Assembly: GCF_910592395.1 (NCBI RefSeq)
Contig: NC_088311.1
Span: forward strand, 18,912,501-18,976,500
Length of the DNA: 64,000 nucleotides
Source of the DNA: Lineus longissimus
Taxonomy: Eukaryota > Nemertea > Pilidiophora > Heteronemertea > Lineidae
Direction: 5' to 3'
A model generated the notes under the pieces. It was not told where the DNA came from. It was given only the letters and a program-made list of their open reading frames with translations, and did no database searches. Positions within the stretch are counted from its first letter, which is position 1. Each line of letters starts with the position of its first letter. Below are positions 1-64,000 of the stretch, in pieces. Made by a program: the position numbers and the translations under genes.

Positions 1-1
1 A

Positions 2-3000
2 TTGGTCGTCAGAGGGATGAACAGTGACTTGAAAATAAATCTGCCTCCATCCTTCAGTCGTGATGTGATGCCGATGAACCGGGAACACATTCCCACCCCT
101 GAGATTGCGAATGTGTGGCCCCACCTGACTAGGATTGCATCTGAATTGCCACCACTCCAGGATTGCAACGTCGCGCTGCTGATCGGGTACAACTGCCCCC
201 AGGCCTTGGCCCCAAGAGAAGTTATAGCCCTCTCCGCTAATGCACCCTATGCCCAGAGAACGGATTTGGGATGGGGTATAGTAGGAACCGTAGATCCGAA
301 TCAAATCGACATGACGGGTGACAACATAGGTGTGAGCCATAGAATTGTTACGTATGGTGACAAAACCAGCGCTGAACATTGCCAAGAACAAAGAACACTA
401 GTCATGCCAAACCGTATTAAAGAAATCATCACCATCCTCGAGTCTGATTTCAAGGACGCTGATGTCAAGGACAGTTGCGGACCACAGTCTTATGAAGACA
501 AAAGGTTCATGGGCATACTTGATGCTGGCATAGTGCAGCGTGCCGATGGTCACTACGAGATGCCACTGCCTTTTAAGGGAAACCGACCAGAGCTACCAGA
601 GAGTCGGGGAAAGGCGCTGAGGAGACTAAATCAGCTGAAGTTGAAGCTCAACCGGGAACCGGCTTACAGGGATAAGTATGTAGCGTTCATGCAAAGGATG
701 ATCGATAAGGGTGATGCCGAGCTTGTACCATGGGATGCTCAGTCATCAAAAGAGCACTCCTCACAGCATTGGTACGTGCCACATTTTGGAGTCGTGAATG
801 CCAAGAAACCCGACAAAGTCAGAGTCGTCTTCGATTGCCAAGCAGAATGTGCCGGACACTCGATAAATAAACATCTGCTGCAGGGACCAGACCTGACCAA
901 CTCCCTACTAGGCGTCCTTTGCCGCTTCCGCCAAGAGACCGTAGCAATCACATGTGACGTGGAACAAATGTTCCATCAGTTTAAGGTAGCTGAGGAGGAT
1001 AGAGACTATCTTCGATGTTTATGGTGGTCCGATGGTAAACTCGATGAGCAGCCCAAGGAGTACCGAATGACTGTGCACCTTTTTGGAGGCACATCATCCC
1101 CATCATGCTGCAACTTTGGATTTAAGCGACTGGCAGATGACTATGAAGCTGAGTATGGACACCAGGCTGCTGATTTCATCAGAGATAATTTCTACGTTGA
1201 TGATGGCCTAACATCGCTACCAAGCGATGGAGAAGTCATACACTTGCTTGAAAACACTCAGAAACTGTGTAAAGAGGGAGGACTGCACCTTCACAAGATC
1301 AATTCTAACTCAGACGCTGTGATCCAGAGTGTAGCAGAAAAGGATAGAGCCGCTAAGAATAGTACGCGCCTACTAACTGAGAGCAATAATGTCACTACTC
1401 ATGAGCCTACACTGGATCGGGCCCTGGGGATATACTGGTGTGTAACATCCGACACGTTTCAGTTCAAGATCGTCCTGCGAGACCGCCCCAACACCCGACG
1501 TGGTATTCTGTCAACTATTGGGACCATCTATGACCCAATGGGCTTAATTGGGCCTGTGCTTCTGATCGGCCGGCAGATATTGCAAGAACTCTGTGCTCTT
1601 GACCTAGATTGGGACAGTCAACCACCTGAAGACATACTACTGAGATGGGAACGCTGGAGAGATGATTTGTTTACCTTGGATCAGCTGAAAATCCCTCGTT
1701 GTTTGAAACCAGCAGATTTTGGTGAAGTCACATCCATAGGTCTTCACCATTTCTCAGATGCTTCGCAGCTTGCTTACGGACAATGTTCCTATGTAAGAAT
1801 GGTAAATCAAGAAGGAAGAGTTCACTGCAGTCTTGTCCTGGGAAAGGCTAGAGTAGCTCCTTTACGCCCAATCACCATACCACGACTCGAACTCACAGCT
1901 GCGGTGCTATCTGCGAATATGAGTGCTGTTGTCAGGAGAGAGCTGACTTACAAGATAGACTCTGAGACTTTCTGGACTGATAGTACTGTAGTCCTAGGGT
2001 ATATACAGAACGATGCAAAACGCTTCCACGTCTATGTCGCGAATAGAATCCAACAGATTCGGGACAAGAGCAAGTCGAACCAGTGGAGACACGTTAAAGG
2101 CGAGAATAACCCAGCAGATGAAAGATCCAGGGGAGTAACTGCGACGAGATTTGTACAGCCTGAGATGACAAAATGGTTGACCGGACCTGCCTTCCTGTGG
2201 GAGACCAAACTGCCAGACGCATCTGACATTGAGAGTGCACTATCACCCAAGGACCCTGAGGTGAAAAGTGTTGCCCTGGTCACCAAAGTCACCAAAACAG
2301 AACCAGGCCTCATACCAGATCGCCTGACACGTTTCTCTTCCTGGAGCAAAGCTAAGACTTCGATTGCCACCTGTCTTCAGTATAAACGCCGTTTGAGGGA
2401 CAAAGCCAATGGAGCACAGCTGAAACCCAAGACACTTGACACATCCGATCTAAAAGAGGCTGAGACGGAGATCGTGAAAAGGATACAAGCCCTGGCTTTC
2501 GGAGAAGAGATTGAGACATTGAAGCAGTTGAGACGTACAAAGGACAATGTCACAACCAAGAAAAATGCCATCGATAGGAAGCCAGTCTTGAAGGACAACT
2601 CGAGATTGCGTAAGCTGGACCCCTACCTGGATGGATATGACGTACTACGAGTGGGTGGACGGATTAGGAGGGCTGACTTCCCGAATGAGGTAAAACATCC
2701 TGCGGTCTTGCCTAGAGACAATCATGTAACAACCCTGGTCATACGGCACTTCCATGAGGCCCAGGGACACACAGGACGTGGGATGACGGTAAATGCTATC
2801 AGGTTGGCTGGGTTTTGGATTCTCGGATGTCGACGTGCTGTGGCAAGCTATATACATACCTGCGTCGGTTGCAGAAAATTACGACGTGCGTTGCAAGGGC
2901 AGAAGATGGCGGACCTCCCAACCGATCGACTAGAACCAGCGCCCCCCTTTACTCATTGCGGTGTAGATGTTTTCGGGCCTTGGACCATCAAAGAGGGCAG

Positions 3001-3898
3001 AAAGGAGATTAAGCGATGGGGAGTACTGTACACCTGTCTTGGAATGAGGGCAATACACGTTGAGACGCTTAATTCCATGTCCACAGACTCCTTTATCAAC
3101 TCGTTGAGACGCTTGATAGCTGTCCGCGGCGCTGTACAACTTATTAGGTGTGATAACGGTACCAACTTCGTAGGAGCGAAAAACGAATTAGAGCAGGCCT
3201 GGTCAGAAATGGATTTTGACCAAATACGGAAATACTTGCTGAAAGAAGAATGTGATCTTGATTTCCGGATGAATGTTCCCCGGGCTAGCCATCACGGAGG
3301 AGTCTGGGAACGCCAGATACGCTCAGTACGCAACGTTTTGGCAGGGATGCTGTTACATGAAGGAACACAGCTGGATGATGAGTCACTACGCACTCTATTG
3401 TATGAGGTGATGGCCATCGTCAATGGGCGCCCTCTCACTACAGACAATCTTTACGATCCTACCTCACTGCAGCCGTTAGTACCAAATCAGTTATTGACCA
3501 TGAAATCTCGGGTGATCATTCCACCACCAGGCACCTTTCCACGAGAGGACCTACTTCTAAAGAAAAGGTGGCGCCGCGTGCAACATCTTGCAAATCGCTT
3601 CTGGTGCCAGTGGCGAAAGGAGTATGTCAATAACCTGCAAGAACGGCTAAAATGGAATCAGGACGTGCGCAATCTCAAAGTCGGTGACATCGTCATCATG
3701 AAAGATGATGAGCTACCTCGCAATCTCTGGAGGCTATGTAGAGTAGCAGCTGTCGTGGTGGACGAGGACGGTCATGTCCGTAAAGTCCGTCTTGCTGTAG
3801 GAGATCGCGCTCTGGACAAAAATGGAAAACGTATTCAAGCCACCACTTATTTTGAAAGACCTGTACAGAAGGTTGTGCTGATTTGTGAAGGAGACTAG
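2..3898 (+). CDS. BEL/Pao pol polyprotein (5' truncated by window)
   Basis: About 1298 residues are open from the window edge to a TAG stop, without frameshift or internal stop. In order: the end of a DUF1758-type aspartic protease region (first ~100 residues, catalytic DTG not included); reverse transcriptase with YVDD near residue 398; Pao-type RNase H region with FSDAS (~584) and FWTDST (~657); integrase zinc domain H-H-C-C (~916-958); integrase DDE core with GVDVFG (~987), RCDNGT (~1049) and HHGGVWE (~1097); and a C-terminal DUF5641-like chromatin/DNA-binding tail (~1188-1260). No envelope frame follows. The true start lies outside the window; the first in-window Met is not a credible initiator. 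Assignment to BEL/Pao rests on domain order and on the YVDDGL and DUF5641 features. Confidence 0.92.
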   Translation: MVVRGMNSDLKINLPPSFSRDVMPMNREHIPTPEIANVWPHLTRIASELPPLQDCNVALLIGYNCPQALAPREVIALSANAPYAQRTDLGWGIVGTVDPNQIDMTGDNIGVSHRIVTYGDKTSAEHCQEQRTLVMPNRIKEIITILESDFKDADVKDSCGPQSYEDKRFMGILDAGIVQRADGHYEMPLPFKGNRPELPESRGKALRRLNQLKLKLNREPAYRDKYVAFMQRMIDKGDAELVPWDAQSSKEHSSQHWYVPHFGVVNAKKPDKVRVVFDCQAECAGHSINKHLLQGPDLTNSLLGVLCRFRQETVAITCDVEQMFHQFKVAEEDRDYLRCLWWSDGKLDEQPKEYRMTVHLFGGTSSPSCCNFGFKRLADDYEAEYGHQAADFIRDNFYVDDGLTSLPSDGEVIHLLENTQKLCKEGGLHLHKINSNSDAVIQSVAEKDRAAKNSTRLLTESNNVTTHEPTLDRALGIYWCVTSDTFQFKIVLRDRPNTRRGILSTIGTIYDPMGLIGPVLLIGRQILQELCALDLDWDSQPPEDILLRWERWRDDLFTLDQLKIPRCLKPADFGEVTSIGLHHFSDASQLAYGQCSYVRMVNQEGRVHCSLVLGKARVAPLRPITIPRLELTAAVLSANMSAVVRRELTYKIDSETFWTDSTVVLGYIQNDAKRFHVYVANRIQQIRDKSKSNQWRHVKGENNPADERSRGVTATRFVQPEMTKWLTGPAFLWETKLPDASDIESALSPKDPEVKSVALVTKVTKTEPGLIPDRLTRFSSWSKAKTSIATCLQYKRRLRDKANGAQLKPKTLDTSDLKEAETEIVKRIQALAFGEEIETLKQLRRTKDNVTTKKNAIDRKPVLKDNSRLRKLDPYLDGYDVLRVGGRIRRADFPNEVKHPAVLPRDNHVTTLVIRHFHEAQGHTGRGMTVNAIRLAGFWILGCRRAVASYIHTCVGCRKLRRALQGQKMADLPTDRLEPAPPFTHCGVDVFGPWTIKEGRKEIKRWGVLYTCLGMRAIHVETLNSMSTDSFINSLRRLIAVRGAVQLIRCDNGTNFVGAKNELEQAWSEMDFDQIRKYLLKEECDLDFRMNVPRASHHGGVWERQIRSVRNVLAGMLLHEGTQLDDESLRTLLYEVMAIVNGRPLTTDNLYDPTSLQPLVPNQLLTMKSRVIIPPPGTFPREDLLLKKRWRRVQHLANRFWCQWRKEYVNNLQERLKWNQDVRNLKVGDIVIMKDDELPRNLWRLCRVAAVVVDEDGHVRKVRLAVGDRALDKNGKRIQATTYFERPVQKVVLICEGD

Positions 3899-4542
3899 GA
3901 GCAGTAGGACATGTACTTGCATAAAGAGCTGCACTAACGATTTCTAGTCATAGTTGTGACGAGGAGCCACAGAGGAGTACGTATAGGATCATACGTTTCA
4001 TGAGGAGCCATTAAAATCGGATAGCATACGACGGTTCCAAGCGCTTATGTGTGTGAAAATTGAGTCATGTTGGCTCTTTCATAAGGGTGAAGTACTGGCG
4101 ACCTCTCCCCTTCATTACAAGTGAAATATGTTGATTTTGTTTCAAGCTATCATAGTATAACCACAGACCAATGTTCTTCAGGGAGACAGAGTATCGTTAA
4201 TAATGACTGGAAATCGTCCTGGGCTGGACATTGTGCAATTTCATGGACTTAATGTCATTCCCTAGAGGAGAGAACATCGGGACTTTGATTTAATGAGGGA
4301 CCGTGTTTCAAGGCTTGAGTTGTTGAGGAGCAAATTCGCTCGTATCATTTTCTCAAGTAATTATTTGGTCATTTGTTTTGTTGTTTACAGTTGGAATCCT
4401 TTAGTATTCCGGGTTTTTTGTAACCGTTCTAAGCAGTTTCATGGAATTTGCCGAAGTTCAGTTCAAGCCTTTGATACATTAAGTTGTGTTTTTATATGTG
4501 ATGTATGTTAGGAAAATCACCCTAGGTAATTTTGAGGAGCCA

Positions 4543-5300
4543 TGTAAGTGCGCCTTAGCGCAGTTTTGTAATCTTCAAAAAGTGACGCTGAACTGCGGAT
4601 ACGGAAACTGGGTCGTTTTCCCGCGCTGCCTTCGCGCATGCGCCTAACCTTCGAATATTCGTCATTTTGATATTTTTGTAGTATTGTTGTGGACAACGAA
4701 ACACATCTATGCAAAGTACAATAGTTCAGGCACTCATAGAGGTAATTACTAAATTAAGGCATCAATGCTTCATGCGTTGTGTTGACCATATTCAGGGAGC
4801 ATTGCCATTGTATAATTCATAATCAGGCCCCTTTTATAAAGACTTTGTTCCTGCCGTCTTTGGACTTCTCGGATGTGATTTCCCGGGCCCCTTTTCTCGG
4901 CAATGTCATTTCGGAATCTCGCTATGCGTGAGCTGTATGTTTTAACTATCGTTGCCTAGGTGAATCTTGATGTATTATCATTGTATTGGTGTTCCTTTCG
5001 AACGTTCTATTAGCCCAAATTACTGTTTAATAGAGTATTTACAGCTGAGTTATTTTGGGACACCCTGTATCGCACCCTTTTGCGGGGTCACGTGACCTGC
5101 CATCGGTCTGCCTTGTAGTTCCGATTCAAAACACCAGTTGGCAGCACCTCCTTGTCCTTGTTTTATCTGAGGCAAATTACCTCTGTTAGCTTCATTTTTG
5201 TATCTTTGTAGATTTCACGGACGACACAGAAATTCGTATTAAAGTAAATCATCCCGTCGAGTCCTATGAGTTGTTTGTTGATAGTTTCGCTGCCCGCACC
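4543..5300 (+). repeat. probable 3' LTR of the BEL/Pao element
   Basis: Starts with TG directly after a purine-rich GAGGAGCCA tract and runs to a CA-rich end, CCCGCACCCACA, just before sequence homologous to the array intron. The length of about 760 bp is plausible for an LTR. The 5' LTR is outside the window, so the boundaries are inferred from TG..CA ends and the paralogue comparison; the 3' end is uncertain by a few bases. Confidence 0.5.
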
Positions 5301-5370
5301 CACACTACCTCTCCGTGTCTGCTCACTGCACTGTTTTATTTCAGGCCAGTTTTGATTATAACGAGAGATA

Positions 5371-5445
5371 CGAGCCAGGTCACGAAATCACGACCTTCCG
5401 ATCACATTGCAATTAAGACGCTTTTCGACTGTGCCACCAAGCTCC
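5371..5445 (-). repeat. tRNA-derived SINE remnant in intron 4 of copy 1
   Basis: On the minus strand a box-A-like TGGCACAGTCG is followed at tRNA-like distance by a box-B-like GGTCGTGATTTCG. Equivalent remnants lie in intron 4 of copies 2, 5 and 6, so the insertion predates the array duplications. There is no intact cloverleaf, so it is not a functional tRNA. Confidence 0.5.
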
Positions 5446-5588
5446 TAAAACATGATATTGTATGAACAGCCAAGGATCTCAGGGCGTGCCGCTGAAATAT
5501 CACTAGTGACACTGAATATCGCAAGACAATCGTCCCCTCCGGCCTTGGCTATGAAGTAAACTTTCTCCTTTTTCTGCTCCTCTTTCAG

Positions 5589-5846
5589 GTGATGATTCCA
5601 GGAACGAAGTCATGCCCAGGTAACTGGCAGCAGGAGTACTGGGGCTACCTGATGACGGGACATTACAAACACAAGGCTTCCTACAGCTACGCATGCGTGG
5701 ATGATGCACCAGAAGCTGGGGGTGAAAATGGCGCCAGAAATGATGACGGAGGACTGATGTACCACGCACAGGGTTCGTGTGGCTCTCTGCCATGCCCTCC
5801 GTACGTCCAAGGCTTCGAGATGACATGTGTTGTTTGCACAAAATAG
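5589..5846 (+). CDS. array copy 1: short-chain collagen C4-like protein, last exon only
   Basis: Acceptor TCTTTCAG/GTG at 5588/5589, then 85 residues and TAG. The protein begins VMIPGTKSCPGNW and ends in TCVVCTK. It carries the second half of the C4-like domain with six cysteines: SCP, YACV, SCG, LPCPP and TCVVC. In the complete copies this exon follows four upstream exons; here they would lie left of the BEL/Pao insertion, outside the window. Whether transcripts still splice across the insertion is unknown. The frame is intact and all cysteines are kept, so the exon is not visibly decayed. About 160 bp of 3' sequence shared with copies 2-5 follows, with an ATTAAA near 5908 as possible poly(A) signal. 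Confidence 0.8.
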   Translation: MMIPGTKSCPGNWQQEYWGYLMTGHYKHKASYSYACVDDAPEAGGENGARNDDGGLMYHAQGSCGSLPCPPYVQGFEMTCVVCTK

Positions 5847-6008
5847 AGAATTCCAATCGTTCAATCGGCCTGAGACGACACCACCATTTGCCTTTAACAC
5901 GTTTTCTATTAAAGACGAAATTCGCGCTCCTCGAATTATAGGTTTAAGTTGAGGACGGAGCTTTTGATATGTCTTTCTGCTTGGTTCGAGCTATTCAGAA
6001 ACGGAAAT

Positions 6009-6485
6009 TAAACGCCACGACTCCAGGTATTTTGCCATTTTCTGCTGTAAGACGATTTCAAAAGTGCACCTGACAATTTATACAATACAGAAAACCCCAT
6101 GCAATTTGCTCCATCCATTTTGAAGAAGCCATGTATGTGTTTGACAACTACATTACCTAATCAGACTAGCAACTGGCTTGTTAGAGCTAGGCGGCGGGTT
6201 CACCAAAAGTTGTGATGTAGATCAGGCTATTGCCCTACTTGGGAAGACAAATATCAATTATTGCTCTTAAAATTGATACATGAAGTATATTTTTCATTGA
6301 CATTTTTCAATGTTCAGTTATGATAGCATACTGTTGCCCATGATAAATGAGTTTATTGTAGTCCAAAAAATAAATTAATCTAAATTTTTAATTTTTGGTA
6401 AAACCGGTCATATTTATTTGAGAAGCCAAATCTCACATCTAGAAGTGTTGATAATGTAAAAATCCATCATCCAAATAGAAAGAAA
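6009..6485. repeat. dispersed repeat, GGCCAYRACTCC-type DNA element copy
   Basis: Sequence from CGCCACGACTCCAGG onward matches parts of the 1.2-kb insertion in intron 2 of copy 3 (21337-22558), including the CAGGCTATTGCCCTACTTGGGA block. It interrupts 3' sequence that is continuous in copies 2-4 (AAATTAAAG..GTAGGTCACCACC). No coding capacity. Confidence 0.55.
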
Positions 6486-8735
6486 AGGAGGTCACCACCT
6501 TCTAGATTTTTGAATAAAATATGCCTAAATGTGAAAATCCAGCATCCAGAAAATTCCTGCTAGTTTCAATACAAAACGCATAAACTGCCACCTGTTATGA
6601 ACATGATACACTGATTATATGGTGCACTCTTGCAGTCAGTTGCAATCAATGAATCATGTTTCAGTTCACCTATTGTCATTATTACAAGACAAAGCCATCG
6701 CACGTTAAGCGATTCATTATTGCAGCTACAGTATTCATTAATGGGTTGCAAAGATTTGCAAAGCCCTTTTACAAGTATCTCTCACTCATTAGCAAATACA
6801 TAAAGTAGTTGCAATGCATCGCAAATAGAACGCTTACTGAGCGATGGGTTGCAACTCTAATTACTTAGGTGTATCTCAATAGAAAAGGTGATTTTAAATG
6901 ATTTGAATAATTGATGATTTCGATTTTACCCAATACCACGCAGTTTAGAGAATTCAGACCTAGCCGAATGCACGGTCTATTTGTCTCCTTAAAAACCCCG
7001 CTCTCGCCTCAGCTAATATTTTCATTATTCTACTGTCACATCAAAGTGTTATCAGGGCAAACCTTGATATCATCGACCACCACGAAAAAGCTTCCATGGG
7101 ATCGTTAGGCCTAAACCGACAAGGGCAATTAAACGGTAATGAATAGTCATATAAAACAAAGCCGGCAAAGGTTTAATAAAGTGTGTGTAACCATAGCTGA
7201 CATAGCGTGTGAATCTCGATGTCCTTGAAAAATACATGTACTAGGTAAATAAATAAAAGGAACTGGCAATAGCCTGCATGTCAATAATCACTTCATTCTT
7301 GACCTGTAAGTATTCATGAAGCAGAAAAAAACAGCCCTAGCTAATAGCGTCATCTTGGAACCACCAAGGTTTTTACCTGTCATCGATTTCAAACTATATT
7401 ATCACTGTTCATTGAAAAGGAGTGTGAAAATATGAGAATCAGATTGATATAGCGTGTAATCTCATCGTTCATGAAAATTATCTCATAATCAAACGGAACA
7501 AACTGCCAATAGCTTGTATAGCGTGAAATCTCATTCTAGAATATTATCTAATAATCTAATGAACCAACCGCCAATAGCTTGTATAGCTTTTATTCTCGTC
7601 CTTGAACATCATCATTTTTCTAAACAGCAATAGCTTGCTAATATAGCATGTAAGTGTCGTCTTTCGTGAACATTATCAACAGATATATTCTAGTCAAATA
7701 AAGCAAATAAGCCCTAGTGGCTTGTATAGCGAGTAAACGTCGCCGTTCTTTTGTTTATTGCTGTTGACTTTTGTGGCGTAGATGAGGAATCGTCTCAAAG
7801 GAGATTGTCAACCTTGATGCTTGGAGGGTGAGGTGATTTCAAACCAGTCCTGACGATACAATTGTCGGGAAGGAAGTGTATCACGGTGACCAAGTGCAGA
7901 CATATCTCTAATTGCTGTAAATTAGTCAAGATATTTTCACATATACCATTTGAAATGTCATCTAAACGAATTCCTCCCAAGCTCTGTATTTCATTTTGTT
8001 TAAATTCCAATCGATGGAAGTGGAATATCTGACAAATTGTTCACATCCACTTGCCCATGGTCAAACAGCTAAAATACTTTAAGGGCTGTTGATTTGATAT
8101 ACTGGTATACTCTTACTGAATATAAAACTTATTTGCTCACAACAGTAAGTCATTAAATATCTTTTTGACTTTTCAATTGCTAGTCGGTGCAAACAAAAGT
8201 TGGAAGAATTTTAGTCAGTTTGGAGGCCTTTAGGAACATGAAGAGTACATGCAGTGCTGTACGACATGCACCATGCAGTTACGTGTCATGCCAAAACTGA
8301 ATAGTAGCCTAACTTGGATCAGTGTCTGGGGTTACGTAATGGACCGGTTATCATCTTAAAACAGGGAGAGCAAAAAATATGACGTTTTCTTTAAAATTGG
8401 TGGTTTTAGTGATGTTTTTATGTACACTAGCAAAAAATCAACTCGGAGTAAGACTGAGAGTTATGGTAGAGCAACATTTATCGTCATTTTATACAAGATG
8501 ATATCATGAATATCTGTTTTTCAGTTCTTTACCTAATCAATAAATATGCGATACCCTTATTCATTTGCAATATTTGTTGACAAAGTTTCCATTTTTTGTG
8601 TTGTTTGAGAAATACTTATTCTAATCTCCGATTTAAAAACAGTTTGTCGCTAAGATTGTTATTCTGCCAATGTGCTGTTACCATGATGCTTACCTTTTTA
8701 AGTATAACCGAGGATAACTCATTTCATTAGTGTCG
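6486..8735. other. intergenic sequence between copies 1 and 2
   Basis: Shared in order with the intergenic regions after copies 2-5, so it belongs to the duplicated unit. It contains short degenerate tandem repeats (separate entry). No open frame here shows codon conservation beyond what duplication explains; no gene is seen. Confidence 0.7.
7440..7730. repeat. degenerate ~65-bp tandem repeat (copy 1-2 interval)
   Basis: Units contain the phrases AATAGCTTGTATAGC, AATCTCAT and ATTATCTAATAATC. About four degenerate units. Homologous arrays occur near 17180, 25220, 31825 and, expanded, 41985. Confidence 0.65.
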
Positions 8736-8737
8736 AT

Positions 8738-8753
8738 TATATACATGTATATA
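8738..8753 (+). promoter_or_regulatory. TATA-like core promoter remnant of copy 2, displaced by a LINE
   Basis: TATATAC..TATATAG-type motif matching the ones about 100 bp upstream of the ATG in copies 3 and 4. In copy 2 the LINE starts 13 bp downstream, so this motif now lies about 4.0 kb from the copy 2 start codon. Promoter function is inferred from position only. Confidence 0.35.
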
Positions 8754-8765
8754 GAAGTTCTTGGT

Positions 8766-9308
8766 ACTGGGAGAGTTGAATACCTGACAATCCTTTCTGA
8801 CAAATACGATTTTATATTTGTGCAAGAACACTGGCTTCACGAGTGCGAACTTTTTGATGTGTTGACCAGTAGATTTCCCGAATGCAATGCCCACGCGGTA
8901 TCTGGGATGGAGCCTGGCGTTATAACGAGGGGCAGGCCTTATGGTGGCACTGCCATCCTCTGGAAGACTAGTATCAGGCATGTAATCTCGCCAGTTACTT
9001 TCAAAACGAACCGGTTTTGCGCCATTGTTGTAGAATTAACTGACTCGGTAAAAATACTTATGTGCAATGTATATATGCCAGGCGTCGATAACCCCACCGA
9101 GTACGAAGACACTTTACAAGAATTGAATGCTCTGTTTGCTCAACAAGATATTGACCGAATAATTCTTGGAGGAGATTTTAATGTAGATTGGGTCAGAACG
9201 CATCTGAACACGACTCAACAACTTGAGATATTCCTGCAGTCAGAGTCACTGAAGACTATCAGCGATTTTGGTGAGATTGATTTTACATTCGAGAGTAAGA
9301 TAAACAAC
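8766..9308 (+). pseudogene. LINE endonuclease domain, N-terminal truncated piece
   Basis: An AP-endonuclease-like (EEP) domain with VQEHWL and ILGGDFNVDW; the extreme N-terminus is missing. The frame runs into the foldback element at 9309, which adds a meaningless FLFRL repeat before a stop. The rest of the domain, including the SDHSPL motif, resumes in the same frame at 10102. Confidence 0.85.
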
Positions 9309-10093
9309 GGTGTATTCCTGTTTCGCCTATTCCTGTTCCGCCTATTCCTGTTTCGCCTATTCCTGTTTCGCCTAATTCCTGTTTCGCCTATTCAAATGTA
9401 TTGCTAACTTCCCCACAGACGTAGGAATATGAACCGTCCCTTACTGACCGACCAAACCCGAGGAGAGCCACATATGTACGCATTGAAACAATACGTCAAT
9501 GGAGAGAGGGACATAATGAGTTACGTTGATGCCATCAGTTACCGTGTCTGACATAATATCATGATATGTATTTTCCACCTTGTTTGACTTTATATGTGCT
9601 GTACCTACATGTATATTATGACATGGGTTTTACAGCTGATTTTGATCAAATGATTATGAGAATGTACAATATTATGTATTTTTATCAAAAACTCATGAAT
9701 TCAGTTTTCATAAAATAAACGACTGCTTTACTCTACTTAATCTATTAGTTTTTACTGTGTGTCAGTATGGTCCTATGGTCCTATGGTCAAATAAGTCCCG
9801 GACTGTCCCCGCTTTCAAGGTGACTCTTTCAAAACGGTCATGGCATAACAAAGTTGATGGCATTTGATTAGTCAAATTGTCATCACATCGTTAACCTCAT
9901 CCAATTGTCCCCTCACATTTTCCCCATAAAATGGACATGCATCCCTAAGGTTCCCCGTGGGAGAGTCGATTTATTGTAGGGGTACTGGAAAGTAGGCGAA
10001 ACAGGAATAGGCGAAACAGGAATAGGCGAAACAGGAATTTTGTAGGCGAAACAGGAATAGGCGAAACAGGAATAGGCGAAACAGGCATAAACC
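9309..10093. mobile_element. foldback DNA element with tandem-repeat inverted ends
   Basis: Both ends are arrays of a 15-bp unit, ATTCCTGTTTCGCCT on the left (about 9314-9396) and its reverse complement on the right (about 9990-10086). The extreme tips GGTGTATTCC and GCATAAACC are imperfect inverted repeats. It is flanked by the 8-bp duplication TAAACAAC (9301-9308 and 10094-10101). No coding frame inside, so it is non-autonomous. Confidence 0.85.
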
Positions 10094-10101
10094 TAAACAA
10101 C

Positions 10102-12507
10102 AGCAGGTCAGTGTTAGACCATTTCTATATCACAGAGAATCTTCTGGGGGACATATCTGACCATAGAGTGACTCACGATGTCGATAACTTTTCAGATCAC
10201 TCGCCACTTTCTGTCGAGTTTAACATGCAGATTGAACATGTTTATAATGAAGGGCAGTCAGCCGGTGCCCGAGGAAATGTGCCTAAATGGGACTCACTCG
10301 CCCCAGAAGACATTGTGCAATATAAGTTTAATCTAGACAGGGAGGTGAACGCCATTGAAAGAACGGCACGCGACTATTGTAATATATTCAAATGTAATGA
10401 CCACAAGGAAGGGATCGAGGCTTTACACAATGATATCATTAGTGCATGTTTAACTGCAGGGGAAGAATGTTTTCCTTGTCAGGTCAATGCTCAGGCAAAA
10501 GGTCGGAAACCTTTTCCAGGGTGGAACGAAAACATTAGAGAGCTTAGAGAAAGGGCGCTGCTTTGGCACAACATCTGGAAGGCCGGGGGGTCGCAAAGGC
10601 AAGGGGTCGTATTCGAGATACGTAAAACGACTCGGGCGAGATACCACCATGCCGTCAAACTCTCCAAAAAGGAGAATAAGGTAGCTGAGAGTAATAGAAT
10701 AGCAATGGCATACCTGGAAAAGAATGACAGCGACTTCTGGAAGTTGATCAATAGGGGAAAAAAGAAGAAACAGACCTACGCGGTGAGAATTGATGATGCT
10801 ATGGATGACAGATCCATCGCGGATAGGTTTGCTGTTAAATATGAGGCTTTATATTCATCGGTTGGTTACGACGAGGATCAGATGAGTGATATAATTAAAG
10901 ACTTGGACAACGACATAGACTTTAGATGTGAAACTAACAGATGTGGGTGCATTAGCCACACTATCTCAGCAGTTGAAGTTCGATCTGCTATTTTCAAACT
11001 GAACAAAGGAAAACATGATGGTGGGAAGACTCTATTTAGTGACCATTTGATACATGGTACAGAGGTACTCGACAAGAAGCTAGCGGAGCTTTTCACGCTC
11101 ATGTTGTCCCATTCTTACATACCAGAGGCGTTCAAAAGGTCGATTATAATTCCTATCCCCAAGAACAAGAGAAAGTCTATTAACGATTCTGATAACTATA
11201 GAGGAATCGCATTAAGTAGTGTCTTATGTAAGGTGTTAGACCACATCATTATGGAAAAATGCCCTCAGGTTTTTTGCACATCTGATCTGCAATTTGGGTT
11301 TAAGAAAAAGAGTTCTACCACCCAGTGTACATTTGTGCTCAAAGAAGTTATTGATTATTATCTCTCGCATGGAAGTAATGTTTACGTGACGTTATTAGAT
11401 GCCAGTCGTGCATTCGACAGGATTGAATACACCAGGCTGTTCAACTTGTTAGTAAAAAAGAAATGTTGTCCACTGATTGTGAAATTTCTGGCAACGCTGT
11501 ACACGTGTCAATATGTCCAAGTAAAATGGAAGGACACTCTAAGTAGGGTAATTAATGTAAAAAATGGTATAAAGCAGGGTGGAGTAATGTCCCCTATTTT
11601 ATTCTGCATTTACTCGGATGAAATGCTACTGGACTTGAAACAGTCGAGTTACGGATGTTATATTGGCCAACAATTTGTAGGGGCATTGGCGTACGCCGAT
11701 GATGTAGTTCTATTGTGCCCCACTAGACATGGCATGCAGGAAATGCTTAAGATTTGTGATAGATATTCCGAGGAGTATAGATTATTGTTCAATGTCATTA
11801 AAACACACTTCCTATTGTTTGGAAAAGAAGCAGCCGATACTTTTTTAAGGTGGCAAAACAACAGACTTGAGGTAGAAGATATAGCAAATCACCTGGGCCA
11901 TATCATAGGCCCCCACGCCGAGCAGACACTTATTGATCAAGCTATTGGAAACATGATTGCCCGAACTAATGCACTTGTCTCTGCATTTGGTCATTGCGAC
12001 ATTGATGTAAAATATCGCCTGTTCAAAACATATGTCATGTGTTTATACGGCAGCGTACTGTGGGATTTTTCTTCTAGGCACATGGATAGACTGCTTACGA
12101 CCTGGAGGAAATGTGTAAGGAAACTATTCAAATTACCGTATCGGACACACTCAAATTTGTTGCCTACTATATGCCGGGATATCAATCCGGAATTTCAGAT
12201 GCACAGCAGGTTTTTAAAATTTTTCAAGACTGCTCTGAGAAGTAATAATGAACTGGTTGAACTGTCTGCGAAATTAGTCATTTACGGAAGTAGTTCCTCC
12301 GTCGGGGGAAACATCAATGTACTATGTGAGAAGATAGGGACCGATAGGGACAACCTTATTAGAAGGGGTAACAAAGTTGGTGATATCGAAACGAATGACA
12401 TAGGCAGTGTGATCAGGGATCTTATACTGATGAGAGACAGGGGTGACTATCACCTCTTTGATAGAGATGAGCTGTCAGATACTATTACGCATCTAGCATG
12501 CGAATGA
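10102..12507 (+). CDS. LINE reverse transcriptase (continuation of the split ORF)
   Basis: About 800 codons open to TGA. It starts with the end of the endonuclease domain (FSDHSPLSVEF), then reverse transcriptase: IPIPKNKRK..NYRGIAL, the LLDASRAFDRI catalytic Asp block, KQGGVMSPILF, and the YADD box in ALAYADDVVLL. The C-terminal region contains LPYRTHSNLLPTICRD, a block common in Jockey/CR1-group elements of marine invertebrates. The RT frame has no internal stop. The ORF is broken only by the foldback insertion and by 5' truncation. Clade placement is tentative. Confidence 0.85.
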   Translation, partial: SRSVLDHFYITENLLGDISDHRVTHDVDNFSDHSPLSVEFNMQIEHVYNEGQSAGARGNVPKWDSLAPEDIVQYKFNLDREVNAIERTARDYCNIFKCNDHKEGIEALHNDIISACLTAGEECFPCQVNAQAKGRKPFPGWNENIRELRERALLWHNIWKAGGSQRQGVVFEIRKTTRARYHHAVKLSKKENKVAESNRIAMAYLEKNDSDFWKLINRGKKKKQTYAVRIDDAMDDRSIADRFAVKYEALYSSVGYDEDQMSDIIKDLDNDIDFRCETNRCGCISHTISAVEVRSAIFKLNKGKHDGGKTLFSDHLIHGTEVLDKKLAELFTLMLSHSYIPEAFKRSIIIPIPKNKRKSINDSDNYRGIALSSVLCKVLDHIIMEKCPQVFCTSDLQFGFKKKSSTTQCTFVLKEVIDYYLSHGSNVYVTLLDASRAFDRIEYTRLFNLLVKKKCCPLIVKFLATLYTCQYVQVKWKDTLSRVINVKNGIKQGGVMSPILFCIYSDEMLLDLKQSSYGCYIGQQFVGALAYADDVVLLCPTRHGMQEMLKICDRYSEEYRLLFNVIKTHFLLFGKEAADTFLRWQNNRLEVEDIANHLGHIIGPHAEQTLIDQAIGNMIARTNALVSAFGHCDIDVKYRLFKTYVMCLYGSVLWDFSSRHMDRLLTTWRKCVRKLFKLPYRTHSNLLPTICRDINPEFQMHSRFLKFFKTALRSNNELVELSAKLVIYGSSSSVGGNINVLCEKIGTDRDNLIRRGNKVGDIETNDIGSVIRDLILMRDRGDYHLFDRDELSDTITHLACE

Positions 12508-12778
12508 TAAGTTGACCTTTGCCCCCCCCCCCCCCGCGGCAGAGGATCCATGAGAATTTTTCTTTCATAAATAGACTTTGATACATGTATTTTGTTTTTA
12601 CGTTCTTGTCTTGTTCAATGCACCTTTTCTTGTAAGCGCACAATGCACAATACTGTAAAATGTACAAGAGTACGATAAATAAACTATATATATATATATA
12701 TAATGAGATAAGCGTATCTGGGCCAGGTTAGAACGCAATATCTCAGCTGGTCTATTTGAAATCAAAGTTCTCTTCAAG

Positions 12779-15700
12779 ATGGTCGTCTTTAAACGGGATC
12801 AACTGAAAACCTATGTGGTGGTGGGCGCATTTCTAGGCCTCTGTTGCTGGGTGGCTGTTCTGCAAACGAGATATGAAAGCAGGATAAAGGTAAGATCGAT
12901 TATTGATTACCTCAAAGTAAATATATTGGAGAAGCCTTCTAAGGCAACTCGGCGATATCCATGAATGTGTCTGTTTATCAACTAGCTGCATGTTCCTGGT
13001 ATCAGGAAATATGCTTGCGGCCGCACTGCGATACAGTTTATCAGTTCACTTGTCCTATTTTCCTGGGTTCTTTTTTTACGGTAAACCTGTCAAACGATAA
13101 CGATTTCGTTAGTTTAACCCAGGAGCTGTTGATACATGTCCAAGTCCGCCGTCATAAATGCCAACAACAGTGCCAACAAAAATGCCGATCAACGGTCTAT
13201 CTTCGTTTTGCGCCTCGGTATCGTGCCAAGCTCACCACTAACGAATAAATGTAATTATTTATAAAATACTGTATATTTTGTCTGAAGGCAAATGTCGGTA
13301 AATTCCGTGAAAATGTCAACAATGTTGAACGACCCCGCCCTAATTAAGAAAACCTGTCCCGAAACGCTTATGAAATGGCATGGGAAGCTTTGAAAGACGC
13401 GGTGAATTAATGATCCGAAAGGTTTTGACGTTCAGACGTTGGCACAGTACTCAACCTTGTATTTATACCATAAATAACATCACCATTCACTAGCACTTAA
13501 GATGTATCGTTTTAACCAATCTAAAACAGGCATTCAACCACTGCCTGGTGTAGAAAGTTCCCTGTGGTTTTTTTTACATGCCATTGAAGTCGTCACTGGA
13601 CCAGGTCTGCGTCGTGCCAGGACCGCTTTATAAAAGGAAAACTTGGGCAAAATCATTTTAAAATGGCCCTGTTTTCTCCTTCTTTTAAAACTTCTGATCA
13701 TGTATCTTTAGGCATAGTCATTCCCAGTGAACGACTCGACTGTGCAGCCCAATCGCTGAATACGGACATTACCAAATTACTTTTGAATGACCAACTCAAA
13801 GTCTACTACGTTTCTTTACTGAATCATTTAAGCAACTTGAAGAAGAGGGAAGTGTTCGGGTAAAACGTAGTGCCGGATCCTCTGGTCAAAATGCAGCTGG
13901 TAGGTACCCGATCCAACGATTTCGGATATTAAAAAATTAGTGATAGTATAGTCTGATTGAGATGTCCATACATTTATATCTTCCATGTACAATTTGTAGC
14001 TAATCAATCATATACTGCATTCTGGTTAAAATATCATAATGTGTCCGGTATAATTGTATTATGATTGAAGATAGGATGAAATTAGAATGATTGTTATATT
14101 TTTTTACTATAGTTTATCCACCAGATACCCAGTTGTAAGGTCATAGAGGTATGACTTGCCCAGAGATATATCTCCTCCCACCCTTTTATATATTACATGT
14201 CAAAATCAGGATTACCAACAAATGAGGCATTGATAAAAACTTTGCAACTGCCAGTCACCTTTTTCTGCGTCTGTAAGAATGACGCAATTCATCCTATTGG
14301 GGTCAACAAGCCATATTTCATTCCACTCTGACTTTACAATGCAAGGCTATAGTCAGTTACATTGTTATGTTAATGCACTAAATCACGACTGTGTCCATGA
14401 TTGTGTTCATTTCCGTCTTGAACATTCAAGGGTCACCAGTGACTTTGCCCTATAACTCTTGCCTATAATCTCCATTGAAGTGGTCTGATTATGATACAGG
14501 ATGGCAATTCGTCTTTAAACACTTAATATTGCAAACATCCTGATCGGTTTTCCATTTTTGAAATTCAGTTTTCGGACAAGATATGTAATAAATATCCTAT
14601 CTTATCGTGCAGGTGGCGCTACGTACATTCGCTGGGGTCGTACGGTTTGTCCAGCTGATGCAGAATTAGTATATGCAGGTAAATATGACTGACAGTCCTA
14701 CGAGACGTCTTACATATTCATGTAATAGTCTGACATGTTGGTCCCTGATGCTCTTTTAGTCCCGCGTAAAATGGACATGGCTATCTACAACCCAAACATC
14801 CTGGTGCCAAGTTTTGAAACTAATTTTAACTGGCTTTCAAAGTTGGGGCCAACTTTGACGCCCTACATGCGCTCCATGCAGTCACCAGAAGCGATCCTTG
14901 TCACAAATATACTGTGGTAAAAAACAATCATAAATTGTGTGCAAATAGCGGCGTCACGGCACAAGCCACGATGTGTTAGCATTTGGGGCTGAAACTGTTA
15001 CGGTCTTTATCTGTTTTTAACAAATTTCACCATGTTGTTCTTATTTGAGTTTGCCCAAGTAATTTCCTTTTTCCACCAGGTTACGGAGGAGCTCAGTACT
15101 ATACCCATGTAGGTGGCTCTGCCGAGTATATCTGTGTATCCGACAAACCGGAATACGCCTCAAAGACGGCTGCAAGTGAAGACGACCGGGCATGGCTGTA
15201 CGGTGTCGAACTCCAAGTATCTGGCACGAATTTCTTTAGCACTGCCAACGCTGATCCGAATGGGCTCCATAATTCCGATATCCGATGTGCAGTATGCAGG
15301 AATAGGGTTCGCTCTAGCATGGTATGTATATAACCTCTTCCTGCGTTGTGTGTAGTGTTGATATAAAGACAGAAAATACTGGTAGTAAAAGCAAAACGTA
15401 AAAGCGTTTACTCGTGGTAACTTTGTAGTAAATGTATCAGGAAAAAGGTATATTTTGCATACATAGTCATTACCTCTACGTGTCTGTTCACAGCACTGTT
15501 TTATTTCAGGCCAGTTTTGATTATACATTTTGAGAGATACGAGCCAGGTCACGAAATCACGACCTTCCGATCACATTGCGGGCGCTTTCCGACTGTGCCA
15601 CCAAGCTCCTAAAACATGATATTGAATGAACAGCCTATGTTTCACCAAGGATCTCAGGGCGTGCCGCTGAAATATCACTTGTGACACTAGAAATTGCACT

Positions 15701-16036
15701 CAATGTAAATATCCCAAGACAATCGTCCCCTCCGGCCTTGGCTATGATGAAAACCTTTCTCCTATGCTCCTCTTTCAGGTGATGATTCCAGGAACGAAAT
15801 CATGCCCAAGTAACTGGCAGAAGGAGTACTGGGGCTACCTGATGACGGGACATTACAAACACAAGGCTGCCTACAGCTACGCATGCGTGGATGACGCACC
15901 AGAAGCTGGGGGTGAAAATGGCGCCAGAAATGATGGGGGAGGACTGATGTACCACGCACAGGGTTCGTGTGGCTCTCTGCCATGCCCTCCGTACGTCCAA
16001 GGCTTCGAGGTGACATGTGTTGTTTGCACAAAATAG
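12779..16036 (+). CDS. array copy 2: membrane-anchored short-chain collagen C4-like protein
   Basis: Five exons with phase-consistent GT..AG junctions: 12779-12889, 13833-13899, 14613-14678, 15080-15321, 15779-16036, giving 247 residues. Exon 1: MVVFKRDQLK, hydrophobic segment TYVVVGAFLGLCCWVAVLQT, then RYESRIK; a type II signal anchor. Exon 2: acidic stalk with SVRVKRSAG, a furin-type RXKR site. Exons 3-5: C4-like domain (GGATYIRWGRTVCP, EYICVSD, RCAVCR, VMIPGTKSCP, YACVDD, LPCPPY, TCVVCTK) with 10 cysteines. No Gly-X-Y collagen stretch was found between the exons. The start is chosen because the ATG and exon 1 are conserved in five copies. Exon 2 rests on phase, splice signals and conservation, not on a transcript. 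Family function is not established; matrix or recognition roles are inference. Confidence 0.82.
15540..15609 (-). repeat. tRNA-derived SINE remnant in intron 4 of copy 2
   Basis: Same position and box-A/box-B-like motifs as the remnant at 5371-5445, with the extra GGGCGC segment missing there. Confidence 0.5.
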
Positions 16037-18540
16037 AGAATCCAAGCGTTCAAACGGCCTGAGACGACACCACCATTTGCTATTAAAACGTTTTCTATTA
16101 AAGACGAAATACGCGCTCCTCGAATATAGGTTGAAGTTGAGGACGGAGCTTTTGATATGTCTTTCTGCTTGGATCAAGCTATTCAGAAACAGAAATTAAA
16201 GTAGGTCACCACCTCCTAGATTTTAAGTAAAATATCCCTAAATGTGAAAATCAAGCAACCAGAAAATTTCTGCTAGTTTCAATACAAAACGCATAAACTG
16301 CCACCTGTTATGAGCATGATACACTGATTATATGTTGCACTCTTGCAGTCAGTTGCAATCAATGAATCATGTTGCAGTTCACCTATTGTCATTATTACAA
16401 GACAAAGCCATCGCACGTTAAGCGATTCATTATTGCAGCTACAGTATTCATTAATGGGTTGCAAAGATTTGCAAAGCCCTTTTACAAGTATCTCTCACTC
16501 ATTAGCAAATACATAAAGTAGTTGTAATGCATCGCAAATAGAACGCTTACTGAGCGATGGGTTGCAACTCTAATTACTTAGGTGTATCTCAATAGAAAAG
16601 GTGATTTTAAATGATTTGAATAATTTATGAAACAGTACAAGGCAAATATTTCGATTTTGCCCAATACCACACAGTTTAGAGAATTCAGACCTAGCCGAAT
16701 GCACGGTCTATTTGTCTCCTTAAAAACCCCGCTCTCGCCTCAGCCAATATTTTCATTATTCTACTGTCATATCAAAGTGTTATCAGGGCAAATCTTGATA
16801 TCATCGACCCCCACGAAAAAGCTTCCATGGGATCGTAAGGCCTAAACCGACAAGGGCAATTCAACTGTAATGAAGAGTCATATAAAACAAAGCTGACAAA
16901 GGTTTAATAAAGTGTATGTAACCATAGCTGACATAGCGTGTGAATCTCGATGTCCTTGAAAAATACTAGGTAAAGAAATAAAAGGAACTGGCAATAGCCT
17001 GCATGTCAATAATCACATCATTCTTGACCTGTAAGTATTCATGAAGCAGAAAAAAACAGCCCTAGCTAATAGCGTCATCTTGGAACCACCAAGGTTTTTA
17101 CCTGTCATCGATTTCAAACTATATTATCACTGTTCATTGAAAGGGAGTATGAAAATATGAGAATCAGATTGATATAGCGTGTAATCTCATCGTTCTTGAA
17201 AATTATCTCATAATCAAACGGAACAAACTGCCAATAGCTTGTATAGCGTGAAATCTCATTCTCGAATATTATCTAATAATCTAATGAACAAACTGCCAAT
17301 AGCTTGTATAGCGTGAAATCCCATTCTAGAATATTATCTAATAATCTAATGAACAAACCGCCAATAGCTTGTATAGCTTTTATTCTCGTCCTTGAACATC
17401 ATCATTTTTTTAAACAGCAATAGCTTGCTAACATAGCATGTAAGTGTCGTCTTTCGTGAACATTATTAACAGATATATTGTAGTCAAATAAAGCAAATAA
17501 GCCCTAGTGGCTTGTATAGCAAGTAAACGTCGCAGTTCTTTTGTTTATTGCTGTTGACTCTTGTGCCGAATGCACGCACATTCGGAAGGCGTAGATGAGG
17601 AATCGTCTCAAAGGAGATTGTCAACCTTGATGCTTGGAGGGTGATGTGATTTCAAACCAGTCCTGACGATACAATTGTCGGGAAGGAAGTGTATCACGGT
17701 GATCAAGTGCAGACATATCTCTAATTGCTGTAAATTAGTCAATATATTTTCAGATATACCATCTGAAATGTCATCTAAACGAATACCTCCCAGACTCTGT
17801 ATTTCATTTTATTGGAATATCTGACAATTGTTCACATCCACTAGCCCATGGTCAAACAGCTCAAATACTTTAAGGGGTGTTGATTTGATATATTGGTATA
17901 CTCTTACTGAATATAAAACTTATTTGCTCAAAACAGTGAGACATTAAATATATTTTTGACTGTTTAATTGCTAGTCTGTGCAAACAAAAGTTCGAAGAAT
18001 TTTAGTCAGTTTGGAGGCCTTTAGGAACATGAATAGTACATGCAGTGCTGTACGACATGCACCATGCAGTTACGTGTCATGCCAAAACTGACAGTTCTTA
18101 GTAGCCTAACTTGGATCAGTGTCTGGGTTTACGTAATGGACCGGTTATCCTGATCTTAAAACAGGGAGAGTAAAAAATACGGCGTCTTCTTTAAAATTGG
18201 TGGTTTAAGTGATGTTTTTATGTACACTAGCAAAAACTCAACTCGGAGTAAGACTGACTGTTATGGTAGAGCAACATTTATCGTCATTTATCGTCATTCG
18301 TCACAAGATGATATCACGAATTTCTGTTTTTCAGTTCTTTACGTAATCAATAGATATGTGATACCCTAATTCATTTGCAATATTTGTTGACAAAGTTTCC
18401 ATTTTGTGTGTTGTTTGAGAAATACTTATTCTAATCTCCGATTTAAAAACAGTCTGACGCTAAGATTGTTATTCTGCCAATGTGCTGTTACCATGATGCT
18501 TACCTTTTTAAGTATAACCGACAATAACTAATTTCATTAG
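16037..18540. other. 3' region of copy 2 and intergenic sequence to copy 3
   Basis: Starts with the conserved 3' UTR-like block (ATTAAA near 16097). It continues as the duplicated intergenic unit, including a short hairpin CCGAATG..CATTCGG near 17563 that copy 1 lacks. No gene seen. Confidence 0.7.
17180..17520. repeat. degenerate ~65-bp tandem repeat (copy 2-3 interval)
   Basis: About five units with CCAATAGCTTGTATAGCGTG and ATTATCTAATAATCTAATG. One unit more than the interval after copy 1. Confidence 0.7.
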
Positions 18541-18548
18541 TGTCGATT

Positions 18549-18558
18549 ATATATATAG
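18549..18558 (+). promoter_or_regulatory. TATA-like core promoter candidate of copy 3
   Basis: TATATATATA about 95 bp upstream of the exon 1 ATG. The surrounding block from GTGTCGATTATATA to CTTCAAG/ATG is conserved with copy 4. Function inferred from position and conservation only. Confidence 0.4.
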
Positions 18559-18647
18559 AAGTTCTTGGTTTATGAGACAAGCGTATCTGGGCCAGGTTAG
18601 AACGCAATATCTCAGCTGGTCCATTTGAAATGAAAGTTCTCTTCAAG

Positions 18648-21600
18648 ATGGTCGTCTTTAAACGGGATCAACTGAAAACCTATGTGGTGGTGGGCGCATT
18701 TCTAGGCCTCTGTTGCTGGGTAGCTGTTCTGCAAACGAGATATGAAAGCAGGATAAAGGTAAGATCGATTATTGATTATCTCAAAGTAAATATATTGGAA
18801 AAGCCTTCTCAGGCAACTTGGCGAAATCCATGACTGTGTCTGTTGATCAACTAGCTGCATGTTCCTGGTATCAGGAATTATGCTTGCGGCCGCTCTGCGA
18901 TACAGTTTATCAGTTCACATTTGTCCTATTTTCCTGGGTTCTTTTTTTGTGGTAAAACCTGTCATACGATAACAATTTCGTTAGTTTAACCCAGGAGCTT
19001 TTGATACATGTCCAAGTCTGCCGTCATAAATGCCAACAACAGTGCTGTTTAAGTCGTTGTTCAACATTTCGGATATTTTCACGAGCGTACAAACCGTTCG
19101 AAAGGAGGGATGTTTTTAATGTACGTGTCCGCGTACGCTTTTCAGAAAATCAAATATGCCGATCAACGGTCTATCTTCGTTTTGCGCCTCGGTATCGTGC
19201 CAAGCTCTCCACTAACGAATACGTGTAATTTATTTATAATGTACTGTATGTCGGTAAATTCCGTGAAAATGTCAACAATGTTGAACGACCCCGCCCTAAT
19301 TAAGAAAACCTGTCCCGAAACGCTTATGAAATGGCATGGGAAGCTTTGAAAGACGTGGTATATTAACGATCCGAAAGGTTTTGACGTCACCAGACGTTGG
19401 CACAGTACTCAACCTTCTTTTTATACCATAAATAACATCACCATTCACTAACACTTAAAATGTATCCTTTAACCAATCTAAAACAGGCATTCAACCACTG
19501 CCTGGTGTAGAAAGTTCCCTGTTGGTTTTTTTACATGCCATTGAAGTCGTCACTGGACAAGGTCTGTGTCGTGCCAGGACCGCTTAAAAAAATGAAAACT
19601 TGGGCAAAATTCTTTTAAATTGGCCCTATTTTCTCCTTCTTTTAAAACATCTGGACAGGTATCTTTTGGCAAAGTCCTTCCCAGTGAACGACTCGACAGT
19701 ACAGCCCAATCGCTGAATACGGCCGTTACCAAATTACTTCTGAATGACCAACTCAAAGTCTACTACGTTTCTTTACTGAATCATTTAAGCAACTTGAAGA
19801 AGAGGGAAGTGTTCGGGTGAAACGTAGTGCCGGATCCTCTGGTCAAAATGCAGCTGGTAGGTACCCGATCCAATGATTCTGATTTTCTAAAATTAGTGAT
19901 AGTATAGTCAGATTGAGATGTCCATACATTTATATCTTCCATATACAATTTGTAGCTAATCAATTATATACTGCATTCTGTTTAAAATATCATAATGTGC
20001 CCGGTATAATGGATGATAGAAGATGGGATGAAATTAGAATGATTGTTATATTTGTTTACTATAGTTTATACACCAGATATCCAGTTGTAATGTCATGGAG
20101 GTATGACTTGCCGAGAGATATATCTCCTCCCACCCTTTTATATATAACATGTCAAAGTCAGGATTACCAACAAATGAGGCATTGATAAAAACTTTGCAAC
20201 TGCCAGTCACCTTTTTCTGCGTCTGTAAGAATGACGCAATTCATCCTATTGGGGTCAACAAGCCATTATTTCATTCCACTCTGACTTTACAATGCAAGGC
20301 TATAGTCAGTTACATTGTTATGTTAATGCACTAAATCACGACTGTGTCCATGATTGTGTTCATTTTCGTTTTGAACAATGGGTGTCTACAAAACTAAGAC
20401 CTAAGACAGACCTAGGACAGACCTTAGACCTAAGACCTACAAAACTAAGACCCTCCACCTACAAAACTAAGACCCCCACCTACAAAACTAAGACCTACAA
20501 TACTAAGATCCCACCTACAAAACTAAGACCCCTACATACAAAACTACATGAACTAGGTCCCAGGCATCCTGAGCAAATCAGGCATCTTACTGCCCTCCCC
20601 TATTTGAGAAATGAAGTTGGAATGTGATGGACACTTAATTGTATTTAAGCAAGATAATCCTGTTAGCAGTACTCTGAGAATGTTTTGATGTTTGAATTCA
20701 TATCAGAATTCAACAAGACGGAGAAAAATTTAAAAAATACTGTGGAATCCCTCGGGAGCTGTTTCGCATGCATGGCAACAGGGCAGAGTCGGAGAGTAAC
20801 AGTGAACACTGCATGATTTCCTTTTAAAGGATGCAGAGACCCTATTGCTCGAAATCTTATAACTGTATAGAGCCACCCCTGACTCCTCAGGCTAAACTGT
20901 GCAAAACAAATGGTGGACAATACGTGTTTTGTGCATGATAGAAACATCCACAGTGGCACTGCTATTGCATCAAATACTTGTTAGAATGTAATGCTATTCC
21001 CATTACCACATGCCTGTTATAAATACACTCCATTTTAACCTCTGATGACAGACCGACTGCATGCATACAAGTCTAGTAAAAGGATGGCCTACCCTGAGAA
21101 CCATAATATTTTTGTAGGTCTTAGTTTTGTAGGTGGGGATCTTAGTTTTGTTGGTCTTCGTTTTGTAGGTGGAGGGTCTTAGTTTTGTAGGTCTTACGTC
21201 CTACGTCTTACGTCTTAGTTTTGTAGACACCCCTTGAACAATCAAGGGTCACCAGCGACTTTGCCCTATAACTCTTGCCTATAATCTCCATTGAAGAGGT
21301 CTGATTATGATAAAGGATGGCAATTCGTCTTTAAAGGCCATAACTCCAGGTATTTTGCCATTTTCTGCTGTAAGACGATTTCAAAAGTGTACCTAACACT
21401 TTATACAGTACAGAAAACCCAATGCAATTAGCTCCATCCATTTTGAAGATATAGCCATTTATGTGTTTGGCAACTTGATTTAAGGAATTAATACCGAGCT
21501 GGCGGTCATTGGTTGTATAATCAAGACCGCTCGGGTAGACCGAAAATGCAGTCCAAAACCCGAGGCGCTTCGCCGAGGGTTTTGGACGTAATTTGAGGTC

Positions 21601-24106
21601 TACCCGAGCGGTCTTGATTATACAACCAATGACCGACAGCGAGGTATTAATTTCTATTCTAAAAGGTTTCAAAATTAAACAAATTAAATACGATTTGAAA
21701 GGTATATATGTTCCGTTTTCGTCAAAGAATGATCCAGCCTGGTGTCCGGAACTCCGCCATATTGTTGCTTGTGAAGATGACGTCACGCAGCAAGGGAATT
21801 CCCAGTCTGCTAGCTCGATTTCTACCATTTCCTCGTCTTTGACCTCTTCTGAATCCTGACTGACGACCTCGAAAGAGTCCTCGGGTATCCTCCCTACTTC
21901 ACAAATCCCAATATATCAGGGAATACTTCAAAATCTCGTGTTCTTGACATTGTTTTGTGGGGCTGAGTCGTTGCTTCTTGGTGAAAATAATTCGTCTGCT
22001 AAAATTCAGAATTTTATACCTACCCAGGCGGTCATTGGTTACGATACCAAGACCGCTCCGATCAAAACGAGGCGTAATGTATTTTGTATTTGAAACAATG
22101 ATATACTGTGACTAAGGCCTTTTAGAATACCTAATCAGGCTAGCAAACTGGCTTGTTAAAGCCAGGCGGCGGGTTCAGCAAAAGTTGTGATGTAGATCAG
22201 GCTATTGCCCTACTTGGGAGGACAAATATCAATGAATGCTCTTAAAATTGATATATGAAGTCTGTTTTTCATTGACATTCGATATACCCTATAATAAGGT
22301 ATGGTAATACAGACAAATTTATACCATTATAGTAAGAAATCAAACATCAGTCTGATCTATGTCAGTAAACTTGCCGCCTGACTTCACTAAGAAACCTAAC
22401 CAAGGCTGTTACATAACATGTAAACAAAACAGTTAATCTTGCTTTATCTCTGGACTGGGTGCTTCAATTTTGATCAAACTTGATTTAATGCGGAGCTTTA
22501 AGTCTACTCTTTGAGGATCTGTACATGTCATGCAATCATAAAAGCAGGAGTCGTGGCCTTTAAACACTTAATATTGCAAACATCCTGATCGGTTTTCCAT
22601 TTTTGAATTTCCGTTTTCGGACAAGATATGTAATCAATATCTTATCTTATCGTGCAGGTGGCGCTACGTACATTCGCTGGGGTCGTACGGTTTGTCCAGC
22701 TGATGCAGAATTAGTATATGCAGGTAATTATGACTGACAGTCCTACGAGACGTCTTACATATTCATGTAATAGTCTGACATGTTGGTCCCTGATGCTATT
22801 TTAGTCCCGCGTAAAATGTCCATGGCTACCCCCAACCCAAACATTCTGATGCCAAGTTTTGAAACTAATTTTAACTGGCTTGCAACGTTGGGGCCAACTT
22901 TGACGCCCTACATGCGCTCCATGCAGTCACCAGAAACGATAACTTGCCACAAACATTTTTTGGGAAAAAGACAATTCCGAATTGTGGGCAAATAGCGGCT
23001 TCACAACACAGCCACGTTATATTTGCATTTGGGGCTGAAACTGTTACGGTCATTATCTGTTTTTGACAAATTTCACCATGTTGTTGTTATATGAGTTTGC
23101 CCAAGCCTTTTCCTTTTTCCACCAGGTTATGGAGGGGCTGAGCACTATACCCATGTAGGTGGCTCTGCCGAGTATATCTGTGTATCCGACAAACCAGAAT
23201 ACGCCTCGAAGACGGCTGCAGGTGAAAACGACCGGGCATGGCTGACCGGAATCGAACTCCAAGTAGACGGTATTAACTTCTTTAGCACTGCCAACGCTGA
23301 TCCGCATGGCCTCTACAATTCCGATGTCCGATGTGCAGTATGCAGGAGTAGAGTTCGCACCAGCATGGTAAGTTGAACTATACCCTCATCCAGTATTTAT
23401 AATGTTTATACCCTCATCCAGTATTTATAGTCTTTATACCCTCATCCAGTATTTATAGTCTTTATACCCTCATCCAGTATTTATAGTGTTTATACCCTCA
23501 TCCAGTTATTATTGTGTCATACGTATACTTACGATGTAGATACTACTAGCATGCAAAGTCTAACGTATTTACTCGTAGTACTGGCAAAACGTATGCAATG
23601 TATTTAGTATCAAACATAGATTAAGATTTTCTCAATATGTTTTTTGTATGGGAACGCGGACGCTATTTCACTGGGCCACCACGCTCACAAAACATATCTT
23701 AAGGAACCGCCCATGTTTAACCAAATGGTTCTCTGGACATGCCGCTAAAAATATCACTAGTAACTCTAAAAATTGTTCTCAATGCTATATCCTAGGACAA
23801 AGTCGATCCCTCCTGCATTAGCTATCAACTAAAGCTTCCCCATTTCAGCTCATGATTCCAGGAACGAAGTCATGCCCAAGTAACTGGCAGCAGGAGTACT
23901 GGGGCTACCTGATGACGGGACATTACAAACACAAGGCTACCTACAGCTACGCATGCGTGGATTACGCACCAGAAGCTGGGGGTGAAAATGGCGCCAGAAA
24001 TGATGACGGAGGACTGATGTTCCACGCACAGGGTTGGTGTGGCTCTCTGCCATGCCCTCCGTACGTCCAAGGCTTCGAGATAACATGTGTTGTTTGCACA
24101 AAATAG
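18648..24106 (+). CDS. array copy 3: membrane-anchored short-chain collagen C4-like protein
   Basis: Exons 18648-18758, 19790-19856, 22658-22723, 23126-23367, 23849-24106; 247 residues. Same plan as copy 2: signal anchor, RVKRSA furin-type site, 10-cysteine C4-like domain. An in-frame ATG lies 18 bases upstream (MKVLFK then MVVF); the downstream start is preferred because it is conserved in all copies. Exon 5 begins with CTC (Leu), as in copy 4, against GTG (Val) in copies 1, 2, 5 and 6. Unique replacements include Tyr in VDYAP, Phe in LMFHAQ and Trp in GWCGS. Intron 2 is swollen by two DNA elements (20380-21233, 21337-22558) and intron 4 carries a 28-bp minisatellite. Confidence 0.82.
20380..21233. 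mobile_element. MULE-like foldback element in intron 2 of copy 3
   Basis: Ends are GGGTGTCTACAAAAC and GTTTTGTAGACACCC, followed inward by tandem CTACAAAACTAAGACC-type units on the left and the complementary array on the right. A 9-bp direct duplication TTGAACAAT flanks it (20371-20379, 21234-21242). Copy 2 has the uninterrupted site near 14420 (TCTTGAACATTCAAGGG). Nine-bp duplications with long inverted ends point to the Mutator-like group; no transposase frame inside. Confidence 0.85.
21337..22558. mobile_element. 1.2-kb TIR element in intron 2 of copy 3, with internal hairpin
   Basis: Begins GGCCATAACTCC and ends GGAGTCGTGGCC, flanked by TTTAAA on both sides. Copy 2 reads straight through the site (GTCTTTAAACACTTAATA near 14511). 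Parts match 6009-6485. At 21483-21653 lies an almost perfect inverted repeat with ~55-bp arms (TTAATACCGAGCTGGCGGTC and complement), with another partial copy of that arm near 22026, suggesting a nested MITE. A 165-codon minus-strand frame across the hairpin has no recognisable domain. Confidence 0.65.
23378..23510. repeat. 28-bp minisatellite in intron 4 of copy 3
   Basis: Five units of TATACCCTCATCCAGTATTT plus ATAGTGTT-type ends, directly after the exon 4 donor. The same array is at 30120-30257 in copy 4 and absent from copies 2, 5 and 6. Confidence 0.9.
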
Positions 24107-25219
24107 AGAATTTCAAGCGTTCAAACGGCCTGAGACGACACCACCATTTGCTTTTAACACGTTTTCTATTAAAGACGAAATTCGCGCTCCTCGAATTATA
24201 GGTTTAAGTTGAGGACGGAGCTTTTGATATGTCTTTCTGCTTGGATCGAGCTATTCAGAAAGGGAAATTAAAGTAGGTCACCACCTCCTAGATTTTAAGT
24301 CAAATATGCCTAAATGTGAAAATCCAGCATCCAGAAAATTTCTGCTAGTTTCAATACAAAACGCATAAACTGCCACCTGTCATGAACATGATACACTGAT
24401 TATATGTTGCACTCTTGCAGTCAGTTGCAATCAATGAATCGAGTTGCAGTTCACATTTCTGTCATTATTGCAAGACAAAGCCATCGCACGTTAAGCGATT
24501 CATTATAGCAGCTACTGTATTCATTAACGGGTTTTTACAAGTATCTCTCACTCATTAGCAAATACATAAAGTAGTTGCAATGCATCGCAAATAGAACGCT
24601 TACTGAGCGACAGGTTGCAACTATACTTACTTAGGTGTATCTCATTAGATCAGGTGATTCTAAATGATTTGAATAATTTAGGAAACAGTACAAGGCAAAT
24701 ATTACGTTTTTGCCAAATACCACGCAGTTTAGAGAATTCACACCTAGCCGAATGCACGGTCTGTTGTCTCCTTAAAAACCCCGCCCTCGCCTCAGCTAAT
24801 ATTTTCATTATTCTACTGTCATATCAATGTGTTATCAGGGCAAATCTTGATATCATCGACACCCACGAAAAAGCTTCCATGGGATCGTTAGGCCTAAACC
24901 GACAAGGGCAATTAAACGGTAATGAATAGTCATATAAAACAAAGCCGGCAAAGGTTTAATAAAGTGTATGTAACCATAGCTGACATAGCGTGTAAATCTC
25001 GATGCCCTTAAAAAATACTTGGTAGAGAAATAAAAGCAACTGGCAATAGCCTACATGTCAATAATCACATCATTCTTGACCTGTAAGTATTCATGAAGCA
25101 GAAAAAAACAACCCTAGCTGATAGCGTCATCTTGGAACCACCAAGGTTGTTACCTCTCATCGATTTCAAACTATATTATCACTGTTCATTGAAAAGGAGC
25201 GTGAAAATATGAGAATCAG

Positions 25220-25520
25220 ATTGATATAGCGTGTAATCTCATCGTTCTTAAAAATTATCTCATAATCAAACGGAACAAACTGCCAATAGCTTGTATAGCG
25301 TGAAATCTCATTCTAGAATATTATCTAATAATCTAATGAACCAACCGCCAATAGCTTGTATAGCTTTTATTATCGTCCTTGAACATCATCATTTTTTCAA
25401 ACTGCAATAGCTTGCTAACATAGCAAGTAAGTGTCGTCTTTCGTGGAACATTATTAATAGATATATAGTAGTCAAATAAAGCAAATAAGCCCTAGTGGCT
25501 TGTATAGCAAGTAAACGTCG
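25220..25520. repeat. degenerate ~65-bp tandem repeat (copy 3-4 interval)
   Basis: About four units of the AATAGCTTGTATAGC family, homologous to 7440-7730 and 17180-17520. Confidence 0.65.
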
Positions 25521-26236
25521 CCGTTCTTTTGTTTATTGCTGTTGACTCTTGTGCCGAATGCGCGCACATTCGGAAGGCGTAGATGAGGAATCGTCTCAAA
25601 GGAGATTGTCAACCTTGATGCTTGGAGGGTGATGTCATTTCAAACCAGTCCTGACGATACAATTGTCGGGAAGGAAGTATATCACGGTGATCAAGTGCAG
25701 GCATATCTCTACTTGCTGTAAATTAGTCAAGATATTTTCACATATAGCATCTGAAATGTCATCTAAACGAATACCTCCCAAGCTCTGTATTCCATTTTAT
25801 TTAAATTCCAATCGATGGAAGTGGAATATCTGACTGATTCTTCACATCCACTTGCCCATGGTCAAACAGCTCAAATACTTTAAGGGCTGTTGATTTGATA
25901 TACTGGTATACTCTAACTGAATATAAAACTTATTTGCTCACAACAGTAAGTCATTAAATATCTTTTTGACTTTTGAATTGCTGGTCTGTGCAAACAAAAT
26001 GTTGGAAGAATTTTAGTCAGTTTGGAGGCCTTTAAAAGTTTAAGGAACATGAATAGTACATACAGTGCTGTACGACATGCACCATGCAGTTACCTGTCAT
26101 GCCAAAACTGACAGTTCTTAGTAGCCTAACTTGGATCAGTGTCTGGGGTTACTTAATGGACCGGTTATCCTGATCTTAAAACAGGGAGAGTAAAAAATAT
26201 GGCGTTTTATTTAAAATTGGTGGTTTTAGTGATGTT

Positions 26237-26418
26237 AACGGTGGCTGGGAAAGGACATCGAAAAAAAAACAATTCTCGGCGGGACGACTTATTATCGCGG
26301 GGGGACGACTTAGTAAGTCGGGGGGACGACTTAGTAAGTCGGGGGGACGACTTAGTAAGTCGGGGGGACGACTTAGTAAGTCGGGGGGGACGACTTAGTA
26401 AGTCGGGGGGGGGGGGGG
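26237..26418. repeat. G-rich palindromic 21-bp tandem repeat insertion
   Basis: Five to six units of GGGGGGACGACTTAGTAAGTC, each containing the palindrome GACTTAGTAAGTC, ending in a run of about 14 G. It replaces about 25 bp present in copy 3 (18214-18240). On the plus strand it reads as an RGDDLVS peptide repeat; no sign that it is translated. Confidence 0.85.
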
Positions 26419-26720
26419 AATTAACTCGGAGTAAGACTGACTGTTATGGTAGAGCAACATTTATCGTCATTTTATACAAGATGATATCACGAATTTCTGT
26501 TTTTCAGTTCTTTACCTAATCAATAGATATGTGATACCCTAATTCATTTGCAAGATTTGTTGACAAAGTTTCCATTTTGTGTGTTGTTTGAGAAATACTT
26601 ATTCTAATCTCCGATTTAAAAACAGTCTGTCGCTAAGATTGTTATTCTACCAATGTGATGTTACCATGATGCTTACCTTTTTAAGTATAACCGAGGATAA
26701 CTCATTTCATTAGTGTCGAT

Positions 26721-26737
26721 TATATACGTGTATATAG
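26721..26737 (+). promoter_or_regulatory. TATA-like core promoter candidate of copy 4
   Basis: TATATACGTGTATATAG about 90-105 bp upstream of the ATG, same position as in copy 3. Confidence 0.4.
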
Positions 26738-26826
26738 AAGTTCTTGGTTTATGAGACAAGCGTATCTGGGCCAGGTTAGAACGCAATATCTCAGCTGGTC
26801 TATTTGAGATCAAAGTTCTCTTCAAG

Positions 26827-29800
26827 ATGGTCGTCTTTAAACGGGATCAACTGAAAACCTATGTGGTGGTGGGCGCATTTTTAGGCCTCTGTTGCTGGGT
26901 AGCTGTTCTGCAAACGAGATATGAAAGCAGGATAAAGGTAAGATCGATTATTGATTACAATGTACCTCAAAGTAAATATATTGGAGAAGCCTTCTCAGGC
27001 AACTTGGCGAAATCCATGACTGTGTCTGTTGATCAACTAGCTGCATGTTCCTGGTATCAGGAATTATGCTTGCGGCCGCACTGCGATACAGTTTATCAGT
27101 TCACATTTGTCCAATTTTCCTGGGTTCTTTTTTTGTGGTAAAACCTGTCCAACGATAACGATTTCGTTAGTTTAACCCAGGAGCTGTTGATACATGTCCA
27201 AGTCTGCCGTGATTAATGTCAACAACAGTGCTGTTGAAGTCGTGGTTCAACATTTCGAATATTTTCACGAGCGTATAAACCGTTCGCAAGGAGGGATGTT
27301 TTTAATGTACGTGTACGCGAACGCTTTTCAGAAAATCAAAAATGCCGATCAACAGTCTATCTTCGTTTTGCGCCTCGGTATCGTGCCAAGCTCTCCACTA
27401 TCGAATACGTGTAATTTATTTATAATGTACTGTATGTTTCGTCTGAAGGCAAATGTCGGTAAATTCCGTGAAAATGTCAACAATGTTGAACGACCCCGCC
27501 CTAATTAAGAAAACCTGTCCCGAAACGCTTATATGGCATGGGAAGCTTTGAAAGACGCGGTATATTAACGATCCGAAAGGTTTTGACGTCACCAGACTTT
27601 GGCACAGTACTCAACCTTGTATTTATACCATAAATAACATCACCATTCACTAGCACTTAAGATGTATCCTTTTTACCAATCTTAAACAGGCATTCAACCA
27701 CTGCCTGGTGTAGAAAGTTCCCTGTTGGTTTTTTTACATGCCATTGAAGTCGTCACTGGACCAGGTCTGCGTCGTGCCAGGACCGCTTAAAAAAATGAAA
27801 ACTTGGGCAAAATTCTTTTAAATTGGCCCTATTTTCTCCTTCTTTTAAAACATCTGGACAGGTATCTTTTGGCATAGTCCTTCCCAGTGAACGACTCGAC
27901 AGTACAGCCCAATCGCTGAATACGGGCGTTACCAAATTATTTCTGAATGACCAACTCAAAGTCTACTACGTTTCTTTACTGAATCATTTAAGCAACTTGA
28001 AGAAGAGGGAAGTGTTCGGGTGAAACGTACTGCCGGATCCTCTGGTCAAAATGCAGCTGGTAGGTACCCGATCCAATGGTTTCTGATTTTCTAAAATTAG
28101 TGATAGTATAGTCAGATTGAGATGTCCATACATTTATATCTTCCATATACAATTTGTAGCTAATCAATTATATACTGCATTCTGGTAAAGAATATCATAA
28201 TGTGTCCGGTATAATGGTATTATGATAGAAGATGGGATGAAATTAGAATGATTGTTACCATAGTTTATACACCAGATATCCAGTTGTAATGTCATGGAGG
28301 TATGACTTGCCCAGAGATATATCTCTGACTTTACAATGCAAGGCTATAGTTAGTCACATTGTTATGTTAGTGCACTAAATCACGTCTGTGTCCATGATTG
28401 TGTTCATTTCCGTTTTGAACAATGGGTGTCTACAAAACTAAGACCTAAGACAGACCTAGGACAGTATGACCTAACTAAGACCCTCCACCTACAAAACTAA
28501 GTCCCCACCTACAAAACTAAGAACTACAACAATAAGATCCCCACCAACAAAACTAGACCTACAAAACTCAGACCCTCACCACCACCTACAAAACTAAGAC
28601 CCCTACATACAAAACTACATGAACTAGGTCCCAGGCATCCTGAGGAAATCAGGGCATCTTACTGCCCTCCCCTTGTTTGAGAAATGAAGTTGGAATGTGA
28701 TGGACACTTAATTGTATTTAAGCAAGATAATCCTGTTAGCAGTACTCTGAGAATGTTTTGATGTCTGCATGATTGATTGAACACTGCATGATTTCCTTTT
28801 AAAGGATGCAAAGACCCTATTGCTCGAAATCTTCTTACTGTAGAGCCACCCCTGACTCCTCAGGCTAAACTGTGAAAAACAAATGGTGGACAATACGTGT
28901 TTTGTGCATGATAGAAACATCCACAGTGGCTCTGCTATTGCATCAAATACTTGTTGGAATGTAATGTTATTCCCATTACCACATGCCTGTTATAAATACA
29001 CTCCATTTTAACCTCTGATGACAGACCGACTGCATGCATACAAGTCTAGTAAAAGGATGGCCTACCCTGAGAACCATAATATTTTTGTAGGTCTTAGTTT
29101 TGTAGGTGGGGATCTTAGTTTTGTTGGTCTTAGTTTTGTAGGTGGAGGGTCTTAGTTTTGTAGGTCTTACGTCTTACGTCTTACGTCTTAGTTTTGTAGA
29201 CACCCCTTGAACAATCAAGGGTCACCAGTGACTTTGCCCTATAACTTTTGCCTATAATCTCCATTGAAGAGGTCTGATTATGATTAAGGATGGCAATTCG
29301 TCTTTAAACACTTAATATTGCAAACATCCTGATTGGTTTTCCATTTTTGAATTTCCGTTTTCGGACAAGATATGTAATCAATATCTTATCTTATCGGGCA
29401 GGTGGCGCTACGTACATTCGCTGGGGTCGTACGGTTTGTCCACTTGATGCAGAATTAGTATATGCAGGTAATTATGACAGACAGTTCTACGAGACGTCTT
29501 ACAAATTCATGTAATAGTCTGACATGTTGGTCCCTGATGCTATTTTAGTCCCGCGTAAAATGTACATGGCTATCCACAACCCAAACATCCTGGTGCCAAG
29601 TTTTGAAACTAATTTTAACTGGCTTTCAACGTTGGGGCCAACTTTGACGCCCTACATGCGCTCCATGCAGTCACCAGAAACGATAACTTGCCACAAACAT
29701 TTTTTGGGAAAAAGACAATTCCGAATTGTGGGCAAATAGCGGCTTCACAACACAGCCACGTTATATTCGCATTTGGGGCTGAAACTGTTACGGTCATTAT

Positions 29801-30849
29801 CTGTTTTTAACAAATTTCACCATGTTGTTGTTATATGAGTTTGCCCAAGCCTTTTCCTTTTTCCACCAGGTTACGGAGGGGCTGAGTACTATACCCATGT
29901 AGGTGGCTCTGCCGAGTATATCTGTGTATCCGACAAACCAGAATACGCCTCGAAGACGGCTGCAAGTGAAGACGACCGGGCATGGCTGAACGGAATCGAA
30001 CTCCAAGTAGACGATATGAACTTCTTTAGCACTGCCAACGCTGATCCGAATGGCCTCCACGATTCCGATCTCCGATGTGCCGTATGCAGGAATAGAGTTC
30101 GCACCAGCATGGTAAGTTGAACTATACCCTCATCCAGTATTTATAGTGTTTATACCCTCATCCAGTATTTATAGTGCTTATACCCCCATCCAGTATTTAT
30201 AGTGTTTATACCCTCATCCAGTATTTATAGTGTTTATACCCTCATCCAGTTATTATTGTGTCATATGCATACTTACGAAGTAGATACTACTAGCATGCAA
30301 AGTCTAACGTATTTACTCGTAGTACTGGCAAATCGTATGCAATGTATTTAGTATCAAACATAGATTAAGATTTTCTCAATATGTTTTTTGTATGGGAACG
30401 CGGACGCTATTTCACTCGGCCACCACGCTCACAAAACATATTTTAAGGAACCGCCCATGTGTAACCAAATGGTTCTCTGACATGCCGCTAAAAATATCAC
30501 AAGTAACTCTAAAAATTGTTCTCAATGCTATATCCCATGACAAAGTCGTTCCCTCCTGCCTTAGCTATAAACTAAAGCTTCCCCATTTCAGCTCATGATT
30601 CCAGGAACGAAGTCATGCCCAAGTAACTGGCAGCAGGAGTACTGGGGCTACCTGATGACGGGACATCACAAACACAAGGCTGCCTACAGCTACGCATGCG
30701 TGGATGACGCACCAGAAGCTGGGGGTGAAAATGGCGCCAGAAATGATAACGGAGGACTGATGTACCACGCACAGAGTGCGTGTGGCTCTCTGCCATGCCC
30801 TCCGTACGTCCAAGGCTTCGAGATGACATGTGTTGTTTGCACAAAATAG
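26827..30849 (+). CDS. array copy 4: membrane-anchored short-chain collagen C4-like protein
   Basis: Exons 26827-26937, 27993-28059, 29402-29467, 29870-30111, 30592-30849; 247 residues. Signal anchor identical to copy 3; the furin-type site reads RVKRTA (Ser to Thr after the cleavage point); exon 3 has TVCPLDAE instead of TVCPADAE. All 10 cysteines are kept. Against its sister copy 3, exon 5 differs in eight codons, all replacements, and exon 4 in thirteen codons, eleven of them replacements. Intron 2 carries the same foldback insertion as copy 3 at the identical site. This is the most compact complete unit. Confidence 0.82.
28424..29206. mobile_element. MULE-like foldback element in intron 2 of copy 4
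   Basis: Same ends, same 9-bp duplication TTGAACAAT (28415-28423, 29207-29215) and same insertion site as 20380-21233, but 783 instead of 854 bp because the end arrays and centre differ. Identical site and duplication mean the insertion was copied with the gene. Confidence 0.85.
30120..30257. repeat. 28-bp minisatellite in intron 4 of copy 4
   Basis: Five units of TATACCCTCATCCAGTATTT plus ATAGTGTT-type ends, orthologous in position to 23378-23510. Confidence 0.9.
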
Positions 30850-33014
30850 AGAATTTCAAGCGTTCAAACGGCCTGAGACGACACCACCATTTGCTTTTAA
30901 CACGTTTTCTATTAAAGACGAAATTCGCGCTCCTCGAATTATAGGTTTAAGTTGAAGACGGAGCTTTTGATATGTCTTTCTGCTTGGATCGAGCTATTCA
31001 GAAAGGGAAATTAAAGTAGGTCACCACCTTCTAGATTTTGATTTTTGATTCTAAATGTGAAAATCCAGCATCCAGAAAATTTCTGCTAGTTTCAATACAA
31101 AACGCATGAACTGCCACCTGTTATGAACATGATACACTGATTATATGTTGCACTCTTGCAGTCAGTTGCAATCAATGAATCGAGTTGCAGTTCACATTTC
31201 TGTCATTATTGCAAGACAAAGCCATCGCACATTAAGCGATTCATTATAGCAGCTACAGTATTCATTAACAGGTTTTTGCAAGTATCTCTCACTCATTAGC
31301 AAATACATAAAGTAGTTGCAATGCATCGCAAATAGAACGCTTACTGAGCGATAGGTTGCAACTCTACTTACTTAGGTGTATCTCATTAGATCAGGTGATT
31401 TTAAATGATTTGAATAATTTAAGAAACAGTACAAGGCAAATATTACGTTTTTCGCCAAATACCACGCAGTTTAGAGAATTCAGACCTAGCCGAATGCACG
31501 GTCTATTGTCTCCTTAAAAACCCCGCCCTCGCCTCAGCTAATATTTTCATTATTCTACTGTCATATCAATGTGTTATCAGGGCAAATCTTGATATCATCG
31601 ACCCCACGAAAAAGCTTCCATGGGATCGTTAGGCCTAAACCGACAAGGGCAATTAAACGGTAATGAAGAGTCATATAAAACAAAGCTGGCAAAGGTTTTA
31701 TAAAGTGTATGTGACCATAGCTGACAAAGCGTGTGAATCTCGATGTCCTTGAAAAATACTAGGTAAATAAATAAAAGGAACTGGCAATAGCCTGCATGTC
31801 AATAATCACATCATTCTTGACCGCGTGTAATCTCATCGTTCTTGAAAATTATCTCATAATCAAACGGAACAAACTGCCAATAGCTTGTATAGCGTGAAAT
31901 CTCATTCTAGAATATTATCTAATCATCTAATGAACCAACCGCCAATAGCTTGTATAGCTTTTATTCTCGTCCTTGAACATCATCATTTTTCTAAACTGCA
32001 ATAGCTAGCTAATATAGCATGTAAGTGTCGTCTTTCGTGAACATTATTAACAGATATATTGTAGTCAAATGAAGCAAATAAGCCCTAGTGGCTTGTATAG
32101 CAAGTAAACGTCGCCGTTCTTTTGTTTATTGCTGTTGACTCTTGTGCCGAATGCGCGCACATTCGGAAGGCGTAGATGAGGAATCGTCTCAAAGGAGAAT
32201 GTCAACCTTGATGCTTGGAGGGTGATGTGATTTCAAACCAGTCCTGACGATACAATTGTCGGGAAGGAAGTGTATCAGGGTCACCAAGTGCAGACTTATC
32301 TCTACTTGCCGTAAATTAGTCAGATAATTTCACATCTAGCATCTAAAGTGTCATTTGTCGTGATTGATCACGACAAACGATATTTCAGGTGCTATATACC
32401 AGATGTAAAAAGTTGCTCTTATCTTTTTTACATTGTAATTATCGATTTCAAGAAGTGTATTTGTTTAGCCACAAGACTGTCTGAACGAGGACCTCCCAAG
32501 CTCTGTATTTCATTTTATTAAAATTCCAATCGATGGAAATGGAATATCTGACAAATTGTTCACATCCACTTGCCCATGGTCAAACAGCTCAAATACTTTA
32601 AGGGCTGTTGATTTGATATACTGGTGTACTCTTACTGAATATAAAACTTATTTGCTCACAACAGTAAGTCATTAAATATCTTTTTGACTTTTCAATTGCT
32701 AGTCTGTGCAAACAAAAGTTGGAAGAATTTTAGTCAGTTTGGAGGCCTTTAAAAGTTTTAGGAACATGAAGAGTACATGCAGTGCTGCACGACATGCACC
32801 ATGCAGTTACGTGTCATGCCAAAACTGACAGTTCTTAGTAGCCTAACTTGGATCAGTGTATGGGGTTACGTAATGGACCGGTTATCCTGTTCGGAAAACA
32901 GGGAGATTAATCTCACACATTAAGGGCTGTCTAGAAATGACGACCTGGAGAAGCTTACTGAAACAATTACGTGTATATCAAACTCCAAATATAGATTAGA
33001 TCATCCATACTTGC
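30850..33014. other. 3' region of copy 4 and intergenic sequence to the 77-bp minisatellite
   Basis: Conserved 3' block, then the intergenic unit with about four ~65-bp repeat units (31825-32110). From about 32345 to 32507 there is a segment absent from the units upstream of copies 2-4 but present upstream of copies 5 and 6. No gene seen. Confidence 0.65.
32354..32377. promoter_or_regulatory. 24-bp perfect inverted repeat upstream of copy 5
   Basis: TTTGTCGTGAT-TG-ATCACGACAAA: 11-bp arms with a 2-bp centre. Repeated upstream of copy 6 at 42933-42956. It lies at the left end of a ~165-bp segment specific to copies 5 and 6. It could be a dimeric protein-binding site or the end of a small element. 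Confidence 0.35.
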
Positions 33015-33655
33015 AAAGGAATATAACACAATGCCGCATCCACCCACCCACTCTCAGATGAGATAAAAAGGAAAACAGAAACAGTTATATCAAAGGAATA
33101 TAACACAATGCCGTATTCACCCACCCACTCTCAGATGAGATAAAAAGGAAAACAGAAACAATTATATCAAAGGAATATAACACAATGCCGCATTCACCCA
33201 GCCACTCTCAGATGAGATAAAAAGGAAAACAGAAATAATTATATCAAAGGAATATAACACAATGCCGCATTCACCCACCCACTCTCAGATGAGATAAAAA
33301 GGAAAACAAAAACAATTATATCAAAGGAATATAACACAATGCCGCATTCACCCACCCACTCTCAGATGAGATAAAAAAGAAAACAAAAACAATTATATCA
33401 AAGGAATATAACACAATGCCGCATTCACCCACCCACTCTCAGATGAGATAAAAAGGAAAACAAAAACAATTATATCAAAGGAATATAACACAATGCCGCA
33501 TCCACCCAGCCACTCTCAGATGAGATAAAAAGGAAAACAAAAACAATTATATCAAAGGAATATAACACAATGCCGCATCCACCCACCCACTCTCAGATGA
33601 GATAAAAAGGAAAACAGAAACAATTATATCAAAGGAATATAACACAATACCCCCC
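33015..33655. repeat. 77-bp minisatellite upstream of copy 5
   Basis: About 8.3 units with the phrases AAAGGAATATAACACAATGC, CCACTCTCAGATGAGATAAA and GGAAAACAGAAACAATTATA; strict 77-bp spacing. The paralogous array upstream of copy 6 has about 12.5 units. Confidence 0.95.
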
Positions 33656-34025
33656 CCCTCAAATGAAAATTAAAAATGAAAACAGAGTGTAAATTCCCAG
33701 GTTAATTAAGGCTCCTAATTGAAAGGAATGCGAATGATTTAAATATTTTAGTTTCTTTAAAAACACCCATGACCAACACTTTGGATCTTTCTTATCTTTT
33801 GTTCTATACTGATGCTGTGTGATTCGATAATTGAACAGTTTACATTAAGCAATATTGTGTTTTCCTTGAAATCGGTGGTTTAAGTGAAGTTTTATGTACA
33901 ATACAAAAAAAATCAATTCTGAGTAAGACTGACAGTTTACGGTAGAGCAACAGTTAAGTTTATTTGAAAGAATAGAGATGATATCAAGAATTTCTGTTAT
34001 TCCGTGTTTATGTAATGAATACCTA

Positions 34026-35688
<1,663 letters not shown>

Positions 35689-36080
35689 TATGTGATGCCC
35701 TAATTTATTTGCAAGATTTGTTGACCATTTTGTGTGTTATTTGAGAAATACTTATCCTAATTTTCAGATTTTAAACAACAGTCTGTCGCTGAGATTGTTA
35801 TTCTGCCGATGTGTTGTTACTATGATGCTTATACCTGTTTAACTACAACCATGACAAGCCAATTTAAAGGCGTCAATTCAGGCCCTGGTTTATGCATCTT
35901 GAGATCAGGTCTTTGATACTCCTACCTCGTATACAAAATATCGAGGCGGAGTATATTGAAAATCACTGGTTATGTCAGGATGTGGTTTATGAGACAAGGA
36001 AGTCATCGGAATTTTTAAACTGGGCCTGGTTAGATCACGATATCTCAGCTGGCCTATTTGAAATCAAAGTTCTCGTCAAG
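35689..36080 (+). other. upstream region of copy 5, promoter unlike copies 2-4
   Basis: The TATA-like block of copies 2-4 is not seen. Instead about 110 bp of new sequence (TTTATGCATCTTGAGATCAGG onward) precedes the shared GTTTATGAGACAAGG. An ATG at 35892 is in frame with exon 1 and would add 63 residues (MHLEIRSLILLP...). The same extension exists in copy 6 (45150), which may only reflect recent duplication. Confidence 0.5.
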
Positions 36081-39000
36081 ATGGTCGTCTTTAAACGGGA
36101 TCAACTGAAAACCTATGTGGTGGTGGGCGCCTTTCTAGGCCTCTGTTGCTGGGTAGCTGTTCTGCAAACGAGATATGAAAGCAGGATAAAGGTAAGATCG
36201 ATTATTCATTACTTCAAACATGTCAAAGCAAATATATTGGAGAAGTCTTCTCGTGAAACTTGGCGAAATCCATGACTGTGTCTGTTGATTAGCTAGCTGC
36301 ATGTTTCTGGTATCAGGAATTATGCTTGCTGCCGCACTGCGATACAATTTTAGGTTCACATTTGTCGTATTTTCCTGGGTTCTTTTTCGCTTAAAACCTG
36401 TCAAACAATAACGATTATAAAACTGTAAATGTAGCTGTTGATACATGTGTCGCCAGACTGCAGTTGTACATGCCGACAACAGTGCTGATTCAGGCGTGGT
36501 TCAACATTTCGGATATTTTCACGAGCGTACAAACCGTTCGCAAGGAGGGATGTTTTTAATGTACGTGTACGCGTACGCTTTTCAGAAAATCAAAAATGCC
36601 GATCAACGGTCTATCTTCGTTTTGTGCCTCGGTATCGTGCCAAGCTCTCCACTATCGAATACGTGTAATTTATTTATAATGTACTGTATGTTTCGTCTGA
36701 AGGCAAATGTCGGTAAATTCCGTGAAAATGTCAACAATGTTGAACGACCCCGCCCTAATTAAGAAAACCTGTCCCGAAACGCTTATGAAGTGGCATGGGA
36801 AGCTTTGTTTACCAGCTATTGCGGGCCTAGCCAATCAAGCCAATTAGTGCACCTGCTTAATTGGTCCTGGCAAGCTCAATTCGAAATACAAGCTCAATTC
36901 GAAATACTCCTATAATTTCATTAAAATCAAACACTGACAGGGCCAACTCGCTATGCAACTTAATATGCCACAGACTATATATCGCCAGAGACTGTAAATA
37001 CAACGACCTTTTATAAGGGTTTCTCGATTCTAGCGGGAGGAATTCACGAACGAACGAACGAGCCTAATGGAAAATGCATAGGAAATATCAATAAAGTTGG
37101 CTTTTTGGGCGGGGTGTTAAAATAATCCCAACTCCCGACTTCTGACACAATTCTATATATGTCTAGGTATTTACTTGCAAAATTTGGAGTGATTTGGATG
37201 AAAATTCGATGGGTCCATCTATAGGTTGAAAATTTTGGTAAATCTGTAATGCTTCACTCGTAGCCCGTAGTGTAAATTCCTGAGAAATTGGGTTTTGGGG
37301 GCTTTTCTAGCTGCGCTAGCTCCGAAACTATACATTTGATACAAACTCCCGACTTCAGACGTGGTTGATATAACTCTTAGGATTATATTCCCAAGATTTC
37401 AGCTTTATTGGAGAAAAATTCATAGTGTCCATAGGGGTGCTGAAAATTGGAGGATTTTCAATTTTTTGCCCAACAAATATGCGAAAAATATTACTTTCCA
37501 CCTAGAATTAATCATAATTTCGCAAACTATCATAAAGTACTTCCTTGCGACAATCATTTGTGAAGCTTTCAAAACTTTTGGCTGATTTATTTGCCCCTTA
37601 ATTAGCAAAAACCAAACATTTTAGTGTTTGCATGCAACAATGCACAGGAGGCTAATTGCCAGATTAATTCACACCTGTCCAATCTCAAACAATAGGAATG
37701 ATGGCGTCTCCCTCTATTCAAAACAGAGTGTGCTAGGCCTGCCATAGCTGGTAATGAGTTGAAAGACGCGGAATATTAATGATCCGAAAGGTTTTGACGT
37801 CACCAGACGTTGACACAGTACTCAACCTTGTATTTATACCATAAATAACATCACCATTCACTAGCATTTAAGATGTATCGTTTTAACCAATCTAAAACAG
37901 GCATTCAACCACTGCCTGGTGTAGAAAGTTCCCTGTGGGTTTTTTTACATGCCATTGAAGTCGTCACTGGGCCAGGTCTGCGTCGTGCCAGGACTGCTTT
38001 ATAAAAAGAAAACTTGGGCAAAATTCTTTTAAATTGGCCCTGTTTTCTCCTTCTTTTAAAACATCTGGACAGGTATCTTTTGGCGAAGTCCTTCCCAGTG
38101 AACGACTCGACTGTACAGCCCAATCGCTGAATACGGCCGTTACCAAATTACTTCTGAATGACCAACTCAAAGTCTACTACGTTTCTTTACTGAATCATTT
38201 AAGCAACTCGAAGAAGAGGGAAGTGTTCGGGTGAAACGTAGTGCCGGATCCTCTGGTCAAAATGCAGCTGGTAGGTAACCGATCCAATGCTTTCGGTTTT
38301 TTTTTTTAATTAGTGATAGTATAGTCAGATTGATCATATACTGCACTCTTGTTGAGATATCATAATGAGTCCGGTATAATGGTATTATTATAGAAGATAG
38401 GATGGCCTACATACTATTGACATGTATGGATAGGGAATTTTGTTGGAAGGAAAATGACACCAAGAACCCCCGATTCGGTTCAGTAGTTTTAATTCCAGGG
38501 CCATGGTTGTGAAAAAAAGTCAGAAGCTCTTTTAAATGGTATACGACCAGCACAATTTTGATTTTAAAAGGATTATTGCGCACACTGAAAAAAGGATAAT
38601 CGTAACGGAATAAAATAAACTTTATTTGCAAATTTAACATCATGTGCGGAAGTATGGCACAATTCGGCTTTTCCGTTGCTGACTCAGCTGACACTCAGCT
38701 AAACTTAATTAAAACTTAACAACACGTGTACAACATGCACATATACATCCATTTCCCGGTATCATTGTACATATTGTATTGAGTATCATCACATATGTCC
38801 AATGTCCTGATTTCTCAGCTGGTGTCTCAGATACGTTCTTCAATGTGATGGCCTTCCACTCGAATGCAGACCTCAACTCTCCTGTTCATGTCCGCCATGG
38901 CACGTATTATCATGTCCCTTGGTAGATTTCTTAAAAGCTCTTCCATACGTTGTCTAAGCATTTGCAGATTCCCGGCGAACGATGGAACATACACCAGAGA

Positions 39001-40824
39001 TTTAACATATCCCAAGAGAACGAAATCCAGAGGTGTCAGGTCAGGTGAACGAGGTGGGAACTCTATCGCGTGTCCCAATCACGCAACTCTACCCCCGAAT
39101 AGCTCCAGCAGCCTGTCACGAAAAAATCCTGGCACGATGGGCTGATTATAATCAACCATGGCAATTTCTCTTGGCACTTAATATTGCAAACATCCTGATC
39201 AGTTTTCCATTTTTGAAGTTCCGTTTTCGGACTAGATGACATCGCAAACTAAATCTGTCATCAATATCTTATCTTATCGTTCAGGTGGCGCTACATACAT
39301 TCGCTGGGGTCGTACAGTTTGTCCTGCTGATGCAGAACTTGTGTATGCAGGTAATTATGACAGACATTTACAACTGGAAGTTTTACATGTTCATGTGAAC
39401 ATGCATGTTGGTCATTGATGCTATGTTGGTCCTGTGTACATGGCTACCCCCAACCCGTGCCTAGTTTTAAAACAAATTTTAGCTGGGTTTCAACGTTGGG
39501 GCCAACTTAGATTCCCTACATGCGCTCCATGCAGTCAACAGAAGCGATACTTAGTCCACAAAACCTTTCAGGAAAAAAGAATTCTGAATTGTGGGCAATG
39601 AGTAGCGGCCTCACAGCACAGACCACACTACATGTACACATGAACACATGCGCATTTGAGGCTGTTACAGTCGCTGTTAGCTTTTGTAAAAGTTCACAAT
39701 GTTGTTGTCAAATACGTCGGCCTCCTCTTGAATCTTTCCTTTTTCCACCAGGTTATGGAGGGGCTCAGCACTATACCCATGTAGGTGGCTCTGCCGAGTA
39801 TATCTGTGTATCCGACAAACCAGAATACGCCTCGAAGACGGCTGCAGGGGAAACCGATCGGGCATGGCTGTACGGAATCGAACTCCAAGTATCCGGCACG
39901 AACTTCTTTAGCACTGCTAACGCTGATCCGAATGGGCTCCATGATTCCGATATCCGATGTGCAGTATGCAGGAATAGGGTTCGCTCTAGCATGGTATTTA
40001 TATAACCTCTTCCAGCGTTGTGGGTAGTGTTGATATAAAGACAGAAAATACTAGCAGTAAAAGCAAAACGTAAAAGCGTTTACTATTGGTAACTATGTAG
40101 TAAATGTATCAGGATAAAGGTATATTTTGCATACATAATCATTACCTCTCCGTGTCTACTCACTGCACTGTGTTATTTCAGGCCAGTTTTGATTATACCG
40201 AGAGATATGAGCCAGTCACGAAACCACGACCTTCCGAGCGCAATGCGGTCGCTTATCCTCTGTGCCACAAACCTCCTCAAACATAACATTTTAATGAACA
40301 GCCCATGCATGTTTCACCAAGGTTCTCAGGGCGTGGCGTCAAAATATCACAAGTGACACTTGAAATTGCTCTCAATGTAAATATCCCAAGTCAATCGTCC
40401 CCTCCGGCCTTGGCTCATCTTGACCCTCAATGTATTGAAATTGCTAAGGTTTACAGACTACGCGCGTCTCATAGGGGCGGAGGTAACTTGGGGGCAATAC
40501 CGCTGGAAGTTCAGTATGGCCTTGGCTATGAAGTAAAGCTTTCTCCTTTTTCTGCTCCTCTTTCAGGTGATGATTCCAGGAACAAAGTCATGCCCAGGTA
40601 ACTGGCAGAAGGAGTACTGGGGCTACCTGATGACGGGACATTACAAACACAAGGCTGCCTACAGCTACGCATGCGTGGATGACGCACCAGAAGCTGGGGG
40701 TGAAAATGGCGCCAGGAATGATGACGGAGGACTGATGTACCACGCACAGGGTTCGTGTGGCTCTTTGCCATGCCCTCCGTACGTCCAAGGCTTCGAGATG
40801 ACATGTGTTGTTTGCACAAAATAG
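36081..40824 (+). CDS. array copy 5: membrane-anchored short-chain collagen C4-like protein
   Basis: Exons 36081-36191, 38204-38270, 39285-39350, 39752-39993, 40567-40824; 247 residues from the conserved ATG, or 310 if the in-frame ATG at 35892 is used. Signal anchor, RVKRSA furin-type site, 10 cysteines. Intron 1 carries a 951-bp TIR element, intron 2 a transposase relic, intron 4 the SINE remnant. Near-identical to copy 6 outside exon 5. Exon 5 reads VMIPGTKSCPGNWQK, KHKAAYSY, NDDGGLMY, GSCGS. Confidence 0.82.
36808..37758. mobile_element. 951-bp TIR element in intron 1 of copy 5
   Basis: Copy 4 reads AAGCTTTGAAAGACGCGG without interruption. In copy 5 the sequence TTTACCAGCTATTGCGGGCC..CTGCCATAGCTGGTAATGAG lies between GCTTTG and TTGAAAGAC. 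The ends are imperfect inverted repeats (~23 bp, TTACCAGCTATKGCRGGCC) and TTG may be a 3-bp duplication. No coding frame; superfamily undetermined. Confidence 0.75.
38827..39160 (-). pseudogene. transposase C-terminal relic in intron 2 of copy 5
   Basis: Minus strand: the block FPPRSPDLTPLDFVLLGYVK followed by VYVPSFAGNLQMLRQRMEEL and DMNRRVEVCIRVEGHHIE matches the C-terminal end of DDE transposase-like proteins common in insects and molluscs (PPRSPDLTPLDFF..VY). Upstream in frame, LLELFGGRVA is followed by a stop. Only the last ~110 codons remain. An identical relic is in copy 6. Confidence 0.75.
40209..40275 (-). repeat. tRNA-derived SINE remnant in intron 4 of copy 5
   Basis: Minus strand: TGGCACAGAGGATAAGCG (box A) and GGTCGTGGTTTCGTG (box B), better preserved than in copies 1 and 2. 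Confidence 0.55.
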
Positions 40825-41984
40825 AGAATTCCAAGCGTTCAATCGGCTTGAGACGACACCACCATTTGCTTTTAAAACGTTTTCTATTAACGACGAAATT
40901 CGTGCTCCTCGAATTATAGGTTTAAGTTGAGGACGGAGCTTTTGATATGTCTTTCTGATTGGATCGAGCTATTCAGAAACAGAAATTATAGTAGGTCACC
41001 ACCTCCTAGATTTTAAGTAAAATATGCCTAAATGTGAAAATCCTGCATCCAGAAAATTCCTGCTAGTTTCAATACAAAACGCATAAACTGCCACCTGTTA
41101 TGAACATGATACACTCATTATATGTTGCACTCTTGCAGTCAGTTGCAATCAATGAATCGAGTTGCAGTTCACATTTCTGTCATTATTACAAGACAAAGCC
41201 ATCACACGTTAAGCGATTCATTATCGCAGCTACAGTATTCATTAATGGGTTACAACAAATCGCAAGTGTTTAAATGAGAATAGAAACAAGAAATCCCCGT
41301 GTCTCTCGCTAATCAGCAAATACATAAAGTAGTTGCAATGAATCGCAAATAGAACGCTGACTGAGCGATAGGTTGCAACTCTACTTACTTAGGTGTATCT
41401 CATTAGATCAAGTGATTTAAAATGATTTGAATAATTTAGGAAACAGTACAAGGCAAATATTACGTTTTTGCCAAATACCACACAGTTTAGAGAATTCAGA
41501 CCTAGCCGAATGCACGGTCTGTTGTCTCCTTAAAAACCCCGCTCTCGCCTCAGCTAATATTTTCATTATTCTACTGTCATATCAATGTGTTATCAGGGCT
41601 AATCTTGATATCATCGACCCCCACGAAAAAGCTTCCATGGGATCGTTAAGCCTAAACCGACAAGGGCAATTAAACGGTAATGAAGAGTCATATAAAACAA
41701 AACCGGCAAAGGTTTTATAAAGTGTATGTAACCATAGCTGACATAGCGTATGAATCTCAATGTCCTTGAAAAATACTAGGTAAAGATATAAAAGGAACTG
41801 GCAATAGCCTGCATGTCAATAATCATATCATTCTTGACCTGTAAGTATTCATGAAGCAGAAAAAAACAGCCCTGGCTAATAGCGTCATCTTTGGACCACC
41901 AAGGTTTTAACCTCTCATCGATTTCAAACTATATTCACACTGTTGATTTAAAGGAGTATAAAAATATGAGAATCAGATTGATAT

Positions 41985-42545
41985 AGCGAGTAATCTTGTT
42001 GTTTTTGATCATCACCTAAAATCAAACGGAACTGACAAACCACCAATAGCTTGAATAACGTGTAATCTCATCGTTCTTGAACATTATCTAATATAAACCT
42101 AATGCGTAACTGCCAATAGCTTGTATAGCGTGTAATCTCATCGTTCTTGATCATGATCTAATAATCTAATGAAACAAACCGTCAATAGCTTGTATAGCTT
42201 GTAATCTCATCGTTCTTGATCATCATCTAATAATCTAATGCAACAAACCGCCAATAGCTTGTATAGCGTGTAATCTCTTGCGTGTAATCTCATCGTTCTT
42301 GAACACTATCTAACAATCGAATGAAACAAACCGCCAATAGCTTGTATAGCGTGTAATTTCATCGTTCTTGGACATCATCAAGTAATCTAATGCAACAAAC
42401 CGCCAACAGCTTGTATAGCGTATAATCTCATCGTTCTTGAACATTATCTTAATGATTGAACGAAACAAACTGACAATAGCTTGTAGCGCGTGTAATCTTA
42501 TTCCAAAACATTATCTAATAATCCAGCTTGAATAGCTTTTATTCT
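41985..42545. repeat. expanded ~68-bp tandem repeat (copy 5-6 interval)
   Basis: About eight to nine units of AATAGCTTGTATAGCGTGTA, ATCTCATCGTTCTTGA and ATCATCTAATAATC; the other intervals have four to five. Units here are closer to one another than to those elsewhere, as expected after local expansion. Confidence 0.8.
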
Positions 42546-42932
42546 CATCTTTGAACATCATCATTTCTTTTTAACTGTAATATCTTGCGAATATAGCATG
42601 TAAGTGTCGTCCTTCGTGAACATTATTAACAGTGATACTGTTGTAATCAAATAAAGCAAATACGCCCTGGCTTGTATAGCAAGTAAACGTCGCCGTTCTT
42701 TTGTTTATTTCTGTTGACTTTTGTGCCGAATGCACGCACATTCGGAAGGCGTAGATGAGGAATCGTCTCAAAGGAGATTGTCAAACCTGATGCTTGGAGG
42801 GTGAGGTGATTTCAAACCAGTCCTGACGATACAATTATCGGGAAACAAGTGTATCAGGGTCACCAAGTGCAGACTTATCTCTACTTGCCGTAAATTAGTC
42901 AGATAATTTCACATCTAGCATCAAAAGTGTCA

Positions 42933-42956
42933 TTTGTCGTGATTGATCACGACAAA
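42933..42956. promoter_or_regulatory. 24-bp perfect inverted repeat upstream of copy 6
   Basis: Same TTTGTCGTGAT-TG-ATCACGACAAA sequence as at 32354-32377. Confidence 0.35.
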
Positions 42957-43587
42957 CGATATTTCAGGTGCTATATACCAGATGTAAAAAGTTGCTCTTA
43001 TCTTTTTTACATTGTAATTATCGATTTCAAGAAGTGTATTTGTTTAGCCACAAGACTGTCTGAACGAGGACCTCCCAAGCTCTGTATTTCATTTTATCAA
43101 AATTCCAATCGACAGAAATGGAATATCTGACAAATTGTTCACATCCACTTGCCCATGGTCAAACAGCTCAAATACTTTAAGGGGTGTTGATTTGATATAC
43201 TGGTATACTCTTACTGAATATAAAATTTATTTGCTCACAACAGTAAGTCATTAAATATCTTTTTGACTTTTCAATTGCTAGTCTGTGCAAACAAAAGTTG
43301 GAAGAATTTTAGTCAGTTTGGAGGCCTTTAAAAGTTTTAGGAACATGAAGAGTACATGCAGTGCTGCACGACATGCACCATGCAGTTACGTGTCATGCCA
43401 AAACTGACAGTTCTTTGTAGCCTAACTTGGATCAGTGTATGGGGTTACGTAATGGACCGGTTATCCTGTTCGGAAAACAGGGAGATTAATCTCACACATT
43501 AAGGGCTGTCTAGAAATGACGACCTGGAGAAGCTTACTGAAACAATTACGTGTATATCAAACTCCAAATATAGATTAGATCATCCAT

Positions 43588-44577
43588 ACTCTCAGATGAG
43601 ATAAAAAGGAAAACAGAAACAGTTATATCAAAGGAATATAACACAATGCCGTATTCACCCAACCACTCTCAGATGAGATAAAAAGGAAAACAGAAACTAT
43701 TATATCAAAGGAATATAACACAATGCCGCATTCACCCAGCCACTCTCAGATGAGATAAAAAGGAAAACAGAAACAGTTATATCAAAGGAATATAACACAA
43801 TGCCGCATTCACCCACCCACTCTCACATGAGATAAAAAGGAAAACAGAAATAATTATATCAAAGGAATATAACACAATGCCGCATTCACCCACCCACTCT
43901 CAGATGAGATAAAAAGGAAAACAGAAATAATTATATCAAAGGAATATAACACCATGCCGCATTCACCCACCCACTCTCAGATGAGATAAAAAGGAAAACA
44001 GAAACAATTATATCAAAGGAATATAACACAATGCCGCATTCACCCACCCACTCTCAGATGAGATAAAAAGGAAAACAAAAACAATTATATCAAAGGAATA
44101 TAACACAATGCCGCATTCACCCAGCCACTCTCAGATGAGATAAAAAGGAAAACAAAAACAATTATATCAAAGGAATATAACACAATGCCGCATTCACCCA
44201 GCCACTCTCAGATGAGATAAAAAGGAAAACAAAAACAATTATATCAAAGGAATATAACACAATGCCGCATTCACCCACCCACTCTCAGATGAGATAAAAA
44301 GGAAAACAAAAACAATTATATCAAAGGAATATAACACAATGCCGCATCCACCCAGCCACTCTCAGATGAGATAAAAAGGAAAACAAAAACAATTATATCA
44401 AAGGAATATAACACAATGCCGCATTCACCCACCCACTCTCAGATGAGATAAAAAGGAAACAAAAACAATTATATCAAAGGAATATAACACAATGCCGCAT
44501 CCACCCAGCCACTCTCAGATGAGATAAAAAGGAAAACAGAAACAATTATATCAAAGGAATATAACACAATACCACCC
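43588..44577. repeat. 77-bp minisatellite upstream of copy 6
   Basis: About 12.5 units of the same 77-bp unit as at 33015-33655, including one 76-bp unit near 44400. The extra units are the largest length difference between the two duplicated segments apart from the Tc1 element. Confidence 0.95.
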
Positions 44578-45338
44578 CCCCCTCAAATGAATTAAAAATG
44601 AAAACAGAGTGTAAATTCCCAGGTTAATTAAGGCTCCTAATTGAAAGGAATGCGAATGATTTAAATATTTCAGTTTCTTTAAAAACACCCATGACCAACA
44701 CTTTGGATCTTTCTTATCTTTTGTTTTATACTGATGCTGTGTGATTCGATAATTGAACAGTTTACATTAAGCAATATTGTGTTTTCCTTGAAATCGGTGG
44801 TTTAAGTGAAGTTTTATGTACAATACAAAAAAAAATCAATTCTGAGTAAGACTGACAGTTTACGGTAGAGCAACAGTTAAGTTTATTTGAAAGAATAGAG
44901 ATGATATCAAGAATTTCTGTTATTCCGTGTTTATGTAATGAATACCTATGTGATGCCCTAATTTATTTGCAAGATTTGTTGACCATTTTGGGTGTTATTT
45001 GAGAAATACTTATCCTAATTTTCAGATTTTAAACAACAGTCTGTCGCTGAGATTGTTATTCTGCCGATGTGTTGTTACTATGATGCTTATACCTGTTTAA
45101 CTACAACCATGACAAGCCAATTTAAAGGCGTCAATTCAGGCCCTGGTTTATGCATCTTGAGATCAGGTCTTTGATACTCCTACCTCGTATACAAAATATC
45201 GAGGCGGAGTATATTGAAAATCACTGGTTATGTCAGGATGTGGTTTATGAGACAAGGAAGTCATCGGAATTTTTAAACTGGGCCTGGTTAGATCGCGATA
45301 TCTCAGCTGGCCTATTTGAAATCAAAGTTCTCGTCAAG
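44578..45338 (+). other. upstream region of copy 6
   Basis: Near-identical to the region upstream of copy 5 but without the Tc1 element (empty site near 44940). Contains the alternative upstream ATG at 45150, in frame with exon 1. Confidence 0.6.
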
Positions 45339-48300
45339 ATGGTCGTCTTTAAACGGGATCAACTGAAAACCTATGTGGTGGTGGGCGCCTTTCTAGGCCT
45401 CTGTTGCTGGGTAGCTGTTCTGCAAACGAGATATGAAAGCAGGATAAAGGTAAGATCGATTATTCATTACTGCAAACATGTCAAAGCAAATATATTGGAG
45501 AAGTCTTCTCGTGAAACTTGGCGAAATCCATGACTGTGTCTGTTGATTAGCTAGCTGCATGTTTCTGGTATCAGGAATTATGCTTGCTGCCGCACTGCGA
45601 TACAATTTTAGGTTCACATTTGTCGTATTTTCCTGGGTTCTTTTTCGCTTAAAACCTGTCAAACAATAACGATTATAAAACTGTAAATGTAGCTGTTGAT
45701 ACATGTGTCGCCAGACTGCAGTTGTACATGCCGACAACAGTGCTGATTCAGGCGTGGTTCAACATTTCGGATATTTTCACGAGCGTACAAACCGTTCGCA
45801 AGGAGGGATGTTTTTAATGTACGTGTACGCGTACGCTTTTCAGAAAATCAAAAATGCCGATCAACGGTCTATCTTCGTTTTGCGCCTCGGTATCGTGCCA
45901 AGCTCTCCACTAACGAATACGTGTAATTTGTTTATAATGTGCTGTATGTTTCGTCTGAAGGCAAATGTCAGTAAATTCCGTGAAAATGTCAACAATGTTG
46001 AACGACCCCGCCCTAATTAAGAAAACCTGTCCCGAAACGCTTATGAAGTGGCATGGGAAGCTTTGTTTACCAGCTATTGCGGGCCTAGCCAATCAAGCCA
46101 ATTAGTGCACCTGCTTAATTGGTCCTGGCAAGCTCAATTCGAAATACAAGCTGAATTCGAAATACTCCTATAATTTCATTAAAATCAAACACTGACAGGG
46201 CCAACTCGCTATGCAACTTAATATGCCACAGACTATATATCGCCAGAGACTGTAAATACAACGACCTTTTATAAGGGTTTCTCGATTCTAGCGGGAGGAA
46301 TTCACGAACGAACGAACGAGCCTAATGGAAAATGCATAGGAAATATCAATAAAGTTGGCTTTTTGGGCAGGGTGTTAAAATAATCCCAACTCCCGACTTC
46401 TGACACAATTCTATATATGTCTAGGTATTTACTTGCAAAATTTGGAGTGATTTGGATGAAAATTCGATGGGTCCATCTATAGGTTGAAAATTTTGGTAAA
46501 TCTGTAATGCTTCACTCGTAGCCCGTAGTGTAAATTCCTGAGAAATTGGGTTTTGGGGGCTTTTCTAGCTGCGCTAGCTCCGAAACTATACATTTGATAC
46601 AAACTCCCGACTTCAGACGTGGTTGATATAACTCTTAGGATTATATTCCCAAGATTTCAGCTTTATTGGAGAAAAATTCATAGTGTCCATAGGGGTGCTG
46701 AAAATTGGAGGATTTTCAATTTTTTGCCCAACAAATATGCGAAAAATATTACTTTCCACCTAGAATTAATCAAAATTTCGCAAACTATCATAAAGTACTT
46801 CCTTGCGACAATCATTTGTGAAGCTTTCAAAACTTTTGGCTGATTTATTTGCCCCTTAATTAGCAAAAACCAAACATTTTAGTGTTTGCATGCAACAATG
46901 CACAGGAGGCTAATTGCCAGATTAATTCACACCTGTCCAATCTCAAACAATAGGAATGATGGCGTCTCCCTCTATTCAAAACAGAGTGTGCTAGGCCTGC
47001 CATAGCTGGTAATGAGTTGAAAGACGCGGAATATTAATGATCCGAAAGGTTTCGACGTCACCAGACGTTGACACAGTACTCAACCTTGTATTTATACCAT
47101 AAATAACATCACCATTCACTAGCACTTAAGATGTATCCTTTTAACCAATCTAAAACAGGCATTCAACCACTGCCTGGTGTAGAAAGTTCCCTGTGGTTTT
47201 TTTTACATGCCATTGAAGTCGTCACTGGGCCAGGTCGGCGTCGTGCCAGGACCGCTTTATAAAAGGAAAACTTGGGCAAAATTCTTTTAAAATGGCCCTG
47301 TTTTCTCCTTCTTTTAAAACATCTGGACATGTATCTTTTGGCGAAGTCCTTCCCAGTGAACGACTCGACTGTACAGCCCAATCGCTGAATACGGACATTA
47401 CCAAATTACTTTAGAATGACCAACTCAAAGTCTACTACGTTTCTTTACTGAATCATTTAAGCAACTTGAAGAAGAGGGAAGTGTTCGGGTGAAACGTAGT
47501 GCCGGATCCTCTGGTCAAACTGCAGCTGGTAGGTAACCGATCCAATGCTTTCGGGTTTTTTTTTTAATTAGTGATAGTATAGTCAGATTGATTATATACT
47601 GCACTCTTGTTAAGATATCATAATGAGTCCGGTATTATGGTATTATTATAGAAGATAGGATGGCCTACATACTATTGACATGTATGGATAGGGAATTTTG
47701 TTGGAAGGAAAATGACACCAAGAACCCCCGATTCGGTTCAGTAGTTTTAATTCCAGGGCCATGGTTGTGAAAAAAAGTCAGAAGCTCTTTTGAATGGGCC
47801 ATACCATACGACCAGCACAATTTTGATTTTAAAAGGATTATTGCGCACACTGAAAAAAGGATAATCGTAACGGAATAAAATAAACTTTATTTGCAAATTT
47901 AACATCATGTGCGGAAGTATGGCACAATTCGACTTTTCCGTTGCTGACTCAGCTGACACTCAGCTAAACTTAATTAAAACTTAACAACACGTGTACAACA
48001 TGCACATATACATCCATTTCCCGGTATCATTGTACATATTGTATTGAGTATCATCACATATGTCCAATGTCCTGATTTCTCAGCTGGTGTCTCAGATACG
48101 TTCTTCAATGTGATGGCCTTCCACTCGAATGCAGACCTCAACTCTCCTGTTCATGTCCGCCATGGCACGTATTATCATGTCCCTTGGTAGATTTCTTAAA
48201 AGCTCTTCCATACGTTGTCTAAGCATTTGCAGATTCCCGGCGAACGATGGAACATACACCAGAGATTTAACATATCCCAAGAGAACGAAATCCAGAGGTG

Positions 48301-50092
48301 TCAGGTCAGGTGAACGAGGTGGGAACTCTATCGCGTGTCCCAATCACGCAACTCTACCCCCGAATAGCTCCAGCAGCCTGTCACGAAAAAATCCTGGCAC
48401 GATGGGCTGATTATAATCAACCATGGCAATTTCTCTTGGCACTTAATATTGCAAACATCCTGATCAGTTTTCCATTTTTGAAGTTCCGTTTTCGGACTAG
48501 ATGACATCGCAAACTAAATCTGTCATCAATATCTTATCTTATCGTTCAGGTGGCGCTACATACATTCGCTGGGGTCGTACAGTTTGTCCTGCTGATGCAG
48601 AACTTGTGTATGCAGGTAATTATGACAGACATTTACAACTAGAAGTTTTACATGTTCATGTGAACATGCATGTTGGTCATTGATGCTATGTTGGTCCCGT
48701 GTACATGGCTACCCCCAACCCGTGCCTAGTTTTAAAACAAATTTTAGCTGGGTTTCAACGTTGGGGCCAACTTAGATTCCCTACATGCGCTCCATGCAGT
48801 CAACAGAAGCGATACTTTGTCCACAAAACCTTTCAGGAAAAAAGAATTCTGAATTGTGGGCAATGAGTAGCGGCCTCACAGCACAGACCACACTACATGT
48901 ACACATGAACACATGCGCATTTGAGGCTGTTACAGTCGCTGTTAGCTTTTGTAAAAGTTCACAATGTTGTTGTCAAATGAGTCGGCCTCCTCTTGAATCT
49001 TCCCTTTTTCCACCAGGTTATGGAGGGGCTCAGCACTATACCCATGTAGGTGGCTCTGCCGAGTATATCTGTGTATCCGACAAACCAGAATACGCCTCGA
49101 AGACGGCTGCATGGGAAACCGATCAGGCATGGCTGTACGGAATCGAACTCCAAGTATCCGGCACGAACTTCTTTAGCACTGCTAACGCTGATCCGAATGG
49201 GCTCCATGATTCCGATATCCGATGTGCAGTATGCAGGAATAGGGTTCGCTCTAGCATGGTATTTATATAACCTCTTCCAGCGTTGTGGGTAGTGTTGATA
49301 TAAAGACAGAAAATACTAGCAGTAACAGCAAAACGTAAAAGCGTTTACTATTGGTAACTATGTATTAGTAAATGTATCAGGATAAAGGTATATTTTGCAT
49401 ACATAATCATTACCTCTCCGTGTCTACTCACTGCACTGTGTTATTTCAGGCCAGTTTTGATTATACCAAGAGATATGAGCCAGTCACGAAACCACGACCT
49501 TCCGAGCGCAATGCGGTCGCTTTCCTCTGTGCCACAAACTTCCTCAAACATAACATTTTAATGAACGGCCCATGCATGTTTCACCAAGGTTCTCAGGGCG
49601 TGGCGCCAAAATATCACAAGTGACACTTGAAATTGCTCTCAATGTAAATATCCCAAGTCAATCGTCCCCTCCGGCCTTGGCTCATCTTGACCCTCAATGT
49701 ATTGAAATTGCTAAGCTTTACAGACTACGCGCGTCTCATAGGGGCGGAGGTAACTTGGGGGCAATACCGCTGGAAGTTCAGTATGGCCTTGGCTATGAAG
49801 TAAAGCTTTCTCCTTTTTTCTGCTCCTCTTTCAGGTGATGATTCCAGGAACAAAGTCATGCCCAAGTAACTGGCAGAAGGAGTACTGGGGCTACCTGATG
49901 ACGGGACATTACCAACACAAGGCTTCCTACAGCTACGCGTGCGTGGATGACGCACCAGAAGCTGGGGGTGAAAATGGCTCCAGGAATGATAACGGAGGAA
50001 TGATGTACCACGCACAGGGTGCGTGTGGCTCTCTGCCATGCCCTCCGTACGTCCACGGCTTCGAGATGACATGTGTTGTTTGCACAAAATAG
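45339..50092 (+). CDS. array copy 6: membrane-anchored short-chain collagen C4-like protein
   Basis: Exons 45339-45449, 47462-47528, 48550-48615, 49017-49258, 49835-50092; 247 residues from the conserved ATG. Exon 2 reads RVKRSAGSSGQTAA. Exon 4 has TAAWETDQAWL against TAAGETDRAWL in copy 5. Exon 5 differs from copy 5 in ten codons, eight of them replacements. Several of its states (Ser in CPSNW, Ser in KASYSY, Asn in NDNGG, Ala in GACGS) recur in copies 1-4. Homology with the other copies ends abruptly at the stop codon: the 3' UTR-like block is missing, so this is the array's right boundary. Confidence 0.82.
46066..47016. mobile_element. 951-bp TIR element in intron 1 of copy 6
   Basis: Same element, site and length as 36808-37758, differing by a few substitutions; inserted before copies 5 and 6 separated. 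Confidence 0.75.
48092..48425 (-). pseudogene. transposase C-terminal relic in intron 2 of copy 6
   Basis: Identical in protein sequence to the relic at 38827-39160, including the stop upstream of the PPRSPDLTPLDF block. Confidence 0.75.
49477..49543 (-). repeat. tRNA-derived SINE remnant in intron 4 of copy 6
   Basis: Same box-A/box-B-like motifs and position as 40209-40275. Confidence 0.55.
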
Positions 50093-50181
50093 TCCAAGCG
50101 TTCATTGACTATCGGCCTGTTACAAATGTAACTCGAAAGCAGCGCGATAGAGTGAGGACTCAGCTGCATAGTATACTTTCT

Positions 50182-50474
50182 AAAAAAAGAAAGAGTGAAA
50201 TTCGCTCTTAAAGATGTATTAATTAAGTGTTCGATCATTCTGAAAGAGCGGAATGCACATAAGAGTGAAATTTACTAATATTTAAAATATTGTTTACATT
50301 CTGCACACCTGCATGTTCTACATGTACGTTAATCCATGGAGGTACTATCAAACTTCCTTGGTTAATCATTGCAAATATTTATAATCACGGGCCGAAGATA
50401 TCTAATCCAAATTTCGCTCTTCGGTTGTCTCAAAGAGTGATCACTAAATTAGCAAATTTCACTCTTTCTTTTTT
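50182..50474. repeat. MITE-like element with AAAGAAAGAGTGAAATT ends
   Basis: Left AAAAAAGAAAGAGTGAAATT (50182-50201) and right complement AATTTCACTCTTTCTTTTTT (50455-50474) form ~20-bp inverted ends around ~250 bp without coding frame. Confidence 0.5.
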
Positions 50475-50604
50475 ACGGGCCTCCACCTGATGTGCATGGT
50501 TACATGTATATAATACAAGTTTAGTTGATATAAGTAACATGTTCAGTAGTTGTACATGTTGAATAGACTGTGCGCTATGATACATTGATATTGATATGAT
50601 ACCT

Positions 50605-51047
50605 GCGAAAATAAATTTCGGCCATTTTGAAAAGGCCTTACACAGGCAGTGTAACTTTACCATGACATAAAAGTCATGTTTTGAATCAAATCATCACCAA
50701 ATGCATTCAAAATATCATAAACATTAGAAGACATGTGTTCCGTCTAGAGACAGTCTTGAGGACAACTTTTCGTTTAGTTCTAATGTGTAATGCCAGGTGG
50801 CTCCCCTCATCGCTTTTGGGAAAAACCCGCTTTATGCAGAGAATGTGTTGTGACATATTTATGGCGAATAAACGGCCAAAAGCCACGTGAGATCAAATCG
50901 TATCTTCGTCTAATGTTCAACGGAACAACATGGACAACTTCAAGTGCATTGCTTGAATAAGCTTGTCTTTTGTTTCTTTTATGCCATGGTAAAAAAACGT
51001 TGCCTGCGGAAAAGCCTTTTCAAAATGGCCGAAAGTTATTTTCGCAG
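50605..51047. repeat. MITE-like element with ~70-bp inverted ends
   Basis: Left end CCTGCGAAAATAAATTTCGG, then CCATTTTGAAAAGGC; the right end is its complement up to TTTTCGCAGG. The arms match imperfectly over about 70 bp. The inner CATTCAAAATATCATAAAC resembles the repeats in caspase intron 1 (55158-55543). Confidence 0.65.
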
Positions 51048-51074
51048 GTTGTCTATTACAGTTGTATTTCCAGT

Positions 51075-51098
51075 ACAGAGGCTTTAAAAAGCCTCTGT
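51075..51098. other. perfect short palindrome
   Basis: ACAGAGGCTTT-AA-AAAGCCTCTGT, 11-bp arms. Not a histone-type 3' stem-loop; no adjacent gene explains it. Confidence 0.4.
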
Positions 51099-51297
51099 GC
51101 GCATGGATGTCTACCACAAGCTGTTTTCCACACTGTAAGGAGATATAGTTGTGCTGGGGGTATAATTGTACCGCTTTACCTTACATGAAAGAGATAGTAT
51201 CCTGAATGAAGCTAATAATGATCTTTTGTGTCACCTATAGTGCGTCCTTCTGTGGTGATCGACAGCCTGCTGAAGGCTTTGTTGTGAAAAGAACAGG

Positions 51298-52517
51298 CTA
51301 AAGTTTGGCGTCCAGTATTTTCAAAATGTCCGGATCGTTCTTAGCGCCCTCTATGAATTCAGCCAATGTAAGTTTGCCGTCGTTGTTCTTATCCATTTGA
51401 CGGAACATTTTGTCCACTCGCTTTTCTGGTGTCGCTTCATCTTTGGCCATCGCCTGAGCAGTTCCTACCATGCGATATATAGACTGGAATGGAAAGAAGA
51501 TGGTCATTTCCAATGGATCGTCATCATGACCCCGGCCCCCAAGGTTATTGACATCGCCACGCCCTCCCCTGTAGAAGTGTGAATGATGAAATATATAATG
51601 TAAAAGAGTAACCGGCCGGCCTATTTACGAGGGACTGTCGGGAGGAGCAAGGTGTCCCAATCGATGGTCTTTAGTTGAATATGCACAGTGAGGGAACTGA
51701 GATAGTCTGGTTTGACCTAGTGATAAAAGCGTTCCACGTTAAAGCGCGAAAAGTGCCAATGACCTGTGCGATAGCAGGGACACCTTTCGGCGATTTCATG
51801 TAACTGAACCTAGCCCATCTAGCACCTGCCTAAAACTGACCAGTTGGATAGCCCACTAGCGAGACGGGTAGCAACAAATCTAGTACTTAGGATCGCCATT
51901 GTAAACTATTAACTTAATACTATTAACTTAATAAGCACAACTGAATCATTCTGTGATTAAAAATCATTCCCCGGAATCCCCACCCCATGCATTGCGATAA
52001 TGAAGACTGTTTTGATTTCCTTTTCATAATCAACCGCCATGATTTGAAGTGCATATGTATTGTTCGCATTCGCTCAGTTGAAAAAGGTTGAATATATAAA
52101 ACATCATTCGTTCGACATCACTGCACATTTTTTGCTCACCGAAACAATCGCAACCATCTCATCTCTTTCGATATAGCCATTCTGGTCAATGTCATACATA
52201 TTGAAGGCCCACTTCAACTTTTGCTCCAACTTTCCACGCGAGGTGACGCTGAGCGCGCACATGAACTCCCTAAAACTGATAGTTCCATCCCCATCGGTGT
52301 CAAATGCCCGGAAGGCGTGGTCGGCAAATTCCGAGGCGTCGCCGTAGGGGAAGAAGTTGACGTAGACCCGCTTGAAGTCGGCCTTGGTCAGGGCTCCATT
52401 GGGGCAGTCTTTGATGAATCCCTTGTACCAGTTCTGTAGCTCGTCTTCCGTGAACGACGTCTGTTCCATGAGATCCTCGACAAGATCAGACGTCAGCTTT
52501 GACGGCGCCTTCCCCAT
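51298..52517 (-). CDS. neuronal calcium sensor, hippocalcin/visinin-like
   Basis: Two exons on the minus strand: 52517-52140 (126 codons, ATG in MGKAPSK) and 51483-51298 (61 residues plus TAG), joined in phase 0 by donor TCG/GTGAGC and acceptor CATTCCAG/TCT; 187 residues, close to the family's ~190. MG at the N-terminus is the N-myristoylation signal. EF1 is degenerate with the family's CPNG. EF2 ([12 protein letters not shown]), EF3 ([12 protein letters not shown]) and EF4 ([12 protein letters not shown]) have full calcium ligands. The FFPYGDA and [18 protein letters not shown] blocks are typical. Known family role: calcium-myristoyl switch in neurons and photoreceptors. Which subfamily (hippocalcin, neurocalcin, VSNL) is not decided. 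The intron of 656 bp (51484-52139) holds nothing recognisable. Confidence 0.93.
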
Positions 52518-52556
52518 GGTCAGCTAAAGGTAATAATGTAAAAGCATGCATATATC

Positions 52557-52909
52557 GGGTGGCCCAAAATAACTGGCAAGCATTTCCATCGCCCTAAGAC
52601 GCAAAGCACTTGTGCCAAACTTTCTAACACATGTATTGGAAAAACATGAAAAATTAGACCCAGATATCTCGATTCGATTTTGTAGTTTTAGCGCCAGAGA
52701 TATATCTGTGAAGTCGGAAGGAGCCAAAAGAAGAACTGAATAGGAACTACAGCAAAATTACTCCAGACCTTGCTTAACAATGTTGTACTGGACCGAATCG
52801 AAATATCTTTGCCTCATTTGTCTTCTAGAACGATTTTCGCCATCCACTGGTATGAGGTGGTGCATCGGGTGGAGCAGCATAGTCTTCTGGTTTTCTTGGC
52901 CACCCTGTA
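52557..52909. repeat. mariner-type MITE, ~350 bp
   Basis: Inverted ends GGGTGGCCCAAAATAACTGG on the left and the complement of GGGTGGCCAAGAAAACCAGA on the right, next to TA dinucleotides. No coding frame. Confidence 0.55.
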
Positions 52910-53687
52910 TAAACGTAGGACAGCAGAATTCTCTCCTCATTGGTTGATATATTTATGTTTCTTATTACTTTAGGATAGATGCCTGGAAGTGCATTTGATT
53001 TTTCAATATCTCCCAAGTCAAGTTAGAAAGGCAATACGATTACCAAATTTCTAAAATATATATGGGGCCTACTTATATCCAAATGGTTGAACTCTAATCA
53101 ATGGCTTTTTTTAGATTCACGCCATTATACGGGGTGTATCTGTTCGGTCTGCTGCTCGCAACAGATCTAGCGACATAGCAAGAATTGCGGTGGCACACTA
53201 GTCCTAATACAATTTAAAGCACTACAGCACATATAAGTAGTTTACACTAACAGGATTTGCAGAATGATTATAGGCCTACTGTGGGTATCTATACTATTAC
53301 TCTTCGTCAATCAAATACGCACTTGTTTCAAGTTCTGAATATGATTTTTCTTCGTTAAACTTCACAACCGCGAGCTGTCCTTGCTTGTAGTGTATGGCTA
53401 TCACATCACATCCACGAACAAGATATTCAAACACTAGACCAAGTAAACTTCTAAATATTCCGAAACTGCCTCAAATGTCGTGCTCTGTCAGATGGTGTAA
53501 TTTGACATTTCAATGCACAAGTCGTGCACACACTGCACTGAATGTAGCGCGAATTCGCTAGAAATACTTGAGGCATCGCATTTGCATTCGGAACGGGAAT
53601 AAAAGAACCATTCACGCGTATCGGAACTGTCCTCATTATGATGTGAAATCTCATTCATCTACGATCAGTGATATCACGGGTCCGACC

Positions 53688-53768
53688 GAGGAAATCAGGG
53701 GTTAATGTTCGCTGGGCTCCGGAGAAGCGAACATGCCGGAGCAGCGAACATTAACCCCTGATTTCCTC
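53688..53768. repeat. 81-bp hairpin-forming inverted repeat
   Basis: Arms of 26 bp (GAGGAAATCAGGGGTTAATG then TTCGCT and complement) around a 29-base centre that itself contains GCTCCGG/CCGGAGC. A related CCTGAGGAAATCGGGAGTTA sequence is at 56725-56745. Confidence 0.75.
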
Positions 53769-53769
53769 A

Positions 53770-53840
53770 GGATGGTCCGTGGAGATTCGAACCACCCTCC
53801 GGAGTGGCGCGGCCCACCTGATGACCCCAAGCGCCACCAA
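53770..53840 (-). repeat. tRNA-like SINE head or tRNA pseudogene
   Basis: Minus strand: box-A-like TGGCGCTTGGGG and a perfect box-B-type GGTTCGAATCT followed by ACGGACCA. The fold does not give a clean acceptor stem, so a functional tRNA is unlikely. Confidence 0.45.
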
Positions 53841-53924
53841 AGAACCAGAGAATATAATATGGTTCTGTGCCAATGCCTTGGTGGCGCTGGGGGTCATTAG
53901 GTGGGCCGCGCCACTCCGGAGGGT
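53794..53924. repeat. 131-bp inverted repeat made of two opposed SINE heads
   Basis: Left arm ACCCTCCGGAGTGGCGCGGC..GCGCCACCAA and right arm its complement with a few mismatches, ~47 bp each. It appears to be two copies of the same tRNA-like repeat facing each other, 300 bp upstream of the caspase start. Confidence 0.7.
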
Positions 53925-54225
53925 TGTTTAAATCGGCGGCTCGAATTTTCGAAAATACCCGTAAGCAAAGATGACGTAAATTGCCAACATTCGGTGTATT
54001 TTGTATTGAGAGAAAAGTCGCTCGACGGAAAACAAGTAGGGGAATCCCATTTATCGGTTCACTTCCTGGTTCGATTACTGAGAAGAGTACACGCAGTGTA
54101 CAATGAAATGCATGTTGATATTTTCTGTTCAGGAGGGTGCTCTGAACGTACGTATACTTCCTGTGGACTTTCCATAGAGCCGTAGAACGTGAAATACTAT
54201 ACGGGGAGCGAGGAAGTTTGTCACT

Positions 54226-57200
54226 ATGTTTGGCAAGAACAACAAAGTACAGGCGGACGCGGTATCTCCTTCATATGAGAATATCAGAATCCAACTAAAT
54301 GCAATAGCACAAAACTTGGATGAAGATGACATTCAGAATTTGAAATGTCTGTGTCATAACTACATCCCTTATGGAAAACTGACGGAAATAAAATCTGGAC
54401 TAGCTCTCTTAGAGATTTTATGCAATCGGAACCTAGTCGGTGAGGGGAACACGAGGTTTCTGGCGGAATGCCTCGAGGCCACACGGAGGAGCGATTTGCT
54501 GGAGAAGCTTGGGACCAATAGTTGTGAGGTACAGAACTTGACGAGAGACAAGGGGTCTTTGCTTGATCCGTATCGGTAAGTCAGCATAAAGTGTTGTGTT
54601 CCAGGGACATTGTGCTCACATGGGGCAACAAAAGGATGGTGGACTGACTGCAAATTTTAATGGTGACCTTGAAATTAGGTAATGCTCAGTCTTCCTACGA
54701 CTTCGAAAACTAGGCACAATACAGATTGTTTCTTGCACAAGATCAGGATAAATTGATGGCTCATTTCAAGACCATTAACCCTCTCGCATAGTTCCAGCGT
54801 ATCATGATATACACTCAGCTTAAAAAGGGTGCTAGAGAGGTGATATGGTAGGTGACAGGAGCTTGGGGCTTCTAAATTGGAATCCACCGAAGAGGAAATA
54901 TGGCCTTTGGAACCCAAAGCTCAACCCTCGCCTAGCCAAACTAAACACTGATGTATGATTTAAAACTGAGGTAGAAAAATGTAAGTCAAACTAAAAACTG
55001 AGGCATGGTTAAAGACTGGGGTAAAAAATGTAAATCAAACTAAAGACTGATGTATGGTTTAAAACGGAGGTAAAAAAATGTAAGTCAAACTAAAGACTGA
55101 TGTATGGTTTAAAACTGAGGTAAAAAAAATGTAAGTCAAACTGACAATGTGATCGCCTTTTCCAAAAGAAACTGGAAGAAACCATGGAATACATGCAAAT
55201 TGCAATCTTATCAATTGATTATCAAAATCATTCAAAATATCACGAACGTTGGAAAACATGAATGACTTCACGGAGATTGTTTGAACAAGTTTGCATGCTG
55301 TTATATTTTTATACGTCATGGAATGTATTTTCGCAAACCATGTATTGCCTTTTGATCTGATTCAGAATTTCCAAAAGAAGCCTGAATTTACCATGGAATA
55401 CATCACGTAAATTACATCAATTAATTATCAAAATCATTCAAAATATCACGAACTTTAGAAAACATGAATGACTTCACGGAGATTGTTTGAATTAGTTTGC
55501 ATGCTGTTTTTTCTTACGTCATGGAATGTATTTTCACAAACCATCTGCATGGACATGTAGTATAGATGCGATTTAATCCATACTTGATGCAGGCTATTGC
55601 CATTTTATCTGCATTTAGGGTTATGATCATGAAAGTAGCTGCATGCCTGGACGCCACCGAGGTAAACGAATTAGCCTTCTGCTTGTCTGATTATCTGCCA
55701 CGGAAAAGCACGACCTACGATTCGGCTTACTCTCTTCTGTCGGCGTTAGAAAGGAGCGGGGACCTGGGGCGAGACAACTGCGATCTCTTGGAGAAGTACG
55801 TAGAAGCGGTTATCAGCAATCCTACCGCCTTGGGATTGATCAGAAACTATAAAGGTAGGTTGGTTACAGTCTTGACTAAACGATGGAATGATGCACTCCC
55901 GAAATGATACCGAGACAGTCAATTGTTGATACCAAAATCATTTTGTCAACTGATGCGTAGCCCAATGTACATTAATTTCGTTTCGAGCGCCAGGTCATAT
56001 TTTTTCAAATAGCACACACTGAGTTTTCAAGTAGAATATTATCTATTGGGTATTATCTCCGATTTGATACATACAAATATATAGTTTATAGTTCCATCAT
56101 ACGTGATATAGGTCATCGGCCCCTTACAATGATAAATAACGATATCGATATTATAATATACATAAAATATAACTCAGCTTATCTCGATATAACTCTTAAC
56201 TATTTTTAACTGAAATCTTCCACACCATTAGTTGATGATATTGTCTGCTTATGGGGTCGATTATAAGGTGAAACTTAAATAACAGTGCCACAGAGTTAGA
56301 ATATATTTACCAAGTCAAAATATTCAATGCTGGAAAATTAGAATTTTCAACCATATCCGCCAAAGGTCCATCCGCCAAAGGTACTTCTAGTCTTTAAGGC
56401 CCTCCAGGGTAATGCTCATCAGTACCTGGTTGATATGGTCAAGGTAAGGCAACCATTGTCTCATCATAGATTGCGTGGTGTCTCTGAGCTATTGCTTGTG
56501 GTGCCGGTTACGCGCTGCGTAACTTTTGGAGACTGGGCTTTTTGCTCGGCTGCCCCCAAGCTTTGGAACAATCTCCCCAGAGTATTATCTTGGCAGAAAA
56601 CATCGCCCAGTTCAAATCACTCCTTAAGCGTCATCTTTTAGGGAGTGTTTTGCTTTGTAAAGCGCTCAAAAATGCCTTGCATAATCGAGCGCTATATAAA
56701 TCCTCTAATATCATTATTATTATCCTGAGGAAATCGGGAGTTAATAGTCGCTTTTCCGGCCCTGGGCCAATGGTCAATGGTCAATGGCCAATGGTCAATG
56801 ATTGAGGGTCTTGCATATTTACCGCCTACGCTGTATATCATGAACTTTTACTCTTATCTTTGAGAACATAGACGGTTATGAAGGTTACGGTGACAAGCAA
56901 ATCAATTGTCGGTCGGGATAAAATATGTGCTGATATCTGTTTTTCTGCTTTGTAAATATTAAAACGTCACCATGTCCTAAAGTAATATCATTGTTTTTGG
57001 ACCAAAATATGGTACGAAGTATTCGATCTACACACCCTTAGAAATGAAAGTTCTAGATCTTTGGAAAAAGCTTAAATGGTTTTTCGGGCAAAAGAAATAT
57101 GCCCCCGTAGAGGTCACGGTTTTTCAGGGATATGAAAAACTGTTAGAGGTTTTTCACAATCTCAAAAACCATTTGGGGGTTTCCGTTTTACCAAAAACCT

Positions 57201-60002
57201 CTACGAGGTGAATATAATATTGTACGCTGTGTTGCTGGATCCTTTATTTTCAGTTGCCAGAGATAATGAAAATGATCGGAAGGAAAGCAATGCAGAAATG
57301 TCTAAGCCGGAGAAGAATCCGCTCCAACCGAGCCACGAATCAACAGAAAAGTACCGGGGAGTCGATGACAACAGTCGGTTTAGGGACTGTCCAGTGCAAG
57401 TGGACGCGGTGAAAGACAATTCTGAAGATAAATGTACGAGCGGGAATCGTGAAGCGCCAGATATTACGTCAGAGCTGCCACGTGTCAGACTACAAAATAC
57501 CGGCACCAGAACTATAGATGAAGTGGCTGCAACATATTTCGTCCGTCTCGCTGAGGGAAAAAAGTCAGAACTGTCTACGATGGAGATGGAACAGAAGTGT
57601 CCGGGTTCTTCATCGACACATATTAGCCAGGCCGGTGTCAATGTCGGTATATCGCTTGGACATGACGAGGTACAAGTATCCACCGCAAGTCCCACGATCC
57701 ACGTTGGTGATGAGTCCAGTCAGTGCTCTTCCGACGACCATGGATTGATAGAGTTACCATCAGTGCCTACGGCTGATTGCCCAAAGGAACCACGCCAATC
57801 GGTCTGCAGTCATCGAAATCCTGAATCCCTCGTTCTTGCAGATATTAAACCACCAGGCCAACGAAATTTGTTGCCAAGTACACAGGCATCTGTTAATTCA
57901 GAAGCAACAGAACGAGAAGACATGGTAACTCCAGCATCCCAGTTTGGCTTTTACCCAACTTCTTCAGGTGCAAAACTTCCAGCGCAAGCGGCTGTGATCG
58001 GTAACCCATCATTTCAGGGCGATGAGTGTCATGTTTCTCTTTTTGGCGAACTGGGAACCTCTGGGAGGAGCTGTGTAAACGAATGGGAGACTTCCAAGCC
58101 AGCGGACGGGGCTCCGCTTCAACCACTACAACATGATTTGGTGAAGAGTAGCGTGGACACCATTAACGTCTCTTCAAATGAGATGACTAATCATCAGGAA
58201 CCACTAGCTGGTAAGTAACACGAATTCGATTCCTTGTAAAGAAGAGGGTTCTGGAACTTTCTTTTAGACGACAACTTTTCTGTATGAACAGTGGTGTATT
58301 CATTGGAAGTCTACACGTGAAGGCAAGTACGGGGAAAAACTGCTAGAAAACACGTGTGATAGGAAAATATGTACCGCTACAGCACGAAAATTGCAATCAG
58401 ATCATCAAAATACAGTTTGTATATGCTTTTTCAGTATTGGCTGAAGACCTTCCAAAGAAACCCTCTGTTATCAAGGCGATAAGGCTCCAAGTTGCCGAAC
58501 CGCTTTTGAAATGCCAAAGTGAGAAAGTGGACGAAGACGTCCTGTTTTACAAAATGACTGCGGACCCGCGTGGACTCTGCCTCATCATCAACAACATGAA
58601 GTTCCGCGAGGAGAAATTGCGAGAGCGCATTGCGAGTGACCGTGATCGAGGTAATCAATGTTGCAATTATGTTCCGAGGGAAGACAGGGGAGGATCCACA
58701 AAGTTTGGAAATATTGGCACAGCTATGTACACAGAGCATCAAAAGTGCGATTGTGAACACTTGGAGGGTCTGGGGGACCTTCCCCAGAGAATTTTGGAAA
58801 TTTGAAATCTGGAATTTACGTTAGAAGAACGTTAGAACTTACGTTTGAAGAATACAGTTATTTTCTTCTTGGACTTGGAGTGGGACACCTTGAAAAAATC
58901 GTTGCTCTCCCACGCAATGCGCCGCCCCCCCCCCTCCCCCATCTTTTCCTTCGTGGATCACGACCCAGTTCTTCTTTCCCATTATTTTTCAGAAAGTCTA
59001 GAAGGCATATTCAAGAAGCTGAAGTTTAAGATTCAAAGCGAGCAGGATCTGACGAGTCAAGAGATTATGGATGTCGTTAAGAAAGCCGCCTACGGCAATG
59101 ATCACTCTCTTTATGACTGTTTCGTCTGTTGTATCCTTTCCCACGGCGCTGAAGGAATCGTCTACGGCACCGATGTCATCCCGGTAAATATCCGAAAGAT
59201 TACTGAACACTTCACTGGTCAGAACTGCCCGACATTGAACGGAAAGCCAAAGTTGTTCTTCATCGAGGCATGCCAGGGGAACCGGAAAGATGTGGGTGTC
59301 CGGGCTGACGGGACTAACTCTGAGACACGTATGAGTCCGACTGAAGCGGACTTTCTTATGGGATATGCAACACCGCCGGGGTATGCTGCCTATCTGGACA
59401 AGGAGACGGGGTCATTCTACATACAGAAACTGGTTGATACTTTGGAAAAATACAGTGATAGGTAGGTAGATATAGTTCCAAATCGACCATCATGAACGAG
59501 ATAGGAACCGGTGAAGATGACGTGTGGGATTCAACTCGAAGGAACGGGGAGCCCGGTAAGGCCGATGAAATTCAATTTCCTGGTTCTTGCACCCACTTTC
59601 AGGAAATGATAAAAGATTTTCTTAACTTTCATCTTTCATCATCAGTTCAGAGCTAAATGATCGATGTATCATTTTACGCGTCTTCATTTTATCTGTGCAG
59701 TGAATAAATAAAACATAGCCATAGGTCTTGTCTGATATCAGGGAAATTTCGGTTCGACTCTTGAAGGAGGACAGGCGCGTTTTTGCCTTAATTTCTGAAG
59801 TTCCAAATTCATTGTCATTCATCGTCTTTATGTATTCTTCCGACGATGATGTCCGTTTTCTTTCAGGGAGGACATCACGAGCATCATGGTGATGGTGAAC
59901 GGGGAAGTCGCCAAAGACACCGCTGAAATTGAGGGCGGACTTTACAAACAGATCCCAAAGCCAGAGATAACTCTGACCAAGAAAGTGTTCCTCAGGAAAT
60001 GA
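54226..60002 (+). CDS. caspase-8-like protein, two DEDs, long linker, altered S1 pocket
   Basis: Six exons, phases consistent: 54226-54575, 55619-55854, 57254-58210, 58435-58650, 58993-59461, 59867-60002; 787 residues. DED1 (residues ~10-95) keeps the RRSDLLEKL (RxDLL) motif; DED2 (~118-190) lacks it. Residues ~196-514 are a Ser/Thr/acid-rich linker from one 957-nt exon, far longer than in vertebrate caspase-8. The protease domain begins with the PRGLCLIINN Arg block, has catalytic His in CILSHGAEG and catalytic Cys in FFIEACQGN; the small subunit contains EADFLMGYAT, GSFYIQKL and ends KQIPKPEITLTKKVFLRK. The usual QACQG is EACQG, and the V-S-[YF]-R block that supplies the P1-Asp-binding Arg is AAYL. 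Role by family: apical caspase recruited through FADD-type DEDs; whether this one still cuts after Asp is doubtful. Confidence 0.9.
54938..55142. repeat. ~50-bp minisatellite in caspase intron 1
   Basis: Four units of AAACTAAAGACTGATGTATG, GTTTAAAACTGAGGTAAAAA and ATGTAAGTC; units differ by a few bases and in A-run length. Confidence 0.85.
55158..55543. repeat. two tandem ~180-bp repeat units in caspase intron 1
   Basis: Units 55158-55343 and 55369-55543 share TTTCCAAAAGAA, ACCATGGAATACAT, ATTATCAAAATCATTCAAAA, ATGACTTCACGGAGATTGTT and GTCATGGAATGTATTTTC. The inner part resembles the MITE at 50605-51047. Confidence 0.8.
56386..56727 (+). pseudogene. LINE 3' end fragment (CR1/L2-type) in caspase intron 2
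   Basis: In two frames it encodes the last part of a LINE RT ORF: VFKALQGNAHQYLVDMV, VPVTRCVTFGDWAFCSAAPK, LWNNLP, then a shift into FKSLLKRHLL. It ends GCGCTATATAAATCCTCTAA and an ATT-rich tail, typical of CR1/L2 3' ends. Heavily 5'-truncated and frameshifted. Confidence 0.8.
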
Positions 60003-61492
60003 ACGTAGCAATATACATGTGTATCTTCGAATGCTGTGATTTGCCGCCCTCGACTACACGGAGTACACTACGGTCGCAGTGGACCGGCCTCGACCTGCCG
60101 CCGAGAGACAATCAGGATGATGAAATGGACCGCATGGGAGTCGGACATGGGGAGGGAAGGCCAATGAGGAGTCAGACAAGGACCCTTCCTTGGACCAGAG
60201 TCTTTCGACTCTGCTTGGACAAAGGATTCCGGCGCGTCTATACTGTGGTCCAGAATACTTAGTAAGGGTAACCAATTTGGAGAACCGGTGTGATATGACC
60301 TTGTCCGACGTATTCAGTTGTCTTTTTAGACTTGCGCCTTAAGCCGTCATCATTGAATTAAAATTCCTCACACAGACCCAGCGGTTCTTTTGTCGCCATA
60401 ACCGGGCATAGAATGGTGTTATCAATCTGATAACAAATATCAAAAACACAAAGAAAATATCGAAAATTTAATGCTAAAACACGCACTTTATTCTGAGTAT
60501 TAGAATGAGTAAACGAGAACGATTAAGTAACAATAAAACAATAAATACTCAAAAGACAAAAATTGGCATTTGCGTCACCATGGAAACGTAAAAATTGTTA
60601 CGATGCGCAAGTGTCACAGCACTAAAAAAGCGCGGGAGTTTTATGATGAAGTTACCCTTAACATCTCTTAGATGAACCTTAAGGCTGTCCCATCTCATAT
60701 TTTTTCTATGAAGAGAATAGCCATTGGCACCGAGCCACTGCTTCAGACCACTTCATTGCTGCACTGATCTTGAAAAGTCGAGGGAACCTATAGGTAGGAA
60801 CTCGGGGTCGAACCAGTGGTCCACAGGATACTGATAGTATATCTGGTAAGGGAACTCGTCCGGTGTGACTTTGTGGTAGAAATATGCCTCGTACAAGCGA
60901 GAATAGTGCCATTGTAGTGGGAGATAGTCGAGACATCTATGAGCGACTTCGTGTCACTTAATCTGGCCCACATGTCTCCTGCCTATAGTCTCCCTATAAG
61001 ATCACGCAGAGCAAGAGTGCTAGTCACAAGGTTTTAACAAATGATAGTTCACAGCATACATGTATGTATCACATTTTTTACTCTAAAAAGGCCAAAAGCC
61101 GCTTAGATTAAAACATTTAGCTAGCGTTTGACGTCCAAGGGCTTTGTAAATTTACGCTGCGCTGCCCTGCCCTCACTAAAATTGTCTTTAGCGTCAAACG
61201 CTCTCAAAATTGCGCATGTGGATATGGGCCTTTGCAGTTGGTAACCGCGACGGACCCAAACATAAAGAGACTTTCCATTTTCTTAATCGTTTTTTGACCG
61301 CTGACAGCATATTATACGTTGGAACAGTAAACGTGATCAGGAGCCGTCGCGACTACAAATGGATTATCATAAATAGAAAAGGTGCTGCCATCAATCGGTA
61401 AACAACTTCATTTTTGACCAAGATCAGGCTCAGAGACCGAGAAGACGGACACCTTCGAACTATAGAAAAACCTGGCTTAAACGAATAAACTT
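60003..61492. other. caspase 3' UTR and intergenic sequence
   Basis: A possible poly(A) signal AATAAA lies in the CAATAAAACAATAAATACTC stretch near 60531. An inverted pair AGCGTTTGACG..CGTCAAACGCT lies at about 61123-61202. Short open frames show no recognisable domain. The caspase (+) and the next gene (-) converge here. Confidence 0.5.
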
Positions 61493-64000
61493 TCACTCAA
61501 ACTGCAATTTTCTCCGTTTTTTGCGTTTTGTACCACTCATGCAATATTGCACACCAGTCCTAGAACAAACCGGCCTTTTCCTTTTCGTACATGTACTACG
61601 TGGTGCCACCTTTTCAGATTGCGAAAACATCTCGTCCGGTTTTGTGACGTCACCTAGAGGCGTCAACATAACGCGACAAAATTTCAATTTCAGCCCACCG
61701 CTATGTTCAACAGCCCACTGGGAATTTTGTTGGCCTACTGAACCTTTTGGTGTCAGAACAGTACAGTGATTTTTGGACTTCGAGACAGAGAGTTTTGATA
61801 TTTCGGGTGATGACGTCACTAAATCTGTCGCCACATCTAAAATGACCGGAGATTCCCGAATTTTTCCGAAGCAACATTCCGGGTCCAATTTGGCACTGGT
61901 ACTCCCATCACATAAAGAGTTCAAAGTGTCTTCAGCAGTAGGTAATTCTGGACTTGATGAGTCTTCCTTAATCGGGTTCTTCGGTAACCCTGCTTTGGAC
62001 GGCTGCTCAAGAAACGAGTCGTTTTCTGGAAGCAGACGACTTTTGGAAAAAGCGTCATGGCAGATTGCGTGTCTGCTCGAATTTTCAGAAGCAGACCTCG
62101 ACAGTTTTACATTTTCACCTTCGGTACTCGAATCCACATCAGGTACTGAAAATGCGATATTTTGTTCGCAAATTTTTTCGTACAAACGTTTTCCGTTTTC
62201 CTCAAATGCGTTCGATTTGCAATCGTTCATGTCCGGCGCAACATGTGCTCGTGATGTCACGTTTTTAGGAATTTCCATTTTGTAAATCGCGTTTTTGAGT
62301 GGTTTTACAATCCAAGTAGACTTTTCTACGTCATCAGTCCCTTTTTCACTCGCCTCGCCAACTTTCCAAGGAGGAACAGTAAGAGCTGCATCTGTGACGT
62401 CAGAGAGATTTCTCTTTCGAATTTTTCTAACTTTACGGGGTTTTGGTGTGACACAAGCGCGCCGTACAGCCAGCGTTGGAGGGATCAGAACATTAGCGCA
62501 GGGATCAAATTGCGTGACACCACCGTAGGAATTATACTGATTTATCTGCATCATGTACATCAGCTGATATTGATAATAAACTGAGCAGACGTGGCAGTTT
62601 TCCCCGCAACATTTATGAGACGGAGGTGCAGCAGATGCTTGCATGACGTCATCAGGCATGGCGCCAGATTGTCCGAAAATCCTCTGCCGCAAACTGTCTA
62701 CCATATGCTTTTGTACACAGTATTCCACCTTTTGTGACAATTCGGGCACAGGGGGTTTCAGAGCGTTCTTACCGCTTGGTGTTTTTGCCCAGGGTACAAG
62801 GGGTATACCTTGCCTTGTTACATTTTCAAAACCGTTGTCCTTACCAGACAGGCCGGATGAGTTTGAGGTGTTTTCCCATTTCGGTTTAGAATAGCCTTCG
62901 GAAATATTTTCTACCGTTAGGCTAAGTCCGCTGTTACTGTCCTGCGCGGGATGTCTGCGGGGATATCCTGTCGATGCGGAGTCCATGACAACCGACTCCC
63001 CGCGCTCAGTGTCCACAAGAGCATCTGACGAATTGCGAGATACAAGTTCCAATTTGCAGGATTTTTCTTTACTCGCGTGGTCACTATCGGTTTGAGAATC
63101 TGCACGAAATCCAGCTGTAATCATTTCACTATTTGCGCGCGCAAAACCTAGAGACGAGTGCACACTAGTTTCAGGTTCCGATGAGCGCACACCAAAGTCT
63201 GTCGAAAAGGACGGAGTCTTTTTTAAACTGAGATCAAGCGGCATTAACCCTTCTGAAGCAGACCTATTGTCCTCTTCTAGGGACCGAATAACACCACTTA
63301 TGCTGCTCTTAATTTCTTTAAAACAAGCAAAATCGTCTTCGTAGTCGGCAGACGACAGATCGCTGAAATCGCCCACAAAGTCGTGTTTGGATTTTGATAC
63401 AAAACCTGACGACTTAGCAGATGCAGTGTTGTAATCATTGTTAACATTTGTTGAATCCGATTGAGATGTTACATTGGATTGTTCATCAAAACATGCCACG
63501 TTCAACAGTCTATCACAAGATGTATCCAATTTAATACGTGGCATATTCGGTTTTTCACATTCAAGAGACGAGTCGGGCAGCATTGTCATATCGCAATTGT
63601 CCAGATCCCCAATGATGATGGTATCAGAACTGTAACCGTCAGAGTCCTCATCACAAACGCGTGATACATGTAAGTCTGCGATTTCGGAATATTCCGCAGA
63701 CGCAATGGTTTCCAACGAAGCATCTTCCGGAAACGACCCCATGGCGTCAACACAAGGTTCGGCGACATTCGACAAAGTGGTTCCGCCTTCATTTGAAGCG
63801 GTGCTGCAGACATCATCAGGTGTTATTATGACCGTTGAATTGTCCATGATGCTCCCCTTTAATTCATTCAGGGCGTCATCGAAACTAGGCGATTCGTTAG
63901 CGGTGTTTTTTGCGAGAGCGGTCACAACCGATGCAGCACACGTGCTATTCGCACCAGAGGGACTACCTAAAACAGATTTGGAGGAAAATTTCAGATCACG
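61493..64000 (-). CDS. unrecognised Ser/acid-rich, probably nuclear protein (5' end outside window)
   Basis: 835 codons open from the right edge to a stop at 61493. I do not recognise the family. The first ~430 residues are rich in Ser, Asp and Glu and look disordered. A Cys/His cluster HKCCGENCHVC (about 435-447, counting from the GTG codon at 63925) is followed by the Tyr/Met-rich YYQYQLMYMMQINQYNSYGG. Two basic clusters, PKPRKVRKIRKRN (~492-504) and KRKKRRK just before the C-terminus, look like nuclear localisation signals. The Cys cluster might bind a metal. No in-frame ATG starts the visible part; TCTGTTTTAG near 63967 could be a splice acceptor, so this may be a large last exon. The long unbroken frame and biased composition support a real gene. 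Confidence 0.7.
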   Translation of the reverse strand, partial: RDLKFSSKSVLGSPSGANSTCAASVVTALAKNTANESPSFDDALNELKGSIMDNSTVIITPDDVCSTASNEGGTTLSNVAEPCVDAMGSFPEDASLETIASAEYSEIADLHVSRVCDEDSDGYSSDTIIIGDLDNCDMTMLPDSSLECEKPNMPRIKLDTSCDRLLNVACFDEQSNVTSQSDSTNVNNDYNTASAKSSGFVSKSKHDFVGDFSDLSSADYEDDFACFKEIKSSISGVIRSLEEDNRSASEGLMPLDLSLKKTPSFSTDFGVRSSEPETSVHSSLGFARANSEMITAGFRADSQTDSDHASKEKSCKLELVSRNSSDALVDTERGESVVMDSASTGYPRRHPAQDSNSGLSLTVENISEGYSKPKWENTSNSSGLSGKDNGFENVTRQGIPLVPWAKTPSGKNALKPPVPELSQKVEYCVQKHMVDSLRQRIFGQSGAMPDDVMQASAAPPSHKCCGENCHVCSVYYQYQLMYMMQINQYNSYGGVTQFDPCANVLIPPTLAVRRACVTPKPRKVRKIRKRNLSDVTDAALTVPPWKVGEASEKGTDDVEKSTWIVKPLKNAIYKMEIPKNVTSRAHVAPDMNDCKSNAFEENGKRLYEKICEQNIAFSVPDVDSSTEGENVKLSRSASENSSRHAICHDAFSKSRLLPENDSFLEQPSKAGLPKNPIKEDSSSPELPTAEDTLNSLCDGSTSAKLDPECCFGKIRESPVILDVATDLVTSSPEISKLSVSKSKNHCTVLTPKGSVGQQNSQWAVEHSGGLKLKFCRVMLTPLGDVTKPDEMFSQSEKVAPRSTCTKRKRPVCSRTGVQYCMSGTKRKKRRKLQFE

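Follow-up and report, generated by a model that had tools for sequence, protein, structure and literature searches.

Replacement-dominated divergence around ten conserved cysteines in a tandem array of spongin-type NC1-like genes of Lineus longissimus

Gene anatomy and predicted protein

Why do neighbouring gene copies differ mainly by amino acid replacements while all their cysteines stay in place? The question is raised by a window of 64,000 nucleotides on chromosome 4 of Lineus longissimus (the whole stretch of DNA analysed, NC_088311.1, positions 18,912,501 to 18,976,500), which belongs to a 144-kb stretch occupied by a tandemly duplicated gene array. The window holds six copies, all on the plus strand. 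Copy 1 contributes exon 5 including the stop codon (5589–5846); its exons 1–4 lie upstream of the window, with exon 4 at C4:18908864. Copies 2 to 6 are complete and have five exons each. Exon 1, encoding the signal anchor, is located at 12779–12889, 18648–18758, 26827–26937, 36081–36191, and 45339–45449, respectively. Exon 2 was sought as an open AG...GT stretch with a length of 1 modulo 3 that is similar in the five complete copies, and an exon of this kind bearing the furin-type site RVKR was found in each of them (13833–13899, 19790–19856, 27993–28059, 38204–38270, and 47462–47528). Exon 3 follows at 14613–14678, 22658–22723 (beginning GGATYIRWGRTVCP in copy 3), 29402–29467, 39285–39350, and 48550–48615. 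The first NC1-like half is encoded by exon 4 (15080–15321, 23126–23367, 29870–30111, 39752–39993, and 49017–49258) and the second one by exon 5 including the stop codon (15779–16036, 23849–24106, 30592–30849, 40567–40824, and 49835–50092). In copies 3 and 4, exon 4 is an open frame with AG/GT splice sites on both sides, exon 5 is open over 23849–24103 and 30592–30846 with AG before and a stop after, and the two exons of both copies share one frame. Some members of the array look broken, namely one unit and its duplicate without exon 5.

The array is predicted to encode proteins of about 247 residues. The N-terminus, which takes up the whole of exon 1, is a hydrophobic signal anchor (or signal peptide) of 37 residues. 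It is followed by a short acidic linker ending in RVKR, after which comes S or T. The C-terminal part is a spongin-type NC1-like domain of 188 residues that stands alone. It consists of two related halves, and its ten cysteines are invariant among 11 diverse members aligned. Three chromosome-2 paralogs have the same order in a single contiguous open frame, which leads from Met, by way of a hydrophobic stretch and RPKR, directly to the domain. Judging from the anchor and the family, the domain is probably extracellular. In tblastn comparisons exon 4 finds exon 5 with a best E of 0.003 in the window and of 1.7e-5 for the paralog L025, values that refer to small searches; one subdomain is duplicated in tandem, as in collagen IV NC1. 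AlphaFold2 models of single exons were poor, with mean pLDDT of 48.7 and 39.7.

Relationship to spongin short-chain collagens

Spongin short-chain collagens are reportedly regarded as collagen IV variants by Aouacheria et al. 2006. As far as the family is characterized in sections of PMC5395295, its members have ten cysteines, seven common with collagen IV and three spongin-specific, and lack the HSQ motif. Ten cysteines, judged by number, are present in 11/11 aligned members of the array, and HSQ in 0/11. The match to a named member of the family comes from one short peptide, the octopus short-chain collagen C4-like peptide in an excerpt of PMC10142993, 16 of whose 24 residues match exon 5 with one hand-placed gap; the motif CGSLPCPPYV is common to both. 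The array thus resembles spongin short-chain collagens and 'short-chain collagen C4-like' proteins in its two-half NC1-like domain, ten cysteines, and absence of HSQ, which agrees with the C4-like domain named in the first-pass annotation. It differs from them in that the domain is preceded by an anchor and an RxKR site, and in that the array is large and tandem, with positions under diversifying selection. It also lacks the short collagenous Gly-X-Y domain expected ahead of NC1: no Gly-X-Y run of at least 6 was found on either strand of the 144-kb stretch, and none with at least 3 P/K on either strand at the 14 paralog loci. Because this collagen stretch is absent, we file the array only as an NC1-domain relative and not as a short-chain collagen proper. 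The ctenophore stand-alone NC1 genes treated in parts of PMC5395295 likewise combine an NC1 domain and a signal peptide with no collagen tail, but theirs are collagen IV NC1 domains, whose high divergence is described in those parts without a selection test. In the portions of the literature cited here, relatives of the family are presented as products of matrix or glands rather than as receptors.

With E values allowed up to 10, not one of the 11 members matched the Pfam C4 family (PF01413). Solved structures searched with profiles yielded no collagen, and sequence searches against them gave either no match or chance matches only. Four unrelated Pfam families were each hit weakly (best E 0.035) in 1/11 members and were rejected; earlier Pfam scans were empty.

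Divergence of neighbouring copies

Copies 3 and 4 differ in 13 of the 81 codons of exon 4 (11 replacement and 2 silent) and in 8 of the 85 codons of exon 5, all by replacement. One of the 37 codons of exon 1 differs, silently, and none of the ten cysteine codons does. All these counts reproduce those of the first-pass annotation; beyond the exons counted there, exon 3 has A>L and exon 2 has S>T. The annotation had set the sum of 19:2 against roughly 3 to 1 expected without selection. The count holds, but the argument from chance carries less weight than stated (one-sided p = 0.11; about 390 : 108 Nei-Gojobori sites, or 3.6 to 1, against 20 nucleotide changes that are replacements and 2 that are silent), and 19:2 was rejected as the sole evidence of selection. 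The non-coding divergence between the two copies is 133/4238 or 3.1%. Replacements stand at 5.1%, 1.64-fold the non-coding rate (p = 0.033).

The sister copies 5 and 6, which the first-pass annotation had not counted, lean in the same direction: ten codons differ in exon 5, 8 by replacement and 2 silently, and two in exon 4, both by replacement. At 2.55-fold the non-coding rate, replacements are in excess here as well (p = 0.011), but the replacement-to-silent ratio of this pair is by itself not significant (p = 0.49). Whether the pair is an artefact of gene conversion at the edge of a block was also weighed. Taken alone the pair is ambiguous, since its homology ends directly after the exon 5 stop codon and the silent changes at that end (2/53 sites) exceed the intron level too. 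Four codons are replaced in both sister pairs (p = 0.010-0.013).

On chromosome 12, exons diverge more than introns. Among four neighbouring copies there, 6-14 codons of exon 4 differ by replacement and 0 silently, and the aligned part of this exon has no silent difference in any of the six pairs. Divergence between these copies is 3-10% in exon 4 and 3-7% in exon 5, against just 0.4-1.5% in intron 4. Gene conversion that homogenises introns but not exons may be the source of part of the overall pattern; in that case, selection would still be needed to hold the exons apart, and what changes is the dating. In the C2 group, replacements are not clearly in excess.

Codon site models and recurrent positions

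Site models were fitted with a custom script rather than PAML, with site probabilities by naive empirical Bayes and with trees from parsimony or IQ-TREE built on short exons; IQ-TREE supports in the chromosome-4 array trees range from 23 to 99. The M7/M8 comparison proposed in the first-pass annotation favours sites under diversifying selection in the window copies (p = 5e-4). The same comparison gave p = 2e-4 and 3e-4 for the full chromosome-4 array (11 exon-4 and 10 exon-5 sequences) and p = 1e-10 for the separate paralog group C12/C13. The outcome is the same for every tree shape tried: 2dl exceeds 5.99 on 15/15 and 105/105 tree shapes for the window set, and 13.8 on 15/15 and 105/105 for the second group. 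In null simulations the observed statistic of 15.27 was reached in 0/76 runs. When a tree switch was placed inside each exon, 4/76 runs passed 5.99 and 1/76 reached 15.27. The best model for the window copies assigns an omega near zero to about 75% of codons.

Variable positions overlap between independent groups, at 17 positions in exon 4 (p = 1e-6) and likewise in exon 5 (p = 0.0015-0.0024). Such overlap by itself could reflect loose constraint. The claim that a binding surface diversifies on a fixed disulfide scaffold is supported in part: the diversification is backed by site models in three data sets, by all tree shapes tried, by chromosome 12 exons exceeding introns, and by the recurrent positions. 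The disulfide scaffold and the binding surface are predicted features.

Interpretation of the array

Protein change that outruns the introns while all scaffold cysteines are kept is characteristic of proteins under selection to bind targets that change. The array probably encodes shed recognition modules, in which a fixed disulfide scaffold diversifies against changing partners. The anchored protein would be cleaved at the furin-type RVKR site and the NC1-like domain shed. The ten cysteines would be paired as disulfides to form the fixed scaffold, around which positions 6-9, 33-37, 41, 48-50, and 64-68 of exon 4 and 25-28, 31, 51-58, 63, and 74-75 of exon 5 would be driven apart between duplicates. 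Each copy would then present a different binding face, provided that the variable positions come together on one side. The partners are presumed to be changing non-self targets, such as skin or mucus microbes, prey, or predators, and not the animal's own matrix. Diversifying selection on an extracellular domain is a mark of immune and allorecognition receptors; the selection is found here, in a domain that is predicted to be extracellular. An immune or allorecognition role is possible, as is secretion against prey or predators; the same diversification pattern can occur in toxins that are secreted, in proteins of mucus, and in those of reproduction.

An offensive or defensive secretion is the alternative that fares best, though we think it unlikely. 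The cleaved domain would act in proboscis secretion or skin mucus and diversify against prey or predators, as duplicated nemertean toxins do. A signal, a propeptide with a basic cleavage site, and a fast-evolving cysteine-scaffold domain are the usual anatomy of secreted toxins, and the array has this order, with domain exons outpacing introns. We know of no toxic activity of a spongin-type NC1-like domain, nor of any sequence relation between the array and the nemertean cytotoxin-A or nemertides. These toxin families, according to passages of PMC10674772, diversify by duplication with positive selection between copies, in the same phylum; a toxin-like activity of the array proteins is hypothetical. 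Two further likenesses come from gland products: an excerpt of PMC12549020 places all but one of the Nematostella spongin-like genes mostly in neuroglandular cells, and the octopus peptide mentioned above belongs to an ink listing (PMC10142993, in the part available). Against secretion, the words collagen and spongin are absent from the main text of two nemertean proteo-transcriptome papers, and collagen from PMC10674772, texts that may list toxins only.

Allorecognition or gamete recognition, in which membrane-held copies would mediate self/non-self or species recognition, is improbable. The N-terminal hydrophobic anchor, the tandem cluster, and the hypervariable positions suit it, but the RxKR site would cut the ectodomain off, there is no space for a signalling tail because the 37-residue anchor exon is the entire N-terminus, and nemerteans are non-colonial animals. 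That no adaptive change occurred, the exons of recent copies under relaxed constraint having imported their differences by gene conversion, is very improbable: the insignificant 19:2, the broken-looking members, and the tree-switch simulations speak for it, but most codons are constrained and the ten cysteines kept, replacements outpace non-coding change in each of the two sister pairs, chromosome 12 exons diverge far above the non-coding level, and imported tracts should carry silent changes, which are missing from the exon 4 pairs there.

To return to shed recognition modules, little is known of nemertean immunity to our knowledge. We tentatively suggest that an innate recognition repertoire of nemerteans might be built from a spongin/collagen-IV-type NC1 domain, with groups on at least three chromosomes. 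The modules of such a repertoire could perhaps be anchored, furin-shed, and collagen-free, with recurrent hypervariable positions in each half of the domain. If so, a fold of basement-membrane assembly would have taken on a second use as a scaffold for immune or mucosal recognition, and a collagen-free, tandemly multiplied spongin-type NC1 relative would mark the turn from matrix assembly to changing recognition. From a limited search of the literature, PMC13093298 included, no earlier report of positive selection in short-chain collagens is known to us. The array is a ready test set, with many copies per genome, near-identical introns, and divergent exons.

Anatomy of the genes and extent of the array

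The window contains five complete five-exon genes (copies 2-6), all on the + strand; of a sixth gene (copy 1), on the same strand, it contains the final exon. An own-genome search, covering the assembly of 391,118,348 bases in 30 contigs, located the window at G000:C4:18912501-18976500 on chromosome 4. Exon 1 encodes a 37-residue signal anchor that shows no replacement in any of the 10 pairwise comparisons among the window's five complete copies. Exon 2 is missing from the first-pass annotation; the phases of its neighbours, exons 1 and 3, demand an exon length of 1 modulo 3 and so led to it. It is 67 bases long in 5/5 copies and encodes QLEEEGSVRVKR followed by S or T. A 188-residue domain with ten cysteines is encoded by exon 3 (GGATYIRWGRTVCP...) joined to exons 4 and 5. 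A weak but repeated resemblance between exons 4 and 5 (best E 0.003 in the window and 1.7e-5 in a paralog) shows that the domain is a tandem pair of related halves. Intron 4 of copy 1 is 9 kb long, and window 1-5300 lies within it.

The array extends upstream of the window, with 15 exon-4 and 13 exon-5 sequences from C4:18,840,282 to 18,962,589; for the genome as a whole, counts are lower bounds. A 29.5-kb duplication in the upstream array, at G000:C4 18842457-18901458 (L009-L015), involves four array units with 99.875% identity, 25 mismatches, and 9 gap openings, and exons 3-5 are identical between duplicates. It is either a tandem duplication of recent origin or a duplicate created by the assembly. 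In the array unit at G000:C4:18849361 and its duplicate at 18878819, exons 1-4 are followed by the next exon 1, with no exon 5 detected between them; this is probably a broken gene. At G000:C4:18864884-18866101 and in the duplicate from 18894342, exons 1-2 without exons 3-5 lie ahead of another exon 1-2 pair.

Replacement differences between sister copies

The codon counts reported for copies 3 and 4 in the first-pass annotation were reproduced: exon 4 differs by 11 replacement and 2 silent changes among 81 codons, exon 5 by 8 and 0 among 85, and the signal-anchor exon 1 by one silent change among 37 with no replacement. Exon 3 adds one replacement among 22 codons, and exon 2 also has one. The replacement excess claimed from these counts did not reach significance against silent changes (20:2 changes, Nei-Gojobori sites, p = 0.11). 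Measured against the pair's own non-coding DNA (133/4238 bases, with the 67-base exon 2 counted in), replacements occur at 1.64 times the rate (p = 0.033). The corresponding excess for copies 5 and 6 is 2.55-fold over non-coding DNA (45/4458, p = 0.011), with p = 0.49 for replacement versus silent changes. Four replaced codons are common to the two pairs, namely exon-4 codon 33 and exon-5 codons 31, 53, and 63; with 20 of the 188 codons replaced in one pair and 10 in the second, this overlap has p = 0.013 (0.010 by exon strata). Homology between copies 5 and 6 stops directly 3' of the exon 5 stop codon (window 50093 onward), so exon 5 of copy 6 sits at a duplication or conversion edge.

Site models of the chromosome-4 array

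We used our own implementation of site models M0, M1a, M2a, M7, M8, and M8a with F3x4 frequencies. The window set comprised exons 3 and 4 from five copies and exon 5 from six, with a separate tree for each. The codon models bore out the diversification suggested earlier, with M1a/M2a at 15.27, M7/M8 at 15.34 (p = 5e-4), and M8a/M8 at p = 5e-5. By part, M7/M8 gave p = 0.04 for exons 3 and 4 alone and p = 0.004 for exon 5 alone. The overall omega is 0.69, and hence the majority of the protein is under constraint. The trees are weak and the exons short, and gene conversion was addressed through tree-shape and simulation checks: 2dl exceeded 5.99 with 15/15 and 105/105 trees, and in 0/76 null simulations under M1a; when the tree was switched inside each exon, 4/76 M1a simulations exceeded 5.99 and one of 76 reached 15.27.

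For the full array, four duplicate units were left out, giving 11 exon-3+4 and 10 exon-5 sequences. M7/M8 yielded 17.0 (p = 2e-4) and 16.6 (p = 2.6e-4), respectively. Sites above 0.98 are 33, 35, 41, 48, 50, 64, 65, and 68 in exon 4, and 11, 31, 53, and 63 in exon 5. Across the array, exon-4 site 33 is occupied by G, S, K, or W, site 35 by A, D, E, N, or T, and site 48 by S, P, A, F, or D.

Paralogs on other chromosomes

Fourteen further loci were read on chromosomes C2, C3, C11, C12, and C13. Site models covered the chromosome-4 set and a C12/C13 set, consisting of L025-L028 (C12, same strand, within 53 kb), L034 (C13), and L029 (C12, exon 5 only); the C2 group and remaining loci were studied by other comparisons. 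M7/M8 for the C12/C13 set gave 45.7 (p = 1e-10), and 2dl exceeded 13.8 with 15/15 and 105/105 trees. All 6 pairs of L025-L028 differ in exon 4 by 6-14 replacement and 0 silent codons (73-76 codons, gap-free columns), and in exon 5 by 5-11 replacement and 0-2 silent codons. Several codons of the C12 copies have at least two base differences. Divergence among L025-L028 is 3-10% in exon 4 and 3-7% in exon 5; it is 0.4-1.5% in intron 4, 1.5-2.3% in intron 3, and 1.5-3.7% in 400 bases of 3' flank, the non-coding figures being lowered by the use of only those windows with at least 80% identity. In exon 5, pairs within the C2 group (L035-L037) differ by 3-10 replacement and 4-6 silent codons, no clear excess, and the group's variable exon-5 positions include 25-27.

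The variable positions recur between groups. C4 and C12/C13 have 17 variable exon-4 positions in common (27 and 21 among the 74 columns present in both, p = 1e-6) and 8 in exon 5 (16 and 16 in 85, p = 0.0015); the exon-5 overlap of C4 with C2 and that of C12 with C2 each have p = 0.0024. As loose constraint could yield the same overlap, it backs location more than selection.

Family identity and putative function

The ten cysteines are invariant in 11 diverse aligned members, two of which have an eleventh, and the HSQ motif occurs in 0/11. Lone extra cysteines at exon 4 position 8 of copy 1, exon 4 position 78 of array unit D, and exon 4 column 40 of L025 could form covalent dimers. An octopus short-chain collagen C4-like peptide, as excerpted from PMC10142993, shares 16/24 residues with exon 5, with one hand-placed gap. 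A search of the 144-kb array stretch and the 14 paralog loci found no Gly-X-Y run. Three C2 paralogs encode in a single open frame MASRESVKTGVLLFILCGLITWNAI (the second G being D in one paralog), followed by an acidic linker, RPKR, and the domain. Given the lack of a Gly-X-Y run and this contiguity, the family is a relative of the NC1 domain (the collagen IV-type C-terminal domain), not short-chain collagen proper. The collagen IV link comes from the literature; Pfam and solved-structure searches with the domain returned none. In 7/14 loci (L030, L032, L033, and L035-L038) exon 3 is preceded by an R-x-K/R-R-S site, and in five the fetched stretch contains none; in L029 the site is downstream of exon 5, and in L026 it looks like chance.

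The family combines its anatomy and duplication with diversifying selection at recurrent positions and fixed cysteines. We favour a shed recognition module. The N-terminal anchor would direct entry into the secretory path, furin cleavage would shed the domain, and the variable positions may form a putative binding face whose partners would be non-self. A role of the domain as a secretion component is a serious rival: passages of PMC10674772 describe nemertean toxin families that likewise diversify through duplication and positive selection, but neither collagen nor spongin is mentioned in the main text of PMC11768458 or PMC7460313, and PMC9132205 has collagen three times, none for the spongin/short-chain collagen family. 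Concerning relatives, excerpts report that Nematostella spongin-like genes, one excepted, are mostly expressed in neuroglandular cells (PMC12549020) and that two short-chain collagen C4 genes have raised expression in the pedal disc of Exaiptasia (PMC6626399), and a bivalve genome paper has the table row 'Short-chain collagen C4 5' (PMC13093298). These hints on function are mixed.

Other features of the window

Two 77-bp tandem arrays, ca. 97% alike, lie downstream of copies 4 and 5 (window 32860-33811 and 43434-44621). A reverse transcriptase frame between copies 1 and 2 (window 9949-12507, + strand; RVT_1 E = 8.5e-28) presumably belongs to a non-LTR element. By eye, we take a frame near window 3014, inside intron 4 of copy 1, to be retroelement integrase-like; a Pfam scan of 146 of its residues gave no match. 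A Tc1-like transposase between copies 4 and 5 (window 34256-35317, - strand; HTH_Tnp_Tc3_2, DDE_3) consists of two adjoining open stretches with a stop between. An EF-hand protein gene is at window 52104-52523 (- strand; EF-hand_1 E = 8e-18). Downstream of the array, at window 54193-59465 (+ strand), two DED stretches (E = 1e-20 and 3e-11) and a caspase domain (E = 1e-41) would make up one caspase-8-like gene.
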